Assembly (NCBI RefSeq): GCF_000196615.1
Contig: NC_014306.1
Coordinates: forward strand, 3,038,001-3,102,000
Length of the DNA: 64,000 bases
Direction: 5' to 3'
Origin: Erwinia billingiae Eb661
GTDB lineage: Bacteria > Pseudomonadota > Gammaproteobacteria > Enterobacterales > Enterobacteriaceae
Shown: piece after piece, positions 1 to 64,000 of the stretch
How positions within the stretch are numbered: position 1 is the stretch's first letter
How the letters are laid out: every line of letters begins with the position of its first letter
Notes under the pieces: model-generated
Database searches by the model: none
What the model was told of the DNA's origin: nothing
Seen by the model: the letters and a program-made list of their open reading frames with translations, nothing else
Program-made: the position numbers and the translations under genes

Positions 1-98
1 GCGATTTTCTCTTCCGCGCTGGCGGTAGACGACAGCGCCCCAAACATCAACGTGCTCAGCACGCAGTAAGACAGGGAAATGCGGGATGGTAACTTCAT
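1..98 (-). CDS. Secreted protein, N-terminal fragment cut by the window edge
   Basis: Only the first 32 codons lie inside the window. They start at an ATG (96-98) and encode a typical Sec signal peptide: Lys-2 and Arg-6, a hydrophobic core, and a likely cleavage site after the T-A-S-A motif near residue 28. The mature part begins EEKI and then leaves the window. The gene lies downstream of the LysR regulator on the same strand, with about 250 bp between them. A periplasmic binding protein or a porin would fit the neighbourhood, but nothing visible decides this. Confidence 0.6.
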   Translation of the reverse strand, partial: MKLPSRISLSYCVLSTLMFGALSSTASAEEKI

Positions 99-269
99 TG
101 CTCCTCTCCTTATTGTTGCCGGAGAGAGGACAAGCAGACGCGGCTCAGCCTCCCAATCCGGCGCAAAATGAACCGCGAAATGGTTGCTGAGCAATGTCCC
201 GCGCACTGAGCTGCACTGACCGCTTCTACTCACGTTTAGCTATACAAAAACGGTGCCAACTTCACCGAT

Positions 270-301
270 CGCCATTCCACAGGGTTTGTCGGGGAATGGC
301 G
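270..301. repeat. 9-bp inverted repeat between LysR gene and the partial secreted gene
   Basis: CGCCATTCC (270-278) and GGAATGGCG (293-301) are perfect inverse copies with a 14-nt loop. They lie in the 250-bp gap downstream of the LysR gene. No T-run follows on either strand, so an intrinsic terminator is doubtful; an operator or an mRNA hairpin is equally possible. A GTTGCAAC palindrome abuts the right arm at 301-308. Nothing else is recognisable in this gap. Confidence 0.4.
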
Positions 302-349
302 TTGCAACATTTGATTCAAAGGAGAGCATCACGCACTAAACTGGTGCGA

Positions 350-1270
350 TTATTCCTCGCGGCCTGGTGCATCAATCTGGCTGAACAACACTTCCAGCTG
401 TTTCAACATCATCGATGCCGCCAGTGAAAGCTGTCGTGAAGGCGCCAGGCACAGCGACAAGGTGAAGGATTTTAACTGCGGATCGGTCAGCGGAATAAAG
501 GCCAGCTCTTCGCGGTCCACCTCATCCATGATGTCCAGCCAGCAGAGGATGCCAATGCCGATCTTCTCTTTGATCAACGAACGGATCATATGGATGTTAT
601 TGGACACCGCCACTTCTTTCACCATGCCGCCGTTATTATTCAGCAGCGCCTCGACCGGCCCGTAAAGCATCAGCGGGGCTGAGGGAATAATAAATGGATA
701 TTCAAGGCATTGATTAAAGCGCACCCCGCTTCTGCCCTCCAGAGGATGCCCTTTGGGCACCACAATCCCCAGGTTGATCTCGGCAAAAGCCTGCACCATC
801 AGCTCCTTCGAGCTTTGTGGGTTGAGCATAATGCCAAAGTCCGCATCCCCTGAAATCAGCGCCTGCTGAATATCGATATTGTTCATGGTGGTCAGCGTGA
901 AGGAGATGTTGGGATAGTCCTGATGCACTTTCTTCAGCATCGACGAGAAGAAATGTCGGTTAATGGCATCGATGGTGGCAATCCGCACGTGCCCGCGCCG
1001 TAAGCCGCGCAGGTCGTCGAGCTGTTCACGCACCCGGGAAAAGTCCTTCTTCCAGTTTTTGGCGGCATGCAGCAACAGCTCCCCCGCCGCCGTCAGCCGC
1101 AGCCCGGTGGGATGCCGTTCAAACAGCGGCATCGCCAGCTCTTTTTCCACCCGCAGGATTTGCCGGTCGATAGAGGACGCCGCAACGTGCAGGGTTTCTG
1201 ACGCCTTACGGAAGGATCCCAGACGCGCCACTTCGGTGAAATACAGCAGGAACTTTGAGAAGGCGAACAT
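350..1270 (-). CDS. LysR-family transcriptional regulator
   Basis: About 306 residues if the start is the ATG at 1268-1270 (MFAFSKFLLY), where LysR proteins usually begin. An upstream in-frame ATG would add 14 residues unlike the family. The N-terminal winged helix-turn-helix (about residues 3-62: FTEVARLGSFRKASETLHVAASSIDR, read in pieces) is followed by a periplasmic-binding-like effector domain. It is transcribed away from the reductase/amidohydrolase cluster that starts at 1417, the classic arrangement for a LysR activator of a catabolic operon. The effector is unknown; the natural guess is the substrate of that cluster or an intermediate. The start is uncertain because no strong ribosome site precedes it. 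Confidence 0.88.
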   Translation of the reverse strand: MFAFSKFLLYFTEVARLGSFRKASETLHVAASSIDRQILRVEKELAMPLFERHPTGLRLTAAGELLLHAAKNWKKDFSRVREQLDDLRGLRRGHVRIATIDAINRHFFSSMLKKVHQDYPNISFTLTTMNNIDIQQALISGDADFGIMLNPQSSKELMVQAFAEINLGIVVPKGHPLEGRSGVRFNQCLEYPFIIPSAPLMLYGPVEALLNNNGGMVKEVAVSNNIHMIRSLIKEKIGIGILCWLDIMDEVDREELAFIPLTDPQLKSFTLSLCLAPSRQLSLAASMMLKQLEVLFSQIDAPGREE

Positions 1271-1416
1271 AGGTGAGGTGCTCTCTTTTATGCAACGGGA
1301 CGTGCGAATCAAAGCTCTCGACGCAACGCAGTTATAGCAATAACGTAGCTTTCATTGCAACGGGAACAATCGTTTCATCACTCAAACAGAGTCCAGACTC
1401 GCTACGGTAAAAGAAC
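1271..1416. promoter_or_regulatory. Divergent regulatory region with a repeated decamer
   Basis: This 146-bp gap separates the LysR gene from the catabolic cluster and must hold both promoters. TGCAACGGGA occurs twice in the same orientation, at 1291-1300 and 1356-1365, 65 bp apart (about six helical turns), which suits a LysR tetramer that bends DNA. That this is the LysR operator is inference; I did not find a clear -35/-10 pair. Confidence 0.45.
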
Positions 1417-2385
1417 ATGAAAGACGCCGAAATAATCCCTGTCACGATCAAAGCAATTACTGAAAATGGCGCAGGAAACCGGTCATTGCAGTTAATTGCC
1501 CAGCGGGATTATGCGTTGCCAGGCTGGTTACCCGGCGCACATATCGACCTGTTTATTCCGGAGATTGGCCCGCGCCAGTATTCTCTTTGTGGCGAACACG
1601 GTGACGCGGAATATTATGAAATCTGCGTCAAGCTGGCCGAACTGTCCTCTGGCGGCTCGCAGCATATTCACCACCATTTTAAGCCTGGCGACAGCCTGAC
1701 GATTTCCGCACCGCGCAATCATTTTCCGTTACTGGACGCGCCGCGTTACCTGCTGATGGCAGGCGGCATTGGCATTACGCCGTTGCTGGCGATGGCGGAA
1801 GCCATCGCGCGTCAGGGCGGCGAATGTGAGCTGCATTACTATGTTTCGAACCCCGAACAAACCGCCTTCCTGCCGCGTCTGAGCGCGCAACCTCTCGCGG
1901 AGCGGGTGTTTTTTCATTATAGCGACGCAAACGATTCCCTGCGCCACAACACGCCGCTCGCCCTGACGCAATCCGACCCGCATACCCGAGTGATGGCCTG
2001 CGGACCGGATGGCTTTATTCAGCGGCTGCAGGACATTATGCAGCAGCATCACTGGCAGCCCGACCAGTTACATTTTGAGCGTTTCAGCAACCCGGAATTA
2101 GCGCGACAAGGTGGCAATACGGCATTTCATATTGAGCTGAGTTCCACCGGACAACGTTATCTGGTCAGTCCGGAGCAGACCATTGCTGAAGTCTTACTCA
2201 GTGCCAAAGTCGATATTATGCTTTCCTGCGAACAGGGTATTTGTGGCTCCTGTATTACCGACGTGATCGACGGCATTCCGGATCACCGGGATTGTGTGCT
2301 GACCAATGAAGAAAAGGCCGACAACAGCCAGATAACGGTGTGCTGTTCCCGCGCCAAATCCCCTGTTCTGGTCCTCGACCTGTGA
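1417..2385 (+). CDS. Phthalate-dioxygenase-reductase-type oxidoreductase (flavin + 2Fe-2S)
   Basis: A 322-residue electron-transfer protein of the VanB/phthalate dioxygenase reductase family. The order is flavin-binding barrel (RQYSL at 53-57), NAD(P)H domain (GGIGITP at 116-122, CGPDGF at 195-200), and C-terminal plant-type ferredoxin with C271, C276, C279 and C309 as iron-sulfur ligands. Such proteins pass electrons from NADH to a Rieske oxygenase that hydroxylates or demethylates aromatic or N-heterocyclic rings. No oxygenase subunit is encoded in the window, so the partner is elsewhere or the protein serves another acceptor. It is the first gene of a one-direction cluster facing the LysR regulator. 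The next gene overlaps its stop codon. Confidence 0.9.
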   Translation: MKDAEIIPVTIKAITENGAGNRSLQLIAQRDYALPGWLPGAHIDLFIPEIGPRQYSLCGEHGDAEYYEICVKLAELSSGGSQHIHHHFKPGDSLTISAPRNHFPLLDAPRYLLMAGGIGITPLLAMAEAIARQGGECELHYYVSNPEQTAFLPRLSAQPLAERVFFHYSDANDSLRHNTPLALTQSDPHTRVMACGPDGFIQRLQDIMQQHHWQPDQLHFERFSNPELARQGGNTAFHIELSSTGQRYLVSPEQTIAEVLLSAKVDIMLSCEQGICGSCITDVIDGIPDHRDCVLTNEEKADNSQITVCCSRAKSPVLVLDL

Positions 2386-3671
2386 GGCTGACGACGCGCC
2401 CGACTCCACCCGGCTCGCTACTGGCCGGCGTTGCCAACGTCCGTTTACCGGCGTGGCTGCTGCCCGCCGACTGGCCGCAGCTGCAGGGTGAACCCGTCAC
2501 GGCGGATATCCGTTTTGCCGACGGCAGGATCGCCTCGCTAACCCCTGCACAGCCCGACCAGCCAGATTTGTGGGACCTTCAGGGCACGCTGGCCCTACCG
2601 GGCCTGATTGAACCGCACGCGCATCTGGATAAAACCTTCACCATTGGCCGCAGTCGCCCAGCCCGACCGGGTCTGTTAGCGGCGATTGAAACCCTGCACC
2701 AGGATCGCCAGCACTGGACCGCTGCGGATCTGCACCAGCGCGCGGCGCAGGGCCTGGCCTGGGCGGCGTCCCACGGCGTCAGCCTGTTACGCAGCCATAT
2801 CGACTGGTTTGAACCGACGCCACCGCTTGCCTGGCATGAACTGGCGACCCTTCACCAGCCTGGCGTCACGCTGCAACGCGTGGCGCTGGCCCCGCTCGGC
2901 TTTTTCGCCGATGCGGATGCCGCAGACCGTATTGCCCGCGCGGTGGCGCAAAGCGGTGAACACTGCCTGTTAGGCGGATTCGTTCACTCCTCCAACTGGG
3001 ATCCGGCCGCGATGGCCAACCTGATGCACAGCGCCGCCCGCTGGGGGCTGGATGTGGATTTGCATATCGACGAAGAGCTGAGCGAGACCGCCAACGGGCT
3101 GGTCTGGCTGACTGACTTCCTCAGCGAAAACGCCTTTAGCGGGCATATCTGCTGCAGCCACGGCTGCGCGCTGGCGTCCGGCAGTGAGCAGCAGGCTAAA
3201 GCCGTGCTCAGCGAATTAGCTAAACATCGCGTCACCCTGATCGCCCTCCCGATGACCAACCTGCTGTTGCAGGACGCTGTTGTCGGCCAGACGCCGCGCC
3301 AGCGCGGGATCACCCTGGTGAAAGAGGCGCAGGCCGCCGGCATTCCGGTGATGCTCGGGTGCGACAACGTGCAGGATGCCTTTTGCCCCGCGGGCAGCTA
3401 TGACCCGCTGGATACCCTGAGCTGCGGGCTGTTTGCCCTGCAGCTGGATAGAGTGTTTGACCAGCAGTCCCAGCTGATCTGTTCTGCTGCTGCGCTGACC
3501 GGTACGGCAAACGACTTACCGCTGGCGGTGGGTAGCCCCGCCAGCCTGGTGCTTTTCCCGGGAAGCGATAGCGTAACCTGGCCTTTAAACAGTGCGGCTC
3601 GCGTGGTGATCCACCACGGCAAGCTGACCTTTCAACGAACGTGGAATGCGGAGTGCTGTTATGAGTCTTGA
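2382..3671 (+). CDS. Amidohydrolase, cytosine-deaminase-like
   Basis: About 429 residues if translation starts at the GTG 2382-2384, which overlaps the previous stop (GTGA); a longer GTG start at 2340 is possible but adds unlikely sequence. The amidohydrolase signature EPHAHLDKTF lies near residue 77, with later metal and active-site elements in HIDEEL, CCSHGCAL and GCDNVQDAFCP, all typical of the CodA/ammelide hydrolase branch. These zinc or iron enzymes deaminate or open pyrimidine- and triazine-like rings. The real substrate is unknown. It sits between a ring-oxygenase-type reductase and a RidA/creatininase pair, which supports attack on a cyclic C-N compound. Its 3' end overlaps the next gene by 11 bp. 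Confidence 0.85.
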   Translation: MRLTTRPTPPGSLLAGVANVRLPAWLLPADWPQLQGEPVTADIRFADGRIASLTPAQPDQPDLWDLQGTLALPGLIEPHAHLDKTFTIGRSRPARPGLLAAIETLHQDRQHWTAADLHQRAAQGLAWAASHGVSLLRSHIDWFEPTPPLAWHELATLHQPGVTLQRVALAPLGFFADADAADRIARAVAQSGEHCLLGGFVHSSNWDPAAMANLMHSAARWGLDVDLHIDEELSETANGLVWLTDFLSENAFSGHICCSHGCALASGSEQQAKAVLSELAKHRVTLIALPMTNLLLQDAVVGQTPRQRGITLVKEAQAAGIPVMLGCDNVQDAFCPAGSYDPLDTLSCGLFALQLDRVFDQQSQLICSAAALTGTANDLPLAVGSPASLVLFPGSDSVTWPLNSAARVVIHHGKLTFQRTWNAECCYES

Positions 3672-4131
3672 AGCCGGAGCGGGCAAGCCGCTCGCCAAAT
3701 ATGCCGCCTGGCGTCGCGCGGGAGATTTTATCTTTCTGTCCGGCATTATTCCGGTCAATCCGCAGAGCGCCACCATCGTGCGCGGCTTTCAGGATATTCC
3801 GGCCGATGCCCGCCTGTTGCTCGGTGAAACCGGCGAATTCTCGACCGATGCCAAACAAGGCCCGATTCTTGCACAGAGTTGGTACGTGCTGGAAAGCATC
3901 CGCCGCACCATTGAAGAGGCCGGTGGCGAGATGAGTGACGTGATCAAGCTGGTGCAGTATTTCCGCAACCTCGATCACTTCCCGTATTACAGCCAGGTGC
4001 GAAAACTGTTTTATCCCGGTCAGCCGCCCGTTTCCACCGTGGTGCAGGTCAGCGAGATGCTGCCAGGTGCCGAGGTACTGATTGAAGTTGAGGCCACCGC
4101 GTGGCTACCCCAATCCCGCTTAACGCAATAA
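3661..4131 (+). CDS. RidA/YjgF-family protein
   Basis: 156 residues from the ATG at 3661, which overlaps the end of the amidohydrolase; a start 15 bp earlier is possible. The fold is recognised from FIFLSGIIPV near the start, VLESIRRTIEEAG in the middle and the C-terminal PPVSTVVQV...LIEVEATAW, where RidA proteins bind carboxylated imines. RidA enzymes hydrolyse enamine/imine intermediates or, in catabolic clusters, deaminate pathway intermediates such as aminoacrylate or aminomuconate. At 156 residues it is a little longer than housekeeping RidA (about 128), with an insert around residues 40-65. Its place between two amide/imine hydrolases suggests a dedicated catabolic deaminase rather than general imine repair. 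Confidence 0.85.
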   Translation: MSLEAGAGKPLAKYAAWRRAGDFIFLSGIIPVNPQSATIVRGFQDIPADARLLLGETGEFSTDAKQGPILAQSWYVLESIRRTIEEAGGEMSDVIKLVQYFRNLDHFPYYSQVRKLFYPGQPPVSTVVQVSEMLPGAEVLIEVEATAWLPQSRLTQ

Positions 4132-4152
4132 TGTCGGACAACGAGGCACAGT

Positions 4153-5034
4153 ATGATTAACGGTTATATTCCCGCAGCCCGCTTCCTCCCTTTCCTTAGC
4201 TGGCCGGCGATTGCTGCCCTGCCGGACAAAGCCAATACCGTGATCGTATTGCCGACTGGCGCCATAGAGCAACATGGCCCGCATCTGCCCTGCTCCGTGG
4301 ACAGCGTGATCTCGTCCGGCGTGGCAGGCCACGCGCTGGCCCGTTTGCCAAAAGCGATCCCGGCGTTCGCCATTCCGCCGATCACCTACGGCAAGTCGGA
4401 CGAGCATCTGAATTTCCCCGGCACCCTGACCTTAACCGGCGACACGCTGCTGCAAACCATTCTGGAAATTGCCGAATCGGTGTATCGCGCAGGCTTCCGC
4501 AAGCTGTTGATGATTAACGGCCACGGCGGACAGCCGCAGGTATTGCAGATGGCCTCACGCGAGATGCGTCTGCGCCATGGCGACATGATTATGATCCCGC
4601 ATGACGTGTTCCGCGTGCCGAACGTGGAGAACCAGTATCTCAGCGCGCAGGAGCAAAAAATGGCGATGCACGCGGGCCACAGTGAAACGGCGGTGATGCT
4701 GGCGCTGGCCCCGGAGTGCGTCCATATGGAGCATGCGGTGGTGAACTATCCTCCTGAATTCCCCTGCCCGACGCTGTCCAGCAGCCGTCCGGCGGCCGCC
4801 TGGGCCTCATACGACTTTGGTCCCAGCGGCGTGATTGGCGACCCGACGCAGGCCACCGTTGAGCAGGGCCACGCCATCCTCGACTCGCTCGCCGCCAGCT
4901 GGGCGCAGGCCATTACCGAAATCCATCAAATGGAATGGAAAGCACGCAGTGAACCCACCTGGGGAAAACACCACTGGAATGGCTTTGTGCAGACCTCTTT
5001 TACGCCACCTTCGTCTTCTTTTGCCTCTGAATAA
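4153..5034 (+). CDS. Creatininase-family amidohydrolase
   Basis: 293 residues. The metal-binding pattern of creatininases is complete: E39 and H41 in PTGAIEQHGPHLP, D50, H124 in NGHGG, and H176/E178 in GHSETA. Creatininase opens cyclic creatinine to creatine using two metal ions; relatives hydrolyse other cyclic amides or formamide-type intermediates. The gene lies 21 bp after RidA and 13 bp before the ABC binding-protein gene, so co-transcription is likely. Creatinine itself is one possible substrate of the cluster, but no creatinase or sarcosine oxidase gene is nearby, which argues against a plain creatinine pathway. Substrate undetermined. Confidence 0.85.
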   Translation: MINGYIPAARFLPFLSWPAIAALPDKANTVIVLPTGAIEQHGPHLPCSVDSVISSGVAGHALARLPKAIPAFAIPPITYGKSDEHLNFPGTLTLTGDTLLQTILEIAESVYRAGFRKLLMINGHGGQPQVLQMASREMRLRHGDMIMIPHDVFRVPNVENQYLSAQEQKMAMHAGHSETAVMLALAPECVHMEHAVVNYPPEFPCPTLSSSRPAAAWASYDFGPSGVIGDPTQATVEQGHAILDSLAASWAQAITEIHQMEWKARSEPTWGKHHWNGFVQTSFTPPSSSFASE

Positions 5035-5047
5035 AGGATTTCCCGTG

Positions 5048-6031
5048 ATGAATAACATGCGCAAAACCACCCATAGCCTGATTGCCCTGATGCTGGCCGG
5101 AACCTCTTTTTCCACCCTGGCAGAAGAAAAATTCACCTTCCTTACCAACTGGTACGCTCAGGCAGAACACGGCGGCTTTTATCAGGCGCAGGCCAAAGGG
5201 TTGTACAAAAATGCCGGGCTGGACGTCAGCATCAAGATGGGCGGCCCGCAGGTCAATGTGATGCAGCTGATGGCCGCCGGCCAGGCGGACTGTACGCTGG
5301 GCGACAACGGTCAGGCGCTGGAGACCTGGCAGGCCGGTGTGCATGCGATGACCGTCGCGACGGTGTTCCAGCACTCGCCAACGGTGTTTATCAGCCATGA
5401 CAAGGTCAGCAAAGGCGAGGAATTAAAAGATAAAACCTTCCTGCTGGCCACCGAGGCCTATACCTCGTTCTGGCCATGGGCTAAAAGCAATCTGGGCCTG
5501 GCCAACGCCAAAATTCGTCCTTACACCTTCAGCGTGCAGCCTTTCCTCGCGGACAATAATTTAGTCCAGCAGGGCTACGTCACCTCCGAGCCGTTCTCGG
5601 TGCAAAAAGGCGGCAAGCCATTCTACGTCTACCCGCTCAGCGACTGGGGCTACCCGCCGTACGGCAACTCGATTATCTGTATGGCCGACACGGTGAAAAA
5701 TCACCCGACGGCGGTCGCGGCCTTTATTAAGGCGTCGATGGAAGGCTGGAAAGAGTATCTGCAGGACCCGACCGCCGGCAACGTGCTGATCACCAAGGCC
5801 AACCCGCGAATGGGTGCCGATCAAATTGCCTTTGGCATCGCGCAGATGAAGAAATATGAGCTGGTGACCGGCGGCGACGCACAAACCGGCGGCATTGGCA
5901 TCATCACCGAACCGCGTCTGAAAGAGACCTGGGATATGTTGGTGAAAAACAAACTGATCGCCGCCGATAAAGTGCCGTTTGAACAGACCTATACCCTCGA
6001 CCTGATTAAAGACGCGAAGGTTATGCCATGA
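5048..6031 (+). CDS. ABC transporter substrate-binding protein, NMT1/THI5-like
   Basis: 327 residues from the ATG at 5048, preceded by AAAGGATT. The long upstream reading frame overlaps the previous gene and is not real coding. Residues 1-24 are a Sec signal peptide ending near S-T-L-A. The mature protein begins with the NMT1/THI5/SsuA pattern (FTFLTNWYAQAEHGGFYQA). Family members bind pyrimidines, sulfonates, nitrate or riboflavin-like ligands in the periplasm. The last codons overlap the ATPase gene (ATGA). It resembles, without matching, ThiY encoded 8 kb away, so a pyrimidine-like cargo is a reasonable guess for the whole cluster. Confidence 0.88.
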   Translation: MNNMRKTTHSLIALMLAGTSFSTLAEEKFTFLTNWYAQAEHGGFYQAQAKGLYKNAGLDVSIKMGGPQVNVMQLMAAGQADCTLGDNGQALETWQAGVHAMTVATVFQHSPTVFISHDKVSKGEELKDKTFLLATEAYTSFWPWAKSNLGLANAKIRPYTFSVQPFLADNNLVQQGYVTSEPFSVQKGGKPFYVYPLSDWGYPPYGNSIICMADTVKNHPTAVAAFIKASMEGWKEYLQDPTAGNVLITKANPRMGADQIAFGIAQMKKYELVTGGDAQTGGIGIITEPRLKETWDMLVKNKLIAADKVPFEQTYTLDLIKDAKVMP

Positions 6032-6855
6032 ATTCAGCCCCTAAACTGACCGTGATGAGTGAGGTGCGCGCGCCCAGCGCGCCGCCGCAGCCCGCCATTG
6101 AGGTGCTGTCGGCGGAGAAGATCTACAGCAACGGCACCCGCGCGTTATTGCCGGTCAATCTGACCATCAACCAGGGTGAATTTATCACCCTGCTTGGCCC
6201 CTCTGGCTGCGGCAAAAGTACGCTGCTGAAGATGGTGGCCGGGCTGATTGAACCGACCGACGGCAAGCTGATGTTGTGGCGGCGTGACAGCCGTGAAAAG
6301 GCGCAGGAGCCGCTGTCGTTTGTCTTCCAGGAAGCGACGCTGATGCCGTGGTGCAACGTGCATAACAACGTGCGCCTGCCGCTCGATCTGGCCGGCGTGC
6401 CGCGCGCAGAAGCCAACACCCGCGTCAGTGAAGCGCTGGAGCTGGTGGGGCTGGGCAAGTTTGCCAAAGTCCTGCCGCGAGAGCTGTCCGGCGGCATGCA
6501 GATGCGCGTGTCGATTGCGCGCGGGCTGGTCACACGGCCTAAGCTGCTGCTGATGGACGAACCGTTCGGCGCACTCGACGAAATCACCCGTAACAAGCTG
6601 GACAGCGATCTGCTGCGTCTGTGGCGCGAACAGGGCCTGACGGTGGTGTTCGTCACCCACTCCATTCACGAAGCGGTGTTTCTGTCGCAGCGGGTGATCA
6701 TGATGGCGGCACGGCCTGGCCGTGTGGTGGAGGATATCGCGATTACCGAACCCTTCCCGCGCAGTGAAGACTTCCGCGTCAGCCCGGCATTTTCGGTTTA
6801 TGCCAAACGCCTGCAGGACAGCCTTCTGCAAGCCAGCCAGTCAGGAAAGGAGTAA
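6028..6855 (+). CDS. ABC transporter ATP-binding protein (SsuB/TauB type)
   Basis: 275 residues with a complete nucleotide-binding domain: Walker A GPSGCGKST at about 57-65, Q-loop FVFQEATLMPW, signature LSGGMQMRVSIARG, Walker B LLLMDEPFGALDE and the switch histidine in VFVTHS. About 25 residues of variable sequence precede the domain. It powers import through the permease encoded 3 bp downstream, with the binding protein encoded just upstream. Spacing and order (binding protein, ATPase, permease) are those of sulfonate/nitrate/pyrimidine importers. Confidence 0.92.
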   Translation: MNSAPKLTVMSEVRAPSAPPQPAIEVLSAEKIYSNGTRALLPVNLTINQGEFITLLGPSGCGKSTLLKMVAGLIEPTDGKLMLWRRDSREKAQEPLSFVFQEATLMPWCNVHNNVRLPLDLAGVPRAEANTRVSEALELVGLGKFAKVLPRELSGGMQMRVSIARGLVTRPKLLLMDEPFGALDEITRNKLDSDLLRLWREQGLTVVFVTHSIHEAVFLSQRVIMMAARPGRVVEDIAITEPFPRSEDFRVSPAFSVYAKRLQDSLLQASQSGKE

Positions 6856-6858
6856 GCC

Positions 6859-7674
6859 ATGCAGACGCAACGATCAACGCCCTGGGCCAGCAACCCGACC
6901 TTCCGTAAAATCCTCTACCCGGCGGTGGTCGCCGTAGTGGTGATCCTGCTGTGGCAGGGCTGGGTCAGCTATTTCAAAATCCCGCAGTTCCTCGTGCCGT
7001 CGCCGGTGGTGATGCTGCAAAGCCTGTGGACCAACTTTGGTTCGCTGATGATGTCGCTGCTGTTCACGCTGAAAATCACCCTGATCTCCTTTGTGCTGTC
7101 GATCGTCATCGGCTGCGCGGTGGCCTTTGTGCTGGTGCAGAACCGCTTTGTTGAAACGGCGCTGTTCCCGTACATCGTGTTTCTGCAGGTGACGCCGATT
7201 GTGGCGATCGCGCCGCTGATCATCATCTGGGTGAAAGACACCACGCTGTCGTTAGTGGTCTGCTCGACGCTGATGGCGGTGTTCCCGATCATTTCCAACA
7301 CCACCCAGGGGTTACGCAGCGTGTCGCCGGGCCTGCTGAGCTATTTCCAGCTGAGCCATGCCAGCCGCCTGCAAATCCTGGTGCGCCTGCGCATTCCCTC
7401 TGCCCTGCCGTACTTTTTCGGCGCGCTGCGCATCTCCAGCGGACTGTCGCTGATCGGCGCGGTAGTGGCCGAGTTTGTGGCGGGCACCGGTGGCAACAAC
7501 ACCGGGCTGGCCTATCAGATTTTACAGGCAGGTTATCAGCTGGATATTCCGCTGATGTTTGCCGCGCTGCTGTTGATTTCGTTAACCGGGATCGCGCTGT
7601 TTGGCGTGATGTCGTGGATTTCCCGGCGCGCCCTCAGCGCCTGGCATGAAAGCGAAGCCGTGCAATCTCACTAA
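6859..7674 (+). CDS. ABC transporter permease (SsuC/TauC type)
   Basis: 271 residues with about six hydrophobic segments; the first spans roughly residues 18-34 (YPAVVAVVVILLW). The cytoplasmic coupling loop with the EAA-like pattern lies around RLQILVRLRIPSALPYFFGALR, followed by the usual glycine-rich stretch. It is the membrane channel of the importer made with the two preceding genes; one gene suffices because the permease acts as a homodimer. The start codon is 3 bp after the ATPase stop, with GGAG in front. Confidence 0.9.
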   Translation: MQTQRSTPWASNPTFRKILYPAVVAVVVILLWQGWVSYFKIPQFLVPSPVVMLQSLWTNFGSLMMSLLFTLKITLISFVLSIVIGCAVAFVLVQNRFVETALFPYIVFLQVTPIVAIAPLIIIWVKDTTLSLVVCSTLMAVFPIISNTTQGLRSVSPGLLSYFQLSHASRLQILVRLRIPSALPYFFGALRISSGLSLIGAVVAEFVAGTGGNNTGLAYQILQAGYQLDIPLMFAALLLISLTGIALFGVMSWISRRALSAWHESEAVQSH

Positions 7675-7698
7675 TTTAATGACCCTTTTGCCGACAGG

Positions 7699-9105
7699 AT
7701 GAGTATGGACAGTGAACAACGTAAGAACGCCGTAGAGCAGATGCTGCTGGCGCTTCCCGACCTCGAGTGGACGCTTCAGGCCCCCAAGGTCAAACGTCTT
7801 TCGCGCGATTTTCACTGGTTCAGCCCGGTGCTGAAGCAGCAGCTGGAAAACAAGCAGGCCGATGCGGTGGTTCGCCCGCGCAATGAAGAAGAGCTCAGCC
7901 TGCTGGTCAAGGCCTGCGTGCAGCACGGCCTGCCGCTGATATTACGCGGTGGCGCAACCGGCAACTACGGTCAGCTGGTGCCGCTACAGGGCGGCATTCT
8001 GGTCGATATGACCGCGTTTAATCAGGTGGTGGAACTAGGTGAAGGCCGCGTGCGGGCGCAGGCGGGGATCCGTCTGGCCGAGATTGAAACGGTGACCCGT
8101 CCTGAGGGCTGGGAGCTGCGCTGTATGCCGTCGACCTATCGGCTGGCGACGCTGGGTGGACTGTATGGCGGCGGCTTTGGCGGCATCGGCTCAATCAACT
8201 ATGGCCCGCTGGGCGCACCCGGCAACGTGCTGAGCGTGAAAGTGATGACCATGGAAGCCGAGCCGCGCATCCTCAGCGTTCCCGCGCCGCAGGCCTTGCT
8301 GCTGCATCATGCTTACGGCAGCAACGGCATCGTGCTGGAAGTCGAGCTGGCGCTGGCGCCGGTGCATCAGTGGATTGAGCGGCTGGATGTGTTCGACGAC
8401 TTTACCGATGCGCTGGACTATGCCAATGCCTTTGCCCGCTCGCCAGGGCTGGTGAAACGCCAGCTTGCCCTGTTCGCCGCACCAATCCCGAGCTATTTCA
8501 CCCATCTGAACGGCAACTACCGGGCCACGCAACATGCGGTGATCAGCGTGATTGCGGAGCAAAGTGAAGGCCTGTGCAGCGGACTGTTAGAAAAGTATCG
8601 CGGCCAGAATGCCGTGCGCCAGACGGCGAACGAGGCGCGTGAAGCCAACGCCTCGCTGATGGAATATTGCTGGAACCACACCACGCTGCATGCGCTGAAA
8701 GTGGACAGCACCCTGACCTATTTGCAGACGGCGTTCAATTATTCCACCTATCGCCAACAAATTATTGCGATGGCGGAATTGTTCGGCGATGAAGTTATTT
8801 CCCATATTGAATTCCTGCGTGACAACGATAGCAATATCACTGCCAGCGGATTACAATTAATTCGCTATTCCAGTGAAGAAAGATTGAACGAAATAATGCA
8901 GATATTCCGCGATAATGATGTAAAAATAAACAATCCGCATGTCTTTACCATTGAAGAAGGTAAGCAAGGGGAAATTAAGGCCGAGGTGGTTTCAGTTAAA
9001 AAGGCGCTGGACCCGGCAGGACTGCTCAACCCAGGCAAGCTGCAGGGTTGGGACGTGCGCGACACGCTGGAATTACCAAGCGATCCGCTGTCACTGAATA
9101 AATGA
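7699..9105 (+). CDS. FAD-binding oxidase/dehydrogenase (PCMH-type FAD domain)
   Basis: 468 residues; the second ATG at 7705 is an equal or better start because AGGA lies directly before the first. The FAD-binding PCMH domain covers roughly residues 45-220, with the phosphate loop RGGATGNYGQLVPLQGG and the second FAD contact near GGFGGIGSINYGP. The C-terminus (LDPAGLLNPGKLQGW) is the usual end of the GlcD/vanillyl-alcohol-oxidase family. Members oxidise hydroxy acids, alcohols or amines to keto products. Its position after the importer suggests a step in the same pathway. The last third of the gene is visibly richer in A+T than its start. Confidence 0.85.
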   Translation: MSMDSEQRKNAVEQMLLALPDLEWTLQAPKVKRLSRDFHWFSPVLKQQLENKQADAVVRPRNEEELSLLVKACVQHGLPLILRGGATGNYGQLVPLQGGILVDMTAFNQVVELGEGRVRAQAGIRLAEIETVTRPEGWELRCMPSTYRLATLGGLYGGGFGGIGSINYGPLGAPGNVLSVKVMTMEAEPRILSVPAPQALLLHHAYGSNGIVLEVELALAPVHQWIERLDVFDDFTDALDYANAFARSPGLVKRQLALFAAPIPSYFTHLNGNYRATQHAVISVIAEQSEGLCSGLLEKYRGQNAVRQTANEAREANASLMEYCWNHTTLHALKVDSTLTYLQTAFNYSTYRQQIIAMAELFGDEVISHIEFLRDNDSNITASGLQLIRYSSEERLNEIMQIFRDNDVKINNPHVFTIEEGKQGEIKAEVVSVKKALDPAGLLNPGKLQGWDVRDTLELPSDPLSLNK

Positions 9106-9258
9106 AATCAGCATAAAATTAATTACAGTGAGTAAATAAAGCACGTATCTAAAATAACGCGCTCGCCACTGGACGGTTTTACCGGATACCCAAAAACAAT
9201 TACTCAGCAAATTTTGCTGCGGGCAGATCATTTTCAAATTTTTGACAGGAAGCTATTG

Positions 9259-10533
9259 ATGAAAACAAAGAAGGTCAACTTTGCGCTAAAGTTGGGTGCA
9301 CTCGTCGTCTCTCAGGCTTTATTAATGGGTCACGCGCTGGCCGCGGCACCGGTTTCGGATTGTGATGCCGGCGTGGCCGATTCACTGACCGAAATGTTTA
9401 CCTGCGGCTCGGTCCATGGCAGCCTGCGCAGCCTCTATTATTCCACCCACAACGCCTATTTCTCACCGGGCTATTCGCAGGACACCGTCAGCTACGGTGG
9501 CAGCGTGAAGTACGCCACGGCGGAATATTATGGCCTGAGCCTCGGCGTCAGCGGCATTTTGCAACGCGGCATCTCGCATAACGATGACCACTTGATCGGT
9601 GAACTGGGGCCAAACGAGACCGGCGTCGGCGAAGCCTATCTGAGCTGGCACTATCAGGACTTCCGTATCACCGCCGGTGACCAGCGTATCAATATCCCGT
9701 TTATCGGCGACTACGACTGGCGCATCACCCCGATCCTGTTCCGGGGTGTGGACGCCAATTATGGCGACAGCGACAACTTCCTGCACGCCACCAAAATTAC
9801 CCGCTATAAACCCTGGGGTGACGATCAGTTCCTCGACACCACCGCCTACACCGACGCCGATGGCCGCACCAACGGCATGTGGGGCATCGGCGGCGGACGT
9901 GCCCTGAAGCTGGATGATAAAAAGCTGACCGGCCAGCTGTGGTACGAGGAATACAATAACTACACCAAGATGGTTTACGCCGACAGCTTCCTGTCGTGGT
10001 CGGAAAATCCGTTGCAGCCCAAAATTGGCGTGCAGTTTATTCGCGGCCTGAGTCAGGGCGATGCGCTGGCCGGCGAAGTAAACAGCACCAGCTACGGCGC
10101 GCAGTATGCGATGAATTTTGTACCTTCATTGCGCTGGTCACTGAACTGGGACCATATCGCCGCCAGTGAGAATGCCTATGGCAACGGCGCGCTGGTGACG
10201 CCTTATGCCCATAACACCTCGTCCGGCCAGTATTTTGCCCAACCGTTCTTCACCAGTACCCAGGATTTGGGGAGCGGCAACGCCTACTCCACCGATCTGA
10301 ACTGGACCGCCAACAGCAATATTTCCCTCGGCAGCCGCTACTCGTTTATGGATTTGACCGCCAGCGCCGGCGCGTCCAGCAGCAATCAGTCGGAGTACCT
10401 GATTTACGGCACCTACAGCTTTGATGGCGTGCTGAAAGGGCTGAGCCTGACCGACTTTGTCGGCGTGCAAACCACCTCGACCTCTGACAAGAACTTCTGG
10501 CAGAACCGCTTAGCGTTAGAATATGATTTCTAA
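9259..10533 (+). CDS. OprD-like outer-membrane porin
   Basis: 424 residues from the ATG at 9259, preceded by AGGAAG; the longer frame upstream lacks a signal. Residues 1-28 are a signal peptide (Lys-rich start, then GALVVSQALLMGHALA). The mature protein has the alternating polar/aromatic strands of a beta barrel and ends in a C-terminal Phe (RLALEYDF), the signal for outer-membrane insertion. GSLRSLYY and the overall pattern match OprD channels, which admit small anions, amino acids or aromatic acids in pseudomonads and are uncommon in enteric bacteria. It closes the catabolic cluster and would give its substrate a way across the outer membrane. A terminator follows. Confidence 0.82.
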   Translation: MKTKKVNFALKLGALVVSQALLMGHALAAAPVSDCDAGVADSLTEMFTCGSVHGSLRSLYYSTHNAYFSPGYSQDTVSYGGSVKYATAEYYGLSLGVSGILQRGISHNDDHLIGELGPNETGVGEAYLSWHYQDFRITAGDQRINIPFIGDYDWRITPILFRGVDANYGDSDNFLHATKITRYKPWGDDQFLDTTAYTDADGRTNGMWGIGGGRALKLDDKKLTGQLWYEEYNNYTKMVYADSFLSWSENPLQPKIGVQFIRGLSQGDALAGEVNSTSYGAQYAMNFVPSLRWSLNWDHIAASENAYGNGALVTPYAHNTSSGQYFAQPFFTSTQDLGSGNAYSTDLNWTANSNISLGSRYSFMDLTASAGASSSNQSEYLIYGTYSFDGVLKGLSLTDFVGVQTTSTSDKNFWQNRLALEYDF

Positions 10534-10561
10534 GCCAAAACAGGCTTAGTGGCGCTTAAAC

Positions 10562-10588
10562 AACGGCTTTCGCAAGAAGGCCGTTTTT
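10562..10588 (+). terminator. Intrinsic terminator after the porin gene
   Basis: AACGGC (10562-10567) and GCCGTT (10580-10585) pair as a stem, extended by TT/AA with a bulge, and are followed by a run of five T. It lies 29 bp after the porin stop and separates the catabolic cluster from the thiamine locus. Confidence 0.75.
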
Positions 10589-10653
10589 CATTATGACGCC
10601 AACTCGGCTGCCAGCCATCGATTGTAATCAAAAAGTAAATATCGTATAACAAG

Positions 10654-10745
10654 CCTCTCCGAGGGGTGTCCTTTATGGGCTGAGATGGCGACGTTAGCCG
10701 GACCCTTTGAACCTGATCTGGGTCATGCCAGCGAAGGGACGGGTT
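10654..10745 (+). promoter_or_regulatory. TPP riboswitch (THI element)
   Basis: The conserved blocks appear in order: GGGGTG near 10663, GGGCTGAGAT (10677-10686), ACCCTTTGAACCTGATC (10702-10718), and GTCATGCCAGCGAAGGGA (10722-10739). These are the pyrimidine-sensor and pyrophosphate-sensor arms of the thiamin-pyrophosphate aptamer. It lies about 75 bp before tenA, whose ribosome site GGAGG is at 10814-10818. No strong terminator lies between, so control of translation is more likely than premature termination; that part is inference. TPP should switch off tenA-thiZXY. Confidence 0.95.
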
Positions 10746-10821
10746 GGCAATAGCACCACTTTCGATCGTTGCCTGTTCATACCTCTGCACGCCCGGATCT
10801 CCACTCACTTTTGGAGGTCCC

Positions 10822-11517
10822 ATGTCTGACAACATGTTTTCCCGTGGTCTTTATGGCCAGCTTCGCCAGCAGGCCGCGGCTGACTGGCAGCACTACGTTA
10901 ACCACCCTTTTCTTCAGCAGTTGGCCCAGGGCACGCTGCCTGAAAGCGCGTTTCGGCTTTATCTGACCCAGGACTACCTGTTCCTGATCCATTTCGCCCG
11001 CGCCTATGCCCTGCTGGTCAGCAAGTTCCGAACCTTGCCAGAAATGCGTGCCGCCACCGCCTCGCTGAACGCCATCGTCGCCGAGCTGCCGCTGCATGTC
11101 GGTTACTGCACGCAGTGGGGCATCAGCGAAAGCCAGATGCGCAATGAACAGGAAGCGCCCGAAACCCTCAACTACACCCGCTATGTGCTGGATATCGGCC
11201 AGTCCGGCGATGCGCTGGATCTGCTGGCCGCGCTGCTTCCCTGCGTGGCGGGCTATGCCGAAATAGGCCTCGGCTTGCTGCACAATCCCGCCACCGTCAC
11301 CGAAGGCAATCCCTACCGCTCGTGGATCGCCAACTACGGCGATGAAAACTATCTGGCCAGCGTACAGCGGGCGATTGACCTGCTGGAAACGGTCGGGGTT
11401 CAGCGCGGCGCACAGAGCCGTCTGCCGGAGCTTTCAACCATCTTCACCACCGCCACCCGTCTGGAAAGCGCCTTCTGGCAGATGGGCCTGAATGCCAGTT
11501 TGAGTAACGTGGTATGA
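10822..11517 (+). CDS. tenA: TenA aminopyrimidine aminohydrolase
   Basis: 231 residues from the ATG at 10822, right after a strong GGAGG site. TenA enzymes hydrolyse the amino group of degraded thiamine pyrimidine (aminomethyl-HMP to HMP), feeding HMP back to thiamine synthesis. The catalytic pattern of the cysteine class is present: D51 (LTQDYLF), C141 in LLPCVAGYAEIG, and a glutamate near the C-terminus in RLESAFW. The upstream TPP riboswitch and the downstream overlapping thiZXY transporter genes confirm the salvage role. It could also hydrolyse thiamine weakly, as some members do. Confidence 0.94.
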   Translation: MSDNMFSRGLYGQLRQQAAADWQHYVNHPFLQQLAQGTLPESAFRLYLTQDYLFLIHFARAYALLVSKFRTLPEMRAATASLNAIVAELPLHVGYCTQWGISESQMRNEQEAPETLNYTRYVLDIGQSGDALDLLAALLPCVAGYAEIGLGLLHNPATVTEGNPYRSWIANYGDENYLASVQRAIDLLETVGVQRGAQSRLPELSTIFTTATRLESAFWQMGLNASLSNVV

Positions 11518-12263
11518 ACAGTCATGACATTGCCCGCGGCGTGATCCCGCCGGGGATTCAGGTTCGCGATCTGACCCTGCGCTACGGCGCACGGACGGTG
11601 TTTGAGCAGTTGAACATTGATATCCGCGGTGGGCAGTTTGCTGCGATGCTCGGTGCCAGCGGCGTCGGCAAAACCAGTCTGCTGAAGATCATTGCCGGGC
11701 TGGCGCAGCCGACGGCAGGCACGGTCACCGGCAGCGACGGTCTGCCGGTTCCGGGACGCGTGGCTTATATGGGGCAGAAAGATCTGCTCTATCCATGGCT
11801 AACCGTCCGCGAGAATATCAGCCTCGCCTCACGCCTGCGTGGCGAGAAGCCCGACCGCGAATGGGCTGACGAACTGACGGATCGCGTCGGCTTAAGCGGC
11901 TATGGCGACAGCCTGCCTGCCGCGCTGTCCGGCGGCATGCGGCAGCGTGCCGCGCTGGCCCGCACGCTTTATCAGCGTCAGCCGATGGTGCTGATGGATG
12001 AGCCCTTTTCAGCGCTGGATGCCATTACCCGCACCAGTATCCAGACGCTGGCCTCAATGTTACTGACCGGCCACACGGTGTTACTGATCACCCACGATCC
12101 GCTGGAAGCCTGCCGCCTTAGCCACCAGCTGTTGGTGCTGTCTGCCGCCGGGATTGATGATTCCCATCAGATTGCCGGACTGCCGCCCCGGGCCCCTGAC
12201 GATCGGCACCTGTTGCAGAGCCAGGGTGAATTACTGCAACAGCTGACCCGGGCGGCAGGATGA
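11514..12263 (+). CDS. thiZ: Thiamine-precursor ABC transporter ATPase (ThiZ)
   Basis: 249 residues with Walker A GASGVGKTS, signature LSGGMRQRAALARTL, Walker B VLMDEPFSALD and switch-histidine LLITHD. It overlaps tenA by 4 bp (ATGA) and the permease gene by 4 bp, so the genes are translationally coupled. In comparative genomics ThiXYZ is the importer for HMP or formylaminopyrimidine found under TPP riboswitches beside tenA; that is the basis for the specificity. The last 50 residues are less conserved than the core. Confidence 0.9.
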   Translation: MNSHDIARGVIPPGIQVRDLTLRYGARTVFEQLNIDIRGGQFAAMLGASGVGKTSLLKIIAGLAQPTAGTVTGSDGLPVPGRVAYMGQKDLLYPWLTVRENISLASRLRGEKPDREWADELTDRVGLSGYGDSLPAALSGGMRQRAALARTLYQRQPMVLMDEPFSALDAITRTSIQTLASMLLTGHTVLLITHDPLEACRLSHQLLVLSAAGIDDSHQIAGLPPRAPDDRHLLQSQGELLQQLTRAAG

Positions 12264-13027
12264 TATCCGCAAAAGAATCGGCCTTTGGCCGCTGGCGGCG
12301 TGGCCTGACGGTATTTATCGGCCTGATTGCCGTCTGGTGGGCAATCACCCGCAGCGGCGTTCCTGCCTTCCTGCTGCCCACGCCGATGTCGGTTGCCGAC
12401 GTCCTGTGGACCAGTCGCGCGTATCTGGCGGCGCACACGCTGGTGACCGCGGCAGAAATCGTCAGCGGGCTGGTCGCCGGCGTGTTGCTCGGCGCCATCC
12501 TTGCACTGTGCATGATGTTCTCTCCCCGCTTACAGCGCTGGCTGATGCCGCTGGTGTTGACCAGCCAGGCCATACCGGTCTTTGCGCTGGCACCCTTGCT
12601 GGTGCTGTGGTTCGGCTTCGGCATCAGCGCCAAGGTGGCGATGGCGGTGCTGGTGATTTTCTTCCCGGTCACCTCGGCTTTCTTCGACGGGTTGCGCCGG
12701 GTCAATAACGATTTTCTCGACCTCGCCCGCACCATGGGCGCGTCCCGCTGGGCGTTATTACGCCATGTGCGGCTGATGGCGGCGCTGCCCGCGTTTGGCT
12801 CCGGGCTGAGGATGGCGGCTGCAGTGGCGCCGATTGGTGCCATTATCGGCGAATGGGTCGGCGCAGGAGAAGGTCTGGGCTACGTGATGCTGAACGCCAA
12901 TGCGCGGATGCAAACCGAACTCTGCTTTGCGGCACTTTTTATTCTGGTGCTGATGACCCTGCTGCTGTGGCTGGCAGTGGACAGTGCACTGCGTCGCCTG
13001 ATCCGCTGGGCACCGGAAAATGACTGA
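12260..13027 (+). CDS. thiX: Thiamine-precursor ABC transporter permease (ThiX)
   Basis: 255 residues, about six membrane segments, beginning with a hydrophobic helix around residues 15-32. The coupling loop appears at TMGASRWALLRHVRLMAALPAFGSGLR (read in pieces), followed by the glycine-rich stretch IGAIIGEWVGAGEGLG typical of SsuC/TauC/ThiX permeases. It overlaps the ThiZ gene by 4 bp, and the binding-protein gene begins 25 bp downstream. It forms the inner-membrane channel for the pyrimidine precursor. Confidence 0.9.
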   Translation: MISAKESAFGRWRRGLTVFIGLIAVWWAITRSGVPAFLLPTPMSVADVLWTSRAYLAAHTLVTAAEIVSGLVAGVLLGAILALCMMFSPRLQRWLMPLVLTSQAIPVFALAPLLVLWFGFGISAKVAMAVLVIFFPVTSAFFDGLRRVNNDFLDLARTMGASRWALLRHVRLMAALPAFGSGLRMAAAVAPIGAIIGEWVGAGEGLGYVMLNANARMQTELCFAALFILVLMTLLLWLAVDSALRRLIRWAPEND

Positions 13028-13052
13028 TCGATACCTCACTCAAGGGAAACAC

Positions 13053-13988
13053 ATGTTTAAGAAAACTCTCTGCGGCCTGCTGCTGACTGCCGCCTGTGCC
13101 CACGCCGCCTGTGCCAACGACAAGCTGACGCTGGTGCTGGACTGGTATATCAACCCCGATCACGCGCCGATCATGGTCGCGGAACAGATTGGCGCGTTTA
13201 AGGAACAGGGGCTGGAGGTGAAGATTGTGCCGCCTTCCGATCCGGCATTGCCGCCACGGCTGGTGGCAGCCAAACAGGCCGACCTGGCGATCACCTATCA
13301 GCCACAGCTGCATTTCTTTGCCGATCAGGGCTTACCGCTGATGCGCGTCGGCACGCTGATCAACTCGCCGTTAAATACGGTGATTACGCTGGATAAAAGC
13401 ATCACCTCGCCGGCCGGGCTGAAAGGCAAAAAAATTGGCTACTCGGTCAGCGGGATTGAACAGGCGACGCTGGGCACCATGCTGAACCATGAAAAGGTCA
13501 GTCTGGATCAGGTGAAGATGGTCAACGTCAATTTCCAGCTCAACAGCGCGCTGATGGCGGGCCAGGTCGATGCGGTGATAGGCGGCTATCGCAATATCGA
13601 AGCGCTGGAGCTGAAGCAGCACGGTCAGTATCCGCAGGTATTCAACGTTGAGGACTACGGCGTTCCGGCCTATGACGAGCTGATTATCGTGGCGAATCGC
13701 GATGAGGTGAACGCGCCGAAAATCAAAAAATTCCTGATTGCGCTGAAGAAAGGCAGCGACTACCTGCATGCCCATCCGCAGGAGAGTTGGGATGCGTTCG
13801 CCAGTGCGCACCCGGACCTTAATAATGCCTTAAACAAAGCCGCGTGGATGAAAACCCTGCCGATGTTTGCCCGCGATCCGGCCCATCTGGACAGAGCCCG
13901 TTATGACGCTTACGAACGGTTCCTTTTTGACCATAAGCTGATCAAAAAAATAACGACGGTTAACAATTACGCGATGGAATTACGTTAA
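13053..13988 (+). CDS. thiY: Thiamine-precursor ABC transporter binding protein (ThiY)
   Basis: 311 residues from the ATG at 13053 with AAGGGA 8 bp before it; an in-frame ATG at 13020 lies in the previous gene's tail and would break the signal peptide. Residues 1-22 form a signal peptide ending near ACA. The mature protein begins KLTLVLDWYINPDHAPIMVA, the NMT1/THI5 pattern of pyrimidine-binding proteins. It captures the HMP-type precursor in the periplasm for ThiX/ThiZ. It is the last gene under the TPP riboswitch, and a hairpin follows the stop. Confidence 0.92.
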   Translation: MFKKTLCGLLLTAACAHAACANDKLTLVLDWYINPDHAPIMVAEQIGAFKEQGLEVKIVPPSDPALPPRLVAAKQADLAITYQPQLHFFADQGLPLMRVGTLINSPLNTVITLDKSITSPAGLKGKKIGYSVSGIEQATLGTMLNHEKVSLDQVKMVNVNFQLNSALMAGQVDAVIGGYRNIEALELKQHGQYPQVFNVEDYGVPAYDELIIVANRDEVNAPKIKKFLIALKKGSDYLHAHPQESWDAFASAHPDLNNALNKAAWMKTLPMFARDPAHLDRARYDAYERFLFDHKLIKKITTVNNYAMELR

Positions 13989-14000
13989 GAAATCGTAAAG

Positions 14001-14022
14001 CCCGCCAGTCGATGCTGGCGGG
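14001..14022. terminator. Hairpin downstream of thiY
   Basis: CCCGCCAG (14001-14008) and CTGGCGGG (14015-14022) form a perfect 8-bp G+C-rich stem with a 6-nt loop, 12 bp after the thiY stop. There is no T-run after it on the plus strand, so it is either a weak terminator or a 3'-end stabilising hairpin. Confidence 0.5.
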
Positions 14023-14188
14023 CGAACAGATGTTACAGGCCATTTCAAGCTGCTGATTACCCTCGGCTATCTGGCATTATCCTGAAAAGCTTTTCCCCCA
14101 GGCTTTCTTAGCAAGAACTTATGCCATACTGGAACCTACTGTACAGGTTCTCTGATGCCTGTCCCCCCTCCGACCCCGGGTAAACTCC

Positions 14189-14950
14189 ATGAGCAACTTC
14201 CTCAGTCCTGCCGCCGCCTACCTTAATCGCCGCAACGAATTGCTGGCGCAGCGTTCTGTGGTGGAGTCGCCCGTGGTGATTCAGACGATCAATAAGGCGT
14301 TGTTAGCCAGCGAGATCGCCATGGCTACCTTCCACGATTTGGAAGCGTTAAAAACCCTGCAACTGCGTAAAGCCAGGCTGATTGACTGGCATGAAGCTGA
14401 GAGTCAGCAAGAGCTGCAAAACTTCGAGCTGGCCAGCAATGCGCTGACGCTGGCGGACGATGACAATGAGCAGGCATTCCTGAGCTATCAGCGTGATTTT
14501 GCCTTAATGGCCGCCTCATTCTCCTGGCAGCATGCCAGCCTGCAGATCGTGCAGAATGAACTGTTCGCCACTACCTTCAACCTGTGGCTGGAGACGCTGG
14601 AAGAGCTGTTTGCGTTACCGGACAGAAAGTTGCTGTTTACCCGCATCAGCAAAATTCTGGCGTTCTCAATCGGTAAAATCCCGGTGCTGGGCGAGGCGAT
14701 AGACGTTTACCGTATGCTGGTGTCGGTGATGTCCGCCAGTCTGGAAAAAGCCAAAAGCAGCGATGCGTATTTCTCGACGCTTGAAAGCTACACCGAGGCC
14801 GCCAACATTTGCAGTCGGGGCATTTTGATTTTCTGCTTCACCACCGAAGCGGTGCTGCGCGGGCGGCCTCTGCCGAACGAGGCGCAGCTGAATGAGAAAA
14901 TCAAAGGTCATTACGCCAGCGTGATAGACGGAACGCATCCTTATTTTTGA
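14189..14950 (+). CDS. Hypothetical protein, mostly helical
   Basis: 253 residues; I do not recognise a family. Composition suggests a mainly alpha-helical cytosolic protein: many Leu, Ala, Glu and Gln, with runs such as EALKTLQLRKARLIDWHEAESQQELQ (in pieces) that could be coiled. A less polar stretch near residues 155-185 (ILAFSIGKIPVLGEAIDVYRML) might touch a membrane. No signal peptide. It stands alone, 200 bp from thiY and 230 bp before the TetR gene, on the same strand as both. A GAACC...GGTTC dyad around CTGTACAG (14132-14150) lies just upstream. Base composition is like the neighbours, so recent transfer is not obvious. Confidence 0.7.
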   Translation: MSNFLSPAAAYLNRRNELLAQRSVVESPVVIQTINKALLASEIAMATFHDLEALKTLQLRKARLIDWHEAESQQELQNFELASNALTLADDDNEQAFLSYQRDFALMAASFSWQHASLQIVQNELFATTFNLWLETLEELFALPDRKLLFTRISKILAFSIGKIPVLGEAIDVYRMLVSVMSASLEKAKSSDAYFSTLESYTEAANICSRGILIFCFTTEAVLRGRPLPNEAQLNEKIKGHYASVIDGTHPYF

Positions 14951-15180
14951 CTCACTTTGCCGCGAACAGCGTCCTGAACATGTTCGTGGCAACCCAATCC
15001 CCCACCCTTACCCTTCCCTTGTACAGGGTTGAATCTCCGTCAGATGATTCCATACCTTATTATTGACCAACAGGATCACACCGCCCGCCCTGCTCACGAG
15101 GCCTTAGGCTTTCTGTGGTAATATGGTGGATGTAAACCCTGTCAGGGTCCTCTTACAGACGACGGATTTAACGAGTTGCT

Positions 15181-15816
15181 ATGTCAGTCACAGCCAAAAG
15201 AAAAAACGACCCGGAAGGGTTGAAGAAACGCATCCTTGCCGGTGCGCTTGCCACTTTTGCCGAATTCGGCCTGCAGGGCGCCCGCATGGAACAGATTGCT
15301 GAACATGCCCAGACCACCAAACGGATGGTGGTGTACCACTTCAGCAACAAAGAGAACCTGTACGTGGAAGTTTTGGAGCAGGTGTATCAGGAAATTCGCC
15401 AGCATGAAACCGGCCTCAATCTGGCTGAAATGCCGCCGGTGATTGCCATGGCGCGCCTCGCCGAAGCCAGCTTTGACTATCACATCACCCACCCGGATTT
15501 TATGCGCTTAGTCTGCACCGAAAATCTGATGCGCGGGCGCTATATCAGCCAGTCGGAGCGCATCAAAACGCTGAACCAGAGTGCCCTCGACGTGCTGGAA
15601 GATATTCTGGCGCGCGGTAAAGCGGCAGGTGTGTTCGACAGCAAAGCGGACACGGTCGACGTTCACCGTCTGATCAGCAGCATCTGTACGCATAACGTGT
15701 CGAACCGCTACACCTTCAACACGCTGTTTGGCGGCGGCGAGAGCGAACAGCAGAGCATCTCGCGTAATCGTCAGCTGGTGGTTGATGCCACCCTGCGCTA
15801 TCTGCGTCCGATTTGA
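15181..15816 (+). CDS. TetR-family transcriptional regulator
   Basis: 211 residues. The N-terminal TetR DNA-binding domain spans about residues 12-62: KKRILAGALATFAEFG, the turn at MEQIAEHAQTTKRMVVYHFSNKENLY (in pieces). The C-terminal ligand domain is of the type annotated in many AcrR-like proteins with DILARGKAAGVF. It stands 170 bp before the aldonolactone oxidase gene on the same strand, so it probably represses that gene and the glycosyltransferase. TGTACA-centred motifs occur before it (15020) and twice after it (15826, 15845) and are candidate operators. The ligand is unknown. Confidence 0.88.
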   Translation: MSVTAKRKNDPEGLKKRILAGALATFAEFGLQGARMEQIAEHAQTTKRMVVYHFSNKENLYVEVLEQVYQEIRQHETGLNLAEMPPVIAMARLAEASFDYHITHPDFMRLVCTENLMRGRYISQSERIKTLNQSALDVLEDILARGKAAGVFDSKADTVDVHRLISSICTHNVSNRYTFNTLFGGGESEQQSISRNRQLVVDATLRYLRPI

Positions 15817-15823
15817 TCGGCAA

Positions 15824-15853
15824 TCTGTACAACGAAAAACATTCTGTACAACT
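15824..15853 (+). promoter_or_regulatory. Direct repeat TCTGTACAAC, candidate operator
   Basis: TCTGTACAAC occurs at 15824-15833 and again at 15843-15852, same orientation, 19 bp apart (close to two helical turns). It lies between the TetR gene and the aldonolactone oxidase gene. Binding by the TetR protein is inference from position and from the palindromic TGTACA core. Confidence 0.4.
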
Positions 15854-15985
15854 TTTCACGCCCCGGAACCTGTCGTTCTGGGGCTTTTCAGCTATGCTTA
15901 CCGGTAATGTACGGCGCCTCGAAAGCTTATTCCTGCGCTTTTCCCCCTTACTGATTTGTTATTGTCCTTATGAAAGGAGTAGTCG

Positions 15986-17365
15986 ATGACGAGCGAAAAT
16001 CGCGGATATCCCCTTCGCAACCCCCATCCTGCCGCTGATGGCAAAGTATGGAACTGGGCCCAAAACTCCACGCTGGGCGATAAAAACGCGGTGTGCGCAC
16101 CGGAGTCCGAGTCCGAATTGCAGCAGCTGGTTGCTGCCAGCCGGGGTAAAATCCGCGTAATGGGCAGCAAAATGTCGCCCGGCCGGATGCTCAAGCTGGT
16201 GGAGCAAGGCGATACGCTGGTAGACCTCAGCAAGCTGCGCGGCTTGATTGCGATCACCGATGACAGTGCCACCTTTGCCGGCGGTACGCCGCTGCACGAG
16301 GTTTACGAGATCCTGTCCGGCATTGGCAGAATGCTGCCGGCTTCCCCTGGCGTGATTGCCTCGCAGTCCCTTGCCGGTGCTCTGTCGACCGGCACCCATG
16401 GCCAGGGATTGCAGCAAAGTTCGATTGCCGATGAGGCGCTGAGCATCCGTCTGGTGCTGGCCGACGGCAGCATTGCCGAGTATGACCGCGACCATAAGTG
16501 GTTCCCGGCGGTGCAACTGGGGTTAGGCTCGTTAGGCGTGCTGACTCAGGTGACATTACGCACCACGCCTTCTGTGGTTTACACCTGTTTCAAAAATGCG
16601 GTCAGTGCCGACACGCTGGAAGAGGATCTGCTCGACTGGAACCACAACTATGCGCTGAGCAAAGCCTGGTGGTTCCCGAACGAGAACCAGGTTCACGTGT
16701 GGGCTGCACGAGAAGCGAATGCAGAAGAGATCGCGCTTTATCAGGATAACAACGAAGATCTGGTGAAGCAGGAAGAGACCAGTGATGCGATGAACGAGAC
16801 CATCGATCAGACGCTGGAGCATATGCGCAGCGACACCAAAATTCTTGATGAGAATGGCAAACCGTTCCGCACCGTCACGCGCTTTAAGGATTTCTCGGAC
16901 GTGACCGGCGATGTGTATCAGGTGTTCTGTCGCGGGATCGCCACGCCGCAGATCAACGTTGAGATCGGCATTCCGCTGGCGCGTGCCGGCGAGGTGATCC
17001 GCAAGATTAAAGCCTGGCATGCCGATACCCAGCCGCACATGCATTACCCGATTATCCTGCGCTGCACCGGCCCGTCCTCGTCCTGGCTCAGCCCGGCCTA
17101 TCAGCAGGACACCTGCTTCTTTGGTTTTGTGGTGTATTACTCCGAGGACGGTTCACTGTCTGAAGAAGGGGTGAATTTCCTGCGCGCCGTCGAAGAAGTA
17201 TTGGCTGAAGAAGGTGGTCGCCCGCATTGGGGCAAATACTTTGAGGCGCCGTTGTACGATTGGGCAGCGCTCTATCCGCAGTGGCATGAGTTTGCCAGCG
17301 TGCGTGAAGCGCTGGATCCCCAGCATAAATTTGAGAATGCGTTTACCGCCGCATTATTAGACTGA
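15986..17365 (+). CDS. D-arabinono-1,4-lactone oxidase-type FAD enzyme
   Basis: 459 residues from an ATG with AGGAG in front. The N-terminal FAD/PCMH domain shows SQSLAGALSTGTHGQG (near 130-145), the loop that contacts FAD. The C-terminal HWGKYF (about 416-421) is the HWxK motif of aldonolactone oxidoreductases (yeast ALO, plant GLDH, animal GULO). These enzymes oxidise an aldono-1,4-lactone to an ascorbate or erythroascorbate. Such genes are scattered and unusual in enteric bacteria. The glycosyltransferase 18 bp downstream is probably co-transcribed, which suggests that the enediol product, or a precursor, becomes glycosylated. The true substrate could be another sugar lactone or alditol. 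Confidence 0.85.
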   Translation: MTSENRGYPLRNPHPAADGKVWNWAQNSTLGDKNAVCAPESESELQQLVAASRGKIRVMGSKMSPGRMLKLVEQGDTLVDLSKLRGLIAITDDSATFAGGTPLHEVYEILSGIGRMLPASPGVIASQSLAGALSTGTHGQGLQQSSIADEALSIRLVLADGSIAEYDRDHKWFPAVQLGLGSLGVLTQVTLRTTPSVVYTCFKNAVSADTLEEDLLDWNHNYALSKAWWFPNENQVHVWAAREANAEEIALYQDNNEDLVKQEETSDAMNETIDQTLEHMRSDTKILDENGKPFRTVTRFKDFSDVTGDVYQVFCRGIATPQINVEIGIPLARAGEVIRKIKAWHADTQPHMHYPIILRCTGPSSSWLSPAYQQDTCFFGFVVYYSEDGSLSEEGVNFLRAVEEVLAEEGGRPHWGKYFEAPLYDWAALYPQWHEFASVREALDPQHKFENAFTAALLD

Positions 17366-17382
17366 TTATCCAGGAGAAGCCA

Positions 17383-18204
17383 ATGAAGGCATGGACTACC
17401 CTTTTGACGCAGCCAGGCTATCTGGTTGGCGTGCAGGCCTTGCAGAAATCGTTAGTGAAGTCAGGCAGCGCCTTTCCACTGGTGGTGATGGTCACGGAAA
17501 ATATCGATGCCGATGCGCGTAAGGCGCTGGAAGCAGCCGGTTGTTTGCTGCGCGATGTGCAGCCGATCAGCCCGAACAGCAGCCTGCAAAACAACTACGC
17601 TAACGCGCGTTTTTCCGAGGTATGGACCAAGCTGGCGGTCTGGAAGCTGACCGAATTTGAACGCATTGTGTTCCTTGATGCGGACATGTTAGTGACGCAA
17701 AACATGGATGAGCTGTTTGAGCTGCCATTGGAAGAGGATCAGATTGCGGCCTGTCACGCCTGTCGTTGCAATCCAAACAAGATCCCAAGCTATCCGAAAA
17801 GCTGGCGTCCCGAGAACTGTTTCTACAGTTTTTGCCGTGGCATAGAGCACACGGAAGAGTTGGAAGAAGTGGATAATTACCTGAACGGCGGTTTCCTGGT
17901 GTTGCGCCCGGATCAGGCGATATTTGAAGATATGTTGCATCAGTTGGCGGAGTTGGACGATCTTTCCCGCTATCTGTTTGCCGAGCAGGACTTCCTCAAT
18001 GACTATTTCCACGAGCGTTGGAAGCCCTTGCCGTACATTTACAACGCGTTGAAAACGCTACCGTTCCAGCACTCCGCGATGTGGGATCTGGATGAGGTGA
18101 AGAACATTCACTTTATCATTGATAAGCCATGGGAGAAGGCGCTGGACAAGGGCGACCGCTATTACGCATTGAATAAGATGTGGTGGGATATCGCGGAAGC
18201 CTGA
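17383..18204 (+). CDS. GT8-family glycosyltransferase (glycogenin/galactinol-synthase-like)
   Basis: 273 residues after AGGAGA. It starts with KAWTTLLTQPGYLVGVQALQKSL (in pieces), the entry strand of GT8 enzymes, and has the metal/nucleotide-sugar motif DADM at about 105-108 (FLDADMLV), then NGGFLVLRP, and a C-terminal histidine in KNIHFIIDKPW. This pattern is closest to eukaryotic-type glycogenin and galactinol synthase rather than to bacterial LPS GT8 enzymes. It transfers a hexose from a UDP-sugar; the acceptor is not shown by sequence. Coupling to the lactone oxidase points to a small molecule such as an ascorbate analogue rather than a polysaccharide. Confidence 0.85.
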   Translation: MKAWTTLLTQPGYLVGVQALQKSLVKSGSAFPLVVMVTENIDADARKALEAAGCLLRDVQPISPNSSLQNNYANARFSEVWTKLAVWKLTEFERIVFLDADMLVTQNMDELFELPLEEDQIAACHACRCNPNKIPSYPKSWRPENCFYSFCRGIEHTEELEEVDNYLNGGFLVLRPDQAIFEDMLHQLAELDDLSRYLFAEQDFLNDYFHERWKPLPYIYNALKTLPFQHSAMWDLDEVKNIHFIIDKPWEKALDKGDRYYALNKMWWDIAEA

Positions 18205-18223
18205 TTTGGATTGGTGGGTTCAG

Positions 18224-18391
18224 GGGCGTCGTCTGCGGGTTTGGGTGACGGGTCTGGGAGGGTGCTTTGAAAGCAAAGTCCCCGTGAGTTCGTCTCTGGC
18301 GATTGCTGGGCTTTAGGGCGTCGTCTGGGGGTTCGGGTGATGGGTCAGGGAGGGCGCGTTGAACGCAAAGTCGCCGTGAATCCATCCCTGG
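18224..18391. repeat. Two imperfect 76-bp direct repeats (period 92)
   Basis: Copy 1 is about 18224-18299 and copy 2 about 18316-18391. Both begin GGGCGTCGTCTG, share GGGTGAxGGGTCxGGGAGGG and GCAAAGTCxCCGTGA, and end in CTGG. A loosely similar stretch recurs near 52829-52860. This looks like an intergenic repeat family of the genome rather than a local accident. Confidence 0.65.
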
Positions 18392-18522
18392 AGGCTCAGC
18401 TGCGACATCCCTGTCGCAGATGCTTTGCTTATCAACGCGTCCTCCCCTCCCTGAGCTTCAGTGTTGACTGGTTGATTGGGGTTACACAGGTCAAAATCTA
18501 AAACCACCTATGTCCTGTCAAT

Positions 18523-18570
18523 CTTGCCATCTTGCCATCTTGCCATCTTGCCATTCTTGCCAATCTTGCA
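18523..18570 (+). repeat. Octamer tandem array CTTGCCAT
   Basis: Four perfect head-to-tail copies of CTTGCCAT occupy 18523-18554, followed by two degenerate copies to about 18570. The array sits about 160 bp before the peroxidase start. Copy number in such arrays can change by replication slippage. Confidence 0.85.
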
Positions 18571-18726
18571 GATAAGAATTTTCATTATGATGTGCTAGCG
18601 CGATTTTAAGCGGACTCTCGATGCTTACACGTCCGCTTTTCGCTGATTAAAACCCTTCTGCATCGGTATACTGGCGGCTTCGTTCCAGATGTTGACGTCA
18701 AACTGATTTTCTCTGAGGTTTCCGCT

Positions 18727-19209
18727 ATGACCACCTTTCATCAACTTTCCGCCACCCGTCTGGATGGCAAGCCTGTTTCGATGGCCGACTATGCGGGCAA
18801 GCTGGTGCTGGTAGTGAATACCGCCAGTCACTGCGGCTTCACGCCGCAATACGCAGGGCTTGAGGCGCTAAACAAGAAGTACACCGCCCAGGGACTGGTG
18901 GTGCTGGGTTTCCCCTGCAACCAGTTCGGTAAACAGGAACCCGGCGGTGCCGACGAAATCGCGCAGACCTGTCACATCAACTATGGCGTGAGCTTCCCGA
19001 TGTTCGGGAAAGTGGAGGTCAACGGCGCCAATAGTCACCCTGTATTTCGCTACCTGAAAGACGCATTGCCCGGCGTGCTGGGTGGACGGATCAAGTGGAA
19101 CTTCACCAAGTTCCTGATTGGACGCGACGGCAAACCGCTCAAGCGTTTCGCCCCGTTCACCAAACCCGAGAAAATGGAATCCGTCATTGTGGCTGCGCTT
19201 GAACTTTAA
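18727..19209 (+). CDS. Glutathione peroxidase (BtuE-like, cysteine type)
   Basis: 160 residues, the usual length. The peroxidatic cysteine is in NTASHCGFTPQY (C36), where animal enzymes carry selenocysteine; the partner Gln and Trp are in FPCNQFGKQEPG and KWNFTKFL. C64 in the FPCNQ motif is likely the resolving cysteine of the thioredoxin-dependent type. It reduces hydrogen peroxide and lipid hydroperoxides in the cytosol. The gene stands alone between a repeat-rich gap and a convergent gene; GAGG lies before the ATG. In E. coli the family member is btuE; orthology is likely but not proven by context here. Confidence 0.9.
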   Translation: MTTFHQLSATRLDGKPVSMADYAGKLVLVVNTASHCGFTPQYAGLEALNKKYTAQGLVVLGFPCNQFGKQEPGGADEIAQTCHINYGVSFPMFGKVEVNGANSHPVFRYLKDALPGVLGGRIKWNFTKFLIGRDGKPLKRFAPFTKPEKMESVIVAALEL

Positions 19210-19322
19210 GGGCGCGTGTTAATCGAATCGACCGCATCTGGAGGGCTTCCCGCAAGCTGAATATATCCTAGTGAGATAAACCGCCGCTTATCGCATATAA
19301 CGATCTCTTCCACTCCATAACG

Positions 19323-20258
19323 CTAGAGGCTTTGCTGTTTTGCAAGCCATTGTTCGGCCGTTGTCGTGGCAATTCCCTGACGGTGATTGAAGGTATTTTC
19401 TTTATGCCAGGCCACACCATCAGGCCGTGCAAAAGCAAGCCGGTATTTAGCTCCGACATCTTGCGGATTCTGCTGCACGTCATTCTCAAGCTTTTGCCCG
19501 TCCAGTAATTTTCTGGTTACTTCACTGCCCCAGTGGGTATGCATGACGTCAGCAAGCTCGCGATAAGTCAGCGTATCCCCGGCAATAAAGACAATCTCAT
19601 TACGGAAAGCAGGCTGACAGAAGAATATATCTGCCGTCAGCCGACCAATATCTTCAGGTGTGGTTAATGTCACCGCATGATCCCAGTTACCCAGGCCATA
19701 AACGGTTTTATTCTGTGCATCAACGACACCAAAGCCGGGTTCGAACAGGTAGCTGGTAAAAATCCCCGTAGAGACAATGACCCACTCTGTCGCGTTCTGC
19801 GCACGCAAAAGATGGCGAACATCAAGCTGTTCATCCCACACTTGTTGCCCGCTGCCTTTACCGATAACGTCATAATCAACACCGAACTGCCACGGGAAGT
19901 AACGGGCTACAGCCGCTTTTAATACCGCCTGCGTAATCTTTATCTGCGTGCCCGGGCCCCCGACAAAACCGCTGCAGTTGATGACGGCGTCGAAAGAACC
20001 AAATATCTCACTCAGCTCGTCAATACTGTTTTGGTGCAGATCGCCCTCGACTACACTGATGCCGAGTTTCATCAGCTCATCCAGCCGTGCCTTTCGTGAG
20101 CCAGAAATAGCATGAGCGGCTTCGCTTCTGAGTAGCACGCTGATTTTCAAATGGCTATGTTCCTGCGTTTTATTAGCCAACGCTCTTAGCACCTGAATCC
20201 CAAGCTCTCCCGCACCCAGTACAAGTAACGTTTCAATCGGTTTTTTTTCAACTTTCAT
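19323..20258 (-). CDS. NmrA-like NAD(P)-dependent aromatic alcohol reductase
   Basis: 311 residues. The N-terminal Rossmann motif is LLVLGAGELGIQVLRAL (GxGxxG near 15-21), followed by VVEGDLHQ and a substrate domain of the isoflavone-reductase/NmrA type (FPWQFGVDYDVIGKGS). Such atypical short-chain dehydrogenases reduce phenylpropanoid-type compounds or act as redox sensors. Divergent, with an 85-bp gap, is an HxlR regulator that probably controls it by sensing a quinone or aldehyde. The physiological substrate cannot be read from the sequence. Confidence 0.85.
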   Translation of the reverse strand: MKVEKKPIETLLVLGAGELGIQVLRALANKTQEHSHLKISVLLRSEAAHAISGSRKARLDELMKLGISVVEGDLHQNSIDELSEIFGSFDAVINCSGFVGGPGTQIKITQAVLKAAVARYFPWQFGVDYDVIGKGSGQQVWDEQLDVRHLLRAQNATEWVIVSTGIFTSYLFEPGFGVVDAQNKTVYGLGNWDHAVTLTTPEDIGRLTADIFFCQPAFRNEIVFIAGDTLTYRELADVMHTHWGSEVTRKLLDGQKLENDVQQNPQDVGAKYRLAFARPDGVAWHKENTFNHRQGIATTTAEQWLAKQQSL

Positions 20259-20343
20259 TCTTGCTTCCTGTCACTTAAAAACGTCATCCTGACAGCTGAG
20301 ATTGGCTGGTTCAATTAGGCACACGCATGATACCGGAGGGGAT

Positions 20344-20745
20344 ATGGAGTCTGAACGGGAAGCGCTTTTGCAATTTTCCAAAGAATTTTGTGCGGAGTTA
20401 AGCAACGACGATGAGGGTTTGAAACGAGAGATCCTGGCACATGCAGGTAATCGTTGGTCGCTGGGCGTGCTGCATATTCTCGGTACTCATGGGCCACTTC
20501 GCTATGGCGAAATACGCCGCACCCTCACGGGTGTCACGCAAAGAATGCTGACGCGAACATTGCGCCACCTGGAACGGGACGGGTTAATTTCCCGTTTTGA
20601 TTATGAGGAAAAACTGCCTCATGTTGTTTATACAATTACAGCAACGGGAAAGGAAATGCTGTTGAAAATGCTGCCATTATGGTCGTGGATTATCACATCA
20701 GCCGAAGATTTCCGCTCAGCAAGAGAACGATACGACGGTGATTGA
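20344..20745 (+). CDS. HxlR-family transcriptional regulator
   Basis: 133 residues from the ATG at 20344, preceded by GGAGGGG; a start 42 bp upstream is in frame but lacks a ribosome site. The winged helix of MarR/HxlR type is clear: NRWSLGVLHILGTHGPLRYGEIRRTLTGVTQRMLTRTLRHLERDGLI (in pieces), wing at YEEKLPHVVYTIT. Two cysteines are unusual for the length; C17 in KEFCAEL sits near the position where HxlR/YodB sensors carry the reactive cysteine. It is divergent from the NmrA-like reductase, its likely target. Confidence 0.88.
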   Translation: MESEREALLQFSKEFCAELSNDDEGLKREILAHAGNRWSLGVLHILGTHGPLRYGEIRRTLTGVTQRMLTRTLRHLERDGLISRFDYEEKLPHVVYTITATGKEMLLKMLPLWSWIITSAEDFRSARERYDGD

Positions 20746-20931
20746 GTCGTCTAAATGCGAATGTCCTTTCACAAAGGTAGATACTCTATAAATCAGCTTG
20801 TTAGTATCGGATGGCATCAGAGGACTTTGTGCGTTATAGCATCAACCTATGAATTTCGAGAGTTATGTCGGGCGCCTGCCCGCTCCCCGCTCACAGCGTC
20901 ATTTAATCTGACATATAGCAGCGCAGACGCC

Positions 20932-21444
20932 TCAAGAGTGTCCAGGCCAGGCTTTTCGATTTCCTGAATTCTCATGTTCCAGGCTCATGAATAACTGCTG
21001 TGATGACCTTTCAAGTATGTTGATTAATAAATCGCGTGGAAAGATTGTTTCATTGTTCTGTTTCAGCTCTTCGACTGCCCACCAATAGTGATCACGAATG
21101 ACATTTTTTTCGTTGCGACTCCAGCCGGAGCAGTCGATCTCTGATTTCTCGGTATTAATAATAAAAAAGCGCTCTTCAGCGAAAACTTTCTCCCCGCTTG
21201 GCAGCATCATGGTGAAGGTTCTGGTTGCTATCTGCGGTCCTGTTGCTGTTCTTGTCAGACCGGTTTCTTCAAATAATTCGCGTAAGGCAGCCTGTTCATA
21301 GGATTCATTGTGTTCAAGTCCTCCACCTGGAGTTGCCCAGTATGTATTTCCACTTAAAGCATCCTCTGTATGGCAGAAACTAAAAAGCAGGACGCGATTT
21401 TCAGGCGAAAGGACAATCAATCGGGAAGATGGACGAGTGCGCAT
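20932..21444 (-). CDS. Nudix hydrolase
   Basis: 170 residues, with AAGGGG before the ATG. The Nudix box is complete: G-x5-E-x7-REL-x-EET-GL beginning at GGGLEHNESYEQAALRELFEE, about residues 40-63. Nudix enzymes cleave nucleoside diphosphates linked to another group, using magnesium held by the box glutamates. Specificity is not predictable; the start MRTRPSSRLIVLSPENRVLLF is common in MutT/NUDT-like housekeeping hydrolases. The gene is isolated, with 187 bp to the convergent HxlR gene and 230 bp to the MFS gene on its other side. Confidence 0.88.
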   Translation of the reverse strand: MRTRPSSRLIVLSPENRVLLFSFCHTEDALSGNTYWATPGGGLEHNESYEQAALRELFEETGLTRTATGPQIATRTFTMMLPSGEKVFAEERFFIINTEKSEIDCSGWSRNEKNVIRDHYWWAVEELKQNNETIFPRDLLINILERSSQQLFMSLEHENSGNRKAWPGHS

Positions 21445-21673
21445 AAGACCCCTTTAATAACGTTAAATCCTGATTTTTGAAATTATGTATCCCGCCATCT
21501 TATGCTGGCAATGACGTTGACGAAGCGGGAGATGCGCACTATTTTTGAGCCAGGTTCCCGGACATAAGCACCAGGGCTATTCAGGCACTGAACAATCAAA
21601 AGATAAATAAATCAATCCCGGCCACAGTGCCAGGGCATTTTCATGATGATAAAACTTTCCGGGGCGGGTGTTG

Positions 21674-22906
21674 ATGAGATTACGTTCACTGCAGGTTCTC
21701 TGTCTGCTCAACTTCTTTATCGCTGATGTCCGCGACGGACTTGGGCCGTTTTTAGGCATCTTTCTGGTGTCCCATCACTGGCGGGCGGAAGAAATTGGTC
21801 TGGTGATGACGCTGGGCGGTCTGGCGGGACTGTTGGCCACGTTCCCCGCGGGGATGATCGTCGATGCCACCCGTTATAAACGTCTGTTAATTATCACTGC
21901 CTCCCTGCTCATTACCTTGAGCGCGCTGGCCCTCTGGTTTTTCCCGACGTCCGCCGTGGTGATTTTATCGCAAATTATTACCGGTATCGCGGCAGCAATC
22001 GTCGCGCCCACCATTGCCGGTATCACCTTAGGCATCACCGGTCAGAAAGGGTTTTTGTCACAGATGGGCCGAAACGAAGCCTTCAACCACAGCGGCAATA
22101 TGGCGGTTGCGGTGCTGGCGGCGTTCACCTGCTGGATCTGGGGCACCGGGTCGGTATTTTTACTGATGACCACCATGGCGGTCTGCGCCGTGGTCTGCAC
22201 ATTAGCGATTAATAAAAACGATATCGATCATGATGTGGCGCGTGGGATTGAAAAGCACGAAGGCCCTGCCGTTTCTGTCTCAGTTCTGGCATTGCTCAAG
22301 CGACCTGAACTGGCGGTAACGGGGATAACCCTGCTCCTCTTCCACCTGGCCAATGCGGCACAGCTGCCGATGTTAAGCATGCAGGCCGCCTCTTCTCCCG
22401 CAGGTTCTCTGTTCACGCCTGGCACCTATGCCGCTCTCACGGTCGCGATTTCTCAGGCGGTGATGATCCCCGTGGCACTGCTTACGGCGAGGTACGCCTC
22501 ACAGTATGGCTACGCCAGGCTTATCGTCATTGCGCTGCTCGTGTTGCCTTTTCGGGCAGCAATTGCGTCGTTCTGGAGCAATGAATTCGTTTTATTTCCC
22601 GTGCAGGCGCTGGACGGTGTCGCTGCCGGTATTTTGGGCGTGGCCGTCCCCGGACTGATTGCCGCACTGTTTAATGGCTCAGGGCATATCAACGCGGCGC
22701 TTGGGCTCGTAATGTTACTGCAGGGACTGGGCGCCTCACTCAGCCCGGCGTTGGCTGGCACCATTGTCAGCCACACCTCATGGAGCTTCGCTTATCTTAT
22801 TTTGGCGGCCATCGCGCTCTGCGCCCTTTGCATCTGGCTGCTATTCAGCAGGCACGTGTTTAAATCACTTCAACCTGAGCAAAAGACGTTGATGGGGGAT
22901 AAGTGA
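21674..22906 (+). CDS. MFS transporter
   Basis: About 410 residues from the ATG at 21674 with GGGGCGGG in front (a GTG 6 bp earlier is also in frame). Around 12 hydrophobic segments; the loop 2-3 motif is GMIVDATRYKRLL, a variant of the MFS motif A. It starts LRSLQVLCLLNFFIADVRDGLGPFLGIFL (in pieces), a pattern seen in putative drug and metabolite exporters. The substrate is unknown. The DUF6434 gene begins 1 bp after its stop and may be coupled. Confidence 0.85.
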   Translation: MRLRSLQVLCLLNFFIADVRDGLGPFLGIFLVSHHWRAEEIGLVMTLGGLAGLLATFPAGMIVDATRYKRLLIITASLLITLSALALWFFPTSAVVILSQIITGIAAAIVAPTIAGITLGITGQKGFLSQMGRNEAFNHSGNMAVAVLAAFTCWIWGTGSVFLLMTTMAVCAVVCTLAINKNDIDHDVARGIEKHEGPAVSVSVLALLKRPELAVTGITLLLFHLANAAQLPMLSMQAASSPAGSLFTPGTYAALTVAISQAVMIPVALLTARYASQYGYARLIVIALLVLPFRAAIASFWSNEFVLFPVQALDGVAAGILGVAVPGLIAALFNGSGHINAALGLVMLLQGLGASLSPALAGTIVSHTSWSFAYLILAAIALCALCIWLLFSRHVFKSLQPEQKTLMGDK

Positions 22907-22907
22907 G

Positions 22908-23117
22908 TTGAAAATCGATTGGCATAGCGCATTACTGACACGAACCACACGCGTCGATAAAAACTACAAAAATACCCAGAACGTTCGTCGTTTTATGGTT
23001 AAAGAGTGTGGGGAAGACTTTCGATTCGATCGGGAATTCATGATGTGGATACGTAATGAAGATGCCAAAACATTGGGGGACGTGGCAGACGAGTGGAAGC
23101 GCAGACATCTGTCCTGA
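22908..23117 (+). CDS. DUF6434-type small protein, copy 1
   Basis: 69 residues from a TTG start (22908), nearly touching the MFS stop. The sequence is that of small DUF6434-like proteins: DWHS...LTR near the start, DKNYKNTQNVRRFM, ECG, FxFxREFM, and a basic DEWKRR end. Function unknown; the many basic and aromatic residues would suit nucleic-acid binding, but that is a guess. A second copy with 49 of 69 identical residues is at 24389-24598; the two flank the alpha/beta hydrolase gene. Confidence 0.72.
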   Translation: MKIDWHSALLTRTTRVDKNYKNTQNVRRFMVKECGEDFRFDREFMMWIRNEDAKTLGDVADEWKRRHLS

Positions 23118-23192
23118 TGATGGATCGGGGCTTGTGCGAGTGACGGACAACAGATACTGCTCCATCGTCAGCTTGATGTGCATCAGCATCCT

Positions 23193-24104
23193 TTATTGAT
23201 TTAAGAAAGACTCTACCGCGCTGGAAAACCGTTCTGGCTGATCAAGCATGACAAAGTGAAAACTGTCATCGATCCGCGTGAAATGGATATCGGGTGCAGA
23301 AGCATAGGCTTGACGGTACATTGCATCCACGCTGGCGGAAGGGATCCCGAATAAAGGGTCATACGCGTAGACGATTTCTATCGGCGCTTTGATGCGGGCG
23401 AGTTCGGGACGCAGATCGGTAATCATCAATTCATACACGGCATCCGCAACCGTTTTGCGATCGGAATTGATCCCCGCAGCCACTAAAGCTGGCCTCGCCG
23501 CCTCGGTCTTAGCCAATCGGATGATGGATGTTCTCTGAGACTCTTTGATTTGCTCCGGCGACTGCCCCAGTAGCCAATCCCGCGTAGTTGTAGCGTGCCG
23601 GACAGCAGTTTCGGTGGTCGCCGCAGGGTCAATCATCAATGTATAGAACGGCAAGGCATCGACGTTCATCAAACGACCGATCTGGTCGGGATGACGGGCC
23701 CCCAGCATCAATGCAATCTCCCCGCCAAGAGAATGGCCAACGATCGCCGGTGCTTTGATGTGCTGGGTTTGAATGTAATCAGCGATGGCCTCTACTGCCG
23801 GAGCGACGACCTTTCCCTGTGGATTGGAAATAGCAGGCGTACTTGCAAAGCCCGCAAGCTCAACAAGATGAATACGGTGGCTCATACGTAAAGTTGATGC
23901 TAAATCGGCCCAAACTTCGCGGGACGACGCCAGCCCCGGAATCAATATGACATCAGGGCCAGATCCTTGCGTCTGCACAGAGATACGCTGCGAACTCGGA
24001 TGCTCTGAAGGTTTCGACATAGACTGCGTTGCGGATGCTGTGACCAAGACTGACATCAATAAAACAGCCCCTCCGATGGTGGCACGAATATATGCGGCAG
24101 GCAT
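23193..24104 (-). CDS. Exported alpha/beta hydrolase
   Basis: 303 residues, AAGGA 8 bp before the ATG. Residues 1-27 form a signal peptide (GGAVLLMSVLVTASA). The alpha/beta hydrolase fold is shown by DVILIPGLASSREVW (oxyanion-hole strand), the nucleophile elbow GHSLGG, an acid near YDPLFG and the catalytic histidine in DSFHFVMLDQPERF. A periplasmic esterase, lactonase or dehalogenase-like activity is possible. It sits between the two DUF6434 genes on the opposite strand. I see no operon partner. Confidence 0.85.
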   Translation of the reverse strand: MPAAYIRATIGGAVLLMSVLVTASATQSMSKPSEHPSSQRISVQTQGSGPDVILIPGLASSREVWADLASTLRMSHRIHLVELAGFASTPAISNPQGKVVAPAVEAIADYIQTQHIKAPAIVGHSLGGEIALMLGARHPDQIGRLMNVDALPFYTLMIDPAATTETAVRHATTTRDWLLGQSPEQIKESQRTSIIRLAKTEAARPALVAAGINSDRKTVADAVYELMITDLRPELARIKAPIEIVYAYDPLFGIPSASVDAMYRQAYASAPDIHFTRIDDSFHFVMLDQPERFSSAVESFLNQ

Positions 24105-24247
24105 GAGTTAAGTCCTTGTTATTTATCCCTGATAAACCGGGGCAGCTGACAGAAGGGTTTATCATAAAAGATAAAATCATTGAGGGATGGATACAAGGGC
24201 TTTGGAATGTACCGGTTACCGTTCTTCACTGACAGCGATAAACGTTA

Positions 24248-24313
24248 GCCGGCTCCTCGCTCATAGCGGACCTTTCCTAACCAGAGGTCCGCTGTGTGCC
24301 AAAAGCGGACCTT
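24248..24313. repeat. Dispersed hairpin repeat, copy A
   Basis: AGCGGACCT (24265-24273) is followed by its inverse AGGTCCGCT (24285-24293) and then by the same word again (24304-24312), so two alternative hairpins can form. TCGCTCATAGCGGA (24257-24270) recurs exactly at 25697-25710. It lies between the hydrolase gene and DUF6434 copy 2. Confidence 0.65.
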
Positions 24314-24388
24314 GAGAAATTTCAGCTTCTCTGACTAAAGTGGAGTACTAATTTATATTTAAAACCACTCATTACGGGAGCTGGAAAG

Positions 24389-24598
24389 ATGGAAACCGAT
24401 TGGCATAGCTCATCACTAACACGTTCTACCATCGCTGATAAAAATTACAAAAACACACAAAACGTTCGCCGTTTTATGATCAAAGAGTGTGGAGAGAATT
24501 TCCGATTCAATCGTGAATTTATGATATGGATAAGTAATGCTACCCCTAAGAATTTGGGTGATGTCGTGGATGAGTGGAAACGGCGATATAAACGTTAA
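24389..24598 (+). CDS. DUF6434-type small protein, copy 2
   Basis: 69 residues from an ATG about 10 bp after GGGAG. It matches copy 1 at 49 of 69 positions, with the DKNYKNTQNVRRFM block and the DEWKRR end conserved. It stands alone between copy A of the dispersed repeat and the arginase-like gene. Its codons are richer in A+T than those of copy 1. The two copies may come from an old duplication or from separate acquisitions. Confidence 0.72.
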   Translation: METDWHSSSLTRSTIADKNYKNTQNVRRFMIKECGENFRFNREFMIWISNATPKNLGDVVDEWKRRYKR

Positions 24599-24742
24599 AA
24601 TATGGATGTCAGCCTCTAACTTATAGCGAACCTTGTGCGTTCTGGCACAGGTTAGCACCTCGAATTTTATCTCGGCGACAAAGCAGTTTCGTAAGAAAGC
24701 TTAGTTTCTGTGGTGCTCAAACCAGTTAATATCAGGATTTTC

Positions 24743-25660
24743 ATGGAAAAAATAATTCTTGTGCCGTCTAGTCTTGGTCTCAACCCTCTTTATGAAGGGC
24801 ACATACCGGGCACATTCCGCGCGCCAGCAGTTCTCATGCACCACGGACTCGATAAAATATTTTCCTTTTGTAACTTTGTTACTGTTCCCTGCCCTGAATA
24901 CAGTCCTGAATGTGAGTCAGGTACTGATATCCTGAACGGTCACAAGCTCAGACAACTTAATCTACAATTGGCTGATGAAGTTGAGGCGGCGCATCATCGC
25001 AACTTAAAGCCCGTTGTTATCGGAGGCGACTGCGCCATACTGCCCGGAGCCTTACTGGGCAGCAGGCGTCATTTAGGGCAACTTGCACTTGTGCATATTG
25101 ACGGCCACAGCGATTTCCGTCATCCCGGAAACTGGAAGCGAGAACCAGGAGCACGACCAGGCGCTGCGGCCGGAATGGATTTGGCACTCGTTACCGGTCG
25201 GGGAGAGCCATTGCTGACTGCATGGCCCGGTATCGAAGGATCACTGATTCAGGATGACGCAGTGATTCAGCTGGGAGAGCGTGAGTCGCTCCTTGAAGAT
25301 TATGAATGGCCTGACATTGTTGGCACTGATATCCGACGTATAACTATCTTTGACGCGCTTAAGTTGCCTGATCATCATCTCATCAATGTGATATTCGAGC
25401 GGCTCAACCTTTTTCCTGAAATGCCCTACTGGATTCATCTTGATATGGATGTCCTGGACAGTTCTGAAATGTCTGCAGTTGATTGTCCCGGCAATCCCGG
25501 TTTGTCTTCTGAAACACTTGTAAATGTCTGTCGCGAACTTTTCAGAAATATGCGCTGCTGTGGCATCACAGTGACCATTTATGATCCAGATTTAGATCAT
25601 GAAGGTACAGCAGCAAAGCTCATTTTGGACATGCTCAGAAGCATAACTAACGATATCTGA
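24743..25660 (+). CDS. Arginase/agmatinase-fold protein with altered metal site
   Basis: 305 residues from the ATG at 24743 with AGGA upstream. Ureohydrolase motifs: GGDCA (94-98), HIDGHSDF (118-125) and LDMDVLD (233-239). Five of the six usual manganese ligands (D120, H122, D124, D234, D236) are kept, but the first histidine (GGDHS in arginase) is C97. Enzymes of this fold hydrolyse guanidines or formimino compounds; some cysteine variants are known, so activity is not excluded. Composition is A+T-rich compared with the 1-18 kb region. It is isolated, with no arginine or polyamine gene next to it. Confidence 0.78.
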   Translation: MEKIILVPSSLGLNPLYEGHIPGTFRAPAVLMHHGLDKIFSFCNFVTVPCPEYSPECESGTDILNGHKLRQLNLQLADEVEAAHHRNLKPVVIGGDCAILPGALLGSRRHLGQLALVHIDGHSDFRHPGNWKREPGARPGAAAGMDLALVTGRGEPLLTAWPGIEGSLIQDDAVIQLGERESLLEDYEWPDIVGTDIRRITIFDALKLPDHHLINVIFERLNLFPEMPYWIHLDMDVLDSSEMSAVDCPGNPGLSSETLVNVCRELFRNMRCCGITVTIYDPDLDHEGTAAKLILDMLRSITNDI

Positions 25661-25688
25661 CCCACTTACAATCAACGCGGTTACTACG

Positions 25689-25752
25689 TCCGCTGTTCGC
25701 TCATAGCGGAAATCCTGCCTCGGTAGCCTGTCCGCTTCGTTTCAAAAGCGGA
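25689..25752. repeat. Dispersed hairpin repeat, copy B
   Basis: TCCGCT (25689-25694, 25731-25736) alternates with AGCGGA (25705-25710, 25747-25752), giving two short hairpins in a row. The segment 25697-25710 is identical to copy A, and the downstream AAAAGCGGA is also shared. It lies just after the arginase-like gene. Confidence 0.65.
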
Positions 25753-25833
25753 TATCCCTAGACCAGGAGAGTGAATCAACGACAACCGGGCCCTACAGGC
25801 AGAAGATCACGACTGGCGGGAAAAATGCCGGCA

Positions 25834-26037
25834 TTAATTTTCAAAACCGTTTCTGATCAACTGCGCTGTCCCCTTAAGCAGCAGTTTATGCAGCACGTCG
25901 TCAACCTCAGCCCGTTTATGTTCCAGCAGAGAGGAGATATTATCTTGGGTGATAGCGTCACCTTTTTTTATAATTTTCAGCACGGCATACCCTATTTCGC
26001 AGGCAATCACCCGGGCCTTTTCTTCATCCAGAATCAT
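25834..26037 (-). CDS. Small AriR-like protein
   Basis: 67 residues; GGGGT precedes the ATG by a short A+T spacer. The pattern is helix, turn, helix: EEKARVIACEIGYAVLKIIKKGDAITQDNISSLLEHKR (in pieces). It resembles the second half of AriR/YmgB (a run of hydrophobics, then a polar turn with N-x-I-xx-LL), so it may belong to the connector-protein family clustered at 50.6-52.7 kb. The match is weak and the C-terminus (LIRNGFEN) is different. No operon partner. Function otherwise unknown. Confidence 0.6.
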   Translation of the reverse strand: MILDEEKARVIACEIGYAVLKIIKKGDAITQDNISSLLEHKRAEVDDVLHKLLLKGTAQLIRNGFEN

Positions 26038-26570
26038 TATTTACCCCATTGAGAATAATCGGGGATTCTAACATGAAAAAATAAGATATAGCAGGGTCGA
26101 AAAGAAACCCTTAACGCGACCGCACCGGATCACCGAAAATGTGCGTTCTGACTGAAGATGAGTTAAAAATACGAACGCAGGATACCGCACGATTAAATTC
26201 ATTTATCTGATGATTATTACTTAGCCCGTTCTAATGCGTTTACGTCTTAATAATCAACACACTAGCCCATACTCTGTGCAAGGGCATGTTGTTGTACAAA
26301 GCTCATGATAATGAATTTAATGGATTATTATCGAATGCTCGTCTCAAGCTGCCCTGTGATGTAAAAGAAAAAACAGAACATGCATTTTATATATAAAAAA
26401 CCCCTTCTTATTTATTAAGTTTAATTTATATGGCAGGGAGTCGTTTTATATCGCCGTGTAATAAAATTGAAACAATTCATGCTCACAGTTAACGGCAGGA
26501 ATAAATCAGACAGCGCAACATGCCAGGCAAACCGTGCTCTGGTAATAAACGGGAAGACAGGTTAACAGAC
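26038..26570. other. A+T-rich gene-free region
   Basis: About 530 bp between a small minus-strand gene and a plus-strand hypothetical gene, so it holds both promoters. It is markedly A+T-rich, especially 26380-26470 with several runs of A and T. I found no convincing RNA gene, riboswitch or reading frame in it. Confidence 0.5.
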
Positions 26571-26966
26571 ATGATCAGCCAAAACGTAACGGTGGGTCCG
26601 CTGGACAGCCATATTTTCATATTATCACCCGCCGGTGAATTGTCTTCACCCGCCTTGAGGGACGACCGCTCTGTGGCCGATCTCTGTATCAGAAAAGGAC
26701 CGGCGATCGTTGTGGTCAGTGCCCCAGAGGGCATAACTGCAGACCAAAAATTAGCTGGGATCCTGCGGTATTTTGAAGAGGATGAAAAGCGGCCGCTCAT
26801 GATATTCCCGCAGACACGCCCTGAAGACGATGAAAAATTCAGGGCAATATGCAGCGGGCTAAAGGCCGGTCACTGGGTGTTTGTCACCCTGTCCGGGCCG
26901 GTTACGGGTCATCCCGATACCGTCATCCACAGGTTACGGTCCTGCTTACGCGATGCACGGCCTTAA
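26571..26966 (+). CDS. Hypothetical protein
   Basis: 131 residues from the ATG at 26571 (MISQNVTVG); an ATG 51 bp upstream is also in frame. I do not recognise the family. It looks like a small alpha/beta domain: strands in HIFILSP, AIVVVSAP, PLMIFPQ and WVFVTLSGP alternating with charged helices (GILRYFEEDEK, DDEKFRAICSGL). No signal or membrane segment. It is flanked by an A+T-rich gap and by the LysE-type exporter on the other strand, so context gives no clue. Confidence 0.6.
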   Translation: MISQNVTVGPLDSHIFILSPAGELSSPALRDDRSVADLCIRKGPAIVVVSAPEGITADQKLAGILRYFEEDEKRPLMIFPQTRPEDDEKFRAICSGLKAGHWVFVTLSGPVTGHPDTVIHRLRSCLRDARP

Positions 26967-27086
26967 TAATCAAAACGGCCCCGGATAAGCCACGGCGGAA
27001 TTCTGCCCTGGCCGTATGACTGCACTGTGCCGACCGCCGACGTGGCAAACACCCGTGCGAGTAATGAATAAAACAGGGAGCTACCT

Positions 27087-27716
27087 TTAGCTACGACTGA
27101 AAACCAGCTTCAGGCCAGCAATAGCAAAGCAGCAGGCTAACAACGCATCAAGCCCGCGACGGATTCGACGATAAAATGCGCTCATTAATGCCGTTGAGAA
27201 CAGCAGCGCGTAACCGCAGAACACCGCCACGCAAATAGCTGCACAGCCGAAGATGATCATGGGCAAAGTATAAGCTGCCGCACCTGGTTTGAGTGCTATA
27301 GACATGATCGCCACCCAGGTGAGGATCGCTTTAGGATTGCCAACGTGCATCAGGATACCCTGACGGAAAAGTTCGCCATACGCGAAGCTTTTATCATGGG
27401 TCTTAAACACCGTGGGATCAGAAGGCGAAAGTGCCGATTTACTCGCTTTGAACGCCAGCCATAACAGGTATAAACCGCCGCCGATTTTTAACACGATCAG
27501 CAATTGCGCGAAGGTCGACAGCACGGTTAGCACGCCACAGGCCGCCAGAAGTGCCCACATCATCGACCCACCTATCACGCCACCAGCCAGAGCCAACGCC
27601 GCCCCACGGCCCTTATTCATTGCCGTAGCCATAATAGCCATGTTGCTCGGTCCGGGGCTGGCAGTTGCGATAAAGTAAGTGGAATAAATCAGAATTAATT
27701 CATGGGATAGCGCCAT
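27087..27716 (-). CDS. LysE/RhtB-family exporter
   Basis: 209 residues, with GAGGAAAAC before the ATG. About five to six membrane helices; the family signature is at residues 14-26 (YFIATASPGPSNM, the PGP motif), followed by GRGAALALAGGVIGG and later HVGNPKAILTWVA. Members export amino acids such as threonine, homoserine lactones, lysine or leucine to prevent overload. The substrate cannot be told. It is divergent from the VagC-like antitoxin gene. Confidence 0.9.
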   Translation of the reverse strand: MALSHELILIYSTYFIATASPGPSNMAIMATAMNKGRGAALALAGGVIGGSMMWALLAACGVLTVLSTFAQLLIVLKIGGGLYLLWLAFKASKSALSPSDPTVFKTHDKSFAYGELFRQGILMHVGNPKAILTWVAIMSIALKPGAAAYTLPMIIFGCAAICVAVFCGYALLFSTALMSAFYRRIRRGLDALLACCFAIAGLKLVFSRS

Positions 27717-27846
27717 GTTTTCCTCAGCGGTAAGGTTGTCCTTTGCGTCTGTTATATCTATTCGCGCAAATATTTACTATATCCTGTCGCTGATTTCTTC
27801 ACCTGACAGGGAACAATCCTGCCGACCCGATAAAAGAGGAAAAACC

Positions 27847-28065
27847 ATGCGGACAGTTTCTATTTTTAAAAACGGTGCTAACCGCGCGAACCTTCTGCCG
27901 CGCGATCTGGACTTTGAGGGCGTCAGCGAACTGGAGATTGTTCGCGAAGGCGACAGCATTATCCTGCGTCCCGTCCGGCCGACCTGGGGCTCGTTTACGC
28001 AGCAGGAGAAAGCTGATGAGGACTTTATGGCCAAGCGTGAGAACGATGTCATCGATGAAAGATGA
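27847..28065 (+). CDS. VagC/VapB-type antitoxin (AbrB fold), orphan
   Basis: 72 residues from the ATG at 27847 with AGAGGA upstream; a longer frame starting at 27715 is not supported. The start MRTVSIFKNGANRANLLPRDLDF and LEIVREGDSIILRPVRPTW are the swapped-hairpin AbrB/MazE DNA-binding fold of VagC antitoxins. The C-terminal tail (FTQQEKADEDFMAKRENDV, in pieces) is the toxin-wrapping part. Antitoxins of this type neutralise a VapC PIN-domain RNase and repress their operon. The toxin gene that should follow is reduced to a remnant at 28089-28238, so this copy has no local target. Confidence 0.85.
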   Translation: MRTVSIFKNGANRANLLPRDLDFEGVSELEIVREGDSIILRPVRPTWGSFTQQEKADEDFMAKRENDVIDER

Positions 28066-28088
28066 TTTCAACCACGAACAAAACCGAT

Positions 28089-28238
28089 ATGCTTGATACC
28101 AATATCTGCTCGTTCATTATGCGCGGGCAGCCGGAAACCGTAATCCGCGCCATCGCAGCCGGTGCAATCCTGGTGACAAACAATACGAGAGAGTTTTAGC
28201 GGGTGCCCGGTCTGGTTTTAGAAGACTGGGTTAACTAA
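28089..28238 (+). pseudogene. vapC: vapC toxin remnant (internal deletion plus stop)
   Basis: The frame from ATG 28089 begins MLDTNICSFIMRGQPETVI, the VapC start with the first catalytic Asp. After residue 24 it jumps straight to the family's C-terminal end AILVTNNTREF, hits TAG at 28197, and continues in frame as RVPGLVLEDWVN to TAA at 28236. A full VapC has about 132 residues; some 80 in the middle, including the other acidic active-site residues, are gone. The frame is otherwise kept, so this was probably one in-frame deletion followed by a stop mutation at a codon that is normally Glu. Confidence 0.85.
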
Positions 28239-28449
28239 CGATGCCTGAGTGGCCTGTCATCGCTGGAACTGGCGACAGAGGTTCAGGACCCGCTCAGGAG
28301 TGGAAGCTCAGCATAGGTGATTCATTACGATAAATTTGTTACGAGACCGGCAATCTGCCGCTACTTCTCTAATCTCTTTGGTATGGAAATAAGATGCTTT
28401 TACCCGTTTTAATTTTTACACAAACCCTCTACCCATCGTCATTTCAACT

Positions 28450-29067
28450 ATGAATCGTCCGCTGTTTGTCTCTCTGGACGGCCCCAAGGGGGTCGGTAAA
28501 ACCACACTGTTGGAGGCCGTTACCCAAGTACTCAGGGCTGATAACAAAAAGGTGATCCGGCTGTGCGAGAAAAAAAGCGATCCCTGGCGGAAAGAGACCA
28601 TGGCCCTGGTAAACAGATTTGCCAGAGATCCCGCCATGGATTTGGAACGGGAAATTTGTCAGCGCTTTGCTGATAGCCGTGCATGGATTTCCCGGCATGT
28701 GCTGGCTAAACAGCCAGCGGGCAGCATCATCCTGATGGATCGCTGGTACCCGTCGGATGCCGCGTTTCGCCGGATGGTTCCGTTTGCAGAGATTTTACAG
28801 CTTAACCTCGAGAGAAACGTGCGCACGCCAGATCTGCATGTCGGGGTGGCCACAGCGCCGGAGATTTCATGGGCCAGGGCCGCAGCCAGAACGCGTGGGC
28901 TAAGCAGTACGGTGATCCACAAGCTGGACGATCATGTCGCGTGTACCGAGGCGTTCGAGCGAGAAGTTGCAGATAACGGCTGGGTTTTATGCCGTAATGA
29001 CGGACCGCTCGAGGTCGCAACGATGCACGTGGTTTCTGAGATCACCAGGGTGCATGGGTGCCTGTAA
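28450..29067 (+). CDS. Thymidylate-kinase-like P-loop protein
   Basis: 205 residues. It starts MNRPLFVSLDGPKGVGKTTLLEA (in pieces): the P-loop is GPKGVGKTT (10-19). The DRWYPSDAAFR block resembles the DR[YF] motif of thymidylate kinases, and VATAPEISWARAAART the lid segment. dTMP kinase makes dTDP from dTMP, but the chromosomal tmk is normally beside holB, which is not here. This divergent protein is thus more likely a paralogue acting on another nucleotide or a resistance-type phosphotransferase. No SD of note; no operon partner; the vapC ruin lies upstream. Confidence 0.75.
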   Translation: MNRPLFVSLDGPKGVGKTTLLEAVTQVLRADNKKVIRLCEKKSDPWRKETMALVNRFARDPAMDLEREICQRFADSRAWISRHVLAKQPAGSIILMDRWYPSDAAFRRMVPFAEILQLNLERNVRTPDLHVGVATAPEISWARAAARTRGLSSTVIHKLDDHVACTEAFEREVADNGWVLCRNDGPLEVATMHVVSEITRVHGCL

Positions 29068-29092
29068 GCATCGATTTTGCGGGCAGATCATC

Positions 29093-29563
29093 TCAAACAA
29101 GATCTTCCTCCTCGCCTGTCCTCACCCGTCGACGATGGCAGTCGCCAGGCGCCAGTTTATTGCCGTCAGATGAGCGGACCTCCAGCGACTGAACCGGTTC
29201 TCCAAGCGCGTTATCAACAAGGACGGAATGTATTTCGCCCTTCTCAAACACATTGCGCTCGCCCCACTGGCGGATTGCCACCACGATGGGGAAAATACTC
29301 CGCCCTTTATCGGTAAGAACATACTCTGAATACGCGCTACCGTCTGAGGCCGGACAGATCTCAAATACCCCGATATCAACCAGCTGTTTCAACCGCGAAG
29401 ACAGAATATTTCGGGCCAGCCCTAAATTCTTCTGGAACTCACTAAAACGGCGCACATCATCAAATGCCTCACGAATAATCATCAGGCACCAACGTTCACC
29501 AATCGACTCTAAGGTCCTTGCAACGGGACATTCGCTGGTCCGAAGTGATTCCTGCTTTGCCAT
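29093..29563 (-). CDS. HxlR-family transcriptional regulator
   Basis: 156 residues from the ATG at 29561-29563 (MAKQESLRTSECPVAR); the frame extends further upstream but without family similarity. The HxlR winged helix is complete: CPVARTLESIGERWCLMIIREAF, FSEFQKNLGLARNILSSRLKQLVDIGVF (in pieces), wing GSAYSEYVLTDKG. C12 near the N-terminus matches the redox-sensing cysteine position of this family. It is divergent from the MFS exporter gene 125 bp away and probably controls the MFS-EamA pair. Confidence 0.88.
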   Translation of the reverse strand: MAKQESLRTSECPVARTLESIGERWCLMIIREAFDDVRRFSEFQKNLGLARNILSSRLKQLVDIGVFEICPASDGSAYSEYVLTDKGRSIFPIVVAIRQWGERNVFEKGEIHSVLVDNALGEPVQSLEVRSSDGNKLAPGDCHRRRVRTGEEEDLV

Positions 29564-29688
29564 CCGTTTTATCTCTTCGTTTGCGAAAACAGGTGCCAGC
29601 ATACCTCCCCGGAAAAGAGGTTGCAAAAAAAAACCACTCAGGTAAGTTCTTGGCAATGTAGTTTCAAAAAGAAACCAGAGAGGGTGGT

Positions 29689-30900
29689 ATGGACGGTAAG
29701 GCAGAGACGCATTCTGACGTTGTAAAACAGACATCTGTCGCAGGTGACAGGGAGATTTCACCGTGGATAACCTTTTTGTTCTCACTCACCTGCGCCCTGG
29801 CGGTGGCAAATGTCTATTCTGCTCAGCCTCTACTTGAATCTATGGCAAGCAGCCTGAATGTTGAACCCGGTCTGATTGGCAGCGTCATCACCCTCACCCA
29901 GACAGGCTACCTGGCCGGCCTGCTCTTTCTGGTTCCACTTGGGGATTGGCTGAACAGAAAAATCCTTGTTATCACTTTGCTGGGATTTTCAGTACTGGCC
30001 CTGATCGCGGCCGGATTAGCTAAGAATCTGCCGATCCTGCTGTGTGCGATGCTTTTGATCGGCTTGATGGCGGTCGTGGTTCAGCTGATGGTTGCCTGGG
30101 CAGCAATACTGGCAACGCCCCACAAACGTGGCGCGGTGGTAGGTCAGGTGACCAGCGGCATTGTGTTGGGGATCCTGCTGGCCCGCTTTATTTCGGGAAC
30201 CATTGCCGATCTTGCCGGTTGGCGGGCGGTGTATCTGGTCGCAGCCTGCCTGATGATGATCATTGCATTCGTGCTGGCGAAAGTGATGCCAGCCTCCCCA
30301 CCGCCGGCGACCAAACCCCGCTGGTCCGCTCTGATGCTGTCTGTCTTTCGCCTGTACAGGACGGAACCTCAACTCAGGACGCGTGGCGTTTTGGCGCTGC
30401 TTATCTTTGCGGCTTTCAGCATGCTGTGGACCACCATGGTTATGCCGCTCAGTGCCATGTCGCTTTCACATACGCATATAGGCATGTTTGGTTTAGCGGG
30501 TATTGCGGGCGCGCTGGCCGCCTCGAAAGCGGGGTTGTGGGCAGACCAGGGTAAGGGACGGCGCGCCAGCGGCGTCGCTCTGGCCTTGCTGACACTCTCA
30601 TGGCTCCCCATCGCCTGGGCCGAAACATCACTGTTATGGCTGATTATTGGCGTCATCATGCTCGACTTTGCGGTACAGACGGTACATGTGATTAATCAGA
30701 GCATTATCATTTCAGCCAGGCCCGCTGAGGCAAGCCGCCTTGTGGCCGCTTATATGTGTTTTTATTCGATCGGTAGCGCCATGGGCGCTCTTGCCGCCAC
30801 TCAGCTCTATGCGCTCTGGGGATGGCCATCCGTTTGTATCGCGGGTGCATTGGTCAGTGCCTTTGCGTTTATCTTATGGTCAGGAATATCTAAATCATGA
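29689..30900 (+). CDS. MFS transporter
   Basis: 403 residues with about 12 hydrophobic segments after a 24-residue polar start. Motif A-like loop is VPLGDWLNRKILV, and VYSAQPLLESMASSL near residue 40 is typical of the YnfM/arabinose-efflux-like branch. Its last codon overlaps the EamA gene by 4 bp, so both are translated together. Substrate unknown; control by the divergent HxlR regulator suggests export of a reactive or aromatic compound. Confidence 0.87.
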   Translation: MDGKAETHSDVVKQTSVAGDREISPWITFLFSLTCALAVANVYSAQPLLESMASSLNVEPGLIGSVITLTQTGYLAGLLFLVPLGDWLNRKILVITLLGFSVLALIAAGLAKNLPILLCAMLLIGLMAVVVQLMVAWAAILATPHKRGAVVGQVTSGIVLGILLARFISGTIADLAGWRAVYLVAACLMMIIAFVLAKVMPASPPPATKPRWSALMLSVFRLYRTEPQLRTRGVLALLIFAAFSMLWTTMVMPLSAMSLSHTHIGMFGLAGIAGALAASKAGLWADQGKGRRASGVALALLTLSWLPIAWAETSLLWLIIGVIMLDFAVQTVHVINQSIIISARPAEASRLVAAYMCFYSIGSAMGALAATQLYALWGWPSVCIAGALVSAFAFILWSGISKS

Positions 30901-31805
30901 AATTATCTCATCTACTGCTCGCGATCCTGATAACCGCCATCTGGGGTATTAACTTTTCAGTGATTAAGATCGGACTGAGTTCGGTCGATCCCTTTATTCT
31001 GGCAGGAATACGTTTCACGCTGTGCGCCTTGACGGCATTATTCTTTATTAAAAAACCGGATGTCCCATGGCGCTATATCATCGGCTATGGTCTGGTTTTT
31101 GGGATCGGTTTATGGGGACTGGTTAATCTGGGAATTAAAGCCGGGCTTTCTGCCGGAATAGCTTCACTGCTGCTGCAATTCAGCGCCTTCTTTACCATCT
31201 TACTTGGAAGTGTGGTGTTTAAAGAAAGCCTCACCCGCTATCAAATTGCGGGCTTCGCTCTGGCCTGTACGGGTTTGCTGAGTATTGTTTTCATCACTGA
31301 TGGTTCCGTGACGTTCGCAGGGACGCTGCTGGTACTGGCCGGCGCGATAGCCTGGAGCATCGCCAATATTATTATCAAGCGTTCCGCGACCAAACAGATT
31401 TTTGCCTTCCTGGTCTGGTCGAGCGCCTTTTCACCCCTCCCCCTTTTCCTGCTGGACTGGCTGGTCAACGGTAGCAACGGATACACTGCGCTCGTCAGCC
31501 ACGTTGATTATCGCGCTGTGCTGTCAATATTATTCCAGGTTTATCCTAATACGCTGTTTGGCTATTGGGTGTGGAATTCCCTGCTGAAGCAATACCCGAT
31601 TTCTACCGTGGCCCCCTTGTCGCTGTTAGTTCCTGTGTTCGGCATTCTGGGATCGATGGCGATATTTGGGGAAGCTATCTCGTCGCTGAAGATTCTTGCA
31701 CTGCTGCTGATTATTTCCGGGTTGGTTGTGGGTCTGTATGGTTATCGGCTCAGGTGTTTGTTACCTAAAAAGCCAGTCATTTCTCAGCGACGAGGACGAA
31801 GATAA
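30897..31805 (+). CDS. EamA-family (DMT) transporter
   Basis: 302 residues with ten hydrophobic segments in two homologous EamA halves: AIWGINFSVIKIGLSSVDPF in the first, then SIANIIIKRSATKQ opening the second. Members of the drug/metabolite superfamily export amino acids, purines or drugs; the E. coli EamA exports cysteine-pathway metabolites. It overlaps the MFS gene by 4 bp. The C-terminal tail is short and basic (RRGRR). Substrate unknown. Confidence 0.87.
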   Translation: MKLSHLLLAILITAIWGINFSVIKIGLSSVDPFILAGIRFTLCALTALFFIKKPDVPWRYIIGYGLVFGIGLWGLVNLGIKAGLSAGIASLLLQFSAFFTILLGSVVFKESLTRYQIAGFALACTGLLSIVFITDGSVTFAGTLLVLAGAIAWSIANIIIKRSATKQIFAFLVWSSAFSPLPLFLLDWLVNGSNGYTALVSHVDYRAVLSILFQVYPNTLFGYWVWNSLLKQYPISTVAPLSLLVPVFGILGSMAIFGEAISSLKILALLLIISGLVVGLYGYRLRCLLPKKPVISQRRGRR

Positions 31806-31825
31806 AATCAACCCTTTGGGGTTAT

Positions 31826-33010
31826 TCAGGTCCCTGGGTGTGAAGAAAAGCCAGACCGCCGCGCTGACCAGATAATCAGCCAGGTAAAGAACAATAAGAG
31901 GATCAACAGGGATGAAAACCCTCTTACTCCTGTTAAGTTCAACAGCCCCGCGCCCACCAGTCCGCCTCCGGCAATGGCGAGATTCCAGGCGGTTACCAGC
32001 ATCGACTGGGCGACATCGGCGGCTTCACCGGCCGTTTTTGCTACCGCGGTCTGGAACAGCGTTGCCGCGCCACCAAATGCCAGCCCCCAACCGGCGGTGG
32101 CGATGAATACCAGGGCTGGTGTTCCCATTGCCAGTATCAGCATAGCGAACGCAAACAGCGCCGTGGCGGCCAGCGTTAATTGACCGAGCCACCGGTCAAT
32201 CATCAGCCCAACACCCCAAATGCCGATGATCGAAGCGAGACCAAACACCAAGAGAATCGCGCTGATATTGTTGCCCATGTTCAGCTTTTGTAGCAGGGGA
32301 GCGATGTAGGTATAAATAATGTTGTGCGCAAGAACAAATATCAGCGTGGCGGCAAGAACAGGTCGGATGCCCGGTGCCAAAAAAACACGCCTTAACGACA
32401 ACCGTTTTGTCGCGGCCTGACCGGGAAAGTCCGGCACGCTGAACTGGATCCATCCCATCAAAAAGAGCGTCATGCCGCTGATGATATAAAAACAATTACG
32501 CCATCCAATGTATTCACTGAGCCAGCTCCCCAATGGAATGCCCACTGACAGAGCGAGAGGTGTGCCAACCATCGCCAGCGCGATGGCCCGGCCTTTAAGC
32601 GCATCCTGCACCAGACGGGCGGCATAACCGGCTATCAATGCCCACAGCAGCCCTGCCGAGACGCCTGCAATAAACCTGGCGGTCAGCGTCAGCCAGTAAC
32701 TCGCTGAAAATGCAGTGACCGTATTGGCCAACGCGAAGCCGCCAACCGCAAAAAGAAGTAACGGCCTTCGACGCAGCCTTTGCGTGGCAAGCATCAGTGG
32801 AATGGCCGCCAGCAGAGAACCCAGCGCATAGACTGAAACCAATTGCCCGGCGAGTGAATTTGAAATAGCCAGACTGTGGCCAATCTGAGGCAGCATCCCG
32901 GCAGGTAATGCCTCGGTTAGAATAGTAATAAAACCGGCAAGGGCCAGTGCGCAGAGGGGAGAGACGGGCAGTTTGTCAGCCCTGTTTTGTTGAATCGCGT
33001 AAGTTTTCAT
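31826..33010 (-). CDS. MFS transporter, sugar-efflux/AraJ-like
   Basis: 394 residues. Motif A region TQRLRRRPLLLFAVGGF, and the start ALAGFITILTEALPAGMLPQIGHSLAIS (in pieces) is that of the AraJ/NepI/SotB-type efflux branch (compare FxxxTxEFLPxGLLPxIA). Twelve hydrophobic segments. It is divergent from a LysR regulator 233 bp away, which probably governs it. It converges on the EamA gene with only 20 bp between stops. Confidence 0.87.
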   Translation of the reverse strand: MKTYAIQQNRADKLPVSPLCALALAGFITILTEALPAGMLPQIGHSLAISNSLAGQLVSVYALGSLLAAIPLMLATQRLRRRPLLLFAVGGFALANTVTAFSASYWLTLTARFIAGVSAGLLWALIAGYAARLVQDALKGRAIALAMVGTPLALSVGIPLGSWLSEYIGWRNCFYIISGMTLFLMGWIQFSVPDFPGQAATKRLSLRRVFLAPGIRPVLAATLIFVLAHNIIYTYIAPLLQKLNMGNNISAILLVFGLASIIGIWGVGLMIDRWLGQLTLAATALFAFAMLILAMGTPALVFIATAGWGLAFGGAATLFQTAVAKTAGEAADVAQSMLVTAWNLAIAGGGLVGAGLLNLTGVRGFSSLLILLLFFTWLIIWSARRSGFSSHPGT

Positions 33011-33243
33011 CCCGCATACACCGCGGTTTTTTTGCGAGAAATAAGTAACATAATCCCCGTCAAATGCTGCCGTTCAATTGCCTGTTTAACGACATTTGCT
33101 ATCGCATCACCACCGTTTAGCCGGTGAGTAATCATATTCATAAGGTTTTTCCACGCGTTGCCAAAGAGACCATTACCTTATCCGTGCCTTTATTAAAGAA
33201 AAACCAGGGTATAGTTCCCTTTACTCCGGAATATATTTCTTGA

Positions 33244-34158
33244 ATGGATGGCGTAATGGAAAGTCTGAGTGGCATCGACGTATTTGTGCAGGTAGCGGAA
33301 ACGCGGAGCTTTGTCAGTGCCGGGCGCCTGCTTGGACTTTCGGCCTCGGCAGTGGGAAAAAATGTAGCCCGGCTTGAGGAAAAACTGGGCGTGCGGTTGT
33401 TCCACAGAAGCACCCGAAGTATCACGCTGACCGCTGAAGGACTGCTCTTCCTGGCGCGATGCAGGCGTATTATCGCGGAAATTGAAGCGGCGCATCTGGA
33501 GTTATCACAGGCCAGAAGCAACCCTTCCGGCAGGCTGCGCATCAGTCTGCCACTGGTCAGCTCATTAATGCTGCCCGTGCTCGGTGATTTTATGCGCCAG
33601 TATCCGGAAATCAGCCTCGATCTGGACTTCACTGATAATTTGGTAGACGTCATCCAGGAAGGTTTTGATGCGGTGATCCGCATGGGAGAACCCGCAGATT
33701 CGCGCCTGTCCGCCAGGCGGCTTGGGTATTTTGGCAGTGTGCTGGTTGCGTCTCCGGCTTATCTGTTGGAGAAAGGCCTGCCGCAATCTCCCGACGATCT
33801 CTTACAGCACAGTTGTCTGCACTACCGTTTTTCACATACCGGCAAGTTAGAAAATTGGCCATTGCGTCTGGCCGGACATCTGACCCTGCCGGTGTCGATG
33901 GTGTGCAATAACATCGAAACACGTGTCTGTTTCGCCCTGCGTGGGCTTGGGATTGCCTGGCTGCCGGATTTTGCCGTACGGGCGTTAATTGCAGAGGGAG
34001 AACTGGTTTCAGTACTTGATGAGTTTATCGACTGGCAGGGCACTTTTCATATCTTATGGCCTGCGAGTCAACATGCTTCACCTAAGATCCGGGTATTAGT
34101 CGATTTCCTCACTGCACATTTCAGAAAAAACGCGCTGAGCCTGCTCAAGGTTAAATAA
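33244..34158 (+). CDS. LysR-family transcriptional regulator (CrgA-like)
   Basis: 304 residues from ATG 33244; the ATG at 33256 (MESLSGIDVFVQV) may be the real start. The helix-turn-helix spans about residues 10-65 (ETRSFVSAGRLLGLSASAVGKNVARLEEKLGVRLFHRSTR, in pieces). The effector domain shows SGRLRISLP, GFDAVIRMGEPADSRL and HYRFSHTGKLENWPL, typical of the CrgA/DhcR group that often controls oxidoreductases and exporters. It is divergent from the AraJ-like MFS gene, its likely target. A terminator follows. Confidence 0.9.
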   Translation: MDGVMESLSGIDVFVQVAETRSFVSAGRLLGLSASAVGKNVARLEEKLGVRLFHRSTRSITLTAEGLLFLARCRRIIAEIEAAHLELSQARSNPSGRLRISLPLVSSLMLPVLGDFMRQYPEISLDLDFTDNLVDVIQEGFDAVIRMGEPADSRLSARRLGYFGSVLVASPAYLLEKGLPQSPDDLLQHSCLHYRFSHTGKLENWPLRLAGHLTLPVSMVCNNIETRVCFALRGLGIAWLPDFAVRALIAEGELVSVLDEFIDWQGTFHILWPASQHASPKIRVLVDFLTAHFRKNALSLLKVK

Positions 34159-34210
34159 CTATCCAGCACCGAAGCCTGAGGGGTGGCAGCACAGGGCGCG
34201 TTGGCCGGGT

Positions 34211-34234
34211 GGATGCCGCAGGGTTGCGGCATCC
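34211..34234 (+). terminator. Hairpin terminator between LysR gene and phn operon end
   Basis: GGATGCCGCA (34211-34220) and TGCGGCATCC (34225-34234) form a perfect 10-bp stem with a GGGT loop, followed by CTTTTAT on the plus strand. It serves the LysR gene and, from the other side, may end the phn transcript, although there is no T-run in that direction. Confidence 0.7.
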
Positions 34235-34248
34235 CTTTTATCCCGACC

Positions 34249-35130
34249 CTATTCCTGACCAAACAACGGAATCGCTTTGCCGGTGATATAGCGCTTACGC
34301 AATTTGGCAGACACGTAATCCATCGCCATCACGATCACCACCAGAATCAGGGTGATAAACATCACCACATCCCAGTTCCATAAACGCATATTCTCGGCAT
34401 ACACCAGACCCACGCCGCCTGCGCCGACAAACCCCAATACCGCCGCTGAACGGGTGTTCGACTCAATCTGATACAGACTCAATGCCAGAAACGCCGGGAA
34501 AGACTGGGTGAAAATCGCGTAGCGGTGCTTCTGCAACGCGTTCGCGCCCACCGCATTCAATCCCCTGCCCGGCGAGCGCTCGACCGCTTCGTGCCCTTCC
34601 GCATACAGCTTGCCCAACAACCCGACATCCTGCATCACAATCGCCAGCACCCCAGCCAACGGCCCCATCCCGACGGCGCGGACAAAAATCAGTCCCCAAA
34701 TCGCCATATCAATGCCGCGCATAATATCCAGTAAACGCCGGACCACCAGCGCCACCGGCCGCAGCGGCTTCGATGACATCACATTGCGCGCCGCAAGGAA
34801 AGACACCGGTAACGCCACCAGCGTGGCGGTGAGGGTGCCGGCAAACACGATCGCCAGGGTGATGAAAATCTGGTTGAAGTAATAGGCGAACGGCCAGTTG
34901 GCCACGTCATGCCAGACAAACATCCGCAGGAAATAACGGCTGATTTGCAGCGAACCGGTGGCGATCTGCGCCCAGCTAATGCCAAACATGTTAAAAAAGA
35001 AAATGTAGTAAGCCAGAATGCACGCCGCCACCATTCCTGTCCGGCGCAAATAACGGCGCTGAACAGAAAACAGCTCGCTGTGCTGCGCTTTCAGGCGGTG
35101 CAATGTCTCTGAACCGGCTAGTGCAATCAT
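34249..35130 (-). CDS. phnE2: Phosphonate ABC transporter permease PhnE2
   Basis: 293 residues, about six membrane segments; the N-terminal 30 residues are polar. PhnE signatures include MRGIDMAIWGLIFVRAVGMGPLAGVLAI (in pieces) and the coupling loop GLNAVGANALQKHRYAIFTQSFPAFLALSLYQIESNTR (in pieces), with GFVGAGGVG near the end. It overlaps phnE1 by 4 bp and probably forms a heterodimer with it. Last gene of the phn transcript. Confidence 0.93.
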   Translation of the reverse strand: MIALAGSETLHRLKAQHSELFSVQRRYLRRTGMVAACILAYYIFFFNMFGISWAQIATGSLQISRYFLRMFVWHDVANWPFAYYFNQIFITLAIVFAGTLTATLVALPVSFLAARNVMSSKPLRPVALVVRRLLDIMRGIDMAIWGLIFVRAVGMGPLAGVLAIVMQDVGLLGKLYAEGHEAVERSPGRGLNAVGANALQKHRYAIFTQSFPAFLALSLYQIESNTRSAAVLGFVGAGGVGLVYAENMRLWNWDVVMFITLILVVIVMAMDYVSAKLRKRYITGKAIPLFGQE

Positions 35131-35996
35131 GCTGCTTTCCCCTCAACCACCCAGCGGCGTAACCGCCCGGAGAGCGTATCCAGTAACGACACCACCACGA
35201 TAATCAACAGCATGGTCATGCTCACCTGATCGTAACGATCCAGTTTGATATTGGTCATCAGCTCCTGACCTATCCCACCGGCACCCACCAGCCCGAGAAT
35301 GGTCGACTGACGGAAATTCACCTCAAGACGCATAAAGCTGTATGACAGAAACACCGGTTTCACCTGCGGCCACAGGGCAAAGCGCATTCTCTGCAACGGC
35401 CCGGCACCACAGGACGCCAGCCCGCGCCCCGGCTTGTCGGACGCACTCTCAATCGCTTCATAAAACAGCTTGGTCAGACTGCCGATGGTGTGCAATGCCA
35501 GCGCCATAAAGCCGGGGATCACCCCAATGCCAAAGGCCATCACAAACATCACCGCCCACGCCAGCTCGGGCATGGTGCGTAAAAAGGCCACCGCCGTGCG
35601 GATGGCATAGCGCACCGCAACCGGCGACTGGGTATTATCCGCCGCCAGAAACGCCAGGATCACCGCGACAATCACCGACAGGATGGTCGCCGCTAACGCC
35701 AGATTCAGCGTCTCCCAGATTAACGGCAGCTGAATATGCAGACGGTAACCCCAGTACGCCAGCGACCCTTCCGTGTGCCCATCGGCAAACAGCATCTTCC
35801 AGTGCAGAACAGGGACGGTTTCGGCCAGGTAATCGAAGAAATGCGGAAGGGATGACCAGACGGTGGTCAGGCTGAACTCAGAAATAGTGCCGGAAGCCAG
35901 ATACAGTGCCAACAGAACCAGTGACCAGAGCACCGTATCGCGTTTTTGCCTGCCACGGATCTGCTGATAATAGCGCTCGAACTCAGTGTTTTGCAT
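35127..35996 (-). CDS. phnE1: Phosphonate ABC transporter permease PhnE1
   Basis: 289 residues with six membrane segments. The PhnE pattern is FLRTMPELAWAVMFVMAFGIGVIPGFMALAL (in pieces), then GLASCGAGPLQRMRFALWPQVKPVFLSYSFMRLEVNFRQSTILGLVGAGGIGQ (in pieces). It lies 60 bp after phnD and overlaps phnE2. Some phn operons carry one phnE and others two; the pair here is the two-gene form. Confidence 0.93.
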   Translation of the reverse strand: MQNTEFERYYQQIRGRQKRDTVLWSLVLLALYLASGTISEFSLTTVWSSLPHFFDYLAETVPVLHWKMLFADGHTEGSLAYWGYRLHIQLPLIWETLNLALAATILSVIVAVILAFLAADNTQSPVAVRYAIRTAVAFLRTMPELAWAVMFVMAFGIGVIPGFMALALHTIGSLTKLFYEAIESASDKPGRGLASCGAGPLQRMRFALWPQVKPVFLSYSFMRLEVNFRQSTILGLVGAGGIGQELMTNIKLDRYDQVSMTMLLIIVVVSLLDTLSGRLRRWVVEGKAA

Positions 35997-36056
35997 ACGG
36001 AACTCTCTTCTGGCAACGCCCTGCTCACAGCACAGGGCGTTGCCCGCAGTGACAGC

Positions 36057-36983
36057 TTAACGCGCGCCCTTGGTCAGCTCGCGTTTCATATCGATGATGT
36101 TTTTGTAGTCAGCCACGGTGGCTGGCGCAATGTGCTGCGTGCCGCCCATCGCCTTGATAAAGCAGCTGTGGTTGCTGGTATCCAGCTTCTTAATGGCGGT
36201 AATCAGTTTGGCTTTGAACTCCGGATCCAGCTTGTTGCTCACCAGGATTGGGCCGTTAGGAATCAACGGCGATTCCCAGATAATGCGGATTTGCTTCATC
36301 AGGTCCGGGTGATCCATGCGGATCATACGGGTGAACGCGCCGCTGGTGTAACCGGTGTTGTAATCACCGATCATTGACGCCCAGGTCACCGCGCCTTCGA
36401 ACTGGCCGTTCAGCACGCCTAACACGTCCTGCTCATGGCCACCGGAGAAGGTCACGCTTTTGAAGAAGCCGTTGTACTTATCATCCACGCTGCCGCCAAA
36501 CTCTTTCTTGAACGCCTGGTTCGGGATCAGGAAGCCAGACGTCGAATCCGGATCGGCCATGCCGAATGATTTGCCCTTCAGGTCGGACAGTTTTTTGTAC
36601 GGGCTGTCGGCCTTGACGATCACCACCGAGTGGTAACCGGTTGACTTGTCGGTGTCGTCCGCCGCGATGCCGACCACGTCCACCGCTTTCGGATCGTTGA
36701 TGTACACCGAAGCGTAAGACGACGGTGACATGCTAAACACCATATCCACTTTGCCGCCCAGCAGGCCCTGGATCACGCCAGAGTAGTCGGAAGAGTTGCG
36801 CAGCCTGGTATCGGTACCCAGCTCTTTATCAAAGAAATCCTTCACGCACTGGTTATCACCAATCTGCTGCGTGGCGTTCTGACCACCCAAAATGCCTAAG
36901 TTCAGTTCCTTTGGCGTGGCAGCCTGAGCAACGCCAGACGCCATCACGCTGGCCAGTACTGCCGATAAAAATAATTTTTTCAT
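36057..36983 (-). CDS. phnD: Phosphonate-binding periplasmic protein PhnD
   Basis: 308 residues with a signal peptide (MKKLFLSAVLASVMASGVAQA). The mature protein has the PhnD features: LNLGILGGQNATQQ near the start, the anion-binding stretch SDYSGVIQGLLGGKVDMVFSMSPSSYA (in pieces), and DPDSTSGFLIPNQAF, where serine and threonine backbones hold the phosphonate. It delivers 2-aminoethylphosphonate and related compounds to PhnE1/E2. It lies 26 bp after phnC. Confidence 0.94.
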   Translation of the reverse strand: MKKLFLSAVLASVMASGVAQAATPKELNLGILGGQNATQQIGDNQCVKDFFDKELGTDTRLRNSSDYSGVIQGLLGGKVDMVFSMSPSSYASVYINDPKAVDVVGIAADDTDKSTGYHSVVIVKADSPYKKLSDLKGKSFGMADPDSTSGFLIPNQAFKKEFGGSVDDKYNGFFKSVTFSGGHEQDVLGVLNGQFEGAVTWASMIGDYNTGYTSGAFTRMIRMDHPDLMKQIRIIWESPLIPNGPILVSNKLDPEFKAKLITAIKKLDTSNHSCFIKAMGGTQHIAPATVADYKNIIDMKRELTKGAR

Positions 36984-37009
36984 TGCTGAGTCCGTATCCC
37001 AAAAAGGTC

Positions 37010-37843
37010 TTAGTTAAGTTGCGTCATCTCTTCGCCATACAGCGTATGGAGAAGATCTTCTGTTAACTGCGACGGATGCCCGTCAAACACAATGCGCCCC
37101 TTGGCAATGCCAATGGCGCGGGTGCAGTACTCTTTCACCAGCTCAACCGAATGCAGGTTGACCATCACGCTGATGCCGTTGTCGCTCACCTGACGCAACA
37201 CATCCATAATGCGGCGGGTGTTTTTTGGATCGAGGGAAGCGACCGGTTCGTCGGCCAGCAGAATCTTTGGGTTTTGCATCAGCGCACGGCAAATCGCCAC
37301 GCGCTGCATCTGTCCGCCGGACAGGTTCTCGGCGCGTTGCAGCGCCTGCGGCAGCATATTCAGCCACTCCAGCAGGCCAATCGCACGGGCACGATCCGCA
37401 TCCGGGAACACTTTGAAGAAGGATTTCAGGGTAGAGGTCTGGCTGAGACGGCCAAGCAGGACATTGGTGAGCACATCGAGGCGCGGAACCAGGCAGAAGT
37501 CCTGGAAAATCATCCCGCATTCGCTGCGCCATTCGCGCATCTGGCGCGCATTCAGCTCAACGATGTTCTGCTGTTGACCGCCGTCGCGGTAATTAACAAT
37601 TTCACCGTCCGTGGCCGGTAAGGTGCCGTTCAGCACGTGCAGCAAGGTGGATTTCCCCGCGCCGGAACGGCCAACCACCGCCACCAGCTCACCGGCGTGC
37701 AGATCGAAATTGATGTCGTGCAACACGCGTTCCTGCGCGTTATAGGCTTTGCCGAGGCCCTTCACTGCCAGAACTTTTTTCTGTGCTGCCCGTAGCGGTG
37801 TGACGTCAGGAGCGGGAGCCGGTTTTAAAAGTGCCTGTGCCAT
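37010..37843 (-). CDS. phnC: Phosphonate ABC transporter ATPase PhnC
   Basis: 277 residues; Walker [10 protein letters not shown], signature [15 protein letters not shown], Walker [13 protein letters not shown] and switch histidine VNLHS. About 25 extra residues precede the usual PhnC start ([20 protein letters not shown]); ATG at 37843 follows GGGAAATATT. Phosphonates are imported at low phosphate. The gene begins the second half of the phn locus, after a 138-bp gap that holds a Pho box, so phnCDE1E2 can be transcribed apart from phnF-N. Confidence 0.94.
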
Positions 37844-37885
37844 AATATTTCCCGTAGTGAGTCAGGCGTTACGCCTTGTGCGCCC

Positions 37886-37920
37886 TATTAAGGGTGAGCG
37901 GGGTGACGTTTTAATGACAA
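37886..37920 (-). promoter_or_regulatory. Pho box promoter in front of phnC
   Basis: On the minus strand, positions 37920-37903 read TTGTCATTAAAACGTCAC, matching the E. coli Pho box CTGTCATAAAACTGTCAC at 14 of 18 positions. It consists of two 7-mers with an A+T spacer. Eleven bases downstream lies TTAATA (37891-37886), a plausible -10, the spacing usual in PhoB-activated promoters. The box is about 60 bp from the phnC ATG. PhoB control is inferred from this match. Confidence 0.72.
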
Positions 37921-37981
37921 CAGGATGATGAAAGCGTGACGCCGGAAGGTGAAAGAGAAAACCCCAGCGCCATCAGGCCGT

Positions 37982-38521
37982 TTACGCCGCGGGCTCGGAC
38001 AGCAGCGTCAGAAAATGGTCCAGCGTCTGGCTGAGCGGACCGTCGTTATTCAGCATCGTGCAGCATGCGGGCGCTCCTTCCTCTGCGCGGCGCAGCCGAA
38101 GGGCAATCTGCTCTTCGCTCTCCCTGCCCCGCTGACGCAGCCGCTGCGCCAGCACGTCAGGCGAGACCTGCAAACAGACCGGCAGCAGCTGCGCGCCATA
38201 ACGCCGTTCAACGGCCGGCAGATGCAGCCGTGAACCGTTCACCACCACATCCAGCCCTTGCGATAGCCAGAAGTCGATCTCGATGCCCAGCGCGTAGCTG
38301 TGCTGATGCGCCTGCCAGTCAATGGCAAACAGCCCGCTCTCTCGCCGCCGGCTGAACTCGGCCTCGCTGAGGGCGACATGGTTTTCGCCCCCGGCGTCGG
38401 CAGCGCGGGTAATGTAGCGATGGGCCACCAGCACCCCGGCAGGAGCCGTTTCCCGCAGCGCGTCAAGCAGGCTGTCCTTGCCCGATCCTGATGCGCCCAT
38501 CAGCCAGATCAGCCTGGCCAT
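37982..38521 (-). CDS. phnN: Ribose 1,5-bisphosphokinase PhnN
   Basis: 179 residues from the ATG 38519-38521, which shares a base with the phnM stop; a longer frame begins inside phnM. The start [23 protein letters not shown] (in pieces) carries the P-loop GASGSGKDS, then HRYITRAAD and NGSRLHLP, as in E. coli PhnN. It phosphorylates ribose 1,5-bisphosphate to PRPP, closing the C-P lyase pathway by recycling the ribose. Last gene of the phnF-N run. Confidence 0.93.
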   Translation of the reverse strand: MARLIWLMGASGSGKDSLLDALRETAPAGVLVAHRYITRAADAGGENHVALSEAEFSRRRESGLFAIDWQAHQHSYALGIEIDFWLSQGLDVVVNGSRLHLPAVERRYGAQLLPVCLQVSPDVLAQRLRQRGRESEEQIALRLRRAEEGAPACCTMLNNDGPLSQTLDHFLTLLSEPAA

Positions 38522-39657
38522 CAGTAAACGGCCTTGCCTTTCGCCCACACCGACCGCACGTAAACCTGCTGGTTATGCTGCTTAACCAGCACCAGATCGG
38601 CGCGCTTCCCTTCGGCAATTACCCCGCGATCGTGAAGGCCAATCGAACGGGCCGGATTGCGGGTCACCAGCGCAATGGCCGCCGGCAGGTCGTAGCCATT
38701 ATCTGCATCGTTGGCGATACGGAAGGCCGCATCCAGTAGGCTGGCCGGATAGTAATCGGAGGAGAGAATATCCAGCAGACCCAGCGCCGCCAGCTGATGC
38801 GCGGCCACGTTGCCGGAATGCGATCCGCCGCGCACGATGTTCGGCGCGCCCATCAGCACCTGCAATCCCTGCTCGCGGGAGGCTCTCGCCGCCTCTTCGG
38901 TGGTTGGGAATTCCGCAATCACGCTGCCCACCTGCTTTGACTCTTCAACGTGGGCCAGCGTGGCGTCGTCATGACTGGCCAGCGGAATATTGTATTTGCG
39001 GCACCAGGCGGAAATCCCTTCGCGGTTCGGCTTTGACCAGCGATCGGCATAGCGCAGCTGGCTGGATTCAAACTCATCCATTTCCGTATCGCTCAGGTTG
39101 TATTTGCCCTGGAAATAGACGCGGTACTTCTCCAGCGAGGTGTACTGACGCTGGCCCGGCGAGTGGTCCATCAACGACACCAGCGACAGTTCCGGCGTGC
39201 ACATCAGCTGCTCAAACAGCGGCTGGGTGGAGTCATGCGGCAGTTCGCAGCGCAGGTGCAGGCGGTGCTCGGCGCGATTCAGGCCGTGCTTTTCGCTGTA
39301 GCGAATGGCGTTGATCATCTTCTCCAGATTATCCAGCCGGTGGCCGCCGTCACGCACGTCGCCGACCCCAATCGCATCCAGCACGGTAGTAATGCCGTTG
39401 GCGACCATCAGCGCATCGTGGCTGCTCATCGCCGAGTGGGCCGGCCAGTCCACCTTCGGACGCGGGGTAAAGAATTTGTCGAGGTTATCGGTGTGCAGCT
39501 CGACCATCCCCGGCATCAACCAGCCGCCTTCGCCGTCGATTGCGCCCGGCAGCTGGCTTGCGGTGTCCGAAAAAGCCCGGATCACGCCGTTTTCACCGGC
39601 CAGCGATCCGTTGACCACTTCATTTTCCAGAATCAGTTTGACGTTATTGATGATCAT
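38521..39657 (-). CDS. phnM: Phosphonate triphosphate diphosphatase PhnM
   Basis: 378 residues, an amidohydrolase-fold protein. The metal motif [21 protein letters not shown] (in pieces) and the later [15 protein letters not shown] and SDYYPASL match PhnM. It removes pyrophosphate from the ribosyl phosphonate triphosphate made by PhnGHIL, giving the PhnJ substrate. It overlaps phnL by 3 bp and phnN by 1 bp. Confidence 0.95.
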
Positions 39658-40355
39658 AAGGCGCTCCCGGTCACAGGGTTCATCACATGCAGACGGTTGG
39701 CAATACGGTCGCGCACCGCGCTATCGTGGAAGATGCCCACGATGGCGGCACCGCGATCGCGGGCTTGTTCAATCAGGCTGACCACCGCGGCGCTGTTGGT
39801 GCTGTCCAGCGAGGCGGTCGGTTCATCCAGCAGCAACACCGGATAATCGGCGATAAAGCCACGGGCGATGTTTACCCGCTGCTGCTCACCGCCCGAGAAG
39901 GTTGACGGTGCCAGTCCCCACAGGCCGGAAGGCACATTCAGACGGCTGAGCAGGGCTTTGGCGCGCTCCTCGCTCTCCTGACGATCCACTCCCCGTTCCC
40001 GCAGCGGCTGCGCCACCACGTCCAGAGTGGTGATGCGCGGGATCACCCGCAAAAACTGGCTGACCCAACCAATGGTGTCGCGGCGCAGTGCGAGGATCTG
40101 TCGCGCCGGCGCGCTGACCAGATCGATCCATTCCTGCTGATGCCTGACCCAGATATGACCGCTGTCCGGCAAATAGTTGGCGTACAGCGAACGCAGCAGC
40201 GTGGATTTCCCGCTGCCCGAATGGCCGTGCAGCACCACGCATTCCCCCGCCCCCACCTCCAGGCTGGCATGCTGTAAAACCGGAAGCTCGGCACCGTGCT
40301 GATTATGCAGCACGAAGGTTTTCGACAAATTTTCGACGCGAAGTTGAAGAGTCAT
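39654..40355 (-). CDS. phnL: C-P lyase complex subunit PhnL
   Basis: 233 residues of ABC ATPase type: Walker [10 protein letters not shown], signature [15 protein letters not shown], Walker [13 protein letters not shown]. PhnL is not a transporter part; together with PhnGHI it attaches the phosphonate to the ribose of ATP, and it can bind the C-P lyase core. It begins 14 bp after phnK and overlaps phnM. Confidence 0.94.
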
Positions 40356-40369
40356 GTTTTATTCCAGAG

Positions 40370-41131
40370 TTAACCCAACACCGAAGAGACCAGCAGCTGC
40401 GTGTAAGGATGATGCGGATCGTCCAGCACCCGATCGGTCAGCCCGCTTTCCACCACCTCACCCTCTTTCATTACCAGCAGGCGATGGGCCAGCAGACGCG
40501 CGACGCCCAGATCGTGGGTGACAATCACCACCGCCAGATTCAGATCCCGCACCAGGCTGCGCAGCAGATCGAGCAGGCGCGCCTGCACCGACACGTCCAG
40601 CCCGCCGGTTGGCTCATCCATAAACACCAGCTTCGGATGCGTTACCAGGTTGCGGGCAATCTGCAGACGCTGCTGCATGCCGCCGGAGAAGGTGCCCGGC
40701 AGATCGTCGATGCGCGACAGCGGGATTTCGACATCTTCCAGCCACTGGCCGGCCGTCTCGCGGATGTTGCCGTAATGGCGCTGGCCGACGGCCATCAGCC
40801 GCTCGCCGATATTGCCCCCGGCAGACACCTGCGGACGCAGGCCATCCATCGGATACTGATGGACCACGCCCCATTCGGTGCGCAGCAGCCGGCGGCGATC
40901 GCTTTCGTTTAAGGCGTACAGATCCTGTCCCTGATAAATAATGTTGCCCTGCTGCGGTGCCAGGCGCGCGGAAATGGCCTTCAGCAGCGTGGTTTTACCG
41001 GAGCCGGACTCGCCGACAATGCCCAGCACTTCACCGGGATACAGCTCGAACGACACGTCGCGGAAGCCTTTGCCTGGCGCATAAAGGTGGGTTAACTGGT
41101 TAACGGCCAGCAGGGGGTGTTCGCTGATCAT
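40370..41131 (-). CDS. phnK: C-P lyase complex ATPase PhnK
   Basis: 253 residues from the ATG 41129-41131, overlapping the phnJ stop by 4 bp; the open frame extends upstream into phnJ but is not coding there. Walker A GESGSGKTT, signature FSGGMQQRLQIARNL, Walker B LVFMDEPTGGLD, switch histidine VIVTHD. PhnK docks as a dimer on the PhnJ face of the PhnGHIJ core. The start MISEHPLLAVNQLTHLY matches the enterobacterial protein. Confidence 0.94.
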   Translation of the reverse strand: MISEHPLLAVNQLTHLYAPGKGFRDVSFELYPGEVLGIVGESGSGKTTLLKAISARLAPQQGNIIYQGQDLYALNESDRRRLLRTEWGVVHQYPMDGLRPQVSAGGNIGERLMAVGQRHYGNIRETAGQWLEDVEIPLSRIDDLPGTFSGGMQQRLQIARNLVTHPKLVFMDEPTGGLDVSVQARLLDLLRSLVRDLNLAVVIVTHDLGVARLLAHRLLVMKEGEVVESGLTDRVLDDPHHPYTQLLVSSVLG

Positions 41132-41973
41132 GCTTGGTGTGCCTCTTGTTGCTGGTGGCAGTAATCGGTGTCGGAGCAGACAAACAGCCGGGTCCCCTGA
41201 TCGTCGAGCACCACTTCGTCCAGATAGCTGTGCCGTGAACCGCAAATCGCGCAGGGTTCTTCCCACTTCTGCACGGTGAACGGGTGATCGTCAAAGTCCA
41301 GGCTTTCCACCTTGGTGTACGGCGGCAAGGCGTAGATGCGCTTTTCACGCCCGGCACCAAACAGCTGCAGCGCGGGCATCATGTCCATCTTCGGGTTGTC
41401 GAATTTCGGGATTGGCGACGGGTCCATCACATAGCGATCGTTGACCTTCACTGGATAGGCGTAGGTGGTGGCGATATGGCCGTAGCGGGCGATATCTTCA
41501 TACAGCTTCACCTGCATAATTCCGTACTCTTCCAGGGCGTGCATGGTGCGGGTTTCGGTTTCGCGCGGCTCGATAAAGCGCAGCGGTTCCGGGATTGGCA
41601 CCTGGAAAATCAGGATCTGATCTTCGGTCAGCGGCGTTTCAGGTATACGGTGACGGGTCTGAATCAGGGTGGCATCCACCGTGCGCTCGGTGGTCGCCGC
41701 GCCGCTCACCCGCTGGAAGAAGCGACGGATCGAGACGGCGTTGGTGGTGTCGTCCGCGCCCTGATCAATCACCTTCAGCACATCATGTTCGCCAATGATG
41801 CTGGCGGTCAGCTGGATGCCGCCGGTGCCCCAGCCATAGGGCATCGGCATTTCGCGGCCGCCGAACGGCACCTGATAGCCCGGAATGGCCACCGCTTTCA
41901 GGATCGCCCGACGAATAGTGCGTTTGCTCTGTTCATCAAGGTAGCCGGGGTTATAACCGCTCAGTTCAGTCAC
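41128..41973 (-). CDS. phnJ: Carbon-phosphorus lyase PhnJ (radical SAM)
   Basis: 281 residues if translation starts at the GTG 41973-41971, which is preceded by AGGAG. The upstream open frame belongs to phnI in another frame. The protein is nearly identical to E. coli PhnJ in long stretches, and C241, C244 and C266 (iron-sulfur cluster) and C272 (thiyl-radical residue) fall at exactly the E. coli positions. It breaks the C-P bond of ribosyl phosphonate 5-phosphate, releasing the alkane and leaving the cyclic ribose phosphate. It overlaps phnI by 8 bp. Confidence 0.96.
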   Translation of the reverse strand: MTELSGYNPGYLDEQSKRTIRRAILKAVAIPGYQVPFGGREMPMPYGWGTGGIQLTASIIGEHDVLKVIDQGADDTTNAVSIRRFFQRVSGAATTERTVDATLIQTRHRIPETPLTEDQILIFQVPIPEPLRFIEPRETETRTMHALEEYGIMQVKLYEDIARYGHIATTYAYPVKVNDRYVMDPSPIPKFDNPKMDMMPALQLFGAGREKRIYALPPYTKVESLDFDDHPFTVQKWEEPCAICGSRHSYLDEVVLDDQGTRLFVCSDTDYCHQQQEAHQA

Positions 41974-43039
41974 GGTGCTTCTCCTGGTATTCGGCACGCA
42001 GGCGGTTGAGCAGCTCAAGCTCGGCCTGGAAATCAACATAGTGCGGAAGCTTAAGGTGCGAGACGAAGCCCGCCGCCTCCACGTTATCGGCGTGGGACAG
42101 CACAAACTCTTCGTCCTGCGCCGGGCTGGTCACGCGCTCGCCGTGTTCGCCGGTTTGCAGCGCGCGATCCACCAGCGCCATCGCCATTGCTTTGCGTTCG
42201 GCGCGGCCAAACACCAGGCCATAGCCGCGCGTCAGGTGCGGTGCCTTATCGGCAGGCGTGGTGAAGCCGTTGACCATCTCGCATTCGGTCAGCAGGATCT
42301 CGCCGATATCCAGCGAAAAGCCCAGCTCTTCCGGCGCAATCTCCACCGTCAGATAGCCGGTGCGGATTTCCGCGGCAAACGGGTGATTACGTCCGTAGCC
42401 GCGCTGGGTCGAGTAACCCAGCGACAGCAGGAAACCTTCATCGCCGCGCACCAGCTGTTGCAGACGGGCGGAACGCGGCGACGGATAGGACGGCGGATCG
42501 CGGGTGATATCCACCGGTTCGCTGCCGTCATCCTCTTCCCGCAGGGCCAGCCCTTCGCGCGTCATCAGGTCAAAGGTATGCGCGCAGCGTTCATCCAGCG
42601 GCTGTTCGGCACGCGGCGCAGCGGGCGCTTTACCTTCTGCCAGCAGGGTGAAATCCAGCAGGCGATGGGTGTAGTCATAGGTCGGGCCGAGCACCTGTCC
42701 GCCGGGCAAATCTTTGTAGACGGCGGAGATGCGACGTTCCAGCCGCATATTCTCGGTGGCCAGCGGCAGGCTGTCGGCCAGGCGTGGCAAGGTGGTGCGA
42801 TAGGCGCGCAGCAGGAAGATGGCTTCCACCAAATCGCCTGAGGCCTGCTTGATCGCCAGCGCCGCCAGTTCACGATCGTGGATGCCGCCTTCGGTCATCA
42901 CCCGATCGACCGCCAGCCCGAGCTGCTGGTCGATCTGCTGGCACTGCAGTTCATCCTTGCCTTCGCCACGGCGCAGGTTTTCCTGCAGCTGATGGGCGGC
43001 TTCAATCGCCTTCTCGCCCCCTTTAACGGCAACGTACAT
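41966..43039 (-). CDS. phnI: C-P lyase core subunit PhnI
   Basis: 357 residues. It starts MYVAVKGGEKAIEAAHQLQENLRRGEGKDELQC (in pieces), the PhnI beginning, with FLLSLGYSTQRGYGRNHPFAAEIR and ILLTECEMVNGFTTP as further conserved blocks. PhnI, with G, H and L, forms the nucleosidase that swaps the adenine of ATP for the phosphonate. The ATG shares one base with the phnH stop, a typical coupled junction. Confidence 0.95.
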   Translation of the reverse strand: MYVAVKGGEKAIEAAHQLQENLRRGEGKDELQCQQIDQQLGLAVDRVMTEGGIHDRELAALAIKQASGDLVEAIFLLRAYRTTLPRLADSLPLATENMRLERRISAVYKDLPGGQVLGPTYDYTHRLLDFTLLAEGKAPAAPRAEQPLDERCAHTFDLMTREGLALREEDDGSEPVDITRDPPSYPSPRSARLQQLVRGDEGFLLSLGYSTQRGYGRNHPFAAEIRTGYLTVEIAPEELGFSLDIGEILLTECEMVNGFTTPADKAPHLTRGYGLVFGRAERKAMAMALVDRALQTGEHGERVTSPAQDEEFVLSHADNVEAAGFVSHLKLPHYVDFQAELELLNRLRAEYQEKHRD

Positions 43040-43614
43040 CAGCAGACCCTCACGTCAGTGGTGCGTGGCAACGCCATCATGTTTTCGCCACAGGTGAAAA
43101 TCAGATCGATGCCCTGCGGGAAGCAGTGCGGGCGCTCGCGCAGATATTGCAGCACGCCTTCCGACAGCTGCGGTGCAATCGCCCGCGTTTCCAGCAGGCC
43201 GGGACCGCTGAGGCGCAGCGTCAGCCCGCCGTTGAGGCCTGGCACTTCGATAATCACCGTGGTGCTTTTCTCCGGCGAAACGTTATTGCCTGCCGAAAAC
43301 TGCCCAATCGCGGTATCGGATTTGGCATGCAGCAGCGCAAACGGCGCGTCGGTCTGTTCGGTTACCGGCGCGCCGGTGTGGAAGCGCAGATTGGTCAGCA
43401 GCGCCTCGTCATTCAGGGTGCTGTCGAGGTAAACCGGCGTTTCCCGGTCGACCAGCGTCATCAGTACCGCGGTGGCGGCGGAAGATACCCGTCCCCAGGC
43501 CGGCAGCTGCGGCAACGAGACCATCACGCCCGGCTCGCTCATGGCTTTCAGGATGCGGCGAAAGGCCCGCTGGGAATCGGCAACCGGATGGGTAAAGCTG
43601 GCAAGTAAGGTCAT
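43039..43614 (-). CDS. phnH: C-P lyase core subunit PhnH
   Basis: 191 residues. The start MTLLASFTHPVADSQRAFRRILKAMSEPGV (in pieces) and the later RAIAPQLSEGVLQYLRERPHCFPQGIDLIF (in pieces) match PhnH, a pyridoxal-phosphate-transferase-like fold without cofactor that is part of the PhnGHIJ core. It overlaps phnG and phnI by a few bases. Confidence 0.94.
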   Translation of the reverse strand: MTLLASFTHPVADSQRAFRRILKAMSEPGVMVSLPQLPAWGRVSSAATAVLMTLVDRETPVYLDSTLNDEALLTNLRFHTGAPVTEQTDAPFALLHAKSDTAIGQFSAGNNVSPEKSTTVIIEVPGLNGGLTLRLSGPGLLETRAIAPQLSEGVLQYLRERPHCFPQGIDLIFTCGENMMALPRTTDVRVC

Positions 43615-44060
43615 TAATTATCTCCCCGGACAAGGGTAAAGAAGTCGACGCGGCTGCTGGCGATTTCGCGGGCACGCTGGGTCAGAAGCTCCTGGCGGGC
43701 GGCGGCCAGAGGCGCGATGATCTGTTGCTGTATCCGTTCGGCGCTGCTGCTCTGTTGCAACAGGGCATCCAGTACCGCGCACAGTTCGGCATGCGCTTTA
43801 TTACGGCCTATCACGTAGCTGTAACCACAGATGCCGTCATCCAGCCGCACCACGGCGCGGGTGACGGTGGTATCGCCCACAATAAAGCGGCGACCGGTGC
43901 CGCCCATTCTGGCCTGCAGGCGGGTCAAACCGGTTTCCGGCACCCTCAGTTGTTCGTAATGCGGATGAAGATTCAGCGGCTGCCAGTGGGCCAGCAGCTG
44001 CGCGGGCTGACAATGAGCCAGCACCGACAGCCAGCGCTGTCTTGCCTTGATCGGATCCAT
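43614..44060 (-). CDS. phnG: C-P lyase core subunit PhnG
   Basis: 148 residues. ARQRWLSVLAHCQPAQLLAHW near the start and RLQARMGGTGRRFIVGDTTVTRAVVRLDDGICGYSYVIGRN (in pieces) are PhnG hallmarks. PhnG is the small subunit of the core complex. Its ATG directly follows the phnF stop (TAA-ATG), so the regulator gene is part of the same transcript. Confidence 0.94.
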   Translation of the reverse strand: MDPIKARQRWLSVLAHCQPAQLLAHWQPLNLHPHYEQLRVPETGLTRLQARMGGTGRRFIVGDTTVTRAVVRLDDGICGYSYVIGRNKAHAELCAVLDALLQQSSSAERIQQQIIAPLAAARQELLTQRAREIASSRVDFFTLVRGDN

Positions 44061-44777
44061 TTAGTGCTCCAGCGTCAGTTCAATCATGTCGGCGCGCGTC
44101 AGGCTGACGGAGTATTCCGCCAGTTGCTGCTCGCCGGTGGTGTTAAGCGTGCGGACGCACAGCAAAGGCGAGTGCAGCGCGACTTCCAGCAGCTTGCTCT
44201 CCTTAGCCTGGGCGCGCCGTGCGGTAATGCGGGTCTGCTTGCGGGACAACGCCAGCGACAGGTTCTGTTGCATATAGTCATGCAGCGATCCGCTGTTGAA
44301 CTGCTGCAGGCTCGGCCACCAGCGCAGGTCGGGAAGATAGTGATTAATCACGCACACCGGCACGCCGTTCACCCGACGCAGGGTGCGCAGATGGATCACC
44401 GTGTCGCCCTCAACGAGGCCGAGCGCCGTGGCGATTTCCGCATTGCAGGGACGCAGCACCGCCAGCAGACGTTCGCTGGTGGGATGGCTGCCTTGCTCCA
44501 GCAGGTTCTGGCTGAAGCGCGCCTGAGAATGCAGCGGATAGTTGTACGGGCGCATCAGCACCAGGATGCCAACGCCCTGCCGCCGTTGCACCAGGCCTTT
44601 ATTGACCAGCTCATCCACCGCGCGGCGTAGCGTATGGCGATTAACGGCATAGCGCTCCGCCAGCTGTTTTTCGGAAGGCAGGTATTCCCCGCAGCGGTAG
44701 GTGTTGCTGAGTTCCGTTTCAAGCTGGGCGGCAATCGCCTGATATACAGTGGTCGGATGTCTGGACAGGTTCAGCAT
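44061..44777 (-). CDS. phnF: GntR/UTRA-family regulator PhnF
   Basis: 238 residues from the ATG 44775-44777 with GAGGAT upstream; a longer frame is less likely by comparison with E. coli PhnF. The N-terminal GntR winged helix (YRCGEYLPSEKQLAERYAVNRHTLRRAVDELVNKGLVQRRQGVG, in pieces) is followed by the UTRA ligand domain (QARFSQNLLEQGSHPTSE, ending EYSVSLTRADMIE). It probably represses the phn transcript until a phosphonate or pathway intermediate is present. In this genome it is the first gene, whereas in E. coli it follows phnCDE. Confidence 0.93.
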   Translation of the reverse strand: MLNLSRHPTTVYQAIAAQLETELSNTYRCGEYLPSEKQLAERYAVNRHTLRRAVDELVNKGLVQRRQGVGILVLMRPYNYPLHSQARFSQNLLEQGSHPTSERLLAVLRPCNAEIATALGLVEGDTVIHLRTLRRVNGVPVCVINHYLPDLRWWPSLQQFNSGSLHDYMQQNLSLALSRKQTRITARRAQAKESKLLEVALHSPLLCVRTLNTTGEQQLAEYSVSLTRADMIELTLEH

Positions 44778-45350
44778 GGAAAAATCCTCAATCACAGGGA
44801 GGAGGCGGTGTCGCGAGACGGCAATGCTCTGGCGACCTGACTTTTTCAATGCAGGTATGGTGCGTGCGCAATGTGACAGCGGGGTTAAGGCTAAGTGTCG
44901 GGCAGATGAATTTGAGGCTCAGGACAGAGTCAGGCAGTGAGCGTGCGCATTTGCAGAACCGGTTTTCGGAAAACAAGGAAGATTAGCAGCAGATATCAGG
45001 TCAGGATTATTGGCGCGTAGCCCGAAAGGTATGATGAATAATAAAAACCATTACATCTCTTATTAACATTTTATTATTATGCGCAACACCAATACTCTTC
45101 TGGCGTCCGCACTAATCCTGCAACAAAAACCCGCGTTTAATTATTTTTGCGAGCCGCCTCGAAGAAAATAAACGACATTCTCCCGCGTCAGTATTTACCG
45201 TCGTTTTAGCATTGACTCCTATATATCCATACAGGAGAATAGTTTCTGTTACGCACAACCCCTTATTTCCGCGTAACAAAAAGCAACGCCCCGAAAGTGC
45301 TTGGAACCACAATCAGGGCGTCTGACCACACACGTTAAGGACCAACGAAT
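44778..45350. other. Gene-free divergent region upstream of phnF
   Basis: 573 bp between phnF and a plus-strand hypothetical gene, A+T-rich from about 45000 to 45120. It contains one possible Pho box half near phnF and must hold the promoter of the plus-strand gene, which has AAGGA before its ATG. I found no RNA gene or credible reading frame. Confidence 0.5.
44862..44879 (-). promoter_or_regulatory. Possible degenerate Pho box upstream of phnF
   Basis: The minus strand reads CTGTCAC, ATTG, CGCACGC over 44879-44862. The first 7-mer fits the Pho box well, the second matches at only three positions. It is 85 bp before phnF. This is weaker than the box before phnC and may be chance. Confidence 0.3.
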
Positions 45351-45881
45351 ATGGCTATCGCGAATAGTAACACAGACGTTCGACATGATTTCACTTCCAC
45401 ACCGTCTATTTTTGATCTTGAAATCACGGCACTGCTGGAATTACCGGTAAGTCCTGCGCTGGATCTGTTCCAGATATTGGATCGGTGCCAATGCTACGTC
45501 GACGCATTAATTGAGAATGACAGTACCACCGAACGCATGGCGCTCTGTGGCCGGTTGTTCGCCGGGCTGGAAGTGCTGAAGCTGGTATTAGAGCAGCCCT
45601 TGCCGGATTATCTGGTTGCGCAGTTAACGGTCGATGAGGGTCAGCCCTGCGGCGCTGTCAATCCGCTGACGGCCGATTCGGATACGCTCTGCGGATATTG
45701 TTCGGCCCTGACGCTGGTGTTGCTTAGCCAGCAGCAGCCGACAGATCTGTCAGACCAGCTGATCGAAATGCTCTACGATATGCTGCACGTACTGGCTGAC
45801 GATCTTAAGGCCCCGCGCTTTATCCGCACCCGTCATGGTTTAGCCATGATTGACGGCGAAGCGCTGTTGCAGGTTCACTAA
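45351..45881 (+). CDS. Hypothetical protein
   Basis: 176 residues with AAGGA 9 bp before the ATG. I do not recognise a family. It is acidic and mostly helical: a polar first 20 residues, then ITALLELPVSPALDLFQILDRCQCYVDALIEND (in pieces), LFAGLEVLKLVLEQPLPDYLV, and SDQLIEMLYDMLHVLADDLK. Five cysteines (C48, C50 in RCQCY; later CGAV and CGYC pairs) stand out for such a protein. No signal peptide or membrane segment. It is convergent with the GlxA-type regulator, 69 bp apart. Confidence 0.65.
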   Translation: MAIANSNTDVRHDFTSTPSIFDLEITALLELPVSPALDLFQILDRCQCYVDALIENDSTTERMALCGRLFAGLEVLKLVLEQPLPDYLVAQLTVDEGQPCGAVNPLTADSDTLCGYCSALTLVLLSQQQPTDLSDQLIEMLYDMLHVLADDLKAPRFIRTRHGLAMIDGEALLQVH

Positions 45882-45950
45882 GCCACTGTCATTCAGCCCG
45901 AGAAATCGGGCTGTTCTGGCGAATGCGTTGGGGGATGTCCGACAGCGTGT

Positions 45951-46904
45951 TTACCTTGCCCCGAACTCCCGGCGGTATCGGCCTGGCGAAGTGTTGAACT
46001 GCTTTTTGAAATGACGGCGCAACACCACTGCGGAGGTAAAGCCCGCATGGCAGGCGACCTGCTCCACCGACTGGTCGGTTTTTTCCAGGAAGCGCTGTGC
46101 CACCGCCAGCCTTTGGTTTAACAGCCACTGCGTAAAAGTGGTACCGGTGGTTTGCTGGAAGCGTCGGGTGAAGCTGCGGCGGCTCATAAAGGCACGTTCG
46201 GCCAGCGACTCCAGTGAAATTGGCTGCTGCAAATTTTCCGTTGCCCAGTTAAGCGATGCCAGAAAGTGATCGCCGCTTTTGGTGTTATACACCGGCTGCT
46301 CGACGTACTGCGCCTGCCCGCCCTGTCGATGCGGCGGCACCACCAGCAGTCGCGCCACGCTATTTGCCACATCGGCCCCGCGCAGTTTCCTCACCAGATG
46401 CAGGCAGCAGTCAATACTGGCGGCCGTTCCTGCTGACGTCACAATGTCGCCCTCGTCGATATACAGCACATCCCTATCGATGTTGACCTGCGGATAGAGG
46501 CGGATAAATTCCGGCGTCCAGTGCCAGTGCGTCGTCGCCCGCCGTCCATCCAGCAATCCCGCCGCCGCCAGCACAAAGGCGCCCATACACAACCCCACTA
46601 TCGTCGCGCCGAGCTGATGCGCTTCCCGCAGCGACGTTAACAGCGTTGGGCAAGGCGACCGGGCCGGATCCGTCCAGCTCGGCACAATCACCATCTCAGC
46701 TTCCTGCAACGCCTCCAGCCCGTGTTCGGCCACGATAGAAAAACCGGCGTTGGTGCGCAGCACGCCCGGTTCGGGCGCGCAGATGGTCATCTGATAGGCG
46801 GGCGTTCCGTCAGGATTAAGCGCCTTTTCAAACACCGCGCACGGCACGGAAAGATGAAAAGGGATGATGTCATCAAATACCACTATCGCTACGCGGGTTA
46901 TCAC
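45951..46904 (-). CDS. GlxA/FtrA-type AraC regulator with DJ-1/PfpI domain
   Basis: 317 residues from a GTG (46904-46902) with GGGAGA upstream. The N-terminal DJ-1/PfpI-like domain (RVAIVVFDDIIPFHLSVPCAVFE; nucleophile-elbow-like VGLCMGAFVLAAAG) is followed by two AraC helix-turn-helix motifs: SLESLAERAFMSRRSFTRRFQQTTGTTFTQWL and VACHAGFTSAVVLRRHFKKQFNTSPGRYRR (in pieces). The C in LCMGAF is at the DJ-1 cysteine position. It is divergent, 142 bp, from the secreted isochorismatase-type gene, its likely target. Confidence 0.92.
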   Translation of the reverse strand: MITRVAIVVFDDIIPFHLSVPCAVFEKALNPDGTPAYQMTICAPEPGVLRTNAGFSIVAEHGLEALQEAEMVIVPSWTDPARSPCPTLLTSLREAHQLGATIVGLCMGAFVLAAAGLLDGRRATTHWHWTPEFIRLYPQVNIDRDVLYIDEGDIVTSAGTAASIDCCLHLVRKLRGADVANSVARLLVVPPHRQGGQAQYVEQPVYNTKSGDHFLASLNWATENLQQPISLESLAERAFMSRRSFTRRFQQTTGTTFTQWLLNQRLAVAQRFLEKTDQSVEQVACHAGFTSAVVLRRHFKKQFNTSPGRYRREFGAR

Positions 46905-47046
46905 CGGTGTTCTCCCTGAGGTTGGCCCAATCTGCTCGCTTTTGGTTATCCAGGCTACTGCTGGACATCGACGAAAATCGTCATACTTCTCGCCGTTAAC
47001 AAGGGTGCCAGCGGCACCGCTACCTTAAACTGAGAAGGACAATACC

Positions 47047-47736
47047 ATGAAGAAATTGTTTATCTGTTCTACCCTGGCGCTGTCAATGATGGCGTCTTCC
47101 GCCGCCTTCGCCGACGGTCGCCAGGCTAACGCGCCAACCATCCGCACCCTGAGTGGCGCCACGCCCATCACTTCGCTGACCGCGAAAAAAACCGCGCTGA
47201 TTGTGGTCGATTTCCAGTACGAATACTTTGATGGAAAAATGAAAATCCCTGATGGCCTGAAAGCGCTGAAAGAGGCGAAAAAGCTGGTGGATTTTGCCCA
47301 TAAAAAAGGCATGACGGTGGTCTTCGTGCGTCATGAAGGCCCGGCAGACGGCCCGCTGTTTGCCAAAGGCAGCCACTTTGCCGATTTTCACAAGGATCTG
47401 AGCCCGGCGAACGGTGACATTGTGATCACCAAAGCCACCCCGAGCTCATTCGTGGGCACCGACCTGGATGCGCAGTTGAAGAAGTTAGGGATCAGCGATC
47501 TGATTGTGACCGGTCTGATGACCCATATGTGCGTCTCCTCCACCGCGCGTGATGCGGTGCCGCTCGGCTACCAGGTGATTATCCCGGAAGATGCCACCGC
47601 CACCCGCGATCTGGCCACCTGGGATGGCAAGGTGATTCACCATAACGATTTACAGCGTGCTGCCCTGGCCGGTGTGGCTGATGTGTTTGCTGAGATTAAG
47701 ACCACGCAGCAAGTGCTGGCACTGCCGGTGAATTAA
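47047..47736 (+). CDS. Exported isochorismatase-fold cysteine hydrolase
   Basis: 229 residues after GAAGGA. Residues 1-22 are a signal peptide (ending SSAAFA), unusual for this cytosolic family. The catalytic triad of isochorismatase/nicotinamidase-type hydrolases is intact: Asp in LIVVDFQYEYF, Lys in VITKATPSSF, Cys in THMCVSSTARDA. Such enzymes cleave amides or isochorismate, so a periplasmic amidase is likely. Many isochorismatase-type genes lie beside a GlxA-type regulator, as here. Confidence 0.88.
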   Translation: MKKLFICSTLALSMMASSAAFADGRQANAPTIRTLSGATPITSLTAKKTALIVVDFQYEYFDGKMKIPDGLKALKEAKKLVDFAHKKGMTVVFVRHEGPADGPLFAKGSHFADFHKDLSPANGDIVITKATPSSFVGTDLDAQLKKLGISDLIVTGLMTHMCVSSTARDAVPLGYQVIIPEDATATRDLATWDGKVIHHNDLQRAALAGVADVFAEIKTTQQVLALPVN

Positions 47737-47960
47737 CCATTGAAATAACCGCTGCAGGCATCATAAATCTGCTGCCTGCCAAACATTAATTCATGCTGTT
47801 AATCAGCTAACGCTTTATTTCTTCCTTTAATTCATCACACTGCGCGCTTACCACTCATCATTTATTTTTTATTTTACACAGGATTATTTTTATCCCACCG
47901 TGTTATTTGACGCAATAATGAAAAATAAACAGTCACCGTCCGGGTAAACTTTTTTCTTCG

Positions 47961-47971
47961 GCTACGCTTGA
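47961..47971 (+). promoter_or_regulatory. Sigma-S-like -10 element before yciF
   Basis: GCTACGCTTGA matches the sigma-S extended -10 consensus KCTAYACTTAA at 9 of 11 positions and lies about 40 bp before the yciF ATG. E. coli yciF is RpoS-dependent, which supports the reading. Transcript start not known. Confidence 0.5.
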
Positions 47972-48011
47972 GGTGTACATCCTGTTTAATTTATTTATTA
48001 CTGGAATCAAT

Positions 48012-48488
48012 ATGACAATTAAAACGCTTGAAGATCTGTTTATTCATGATTTATCGGATATTTATAGTGCTGAAAAACAGATTACCCGTGCACTGCCAAA
48101 AATGGCGCGTGCCGCCACCGATGAGAAACTTGTTGCTGCTTTTAAACAACATTTGGAAGAAACACGCGGTCAAATTGAACGCATCGATCAGCTGGTTGAA
48201 GCCACAGACGGCGTGCATATCAAAAGGATGAAATGCCATGCCCTGGAAGGCCTGGCCGAAGAAGCTCAGGAAATTATCGACTCCGTGGAAGCCGGCCCGG
48301 TTCGCGATGCCGGCCTGATTGGTGCCGCTCAAAAGGTTGAGCATTATGAAATGGCAGCTTATGGCACATTACAGGCCCTTGCCCTCAAGCTGGGCTATAA
48401 AGATGCCGCGAAATTATTGGGTGAAACGCTGGCAGAAGAACGGGCTACCGATGAAAAGCTGACCGAGATTGCTGTGCAGCAAGCCTGA
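48012..48488 (+). CDS. yciF: Ferritin-like DUF892 protein YciF
   Basis: 158 residues from ATG 48012; the frame extends upstream without family similarity. It aligns along its length with E. coli YciF: TLEDLFIHDLSDIYSAEKQITRALPKMARA, HLEETRGQIERIDQLVE, KRMKC, AAQKVEHYEMAAYGT. The glutamates and histidine of the last two blocks are ferritin-like metal ligands. YciF is a stress protein with a dimeric four-helix rubrerythrin-type fold; its reaction is unknown. In E. coli it lies in yciGFE, but neither yciG nor yciE is next to it here. Confidence 0.92.
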   Translation: MTIKTLEDLFIHDLSDIYSAEKQITRALPKMARAATDEKLVAAFKQHLEETRGQIERIDQLVEATDGVHIKRMKCHALEGLAEEAQEIIDSVEAGPVRDAGLIGAAQKVEHYEMAAYGTLQALALKLGYKDAAKLLGETLAEERATDEKLTEIAVQQA

Positions 48489-48626
48489 TTAGGGCCAGGG
48501 ATGACTGATAAGTGCTGCCACCTGTCGCCAAATGGGCCTGACAAAAAGAAGTGAATTGAAAGGATTGAAGAGTGTTGCACAGTAAGGAACACGTAGCTAA
48601 AGTGTTCCACACCAGGGAGCATTAAC

Positions 48627-48666
48627 GAAGATGCCTGGATATTAATGAAGATGCCTGGATATTAAT
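48627..48666. repeat. 20-bp perfect tandem repeat upstream of the HigA-like gene
   Basis: The unit GAAGATGCCTGGATATTAAT occurs at 48627-48646 and directly again at 48647-48666. It ends 17 bp before the ATG of the HigA-like protein. It may be that protein's operator, as HigA antitoxins repress their own promoters, or simply a slippage product. Confidence 0.75.
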
Positions 48667-48683
48667 TAAGAGGATTATCAAGG

Positions 48684-48983
48684 ATGAAAATGTTTAACCC
48701 GCCTCATGCCGGAGAAGTCATCGCCGGCATTATGGAAGACCTCAACATTGGTATTCGGGAACTCGCCCGTGCACTGGCAATTGCCCCGTCAACCGCTTCA
48801 CGCATGGTCTCCGGAACGACGACAATCACGCCTGAAATGGCCATCAAGTTGGCTGCCGTTCTGGGGAGTACGCCGGAAATGTGGCTGAGAATTCAGGCGA
48901 CTTACAGCCTTGAAAAAGCACAAAAAAATGTCGATTTAAGCAAACTCAATACTTCTTACAAGCCACAGCCCTTAAATAGCTGA
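48684..48983 (+). CDS. HigA-like antitoxin/XRE regulator without a toxin gene
   Basis: 99 residues, with GAGG and AAGGA sites upstream. It is of HigA type: NPPHAGEVIAGIMEDLNIGIRELARALAIAPSTASRMVSGTTTITPEMAIKLAAVLGSTPEMWLRIQATYSLEKA (in pieces); the helix-turn-helix is about residues 25-50. HigA neutralises the HigB mRNA-cutting toxin. No higB lies in the 195 bp upstream, and the next gene downstream is on the other strand, so this is an orphan. It may regulate other promoters. Confidence 0.85.
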   Translation: MKMFNPPHAGEVIAGIMEDLNIGIRELARALAIAPSTASRMVSGTTTITPEMAIKLAAVLGSTPEMWLRIQATYSLEKAQKNVDLSKLNTSYKPQPLNS

Positions 48984-49052
48984 GCGTGATCGCTATAGGG
49001 TTCGAAGCAGGTTCAGGGCGCCATATTGACGAAAATATAACGCCCCGGCGGG

Positions 49053-49652
49053 TTAAATAACCTGCCTGCCGCTGGCCTGCATCACCCTTCCGCTCAACCC
49101 AACTTCTTCTGCCAGTGAATCCCTGAGGTGCTGTTGATAGGCATCCAGCAGTTGCCGCTGTTTTCTCAGCGACTCTGTAAAGGCGCGGATTTCGCTGACC
49201 GTCCGTCCAGCCGCTAATGACTCCATCGCGCGTCCGGGTTCCGGCGTAAGAAAGAAGGTCGACACGTCCAGCTGCAGGGAAAGGATGTGAATTTGCCATG
49301 CCAGCCATTCATCCGGGAAATGCTCGCTCAGCAGGAATTCACATCTGCCGATCTGCTCATCAGATAATTTGACCGGGCTCTCATCCACCCGCTTCAGCCA
49401 GTGCTGCAGTTCAGCGGCGTTTACCAGCCCTTGCGACGTGACTGGCGGGCAACGAGACTCAAGCGTAACAATCAACGCATCAATGTAGCCGATCACGCCC
49501 TTCAGGATTTGCCTGCACTCTGATGTCATGCTTTCAACTTCGGCCACGCGCAGATCACTTTCGCTGATGCCTGGACGGCGTATGGCAAAACTCACGCTGA
49601 ACAGAATTGCCATTACCACTGCCGTAAGAATTAACAGATCCTGCGTAGTCAT
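49053..49652 (-). CDS. Hypothetical protein with N-terminal membrane anchor
   Basis: 199 residues from the ATG 49652-49650 with AAGGAA in front; a start 39 bp upstream is in frame. Residues 6-23 (LLILTAVVMAILFSVSFAI) form one membrane helix, followed by a mainly helical soluble domain rich in Leu, Glu and Gln. Four cysteines are spread through it. No family recognised. Topology with the domain in the cytosol or in the periplasm cannot be decided. The gene is isolated. Confidence 0.65.
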   Translation of the reverse strand: MTTQDLLILTAVVMAILFSVSFAIRRPGISESDLRVAEVESMTSECRQILKGVIGYIDALIVTLESRCPPVTSQGLVNAAELQHWLKRVDESPVKLSDEQIGRCEFLLSEHFPDEWLAWQIHILSLQLDVSTFFLTPEPGRAMESLAAGRTVSEIRAFTESLRKQRQLLDAYQQHLRDSLAEEVGLSGRVMQASGRQVI

Positions 49653-49907
49653 AAAATTTTCCTTATTCACGCTCTGTCGGAGACAGAACACTGAAGACCC
49701 GCTGATAGTGCCTGTTACAGAGAACAGACTGACTTTTTAAAAATAGATGAAGATGCGGAATTGGATATTGCGGCAGGAAAATATTTTTGCGGGACGTGGC
49801 AGTAACGGTGAATTACGACAGGGCCTTACTCATGCGGCATCTTACGAAGCGCACCAGCCGGATGAGAAGACCGTTAATAAAAGCTATATTAAATGATGAA
49901 GTTAAGA

Positions 49908-50114
49908 TTAATCGCCAGTCTCAGACCCGGTACACAGGCGGCAATAATCCGCAGCGGGTAGACGTTGTCTGGCCACCATCAGTGCCTGATGATCGGTATA
50001 GAGGGTGCCGAGGAAAATCCGGGTTTTGGGCATAATCCTTTCGCAGTTTCTGCGGTGAATTTCCCACTGTGATAAGTCCCCGGAACTGGCATAGTAATAT
50101 TTGGCTGTGAACAT
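49908..50114 (-). CDS. Small protein with paired Cys/His residues
   Basis: 68 residues; AGGGA precedes the ATG at 8-9 bp. The protein reads as a compact unit with C24 after H20 (IHRRNC), and a C-terminal CRLCTG pair, so a metal site of His/Cys type is possible. FLGTLYTDHQALMVA in the middle resembles small enterobacterial proteins I recall without a known function. An open frame on the opposite strand overlaps it, but has no ribosome site. Existence moderately supported. Confidence 0.55.
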   Translation of the reverse strand: MFTAKYYYASSGDLSQWEIHRRNCERIMPKTRIFLGTLYTDHQALMVARQRLPAADYCRLCTGSETGD

Positions 50115-50602
50115 AAAATCATCCCTAAAAAAGAGTGCGAATTATACTGAATCCACCCTAATGTCTTTCAAGCATAAAGTGGCATTTTGATTGCAACTTA
50201 GACAACAGACTGAAATTGCTAGCAATTTAGTTTCCTTAGGCAACTACCTTTTTAGGGAATATTCGCCAACCTGGTCAATTAACCCCCATAACGGGCGATT
50301 AACTGAGCAAAAACAGTGCGCAGAATATTCTTAAAACAACGGATTAATAGGTTTAATTAATCCTTGCCTGATAATAATCACCAACGTCATTAAATCGATA
50401 TCAGGATAGAAAATGGCTATAAATCATCGCCATGCAAGCCTGTTATAAAGTTCAATATATTTTACCTTTCAATATAACAGGCTGCATTACAGTCCCTGCG
50501 TTGGATTTATTTGGCCCTGGCTTCTATATTTAAATTGCTTCACTAAGTAGTTAGCTTGACTAAATAGTTGGCTTGCAATTTATATTTATCCCGGAGGTAA
50601 TT
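50115..50602. other. A+T-rich control region upstream of the connector cluster
   Basis: 488 bp without a gene. It contains an inverted repeat, AGCCTGTTATA (50437-50447) and TATAACAGGCT (50473-50483), perfect over 11 bp with a 25-nt loop. It also has a 17-bp tandem repeat at 50543-50559/50560-50576 (14 of 17 identical, unit CTAAGTAGTTAGCTTGA) directly before the ribosome site of the next gene. Both look regulatory; which protein binds is unknown. Confidence 0.6.
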
Positions 50603-50917
50603 TTGTCTATTTCCAATGAAGATGAAACGCATGAACTTATGATTGGCGAAGCTGCAGTAAGCCTTCTCTTCAACCGGAAAGATATTACGACCACTGCCCT
50701 GCTCGACGAGCTAAATGTGATGGGCAACGTTGAAGAGGATGATGACCGGTTACTTGCCATCTGGTCTGCTCGCCGCTGGCTGCTGAGCCGCAGGAGAAGC
50801 AGTTATCCAGACAATAATCATCAGGACTGGCTGGCAGAGGCCACCGGACAGGCAAATACTCGCCATCCGCACCGTGAAGACGCCATCCGTCTCACGCAGT
50901 ATCAGGACGAAGACTAG
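50603..50917 (+). CDS. YmgA-like connector protein, divergent
   Basis: 104 residues from a TTG start at 50603, preceded by GGAGG with correct spacing; the upstream ATG at 50573 has no site and cuts through the tandem repeat. The core ETHELMIGEAAVSLLFNRKDITTTALLDELNVMG (in pieces) parallels YmgA at 51621 (ILIGEAVLTLLRQDA...TSALIDRLQAM). Members of this family relay signals to the Rcs phosphorelay in E. coli. The C-terminal 40 residues are polar and unmatched. It is the first gene of the locus. Confidence 0.72.
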   Translation: MSISNEDETHELMIGEAAVSLLFNRKDITTTALLDELNVMGNVEEDDDRLLAIWSARRWLLSRRRSSYPDNNHQDWLAEATGQANTRHPHREDAIRLTQYQDED

Positions 50918-51194
50918 TTTCTGACGGCTGAATCCCGCCCGGCCGCCTGGCCGGGCATCCGGTACAACTTCCCCCCGTTGTACAATCTCTCTGAGCCCCC
51001 CCAGCGCGCTAAACGCCCTCAAACGCCCTTTGCTTATCGCTAGCAACCCTATGAAAAATAAAGGCTAGCACTTTTTGCAAAAAAAACCGAAGTGCTGTTT
51101 ATCACAATTGCTGTACACATACTGAAAACTTGTATAACTTCAGCGTCATAAAAGCTGCACATATTTTAAACTTAACAGATACAGGACTCTTCAT

Positions 51195-51440
51195 ATGCGT
51201 CAGCACGGCCAAAATCCTCAGAATGATGCCGATATCAGCCGCTACTTTACCGAGGCGTCGCTGCCCTCACAGCAAGAGACCCTCGGACAGGTTGTCGTGG
51301 AGATCCTTCGCGCAGGCGCAACGTTAAATCGCAAAGCGATTTGCTCAAAGCTGTTGAGACGCCTTGAGCTGGCTTCTGGTGCGGAGCAGGAAAAGCACTA
51401 CCATGACCTGATTGGCCTGCTGTTTGGCCGCAATGATTAA
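51195..51440 (+). CDS. ycgZ: Connector protein YcgZ
   Basis: 81 residues, AGGA 9 bp before the ATG. It aligns along its length with E. coli YcgZ: ISRYFTEASLPSQQETLGQVVVEILRAGATLNRKAICSKLLRRLELASGAEQEKHYHDLIGLLF (in pieces). YcgZ is made under blue light or cold through the BluR/BluF system and acts on the RcsB pathway and biofilm matrix genes. No bluR or bluF gene is in the window, so the input signal may differ. A terminator-like hairpin follows. Confidence 0.9.
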   Translation: MRQHGQNPQNDADISRYFTEASLPSQQETLGQVVVEILRAGATLNRKAICSKLLRRLELASGAEQEKHYHDLIGLLFGRND

Positions 51441-51454
51441 AATTCAGTGATGAG

Positions 51455-51492
51455 GCCGGCGGAAGCTTTTAGATTTCGCCCGGTTCTTTTAT
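51455..51492 (+). terminator. Imperfect terminator after ycgZ
   Basis: GCCGGCGGAA (51455-51464) can pair with TTTCGCCCGG (51474-51483), with mismatches, followed by TTCTTTTATT. It lies 15 bp after the ycgZ stop and may allow partial read-through into ymgA. Confidence 0.5.
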
Positions 51493-51620
51493 TATCAGCG
51501 CGGCGCGTAAGCCGCTGACAGGGAATGATAACAAGAGGTGGCGGTCGCGTAAGACGGTCCCACAGCGTTAATGTCCGGATCGATACGCTTTTGCCCGTAT
51601 CGCTGTTTCAGAGAAGTTGT

Positions 51621-51917
51621 ATGCAAAAAGATGATGAAGAACAAAAACTGACAGATATCCTGATTGGCGAAGCGGTGTTAACGCTCCTCCGGCAGGATGC
51701 GGTAATGAATACGTCGGCGCTTATCGACCGACTGCAGGCTATGGCTTCAGGTGAGCATGACACGCTCAGGCAACGCGCTTGCCGACGTGCTATCAGTGAG
51801 GTCAGAGCAAGTCGTCAGAGCGATAACAACAGCGTTACCCAGGAAATCCGTGACCATGAGAACGTCATGCATATGTTTAATAATGACGGTCCGTCGGACG
51901 ATTCTAAAAAACACTGA
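51621..51917 (+). CDS. ymgA: Connector protein YmgA
   Basis: 98 residues from the ATG at 51621, with AGAGAAG upstream; the frame is open further upstream but without a site. It resembles E. coli YmgA: EEQKLTDILIGEAVLTLLRQDAVMNTSALIDRLQAMASGEHDTLRQRACRRAISEVR (in pieces). Family members are small helical proteins that modulate Rcs signalling and biofilm. It lies between ycgZ and ariR, the same order as in E. coli. Confidence 0.85.
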   Translation: MQKDDEEQKLTDILIGEAVLTLLRQDAVMNTSALIDRLQAMASGEHDTLRQRACRRAISEVRASRQSDNNSVTQEIRDHENVMHMFNNDGPSDDSKKH

Positions 51918-51986
51918 GTGCAAAGTTCACACACTGAAGCCATTAATCCGGGCGGCTTAAGGCCGTCATTCCTGTGAGGTAACCGC

Positions 51987-52235
51987 ATGAACCAGCAGTC
52001 CACCGAAAATGCCATCCTTGCGTATTTTCAAAGCGAGGGTGACCTACTCTCTGATGAAACCGCGGTTATTGGCACCGTCATCCGCGAAGTTGTCGCGATG
52101 AAAGGTACCGTCAGCAACAAGGACATCATTCTTAGCCTGATTAACCGGCTGGAATCCACCACCGACGTGACGCAGCTGGATATTTATCGCCAGGCGCTTG
52201 AAGTTGTGGTTGGCCGCACGCCAGACGACGTCTGA
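51987..52235 (+). CDS. ariR: Connector protein AriR (YmgB)
   Basis: 82 residues with GAGG before the ATG. It matches E. coli AriR/YmgB well: AILAYFQSEGDLLSDETAVIGTVIREVVAMKGTVSNKDIILSLINRLESTTDVTQLDIYRQALEVVV (in pieces). AriR is a small dimeric helical protein with Hha-like shape that represses biofilm formation and aids acid resistance. It ends the plus-strand ycgZ-ymgA-ariR run; E. coli ymgC is not present. The convergent gene 200 bp away is another member. Confidence 0.92.
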   Translation: MNQQSTENAILAYFQSEGDLLSDETAVIGTVIREVVAMKGTVSNKDIILSLINRLESTTDVTQLDIYRQALEVVVGRTPDDV

Positions 52236-52435
52236 GCCTGTGGTACTCAGGCGGCTCCGCTGTGGGCCGTCTTGCCTTTTGTTCTCCCCTCCCAGCCTGA
52301 CCCTTTCCTGTCTTCTAATGTGTTCACTTCAGTAGGTTTCCCAGCCATCACAGACCCTGCCGGGTTCTTAAACGGTGGATTGAATGCGTTTGGGGAAGAT
52401 ACCGGCGCACCTCTACAGAGGATACGATCGCGGAT

Positions 52436-52681
52436 TTAATGGAAGCGTTCGAGGATGGCACGGAAAGCCAGCAGGTAAACCGATTTAAGCGCTTCATCGT
52501 TGGTCTGCTCGCTGTGTTCATGGAGGACCAGAAGTACGCTGTGCTTATTGATGGCTTCGTTGGTGCTGATGAGCTGGGCCACTGCTCTGCCAACCACTGC
52601 ACAGATGTCTGATGGATATTCTGAGTCTTTGTCGGGCACGTTCACCCCTGAATAGTTCTGGATATGCATACAGTTTACCAT
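52436..52681 (-). CDS. AriR-like protein, divergent paralogue
   Basis: 81 residues from ATG 52681 (or 77 from the ATG at 52669). The ribosome site is weak. SDICAVVGRAVAQLISTNEAINKHSVLLVLHEHSEQTNDEALKSVYLLAFRAILERF (in pieces) keeps the AriR spacing: acidic start, hydrophobic helix, N-K/H turn, second helix, third helix ending near the C-terminus. It is convergent with ariR, not part of its transcript. Whether it is expressed is uncertain; the family match makes it likely to be real. Confidence 0.68.
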   Translation of the reverse strand: MVNCMHIQNYSGVNVPDKDSEYPSDICAVVGRAVAQLISTNEAINKHSVLLVLHEHSEQTNDEALKSVYLLAFRAILERFH

Positions 52682-52828
52682 CTGGAAAAGCGCAATGCAT
52701 CTCCGTTAATGCTCCTATCCCCTTGCTGGGTCGTTGAAAAAGCCCAACCCTGCAGGCCATCCGGGCACAATGCTGCACAGATCGCTAGCGCTTGTAGTGC
52801 AAAAATCTGAGGCAGGATACCGTGGTCG

Positions 52829-52883
52829 GTTTGGGATTTGGGGGAAGGGTCTGGCGGGGAAGCAGCACAGCCCGTAAGGGCTG
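52829..52883. repeat. Loose third copy of the G-rich repeat plus hairpin
   Basis: The stretch 52829-52860 (GTTTGGG, GGGTCTGGCGGGG) resembles part of the 76-bp repeat at 18.2 kb. It is followed by a 6-bp hairpin CAGCCC/GGGCTG with a GTAA loop (52868-52883), just beyond the stop of the small exported protein. Similarity over about 25 bases only. Confidence 0.35.
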
Positions 52884-52898
52884 CACCACCTGGTGATA

Positions 52899-53129
52899 TT
52901 ATTTAGTCTGTTGCTGCTGCTGTTGCTGCTTGTCAGCCTCTTTGTCTTTTTTGTTCGCCATATGATGGCCAACGGCACAACCCGCCGCAGCACCCGCTAC
53001 GCCATGGTGAGCAACATGCCCTGCAACGCCGCCAACAACGGCACCTTTGATACATCCCTTCGCTTCAGCCTGAGAAGTCACAGACAGTAACAGCCCTGCA
53101 ATCACAACAAACGTAGAAAGTTTAAACAT
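52899..53129 (-). CDS. Small exported glycine-rich protein with poly-Gln tail
   Basis: 76 residues from the ATG 53129-53127, with AAGG nine bases upstream; an ATG three codons earlier overlaps that site and is less likely. Residues 1-23 form a signal peptide (FVVIAGLLLSVTSQAEA). The mature part is KGCIKGAVVGGVAGHVAHHGVAGAAAGCAVGHHMANKK (in pieces), a glycine-zipper-like segment with two cysteines and several histidines, then a tail of seven glutamines. Small enterobacterial proteins of this kind are known but uncharacterised. A membrane-associated or metal-binding role is conceivable. Confidence 0.75.
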   Translation of the reverse strand: MFKLSTFVVIAGLLLSVTSQAEAKGCIKGAVVGGVAGHVAHHGVAGAAAGCAVGHHMANKKDKEADKQQQQQQQTK

Positions 53130-53293
53130 TGAATTCATCCTTTTTTATTAAAATAACGCTTTGCGTCCGATGAAAGCATAGTAACTCCTGTATAACCCGT
53201 TGTTAATTATTGTAAAATGATGTTCCAAAATGACACTTTTCTCTCCTTGTCTCATCTGGATACGCGGGAATTACCCTGAGTCCCCCTGAAGCC

Positions 53294-53629
53294 TCAGGCG
53301 AAATAGAACCAGGCAGTGGCAATAAGGTCATTTTGGACATGAAAAACAGCCATGCTTTCCAACGGGGTTGGAGACAGGCCATAAATTAATTCGTGGTCAA
53401 ATACCTTATCGCCTATTACCACCCGGGAGATAAGTTCAGCGCGGAGATCGGGATTGTTGAAACGATGGTTAACGTAAAACTCGCGTAATGCGTGTTTTCC
53501 CTGAGTTGAAGGGCTCTCGGTTGGCATCCGGTAGCCTTTGAACTCTTCGGAAAAACACGCCATAAACGCGTCGATATTGTGGGAATTATACGCTTCAAAC
53601 TGTGCCTGAACGGGTGACTCTGCCGACAT
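53294..53629 (-). CDS. SnoaL-like (NTF2 fold) small protein
   Basis: 111 residues. VQAQFEAYNSHNIDAFMACFSEEFKGYRMP is the usual opening of SnoaL-like polyketide-cyclase/ketosteroid-isomerase-fold proteins, followed by REFYVNHRFNNPDLRAELISRVVIGDKVFDHELIYG and a C-terminal strand ending AWFYFA (in pieces). Catalytic and carrier versions both exist. It stands alone between the small exported protein and the P-type ATPase, 89 bp from the latter. Confidence 0.82.
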   Translation of the reverse strand: MSAESPVQAQFEAYNSHNIDAFMACFSEEFKGYRMPTESPSTQGKHALREFYVNHRFNNPDLRAELISRVVIGDKVFDHELIYGLSPTPLESMAVFHVQNDLIATAWFYFA

Positions 53630-53717
53630 GCTAACCTCGCTTTCATTTCAGATAATTATGCAAATTATTAACATATAAATTCACACATTGAAAGCAAGAT
53701 AGCCTTGACCATGACGG

Positions 53718-56405
53718 TCAGGCTGTTCTGAACTTGCGGGTAAGCGGCTTCTCTATTTCCACAATCAGGAACATCACAAAACCGATAATCAGGGTGATTA
53801 CCCAGTAGCGGAATGGCAGTGCCGCTGTGCCAAACAGCACCTGCATAAAGGGCGCATAGATAATCAGTAGCTGCAAGACCAGCAGCACCGCACTCACCAC
53901 CCAGATTCCCTTGTTCAATAGCAACCCTTTACTCAATGAGAATCCGTTCGAGACGCGACAGTTGAGCATATAGAACCATTGCGCGGTCACCAGAGTTTGC
54001 AGTAAGACGGTACGAATGAATTCGGCAGAATAGCCGCGCGGCTGCAGCCAGGACTCCAGTACAAATGCGCTGATGGCAATCATCGATCCGACAAAGATCA
54101 CCCGCCAGATGGCAAAACCATCCATCACATGCAGCTTCGGATCGCGCGGCGGTCGTCGCATAATGTTTTTCTCGCCTTCTTCAAACGCCAGACCGAAAGA
54201 GAGGGTTGCGGAGGTGGCCATATTCATCCACAGGATCAATACCGGCGTCAGCGGAATTAAATTTCCCGCCAACAGCGCAATAATGATTAATAACCCCTGA
54301 GCCAGGTTGGTCGGCATGATAAACAGAATGGTTTTTTTCAGATTGTCGTAAACCCGACGCCCTTCCCTGACTGCGCTGGCAATGGTGGCAAAGTTATCAT
54401 CCGTCAGCACCATGTCTGCCGCTTCTTTTGTCACCTCGGTCCCTTTAATGCCCATCGCGATGCCGACATCGGCCTGCTTCAACGCCGGGGCGTCATTCAC
54501 GCCGTCTCCGGTCATCCCGACCACTTCTTTTTTGCTCTGCAACGCCTGCACCAGACGGAATTTATCCTCCGGGCTGGTTCGCGCAAAAATGTCGTACGCT
54601 TGCGCCGCTTCACTCAGCTGCCGGTCATCCATTACCTCCAGCTCACCGCCGGTGATGGCAACACTGGCATTACTGATACCCAGCATCTGACCGATGCTCA
54701 TGGCGGTTTGCGGATGGTCACCGGTAATCATCTTGACGCGGATCCCTGCCTGCAGACAGTCGCGGATGGCGGTGATGGCTTCCGGTCGCGGCGGATCCAT
54801 CATTCCGGCGATGCCTAACAGGATCATCCCCTGCTGCAGATCCTGATGCGTTAATTCGCTCTGGCCTGGCGAGGCCGGTTTCCATGCCGCCGCGACCATG
54901 CGCAGCCCTTCCTTCGCATACTCTTCTATCTTCGCTTCCCACCAGGCCACGTCGAGCGGCTGCAGTCCGCTTTCCGTTTGCTGCTGCTGGCAATGCCTGA
55001 ACAATACGTCCGGCGCACCGGTAAGCAGAACGCACTCCTCTTCACCAATCAGATAGTGGGTCGACATGTATTTATATTGCGAATCAAACGGAATTTTATT
55101 GCGCAGTTCGGTGGTAACTGTCGGAAGTTTCCCTTTTGCGGCGAGCACCTTCAGCGCCCCTTCAGTCGGGCCGCCGGTGATTTTCCACAGGCCGCTCTCA
55201 TCTTTGATCAGCTGGCTGTCATTACACAAATCAATGGTTCGCAGATAACGTTCCAGCAGCGAACCCGGCGTGATGGCGACGGGCGACGCGTCATCGGCCC
55301 GGTGAAATGTGCCCACCGGCTCATAGCTTGCACCATCGACGCGGTAGATTTGATCGGCGGTAATAATGGCTTTTACCGTCATCTCATTCATGGTCAGGGT
55401 GCCGGTTTTATCCGAGCAGATAACGGTCATCGCCCCGAGCGTTTCAACCGTCGGCAGTTTGCGGATAATCGCCTTCTGCCTGGCCATGGTTTGTACGCCC
55501 AAAGAAAGGATGATCGAGATGATTGCGGGTAGCCCTTCCGGGACCGAGGCCACGGCGAGGCTGATCAGTGACAGCATCAGCTCAGAGAGCGCCATATCGC
55601 GGAACAGCAAACTGAAGACAAACAGCGCGGCCATCATCGCCAGAATGATCAGGAAAATGGCTTTGCCCAGCTTGTCCATCTGCACCAGCAACGGGGTGCG
55701 CTGGGGTTCAATATCGGACATCATCTGGTTGATGTGCCCCAATTCGGTGGCACCGCCGGTCGCCACCACCAGCCCTTTCCCTCCGCCAGAACTGACGGTG
55801 GTGCCGGAAAACAGCAGATTCGTCCGGTCGCCCAGCGGCAGGTCGCCGGTCAGCGCGTCGGTCCCCTTTTCCACCACGGTGGATTCCCCGGTCAGGATCG
55901 CTTCTTCAACACGCAGGTTATGGGCTTCGATTACCCGCAGATCGGCCGGGATGCGGTCCCCGGCGCGGATAACCACCACATCGCCCGGGACCAGTGCGGT
56001 GGTGGGAAGCGTTTCGTGATTGCCGCCGCGGATCACCACCGTTTCACTGGAGAGCATATTACGGATACTTTGCAGCGATTTTTCCGCATTACTTTCCTGA
56101 ATATGACCGATCAGCGCATTGATCACCGCCACGCCGAGGATAACCAGGGTATCGATCCAGTGTCCCATCACCGCAGTCAGCAGGGCAGCAGCAAGCAAGA
56201 CGTAGATTAAAACATCGTTGAAGTGGGCCAGAAAGCGCAGCCAAACAGGTTTACCGGGCTTTTGCGGAAGGGCATTTTCCCCGTATTGTTTTAACCGCTC
56301 TGACGCTTCAGAGCTGCTTATCCCATCGGGTGAACTGCGGGTACTGGCCAGCGTTTCATCAACAGAAAGCTGATAGTACGCACTTTCCGGTTTAGCTGTT
56401 TTCAT
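53718..56405 (-). CDS. P2-type cation-transporting ATPase
   Basis: 895 residues from the ATG 56405-56403 with GAGGAGA in front; a start 33 bp upstream lacks a site. An N-terminal cation-ATPase domain is followed by ten membrane segments, TGES (172-175), the phosphorylated Asp at about 332 in CSDKTGTLT, and the hinge TGDGVNDAPAL. The fourth membrane helix carries PEGLPAI, typical of calcium-type P2A pumps, but the sixth reads WMNMATSATLSFGLAFE, unlike the calcium-site residues of SERCA. The transported ion is therefore uncertain (calcium, manganese, magnesium or sodium). No regulatory gene nearby. Confidence 0.9.
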   Translation of the reverse strand: MKTAKPESAYYQLSVDETLASTRSSPDGISSSEASERLKQYGENALPQKPGKPVWLRFLAHFNDVLIYVLLAAALLTAVMGHWIDTLVILGVAVINALIGHIQESNAEKSLQSIRNMLSSETVVIRGGNHETLPTTALVPGDVVVIRAGDRIPADLRVIEAHNLRVEEAILTGESTVVEKGTDALTGDLPLGDRTNLLFSGTTVSSGGGKGLVVATGGATELGHINQMMSDIEPQRTPLLVQMDKLGKAIFLIILAMMAALFVFSLLFRDMALSELMLSLISLAVASVPEGLPAIISIILSLGVQTMARQKAIIRKLPTVETLGAMTVICSDKTGTLTMNEMTVKAIITADQIYRVDGASYEPVGTFHRADDASPVAITPGSLLERYLRTIDLCNDSQLIKDESGLWKITGGPTEGALKVLAAKGKLPTVTTELRNKIPFDSQYKYMSTHYLIGEEECVLLTGAPDVLFRHCQQQQTESGLQPLDVAWWEAKIEEYAKEGLRMVAAAWKPASPGQSELTHQDLQQGMILLGIAGMMDPPRPEAITAIRDCLQAGIRVKMITGDHPQTAMSIGQMLGISNASVAITGGELEVMDDRQLSEAAQAYDIFARTSPEDKFRLVQALQSKKEVVGMTGDGVNDAPALKQADVGIAMGIKGTEVTKEAADMVLTDDNFATIASAVREGRRVYDNLKKTILFIMPTNLAQGLLIIIALLAGNLIPLTPVLILWMNMATSATLSFGLAFEEGEKNIMRRPPRDPKLHVMDGFAIWRVIFVGSMIAISAFVLESWLQPRGYSAEFIRTVLLQTLVTAQWFYMLNCRVSNGFSLSKGLLLNKGIWVVSAVLLVLQLLIIYAPFMQVLFGTAALPFRYWVITLIIGFVMFLIVEIEKPLTRKFRTA

Positions 56406-56987
56406 CGCTTTCTCCTCAAGTCCTGTTTCGGAAATCAAGGCGGTGATATCCGTTTATTAACAGATCGGCATTTACGCAAATGCTAAGGCCTCTGGCCGTG
56501 AACAGGTTCGCGTCAGATGACGATATATGTCATTAATGGCTACTCACAGGGAGCTGATTAGTGAAAAACCTTAATGTTTCACAGATAATTCGGGAAATTA
56601 ACGCTTTAAACGTAGCACAGCGAAAATAATTTCACTCAACTCGCCATATTGGGTATTCGCCCGAGCCTGAATCTCTCACCCTTCACGCCGTCTCATTCAG
56701 CCAAATATAAATTCCAGATAAAATTCATAAGGCTGCCATTATTTCCCCTGCCGTTTAATTAAAATCCACACCGTGCATTACACTGCAATAGCAGGCTTTA
56801 ACACTGAATATTTAATCTTTTAAGGATTTATGTATCGGTAATTGCATCAAAAATATTACAAACTACAAATCTTTACTTTTTTGATTTACCCACCTAGTCT
56901 CATCTCAGACCCAACAGGCTTATTAGCCGCACTCATATTTTTCGCTATGCCGTAATTTTCATATAGCCATGATTAATGGAGGTAATG
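56406..56987. other. Gene-free A+T-rich region
   Basis: About 580 bp between the P-type ATPase and a 36-codon gene. It holds the promoters of both and several A/T runs (56760-56900). I see no RNA gene, clear dyad or believable frame. Confidence 0.5.
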
Positions 56988-57098
56988 ATGTATGGCTTAA
57001 GCCTGTTCCGCCTCAGCCTGTATGTTATCTTTGCGATCATCACCTGCTCGGCCGTAGGACTATTCACTTTCGTGGTGGTTTCTATGCTTGGCAATTAA
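56988..57098 (+). CDS. 36-residue single-span membrane protein
   Basis: Too short for ordinary gene finding, but well supported: GGAGG at 56978-56982 lies 5 bp before the ATG at 56988 (a second ATG just before it is too close). The product begins MYGLSLFRLSLYVIFAII and continues TCSAVGLFTFVVVSMLGN: a short basic-amphipathic start and one membrane helix of about 22 residues. It ends 48 bp before the RND adaptor gene and may share its transcript. Small membrane proteins such as AcrZ tune RND pumps in E. coli; whether this one does is speculation. No homologue recognised. Confidence 0.6.
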   Translation: MYGLSLFRLSLYVIFAIITCSAVGLFTFVVVSMLGN

Positions 57099-57146
57099 AT
57101 AATTCGACGCGTTTGCGATTAAATCGTTGTTGCTGAGGGTGAAACA

Positions 57147-58232
57147 GTGACTAAATATTTTTTCGTGGTTGCCATTATTATTTTTATAACAACCGCTTGC
57201 GATCAGAAAAAACCGCAACCTGCCCCACTGCCACGCATGGTTAAAGTTGTCGAGGTTATTGCGTCCGGCGAAACGCAACAACGCCTCTTTCCGGCGCGGA
57301 TCGAGTCCGGCGACTCGACCGAACTGTCGTTTAAACGTGCCGGGCAGATTGAATCACTCGAACTTCGTCAGGGGGCACGCGTTGAGCAGGGCCAGACACT
57401 TGCGAGGCTGACCGCGCGTGAAGCGCAGCAGCGCGTCAATGAACGGCAAACTGCCGCAACCCTTGCTCAGCGCCAGTTTGCCCGTTACCAAACGCTTTCT
57501 GGCCAACAGGCGGTTTCCCAGGCGGATATGGACATTCAGCGTGCAAACCGGGATGCGGCGAATGCCGCGTTGCAGATCGCCCGCGAAGAGTTAAGTCAGA
57601 TGACGCTGACCGCGCCGTTTAGTGGGGTGGCTGCCATGGTTAACGTGCGAAATCATCAGGTCGTCGCTGCGGGTCAGGTGGTGGCCATTCTGACCCGCAG
57701 CGACCTGCTCGACGTGGTGTTCAACGTTCCTGAAAACCTGTTTACCGCGCTGGATATGCGCAATATGACTTATCGCCCGCGGGTGCGCATCAATAGCCTG
57801 CCCGACCGGGAGTTTCAGGCCGATTATAAAGAACACACCGGCAGCAGTAGCAGCGGTTCCCTGACCTGGCAGGTTATTTTGACGATGCCGCGCCCTGCTG
57901 ATTTCCCTGCCGTGGGCGGCGTCAGTGGCACGGTCAGCATTAATCTCTCCAATCTGCCGGCCAACGTCGGTCACGCATCGTTAGTGGTGCCGGTCGAAGC
58001 GGTATTCAATCCGGATAACAGCCAGCGTAATGACGCCCATGTCTGGGTGGTACAGGAAGCCGGTAACCAGCTGGTGCTGGCAGATCGTAAAGTCAGCGTC
58101 GGTGAGGTTACCACTCAGGGCGTGGTGATCACCGCCGGACTCCATGCGGGAGAACGTGTGGTCGCCGCCGGAGTAAATGAGTTGCATGCCCGCCAGCCGG
58201 TGCGTATCTGGACGCGTGAGCGGGGGCTGTAA
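57147..58232 (+). CDS. RND efflux adaptor (membrane fusion) protein
   Basis: 361 residues from a GTG with GAGGG upstream. Residues 1-18 are a signal peptide ending ITTAC; C19 with the following Asp suggests an inner-membrane-retained lipoprotein, although the lipobox is imperfect. The lipoyl halves are SFKRAGQIESLELRQGARVEQGQTLARL and LTAPFSGVAAMVNVRNHQVVAAGQVVAIL (in pieces), separated by a helical hairpin of about 70 residues, then the beta barrel. It links the RND pump encoded next to an outer-membrane channel. Its stop shares a base with the pump start. Confidence 0.92.
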   Translation: MTKYFFVVAIIIFITTACDQKKPQPAPLPRMVKVVEVIASGETQQRLFPARIESGDSTELSFKRAGQIESLELRQGARVEQGQTLARLTAREAQQRVNERQTAATLAQRQFARYQTLSGQQAVSQADMDIQRANRDAANAALQIAREELSQMTLTAPFSGVAAMVNVRNHQVVAAGQVVAILTRSDLLDVVFNVPENLFTALDMRNMTYRPRVRINSLPDREFQADYKEHTGSSSSGSLTWQVILTMPRPADFPAVGGVSGTVSINLSNLPANVGHASLVVPVEAVFNPDNSQRNDAHVWVVQEAGNQLVLADRKVSVGEVTTQGVVITAGLHAGERVVAAGVNELHARQPVRIWTRERGL

Positions 58233-61200
58233 TGGATCTCTCCCGGCAGTTTATCGACAACCCCATTCGCGTCTGGCTGGCCATTCTGTTATTGGGCATC
58301 GGCGGCATTTTCGCCCTGCTCAATATTGGCCGTCTTGAGGATCCCGCCTTTACCATTAAAACCGCGGTTGTCCTGACGCAATACCCCGGTGCCTCCGCCC
58401 AGCAGGTGGAAGAAGAAGTCACCTTGCCGCTGGAGAATGCGCTACAGCAACTGCCCTATCTGGACAATGTCAGTTCAATCTCCTCCAACGGCCTGTCGCA
58501 AATTACGGTGAATATTGCCTCGCGCTACCACTCGAATGAATTGCCCCAAATCTGGGATGAAATGCGCCGCCGGGTCGGTGATGCATCGCGCTTCTTTCCT
58601 TCCGGCGTCGCCCCGCCTTTTGTAAATGATGATTTTGGGGACGTGTTTGGTTTTTTCTTTGCCATTTCTGGCGACAGCTTCAGTAATCCGGAGCTGGTTC
58701 AGTACGCCGAACAGTTACGCCGCGAGCTGGTGCTGGTGCCGGGGGTTGGCAAAGTGGCGATTGGCGGAGCGATCCCGCAGCAAATTAATGTCGATGTTTC
58801 CCTGACGATGATGGCCGCACGCGGCATCACCCTCACTCAGCTTTCGGGCGTGCTCAGCCGCCTGAATGTGGTCTCCAGCGCAGGGGAAATCACCTCCGGA
58901 ACGGAAAGCATTCGCCTGCATCCGACCGGCGAGTTTCAGAATATCGACGAACTGGGCGAGTTGCTGGTCAGTCCGGTCGGTGCGCCGGCCACCACCCGAT
59001 TGCGCGATATCGCCACGCTGTCGCGCGGACTCAGTGAATCGCCCTCCAGCATTTATCACACTAACGGACGCCAGGCGGTGACTATGGGGGTGTCGTTTAT
59101 CCCCGGCGTCAACGTCATCGATGTGGGCAAAGCGCTGGAAGCCCGGCTGCAGCAAATGTCTGCGGAAAAACCGGCGGGTATTCAGCTTAACGTGTTTTAT
59201 GACCAGGCGGCGGAAGTAGCGCATTCGGTCAATGGCTTCATTACCAATTTCCTGATGGCGCTGGCGATTGTGGTCGGCGTGCTGCTGATTTTTATGGGCG
59301 TGCGCAGCGGCATTATCATCGCGCTTTCACTGGCGCTTAATGTGCTCGGCACGCTGCTGATCATGTACCTGTGCGGCATCGAGTTGCAGCGTATCTCATT
59401 GGGCGCGCTGATCATCGCCCTCAGCATGCTGGTCGATAATGCCATTGTGATTGTTGAAGGGGTGCTGCTCGCCCGCCAGCAAAATACGTCCCTCGCATCG
59501 ACCCTGAATTTCGTTATCCGCCGCACGGCTTTCCCGCTGTTGGGCGCAACCATTATCGCCATTCTGGCTTTTGCCCCTATCGGGCTATCGCAGGATTCCA
59601 CCGGCGAATACTGCAAATCGCTGTTCCAGGTGCTGTTAATTTCCCTGCTGCTGAGCTGGGTTTCTGCCCTGACCATTACGCCAGTGCTGATCAAGTGGTG
59701 GTTGTTTAGCGCGAAGGCGACGGCAAAGGCATCAGCAGAGGTTACTCCCCATACTGGCGGTTTTTACCGTCTTTATCAGCGCGCCCTGCGCGCCCTGTTA
59801 ACGCAAAAGACGCTCACGCTGTCGCTGATGGTGGTGCTGCTGGCGGGCGCGGTTTGGGGATTCGGTTCCGTACGGCAGAACTTCTTTCCGTCGGCGAATA
59901 CGCCCATTTTCTTTGTCGATCTGTGGATGCCCTACGGCACTGACATCAACGCGACTGAGAACATAACCGGCGATATTGAAAAATCGATCGCCGGACAGAA
60001 AGGCGTGATCTCAACGGTGACCACCATTGGTCAGGGCAGTATGCGCTTTATCCTTACCTACAATGGGCAGCGTCAGTACAGTAACTACGCGCAGATTATG
60101 GTGCGTATGGACGATCAACGCAGTATTACCGCCCTGTCGCGGCGTATTGATGCCTATATCTCCCAACAGTATCCGCAGGTCAATGCCAGCACCAAACGGG
60201 TGATGTTTGGTCCGTCCGGTGGCAGCGCCATTGAAGTGCGAATCAAAGGCACCGATCCCGACAAAATGCGCCTGATTGCCAGCCAGGTGAGCGACGCCCT
60301 GGCCAACGACCCGGCAACCGACAGCGTGCGCAATGACTGGCAGAACCGCAGCAAAGTTATTCGCCCGCAATATAATCCGGCGCTCGGACGCGAGCTGGGC
60401 GTGGACAAACAGGAAATTGATAGCGCACTGCAGATGAATTTTTCCGGCAGTCGCGTCGGGCTGTATCGTGAAGGGGCCGATCTGCTGCCGGTGATTGTCC
60501 GCCCGCCCACCCGCGAACGTCAGGACGCGAACCATCTCAACAATGTGCTGGTCTGGAGCCAAAGCCAGCAACACTATATTCCGCTCAGTAACGTGGTGAG
60601 CGCGTTCAGGTTGGAATGGGAAGATCCGCTGATTTTGCGGCGCGATCGCAGCCGGGTGCTCACCGTCCAGACCGACCCGAATCCGCTCAGTCAGGACACG
60701 TCCGGTGATATCCTGGCGCGCGTGAAGCCGAAAATCGATCGCATTCCGCTGCCGCAGGGCTACCAGATTGAATGGGGTGGCGATGCCGAAAGCTCCAGTG
60801 AAGCGCAGCAAGGGGTGTTTACCTCATTGCCGCTGGGTTATCTGGTGATGTTCGTGATTACCGTGCTGATGTTCAGTTCGTTGAAAAATGCCATTGCTAT
60901 CTGGCTGACGGTGCCGCTGGCGCTGATCGGCGTGACGCCAGGATTCTTAATCACCGGTATCCCGTTCGGCTTTATGGCCTTAATCGGCCTGCTCAGCCTG
61001 AGCGGGATGTTGATCCGCAACGGCATTGTGCTTATCGACGAGATTGAACAGCAGAAGCAGGTAAAAGCGCAGGAGGAGGCGATTATCAGCGCGGCCACCT
61101 CGCGTCTGCGCCCGATATTGCTGACGGCCTTCACCACCGTGCTGGGGCTGGCTCCGCTGCTGCGCGATGTCTTTTTCCAGAGCATGGCGGTGGTGATTAT

Positions 61201-61294
61201 GTTTGGTCTGGGCTTTGCGACCATACTGACCCTGCTGGTGCTGCCGGTGATTTACGCCTGCTTCCATCGCCAGCGTGCCGCGAACGCCCCATGA
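58232..61294 (+). CDS. RND-family efflux permease
   Basis: 1020 residues with the RND layout: a membrane helix at 12-33, a large periplasmic domain, helices 2-6, helix 7 near 525, a second periplasmic domain, and helices 8-12. The fourth helix reads LVDNAIVIVEG where AcrB has two consecutive aspartates: the second is Asn here, as in many non-AcrB members. Export is driven by protons. Likely cargo is drugs, dyes or bile-like compounds, but nothing in the sequence defines it. No outer-membrane factor gene accompanies it, so TolC is presumably used. It overlaps the acyltransferase gene by 4 bp. Confidence 0.92.
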   Translation: MDLSRQFIDNPIRVWLAILLLGIGGIFALLNIGRLEDPAFTIKTAVVLTQYPGASAQQVEEEVTLPLENALQQLPYLDNVSSISSNGLSQITVNIASRYHSNELPQIWDEMRRRVGDASRFFPSGVAPPFVNDDFGDVFGFFFAISGDSFSNPELVQYAEQLRRELVLVPGVGKVAIGGAIPQQINVDVSLTMMAARGITLTQLSGVLSRLNVVSSAGEITSGTESIRLHPTGEFQNIDELGELLVSPVGAPATTRLRDIATLSRGLSESPSSIYHTNGRQAVTMGVSFIPGVNVIDVGKALEARLQQMSAEKPAGIQLNVFYDQAAEVAHSVNGFITNFLMALAIVVGVLLIFMGVRSGIIIALSLALNVLGTLLIMYLCGIELQRISLGALIIALSMLVDNAIVIVEGVLLARQQNTSLASTLNFVIRRTAFPLLGATIIAILAFAPIGLSQDSTGEYCKSLFQVLLISLLLSWVSALTITPVLIKWWLFSAKATAKASAEVTPHTGGFYRLYQRALRALLTQKTLTLSLMVVLLAGAVWGFGSVRQNFFPSANTPIFFVDLWMPYGTDINATENITGDIEKSIAGQKGVISTVTTIGQGSMRFILTYNGQRQYSNYAQIMVRMDDQRSITALSRRIDAYISQQYPQVNASTKRVMFGPSGGSAIEVRIKGTDPDKMRLIASQVSDALANDPATDSVRNDWQNRSKVIRPQYNPALGRELGVDKQEIDSALQMNFSGSRVGLYREGADLLPVIVRPPTRERQDANHLNNVLVWSQSQQHYIPLSNVVSAFRLEWEDPLILRRDRSRVLTVQTDPNPLSQDTSGDILARVKPKIDRIPLPQGYQIEWGGDAESSSEAQQGVFTSLPLGYLVMFVITVLMFSSLKNAIAIWLTVPLALIGVTPGFLITGIPFGFMALIGLLSLSGMLIRNGIVLIDEIEQQKQVKAQEEAIISAATSRLRPILLTAFTTVLGLAPLLRDVFFQSMAVVIMFGLGFATILTLLVLPVIYACFHRQRAANAP

Positions 61295-62256
61295 ATATCA
61301 CCGGGCTGAACGTGATTAAAACGCTGGGATGTATGACGGCGGTGACCTTTTTCACCCTGTATAACACCTGGGACCGTTACGATTACGATTACCACTGGAT
61401 CCTGCCCTTTCTGACGTTTATTTCCACCATCGCCACGCCGCTATTTTTTGTGGTTGCCGGCATTATGGATGCGCAATCAAAACAGGATTTACGCTGGCAA
61501 TTGGGCAAGATTCGAAATGTGGTGATCGTGTTTCTGTTCTGGATGACGGTTTACTATCTGTGGGAGCCCTATCAGCGGGGTTACCTTATTCAGCCGTGGT
61601 TTATCTGCTCTTTTATTATCATCTACAGTTTCCACCCGCTGTTAAACTGGCTCAGCCAGCACCGGTTAATATTCCTGGTGCTGGTGATGGCGCTGCTGCT
61701 GTTTTCGTATGGCTATGACCTGATGTATGTTCTGACGCCCAACCCGCGATTCTTCAGTCTGGAACCGCAATACCGGCTGTGGACCTGGCTGCTTTTTTAT
61801 TTAACCGGCCAGCTATTGTGCGATCCGTTCATTGCCGACTGGATGGAACGTAAAAAGGCGGCACGTGGCGCGGCAATCGCCTTGCCCTTTGTTTACCTCT
61901 TTACCTGGTTCTATGAGCAGCACTTTTTCTTTGCCTTATTTAAAGCCGACCGCAATGCCTTTATTCTCACCGGCTCACAAATTTATCTGCTGGTGGTGGT
62001 ACTGGTCATCGCCGCCAGTCAGGTGCGTTTTCAGCGCAATGCCGCGGTAAAAGAATCCTTTCTGGCGGCGATCAGCAAAACCATGACCGGGGTGTATATC
62101 CTGCACTACTCCGTCTTCCATCTGTTAAGCGTGCTTATTCCGATTACCTCACTGGCTACCAAACTGATGCTTATGGTGGTGACCTTTATCGCCTCGGTCC
62201 TGCTGTCGAGGTTAATGCTCTCTATCGCGTGGGTTAAAAACGTCATCACGCTGTAA
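61291..62256 (+). CDS. Acyltransferase-3-like membrane protein
   Basis: 321 residues with about ten membrane segments. Residues 5-60 (GLNVIKTLGCMTAVTFFTLYNTWD, then TFISTIATPLFFVVAGIM, in pieces) are the opening of acyltransferase-3 (OafA/WecH-like) proteins, although the usual catalytic His in the first helix is not obvious. Such proteins O-acetylate surface sugars or peptides, or move acyl groups. It overlaps the RND permease by 4 bp, so it is co-translated with the pump, an unusual pairing. Convergent with pagP. Confidence 0.78.
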   Translation: MNITGLNVIKTLGCMTAVTFFTLYNTWDRYDYDYHWILPFLTFISTIATPLFFVVAGIMDAQSKQDLRWQLGKIRNVVIVFLFWMTVYYLWEPYQRGYLIQPWFICSFIIIYSFHPLLNWLSQHRLIFLVLVMALLLFSYGYDLMYVLTPNPRFFSLEPQYRLWTWLLFYLTGQLLCDPFIADWMERKKAARGAAIALPFVYLFTWFYEQHFFFALFKADRNAFILTGSQIYLLVVVLVIAASQVRFQRNAAVKESFLAAISKTMTGVYILHYSVFHLLSVLIPITSLATKLMLMVVTFIASVLLSRLMLSIAWVKNVITL

Positions 62257-62258
62257 GG

Positions 62259-62816
62259 TCAGAAGCCATAACGCAGCCAGGCGAAAAGCACGTTGCCATT
62301 ATTATAGGTGCCGGGAATGTAGGTGAATTGCAGGGTTAACCGTTTATAGCCGGCGGAGAAAAGCGGAAGAACCAGCGGCAGCGGCACATAATTGGCGAAA
62401 TCATCGCGCGCGGTGATCCCGGCGGTTAAGCCTAAACCCAGGCGAAAATCCTGCTGCTGATCCAGATACCAGCCCTTTTCCCAGCCGTAACCCACCATCG
62501 GCTGCCACTTATTATGGGAATCCTTAAACGCCATGGCATAGAGCGCACTCCAGTTACCTTCTGCGGTATAGCGCGATACGCCGATGCCGCCGCCCCATGG
62601 CGTTTCGTTATAGTTGTCAGTTTTGTGTTTGTCGTAAGCAAACCGGGCGTGCCAGCTAATAAAAGGCAAATAGAGATCGTGGTATTGAGGCTGTTCCCAT
62701 GTCTGGGAAACATCATCCTTCAACCATTCCCAGCCGTCGCTGACGCTATTACTGGCGAAGGCGGGATCGATAAATAACATCAGGCACACAGACAACGCCA
62801 CAGTAAGACTGCGCAT
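62259..62816 (-). CDS. pagP: Lipid A palmitoyltransferase PagP
   Basis: 185 residues with a signal peptide ([15 protein letters not shown]). The mature protein matches Pag[71 protein letters not shown] (in pieces). The catalytic H56, D99 and S100 (precursor numbering) are present. PagP is an outer-membrane barrel that moves palmitate from phospholipid to lipid A, giving resistance to cationic peptides. It ends 2 bp from the convergent acyltransferase stop. Confidence 0.95.
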
Positions 62817-62836
62817 AGTTTTTCCTCTGTTAAATT

Positions 62837-62854
62837 AACTGATGCATAAACAGG
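62837..62854 (-). promoter_or_regulatory. Possible PhoP box upstream of pagP
   Basis: On the minus strand TGTTTA (62854-62849) is followed after six bases by AGTTAA (62842-62837). The PhoP box is two such hexamers spaced by five. The second half is imperfect and spacing is off by one, so support is weak, but pagP is PhoP-regulated in Salmonella and E. coli. Confidence 0.3.
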
Positions 62855-62967
62855 TGTAACGCGAGAGTTGACCGTCCGTGAGCCGCTGGTAAGTATTATA
62901 GTTGTATATCCGGGGCGGCATTTACTGGCCTGCCCTGTTCCATTTGTGTCGAGGAGAATGGGTACCG

Positions 62968-63978
62968 ATGTTCACAGGTTGGTTAGACTCTTTCACGCCC
63001 TTTGCCCGGGGATTATTTCTGCTGGCTTGCCTGACGCTGGTGTTAATTGGCTTGCATCTCGCCGCACCGCTGATCAATCAGGTGCTGCTGGCGCTGTTTC
63101 TGGCAATCATGCTGGATCCACTTATTAGCCGCCTCGAAAAGCGCCGCGTTCCGCGTATTATCTCCTCCCTGCTGGTAATTATGATCCTGCTGCTGCTGAT
63201 CGTGATTATCATTATGTCACTGAGTGCCGCCACGCCAGACTTGCTTCAGCTTAGCCGCCAGATGCCCGCGCTGGTGGCGGAAAGGTTACAAACGCTGGCG
63301 CATTTGCCTGGCCAGATGGGCATTGTCTTTACCTACGAAGAAATGCTGAATTTGATTGATGGCAGCGCCATTGTGCGTTTTATCGCTACCCAGCTTTCGC
63401 TGATCCCCGGCATGCTTTCATGGTGGCTGATGGTCTTTCTGATGCTGCTGTTTATGCTGTATGAGCTGCCGATGTTTAAAACCTTCCTGCGCGCCAAAGA
63501 ACGTCATTCGCGCCTGTTTACCGCGCTGGAAGAAGGCATTCAAAGCGTAATTGTTTACGCGCAGGTGAAAACCCTGACCGGCCTGCTCGGCGGATTGATT
63601 GTCTGGGCCGCCGCCCATCTGCTGGGGTTGAAGTTAGCCTTCCTGTGGGGTCTGCTGATGTTTATCTTCAACTACGTGCCGGTCCTCGGCTCGTTTCTCG
63701 CCGCCATCCCGCCGGTAGTGCAGATCTTTATCCTGTCCGATACGCAAACCAGCCTGCTCACCGTGGGATTCTTTGTAGTGTTGAATCTGTTTTTGAGTTC
63801 CGTCCTGGAGCCGCTGATGCTCGGCAGGCGGCTGAATTTGTCACTCACCGTTCAACTGCTGTCATTTTTATTCTGGCAGTCGTTGCTCGGGATCACCGGG
63901 GCGATTCTGGCGATCCCCCTGACCTTTTTACTCACCAGAGTCTGGCTGGCGTTGCGACAAGCGCCTGACAGCGCCTGA
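62968..63978 (+). CDS. AI-2E/PerM-family membrane protein
   Basis: 336 residues from the ATG 62968 with GAGGAG 11 bp upstream; an in-frame ATG at 62902 is possible. Seven or eight hydrophobic segments with the family patterns LALFLAIMLDPLISRLEKRRVPR, a middle amphipathic region, GLKLAFLWGLLMFIFNYVPVLGSFLAAIPP and a C-terminal SSVLEPLMLGRRLNLSLTVQLLSFLFWQSLLGITGAILAIPL (in pieces). Family members include TqsA (linked to AI-2) and sodium/proton exchangers, so the name is only a family label. It faces away from pagP. Confidence 0.88.
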   Translation: MFTGWLDSFTPFARGLFLLACLTLVLIGLHLAAPLINQVLLALFLAIMLDPLISRLEKRRVPRIISSLLVIMILLLLIVIIIMSLSAATPDLLQLSRQMPALVAERLQTLAHLPGQMGIVFTYEEMLNLIDGSAIVRFIATQLSLIPGMLSWWLMVFLMLLFMLYELPMFKTFLRAKERHSRLFTALEEGIQSVIVYAQVKTLTGLLGGLIVWAAAHLLGLKLAFLWGLLMFIFNYVPVLGSFLAAIPPVVQIFILSDTQTSLLTVGFFVVLNLFLSSVLEPLMLGRRLNLSLTVQLLSFLFWQSLLGITGAILAIPLTFLLTRVWLALRQAPDSA

Positions 63979-64000
63979 TTGCCGGAGCGTGATGGCGTCC

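Follow-up and report, generated by a model that had tools for sequence, protein, structure and literature searches.

The window, by which we mean the whole 64,000-bp stretch analysed here, spans positions 3,038,001-3,102,000 of a 5.1-Mb contig in the 5.37-Mb genome of Erwinia billingiae Eb661. Nine genes run in one direction near its start (the right arm, window 1417-10533), facing a LysR-type regulator gene. On the other side of the regulator lies a xanthine riboswitch, of which the genome yielded no second copy; it heads a divergent operon (the left arm) that continues past the window edge. Coordinates beyond the edge are given on locus L004, with window position 1 at L004:18001.

L004:14662-15642, reverse strand: left-arm 2OG-Fe(II) oxygenase, 326 aa (2OG-FeII_Oxy)
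L004:15670-17097, reverse strand: left-arm amidohydrolase, 475 aa (Amidohydro_1)
1..98, reverse strand, gene leaves the window (L004:17109-18098): left-arm NMT1-type binding protein (NMT1, 74.8 bits; ATG chosen by eye)
99..183, reverse strand: leader from aptamer to start codon, with a pyrimidine tract able to pair with the Shine-Dalgarno sequence (predicted fold)
184..236, reverse strand: xanthine riboswitch aptamer RF03054 (57.8 bits; gathering score 36)
350..1270, reverse strand: LysR-type regulator (profile match; ATG assumed; the frame is also open from a TTG further upstream, at 1312)
1271..1416: LysR/reductase intergenic region, with a strongly conserved block when the window is aligned with 20 loci
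1417..2385, forward strand: PDR/VanB-type flavin and 2Fe-2S reductase (profile match)
2382..3671, forward strand: cytosine-deaminase-like amidohydrolase (Amidohydro_3; GTG start overlaps the reductase stop)
3646..4131, forward strand: RidA-family protein (profile match)
4153..5034, forward strand: creatininase-family protein (PF02633), candidate ring-contraction enzyme
5048..6031, forward strand: right-arm NMT1-type binding protein (profile match; ATG at 5048 read by eye)
6028..6855, forward strand: ABC ATPase (profile match)
6859..7674, forward strand: ABC permease (profile match)
7699..9105, forward strand: FAD_binding_4 oxidase/oxygenase (profile match)
9259..10533, forward strand: outer-membrane porin-like protein (from the list of open reading frames; 'Opr family porin' below cut-off)

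The two arms and the riboswitch

All nine right-arm genes are open, with a single terminal stop each, and are present, intact and of the families named in the first-pass annotation. The tight packing described there is borne out by the coordinates: the reductase and amidohydrolase genes overlap by 4 bp, the amidohydrolase and RidA genes by 26 bp, and the binding-protein and ATPase genes by 4 bp, and the remaining gaps are, in order, 21, 13, 3, 24 and 153 bp, the largest preceding the porin-like gene. The porin-like protein has no Pfam match and scores 22.6 bits on 'Opr family porin' (cut-off 100 bits). A terminator-like hairpin, read by eye, follows its gene at about 10562-10590, and a TPP riboswitch (10652-10756) with a TenA-like gene comes directly after the cluster. 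The borders first drawn at 1417-10533 were too narrow; the riboswitch and the divergent operon behind it had been missed and are taken here as part of the cluster. The conserved block between the LysR and reductase genes is likely to contain the operator and promoters, and the LysR protein presumably senses an inducer.

The aptamer retains its core columns in an alignment of 18 sequences. The Shine-Dalgarno sequence is predicted to be mostly paired (unpaired 0.24), with a z-score of only -1.70 for the leader as a whole (15 of 200 shuffled sequences were equally stable), and a similar pyrimidine tract is predicted in other riboswitch leaders; the leader at 99-183 is a possible expression platform. 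The riboswitch is followed by the genes of the binding protein, the amidohydrolase and the 2OG-Fe(II) oxygenase. No permease or ATPase gene was seen in the left arm; both binding proteins are therefore likely to work with the single pair that the right arm encodes.

Conservation of the cluster and distribution of the riboswitch

Related loci were retrieved by searching genomes with an alignment of 13 amidohydrolase sequences, so that the amidohydrolase is present by construction. The sample comprised the best 80 of 548 related genome stretches and 5 plasmid loci (43 Enterobacterales, 42 Burkholderiales), and only profile matches were counted because gene picking is unreliable in GC-rich loci. 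Within this sample the binding protein was found in all 85 loci, the creatininase-family protein and the ATPase in 84 each, the permease in 82 and the FAD oxidase in 80; five loci have gaps (L026, L066, L077, L082 and L084), three of them cut by a contig end. The order amidohydrolase-(RidA)-creatininase-binding protein-ATPase-permease-FAD oxidase recurs with a few local rearrangements, and the conserved synteny on which the first-pass annotation had staked its cluster was thus found across these best 80 of 548 stretches and 5 plasmid loci. In the same sample, RidA (>100 bits) accompanies 43/43 Enterobacterales and 25/42 Burkholderiales loci, and a homologue of the porin-like protein 23/43 and 0/42, respectively. 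Records from a plasmid collection contain the right arm in Rahnella, Klebsiella and Pantoea and both arms in Rahnella and Klebsiella; an E. coli collection gave no match to window 1-11500.

The riboswitch model (R1) was built from 18 aptamers, partly from loci that were later searched (L010, L049 twice, L074). It detected the riboswitch in all 35 loci of the sample (best 80 of 548 plus 5 plasmid loci) with a left-arm gene, and 48 of the 50 loci without such a gene lacked it. Only L064 and L080 depart from this pattern, with a riboswitch near a contig end and no left-arm gene; the L064 copy leads a VanA-type Rieske gene. Of the 43 Enterobacterales loci, 21, mainly from Pantoea, have neither left arm nor riboswitch beside the right arm within the stretch covered. 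In Burkholderiales, four genomes with a right arm were examined and all have a riboswitch (L049 and L074 were previously known), which in three of them lies outside the right-arm locus or on its opposite side; together with the right-arm-only loci this shows that the arms are separable. The riboswitch lies away from the right arm in Variovorax paradoxus (L089) and in Hydrogenophaga intermedia S1 (L075), where an opposed pair of aptamers separates a VanA-type Rieske gene from an NMT1-type gene; this strain was used in the published reporter assay (PMC7373994).

Whole-genome samples contain few riboswitches of this kind: 12 of 394 genomes from Enterobacterales and 17 of 398 from across the phylum have one, 25 genomes together. 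Of the 25, 17 encode a 2OG oxygenase within the flanks of about 1.5 kb, 3 lack that oxygenase there but have a PRK12393-type amidohydrolase, 2 have a VanA-type Rieske oxygenase and 2 only a left-type binding protein; the match in the remaining genome, G007, is weak (29.9 bits, under the gathering score). A deaminase scan of 388 Enterobacterales genomes, which scored up to four candidates per genome, gave ten genomes with PRK12393 over cut-off, one of them (G044) with an internal stop, and each has a riboswitch on the same contig at a distance of 13 to 5,287 bp. Fisher's test on the association gives p = 3.5e-18 for all matches and 3.4e-14 for matches over both cut-offs, with relatedness ignored and on the assumption, from shared handles, that the 388 genomes lie within the 394 scanned for the riboswitch. 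By count of listed rows, weaker relatives (349 to 406 bits) occur alone in 54 genomes, and among these only G263 has the riboswitch. On the 8-oxoguanine deaminase model, all five of the weaker relatives tested reach 650-729 bits, whereas the five riboswitch-linked deaminases tested score higher on PRK12393; the riboswitch therefore tracks a single branch of deaminases, distinct from the 8-oxoguanine one. Close relatives of the FAD enzyme (>300 bits) are encoded in 6 of the 388 genomes, four of which have the riboswitch (G000, G306, G238, G348); the other two, G094 and G164, are absent from the list of riboswitch genomes among the 394 Enterobacterales.

Relationships of the enzymes

The left amidohydrolase exceeds the PRK12393 cut-off (809.8 versus 543 bits), misses that of the 8-oxoguanine deaminase model PRK08203 (382 versus 532 bits), and is 62.5% identical over 469 residues to 2PAJ, which we take to be Sgx9339a, reported in 2010 as isoxanthopterin deaminase. 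The copy described here, known from sequence, sits in a riboswitch operon. Two papers cite the 2010 report, and one of them summarises the enzyme as acting on isoxanthopterin and pterin-6-carboxylate. A grouping of 2PAJ with Arad3529 was considered and dropped, since the pterin deaminase of PMC9513972 belongs to the right-arm group. The third left-arm protein, the 2OG-Fe(II) oxygenase, is closest to thymine dioxygenase, a distant match (120.3 bits).

The right amidohydrolase misses the cytosine-deaminase cut-off (PRK07583, 250 versus 403 bits) and matches the cytosine deaminase 4r7w distantly (112.7 bits). Its sequence relationships make it a probable pterin or lumazine-forming deaminase. PMC9513972 places the pterin deaminase of Variovorax F1, like Arad3529, in the same cytosine-deaminase-like group; the F1 deaminase gene is followed by one for an 'endoribonuclease' (RidA), and the published work ends at deamination. 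Three of four Variovorax genomes examined have, followed by RidA, not the gene 50% identical to the window's right-arm amidohydrolase but another one, 36-38% identical to it, which probably represents the published pterin deaminase. Identity at this level, probably that of a paralogue, supports family membership only, and simple orthology with the F1 enzyme was dropped.

The closest structure to the FAD enzyme, related in both sequence and fold, is 6V42, titled as a flavin oxygenase involved in folate catabolism; a search of open-licence literature found no paper naming 6v42 or 6v43. The closest single-protein structure to the reductase is 2pia, phthalate dioxygenase reductase (176.5 bits). 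No VanA_C domain of a VanA-type partner was found anywhere in the genome, which has two Rieske-domain frames, one with no reductase beside it and one that appears by eye to be a ferredoxin-reductase-like fusion. In the Burkholderiales loci (of the best 80 of 548 plus 5 plasmid loci), a flavodoxin-like protein is encoded upstream of the amidohydrolase in 33 of 42, 15 of these with a short ferredoxin-like frame in addition, a full reductase in 2 and neither in 7. The reductase may therefore not serve a Rieske protein but supply the flavin enzyme or work on the substrate itself.

The creatininase-family protein matches PF02633 with 239.6 bits (cut-off 31.3), and its metal-site residues E39, H41, D50, H124 and E178 are kept in 24 of 24 sequences. 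The residue at the position of creatininase Glu122 differs. The protein misses the equivalog cut-offs for creatininase (107 versus 235 bits), MftE (141 versus 172) and IolN (72 versus 245), as do the RidA protein that for RutC (46.9 versus 169.1) and the cluster that for D-hydantoinase (dihydropyrimidinase model; 18.3 versus 393). On these missed cut-offs the Rut, creatinine and hydantoin pathways were dropped, in agreement with the earlier remark that the set could not be matched to any of them. No decarboxylase was recognised; XdhB and HpxO are encoded in the genome, about 0.46 Mb away. Gene content, synteny, the riboswitch, the family matches and the association of the riboswitch with one deaminase family are direct observations.

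A probable pteridine pathway and its alternatives

The run had been proposed as a catabolic cluster for an N-containing ring compound. It is conserved and looks made for uptake, oxidation and deamination, which upholds that proposal in outline; the substrate had been left open, and the divergent arm, the xanthine riboswitch and the closest solved structures point to pteridines. We consider it probable that the cluster is a two-arm system for pterin and lumazine catabolism under feedback by xanthine. The old pathway, McNutt's, is to our knowledge known from biochemistry only.

We infer all substrates, the order of steps and the enzyme assigned to EC 5.5.1.3 from sequence relationships. The porin, one ABC permease/ATPase pair and two binding proteins, one per arm, would import oxidised pterins, pterins being the ring portion of folate. 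Both amidohydrolases would strip the 2-amino group, the right-arm enzyme converting pterin to lumazine and the left-arm enzyme isoxanthopterin to violapterin, and the FAD enzyme, the reductase and the left-arm 2OG-Fe(II) oxygenase would oxidise the pyrazine half. Opening of the pyrazinedione amide, with re-closure as an imidazole, could then fall to the creatininase-family protein, possibly assisted by RidA. This ring contraction would be the conversion of tetrahydroxypteridine to xanthine-8-carboxylate, the reaction of the orphan EC 5.5.1.3. The resulting xanthine would pass to XDH and HpxO, and xanthine bound to the riboswitch would stop translation of the left arm.

According to PMC7373994, the aptamer class binds xanthine and uric acid and acts as an OFF switch, and the annotations of its genes name dioxygenases and proteins resembling guanine or 8-hydroxyguanine deaminase. 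The discoverers' reading is purine oxidation and salvage; for this cluster it would mean an imported purine, deamination of guanine or 8-oxoguanine by the left amidohydrolase, conversion by the oxygenase to xanthine or urate, and a right arm that takes a further purine product. The score of the left amidohydrolase on the 8-oxoguanine deaminase model would fit, but it falls short of the cut-off, whereas PRK12393 is far exceeded; true 8-oxoguanine deaminases are common in Enterobacterales and nearly never occur with the riboswitch, the structure closest to the FAD enzyme concerns folate, and the genome already encodes XdhB and HpxO. We regard purine oxidation as unlikely. Still less likely is another imported N-heterocycle (a pyrimidine, a pyridine or a xenobiotic), the riboswitch then serving only as a guard against an incidental build-up of xanthine: the matches of the right amidohydrolase to cytosine deaminase and of the oxygenase to thymine dioxygenase would suit it but are both distant, and that amidohydrolase does not reach the cytosine-deaminase cut-off. 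The NMT1 annotation and the adjoining TPP riboswitch and TenA-like gene could also suggest salvage or breakdown of the thiamin pyrimidine (HMP), which we judge very improbable. The incomplete tables of four plasmid records from Rahnella, Klebsiella and Pantoea list no thiamin gene next to the cluster, and PMC7373994 reports no modulation of the aptamer by thiamin-pathway compounds at up to 1 mM; the thiamin link was dropped and the TPP operon taken as a neighbour only.

The gene types of the xanthine riboswitch (NMT1 motif) regulon in PMC7373994 are those of the left arm (NMT1 binding protein, PRK12393 amidohydrolase, 2OG dioxygenase), here with an aptamer over the Rfam cut-off; the difference here is that a conserved right arm goes with them and that the whole is interpreted as breakdown of pteridines instead of oxidation of purines. 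Isoxanthopterin is among the purchased compounds mentioned there. Klebsiella hpx purine catabolism, named in the same text, handles xanthine and urate and is a separate locus without a riboswitch; neither arm contains a HpxO or XDH gene. Apart from PMC7373994, the open-licence literature yielded no paper joining pteridine breakdown and the xanthine riboswitch; further papers drawn on were PMC5270733, PMC11121863, PMC1940265 and PMC5941619.

More tentatively, and with the balance of our judgement against it, the whole xanthine-riboswitch class might be an end-product switch for pteridine breakdown and not purine oxidation; the accompanying clusters would then encode the missing EC 5.5.1.3, most likely as the creatininase-family protein, and the pyrazine ring would be oxidised by either a 2OG-Fe(II) or a VanA-type Rieske oxygenase. 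If true, a pteridine-to-xanthine route would supply genes for an old biochemical pathway, including an EC number for which a 2007 orphan survey gives no sequence, and a possible explanation of what the poorly understood riboswitch is for. The discoverers stated in PMC7373994 that the roles of the dioxygenases had not been established and that no genes for degradation of oxidised purines occur beside the riboswitch; the route would answer both puzzles, because the switch would sit on xanthine-making enzymes.

Oxygenases and a possible ring deaminase

VanA-type Rieske oxygenases were found behind xanthine riboswitches, where they replace the 2-oxoglutarate (2OG) enzyme, in two loci that carry the right arm (L074:16735-21203 and L064:293-1443) and in three further stretches (L113, L131 and L217). 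One switch, the xanthine riboswitch, leads two unrelated oxygenase classes, VanA-type Rieske and 2OG. Elsewhere in the genome that contains the window (L111:6209-7375), a Rieske oxygenase-like protein is encoded within a run of ABC-transporter and monooxygenase genes and with no adjoining reductase; it is a possible partner of the cluster reductase. Near a xanthine riboswitch in a further stretch (L115:1-1557) lies a cytidine-deaminase-fold protein, TadA-like with a score below the cut-off, which may represent a third kind of ring deaminase.

Intergenic block and unusual copies of the cluster

The conserved block between the LysR and reductase genes (window 1291-1380) contains TGCAACGGGA twice, and the two copies are possible LysR sites. 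The right-arm genes are present in two tandem copies on a single Burkholderiales contig (L063:1931-16425). In L006, a Klebsiella pneumoniae entry of 5.37 Mb that is classed as a plasmid, several genes of the cluster are broken up over different reading frames.

Neighboring gene groups

The following genes adjoin the right arm (names assigned by eye, riboswitch excepted):

10652-13988: TPP riboswitch, then TenA-like gene, ABC ATPase, permease and binding protein

Judged from this gene content, they are a putative thiamin-precursor salvage operon separate from the cluster. Translations read by eye further indicated a glycosyltransferase-like gene adjoining an FAD oxidase of the alditol/gulonolactone kind (window 15986-18204) and a long minus-strand run of phosphonate uptake and carbon-phosphorus lyase-looking genes (window 34249-44849). 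Immediately past the left arm, on the opposite strand of the same contig beyond the window edge (L004:12489-14524), MesX (PF08908) adjoins a MetE-C-terminal-like protein (PF01717).
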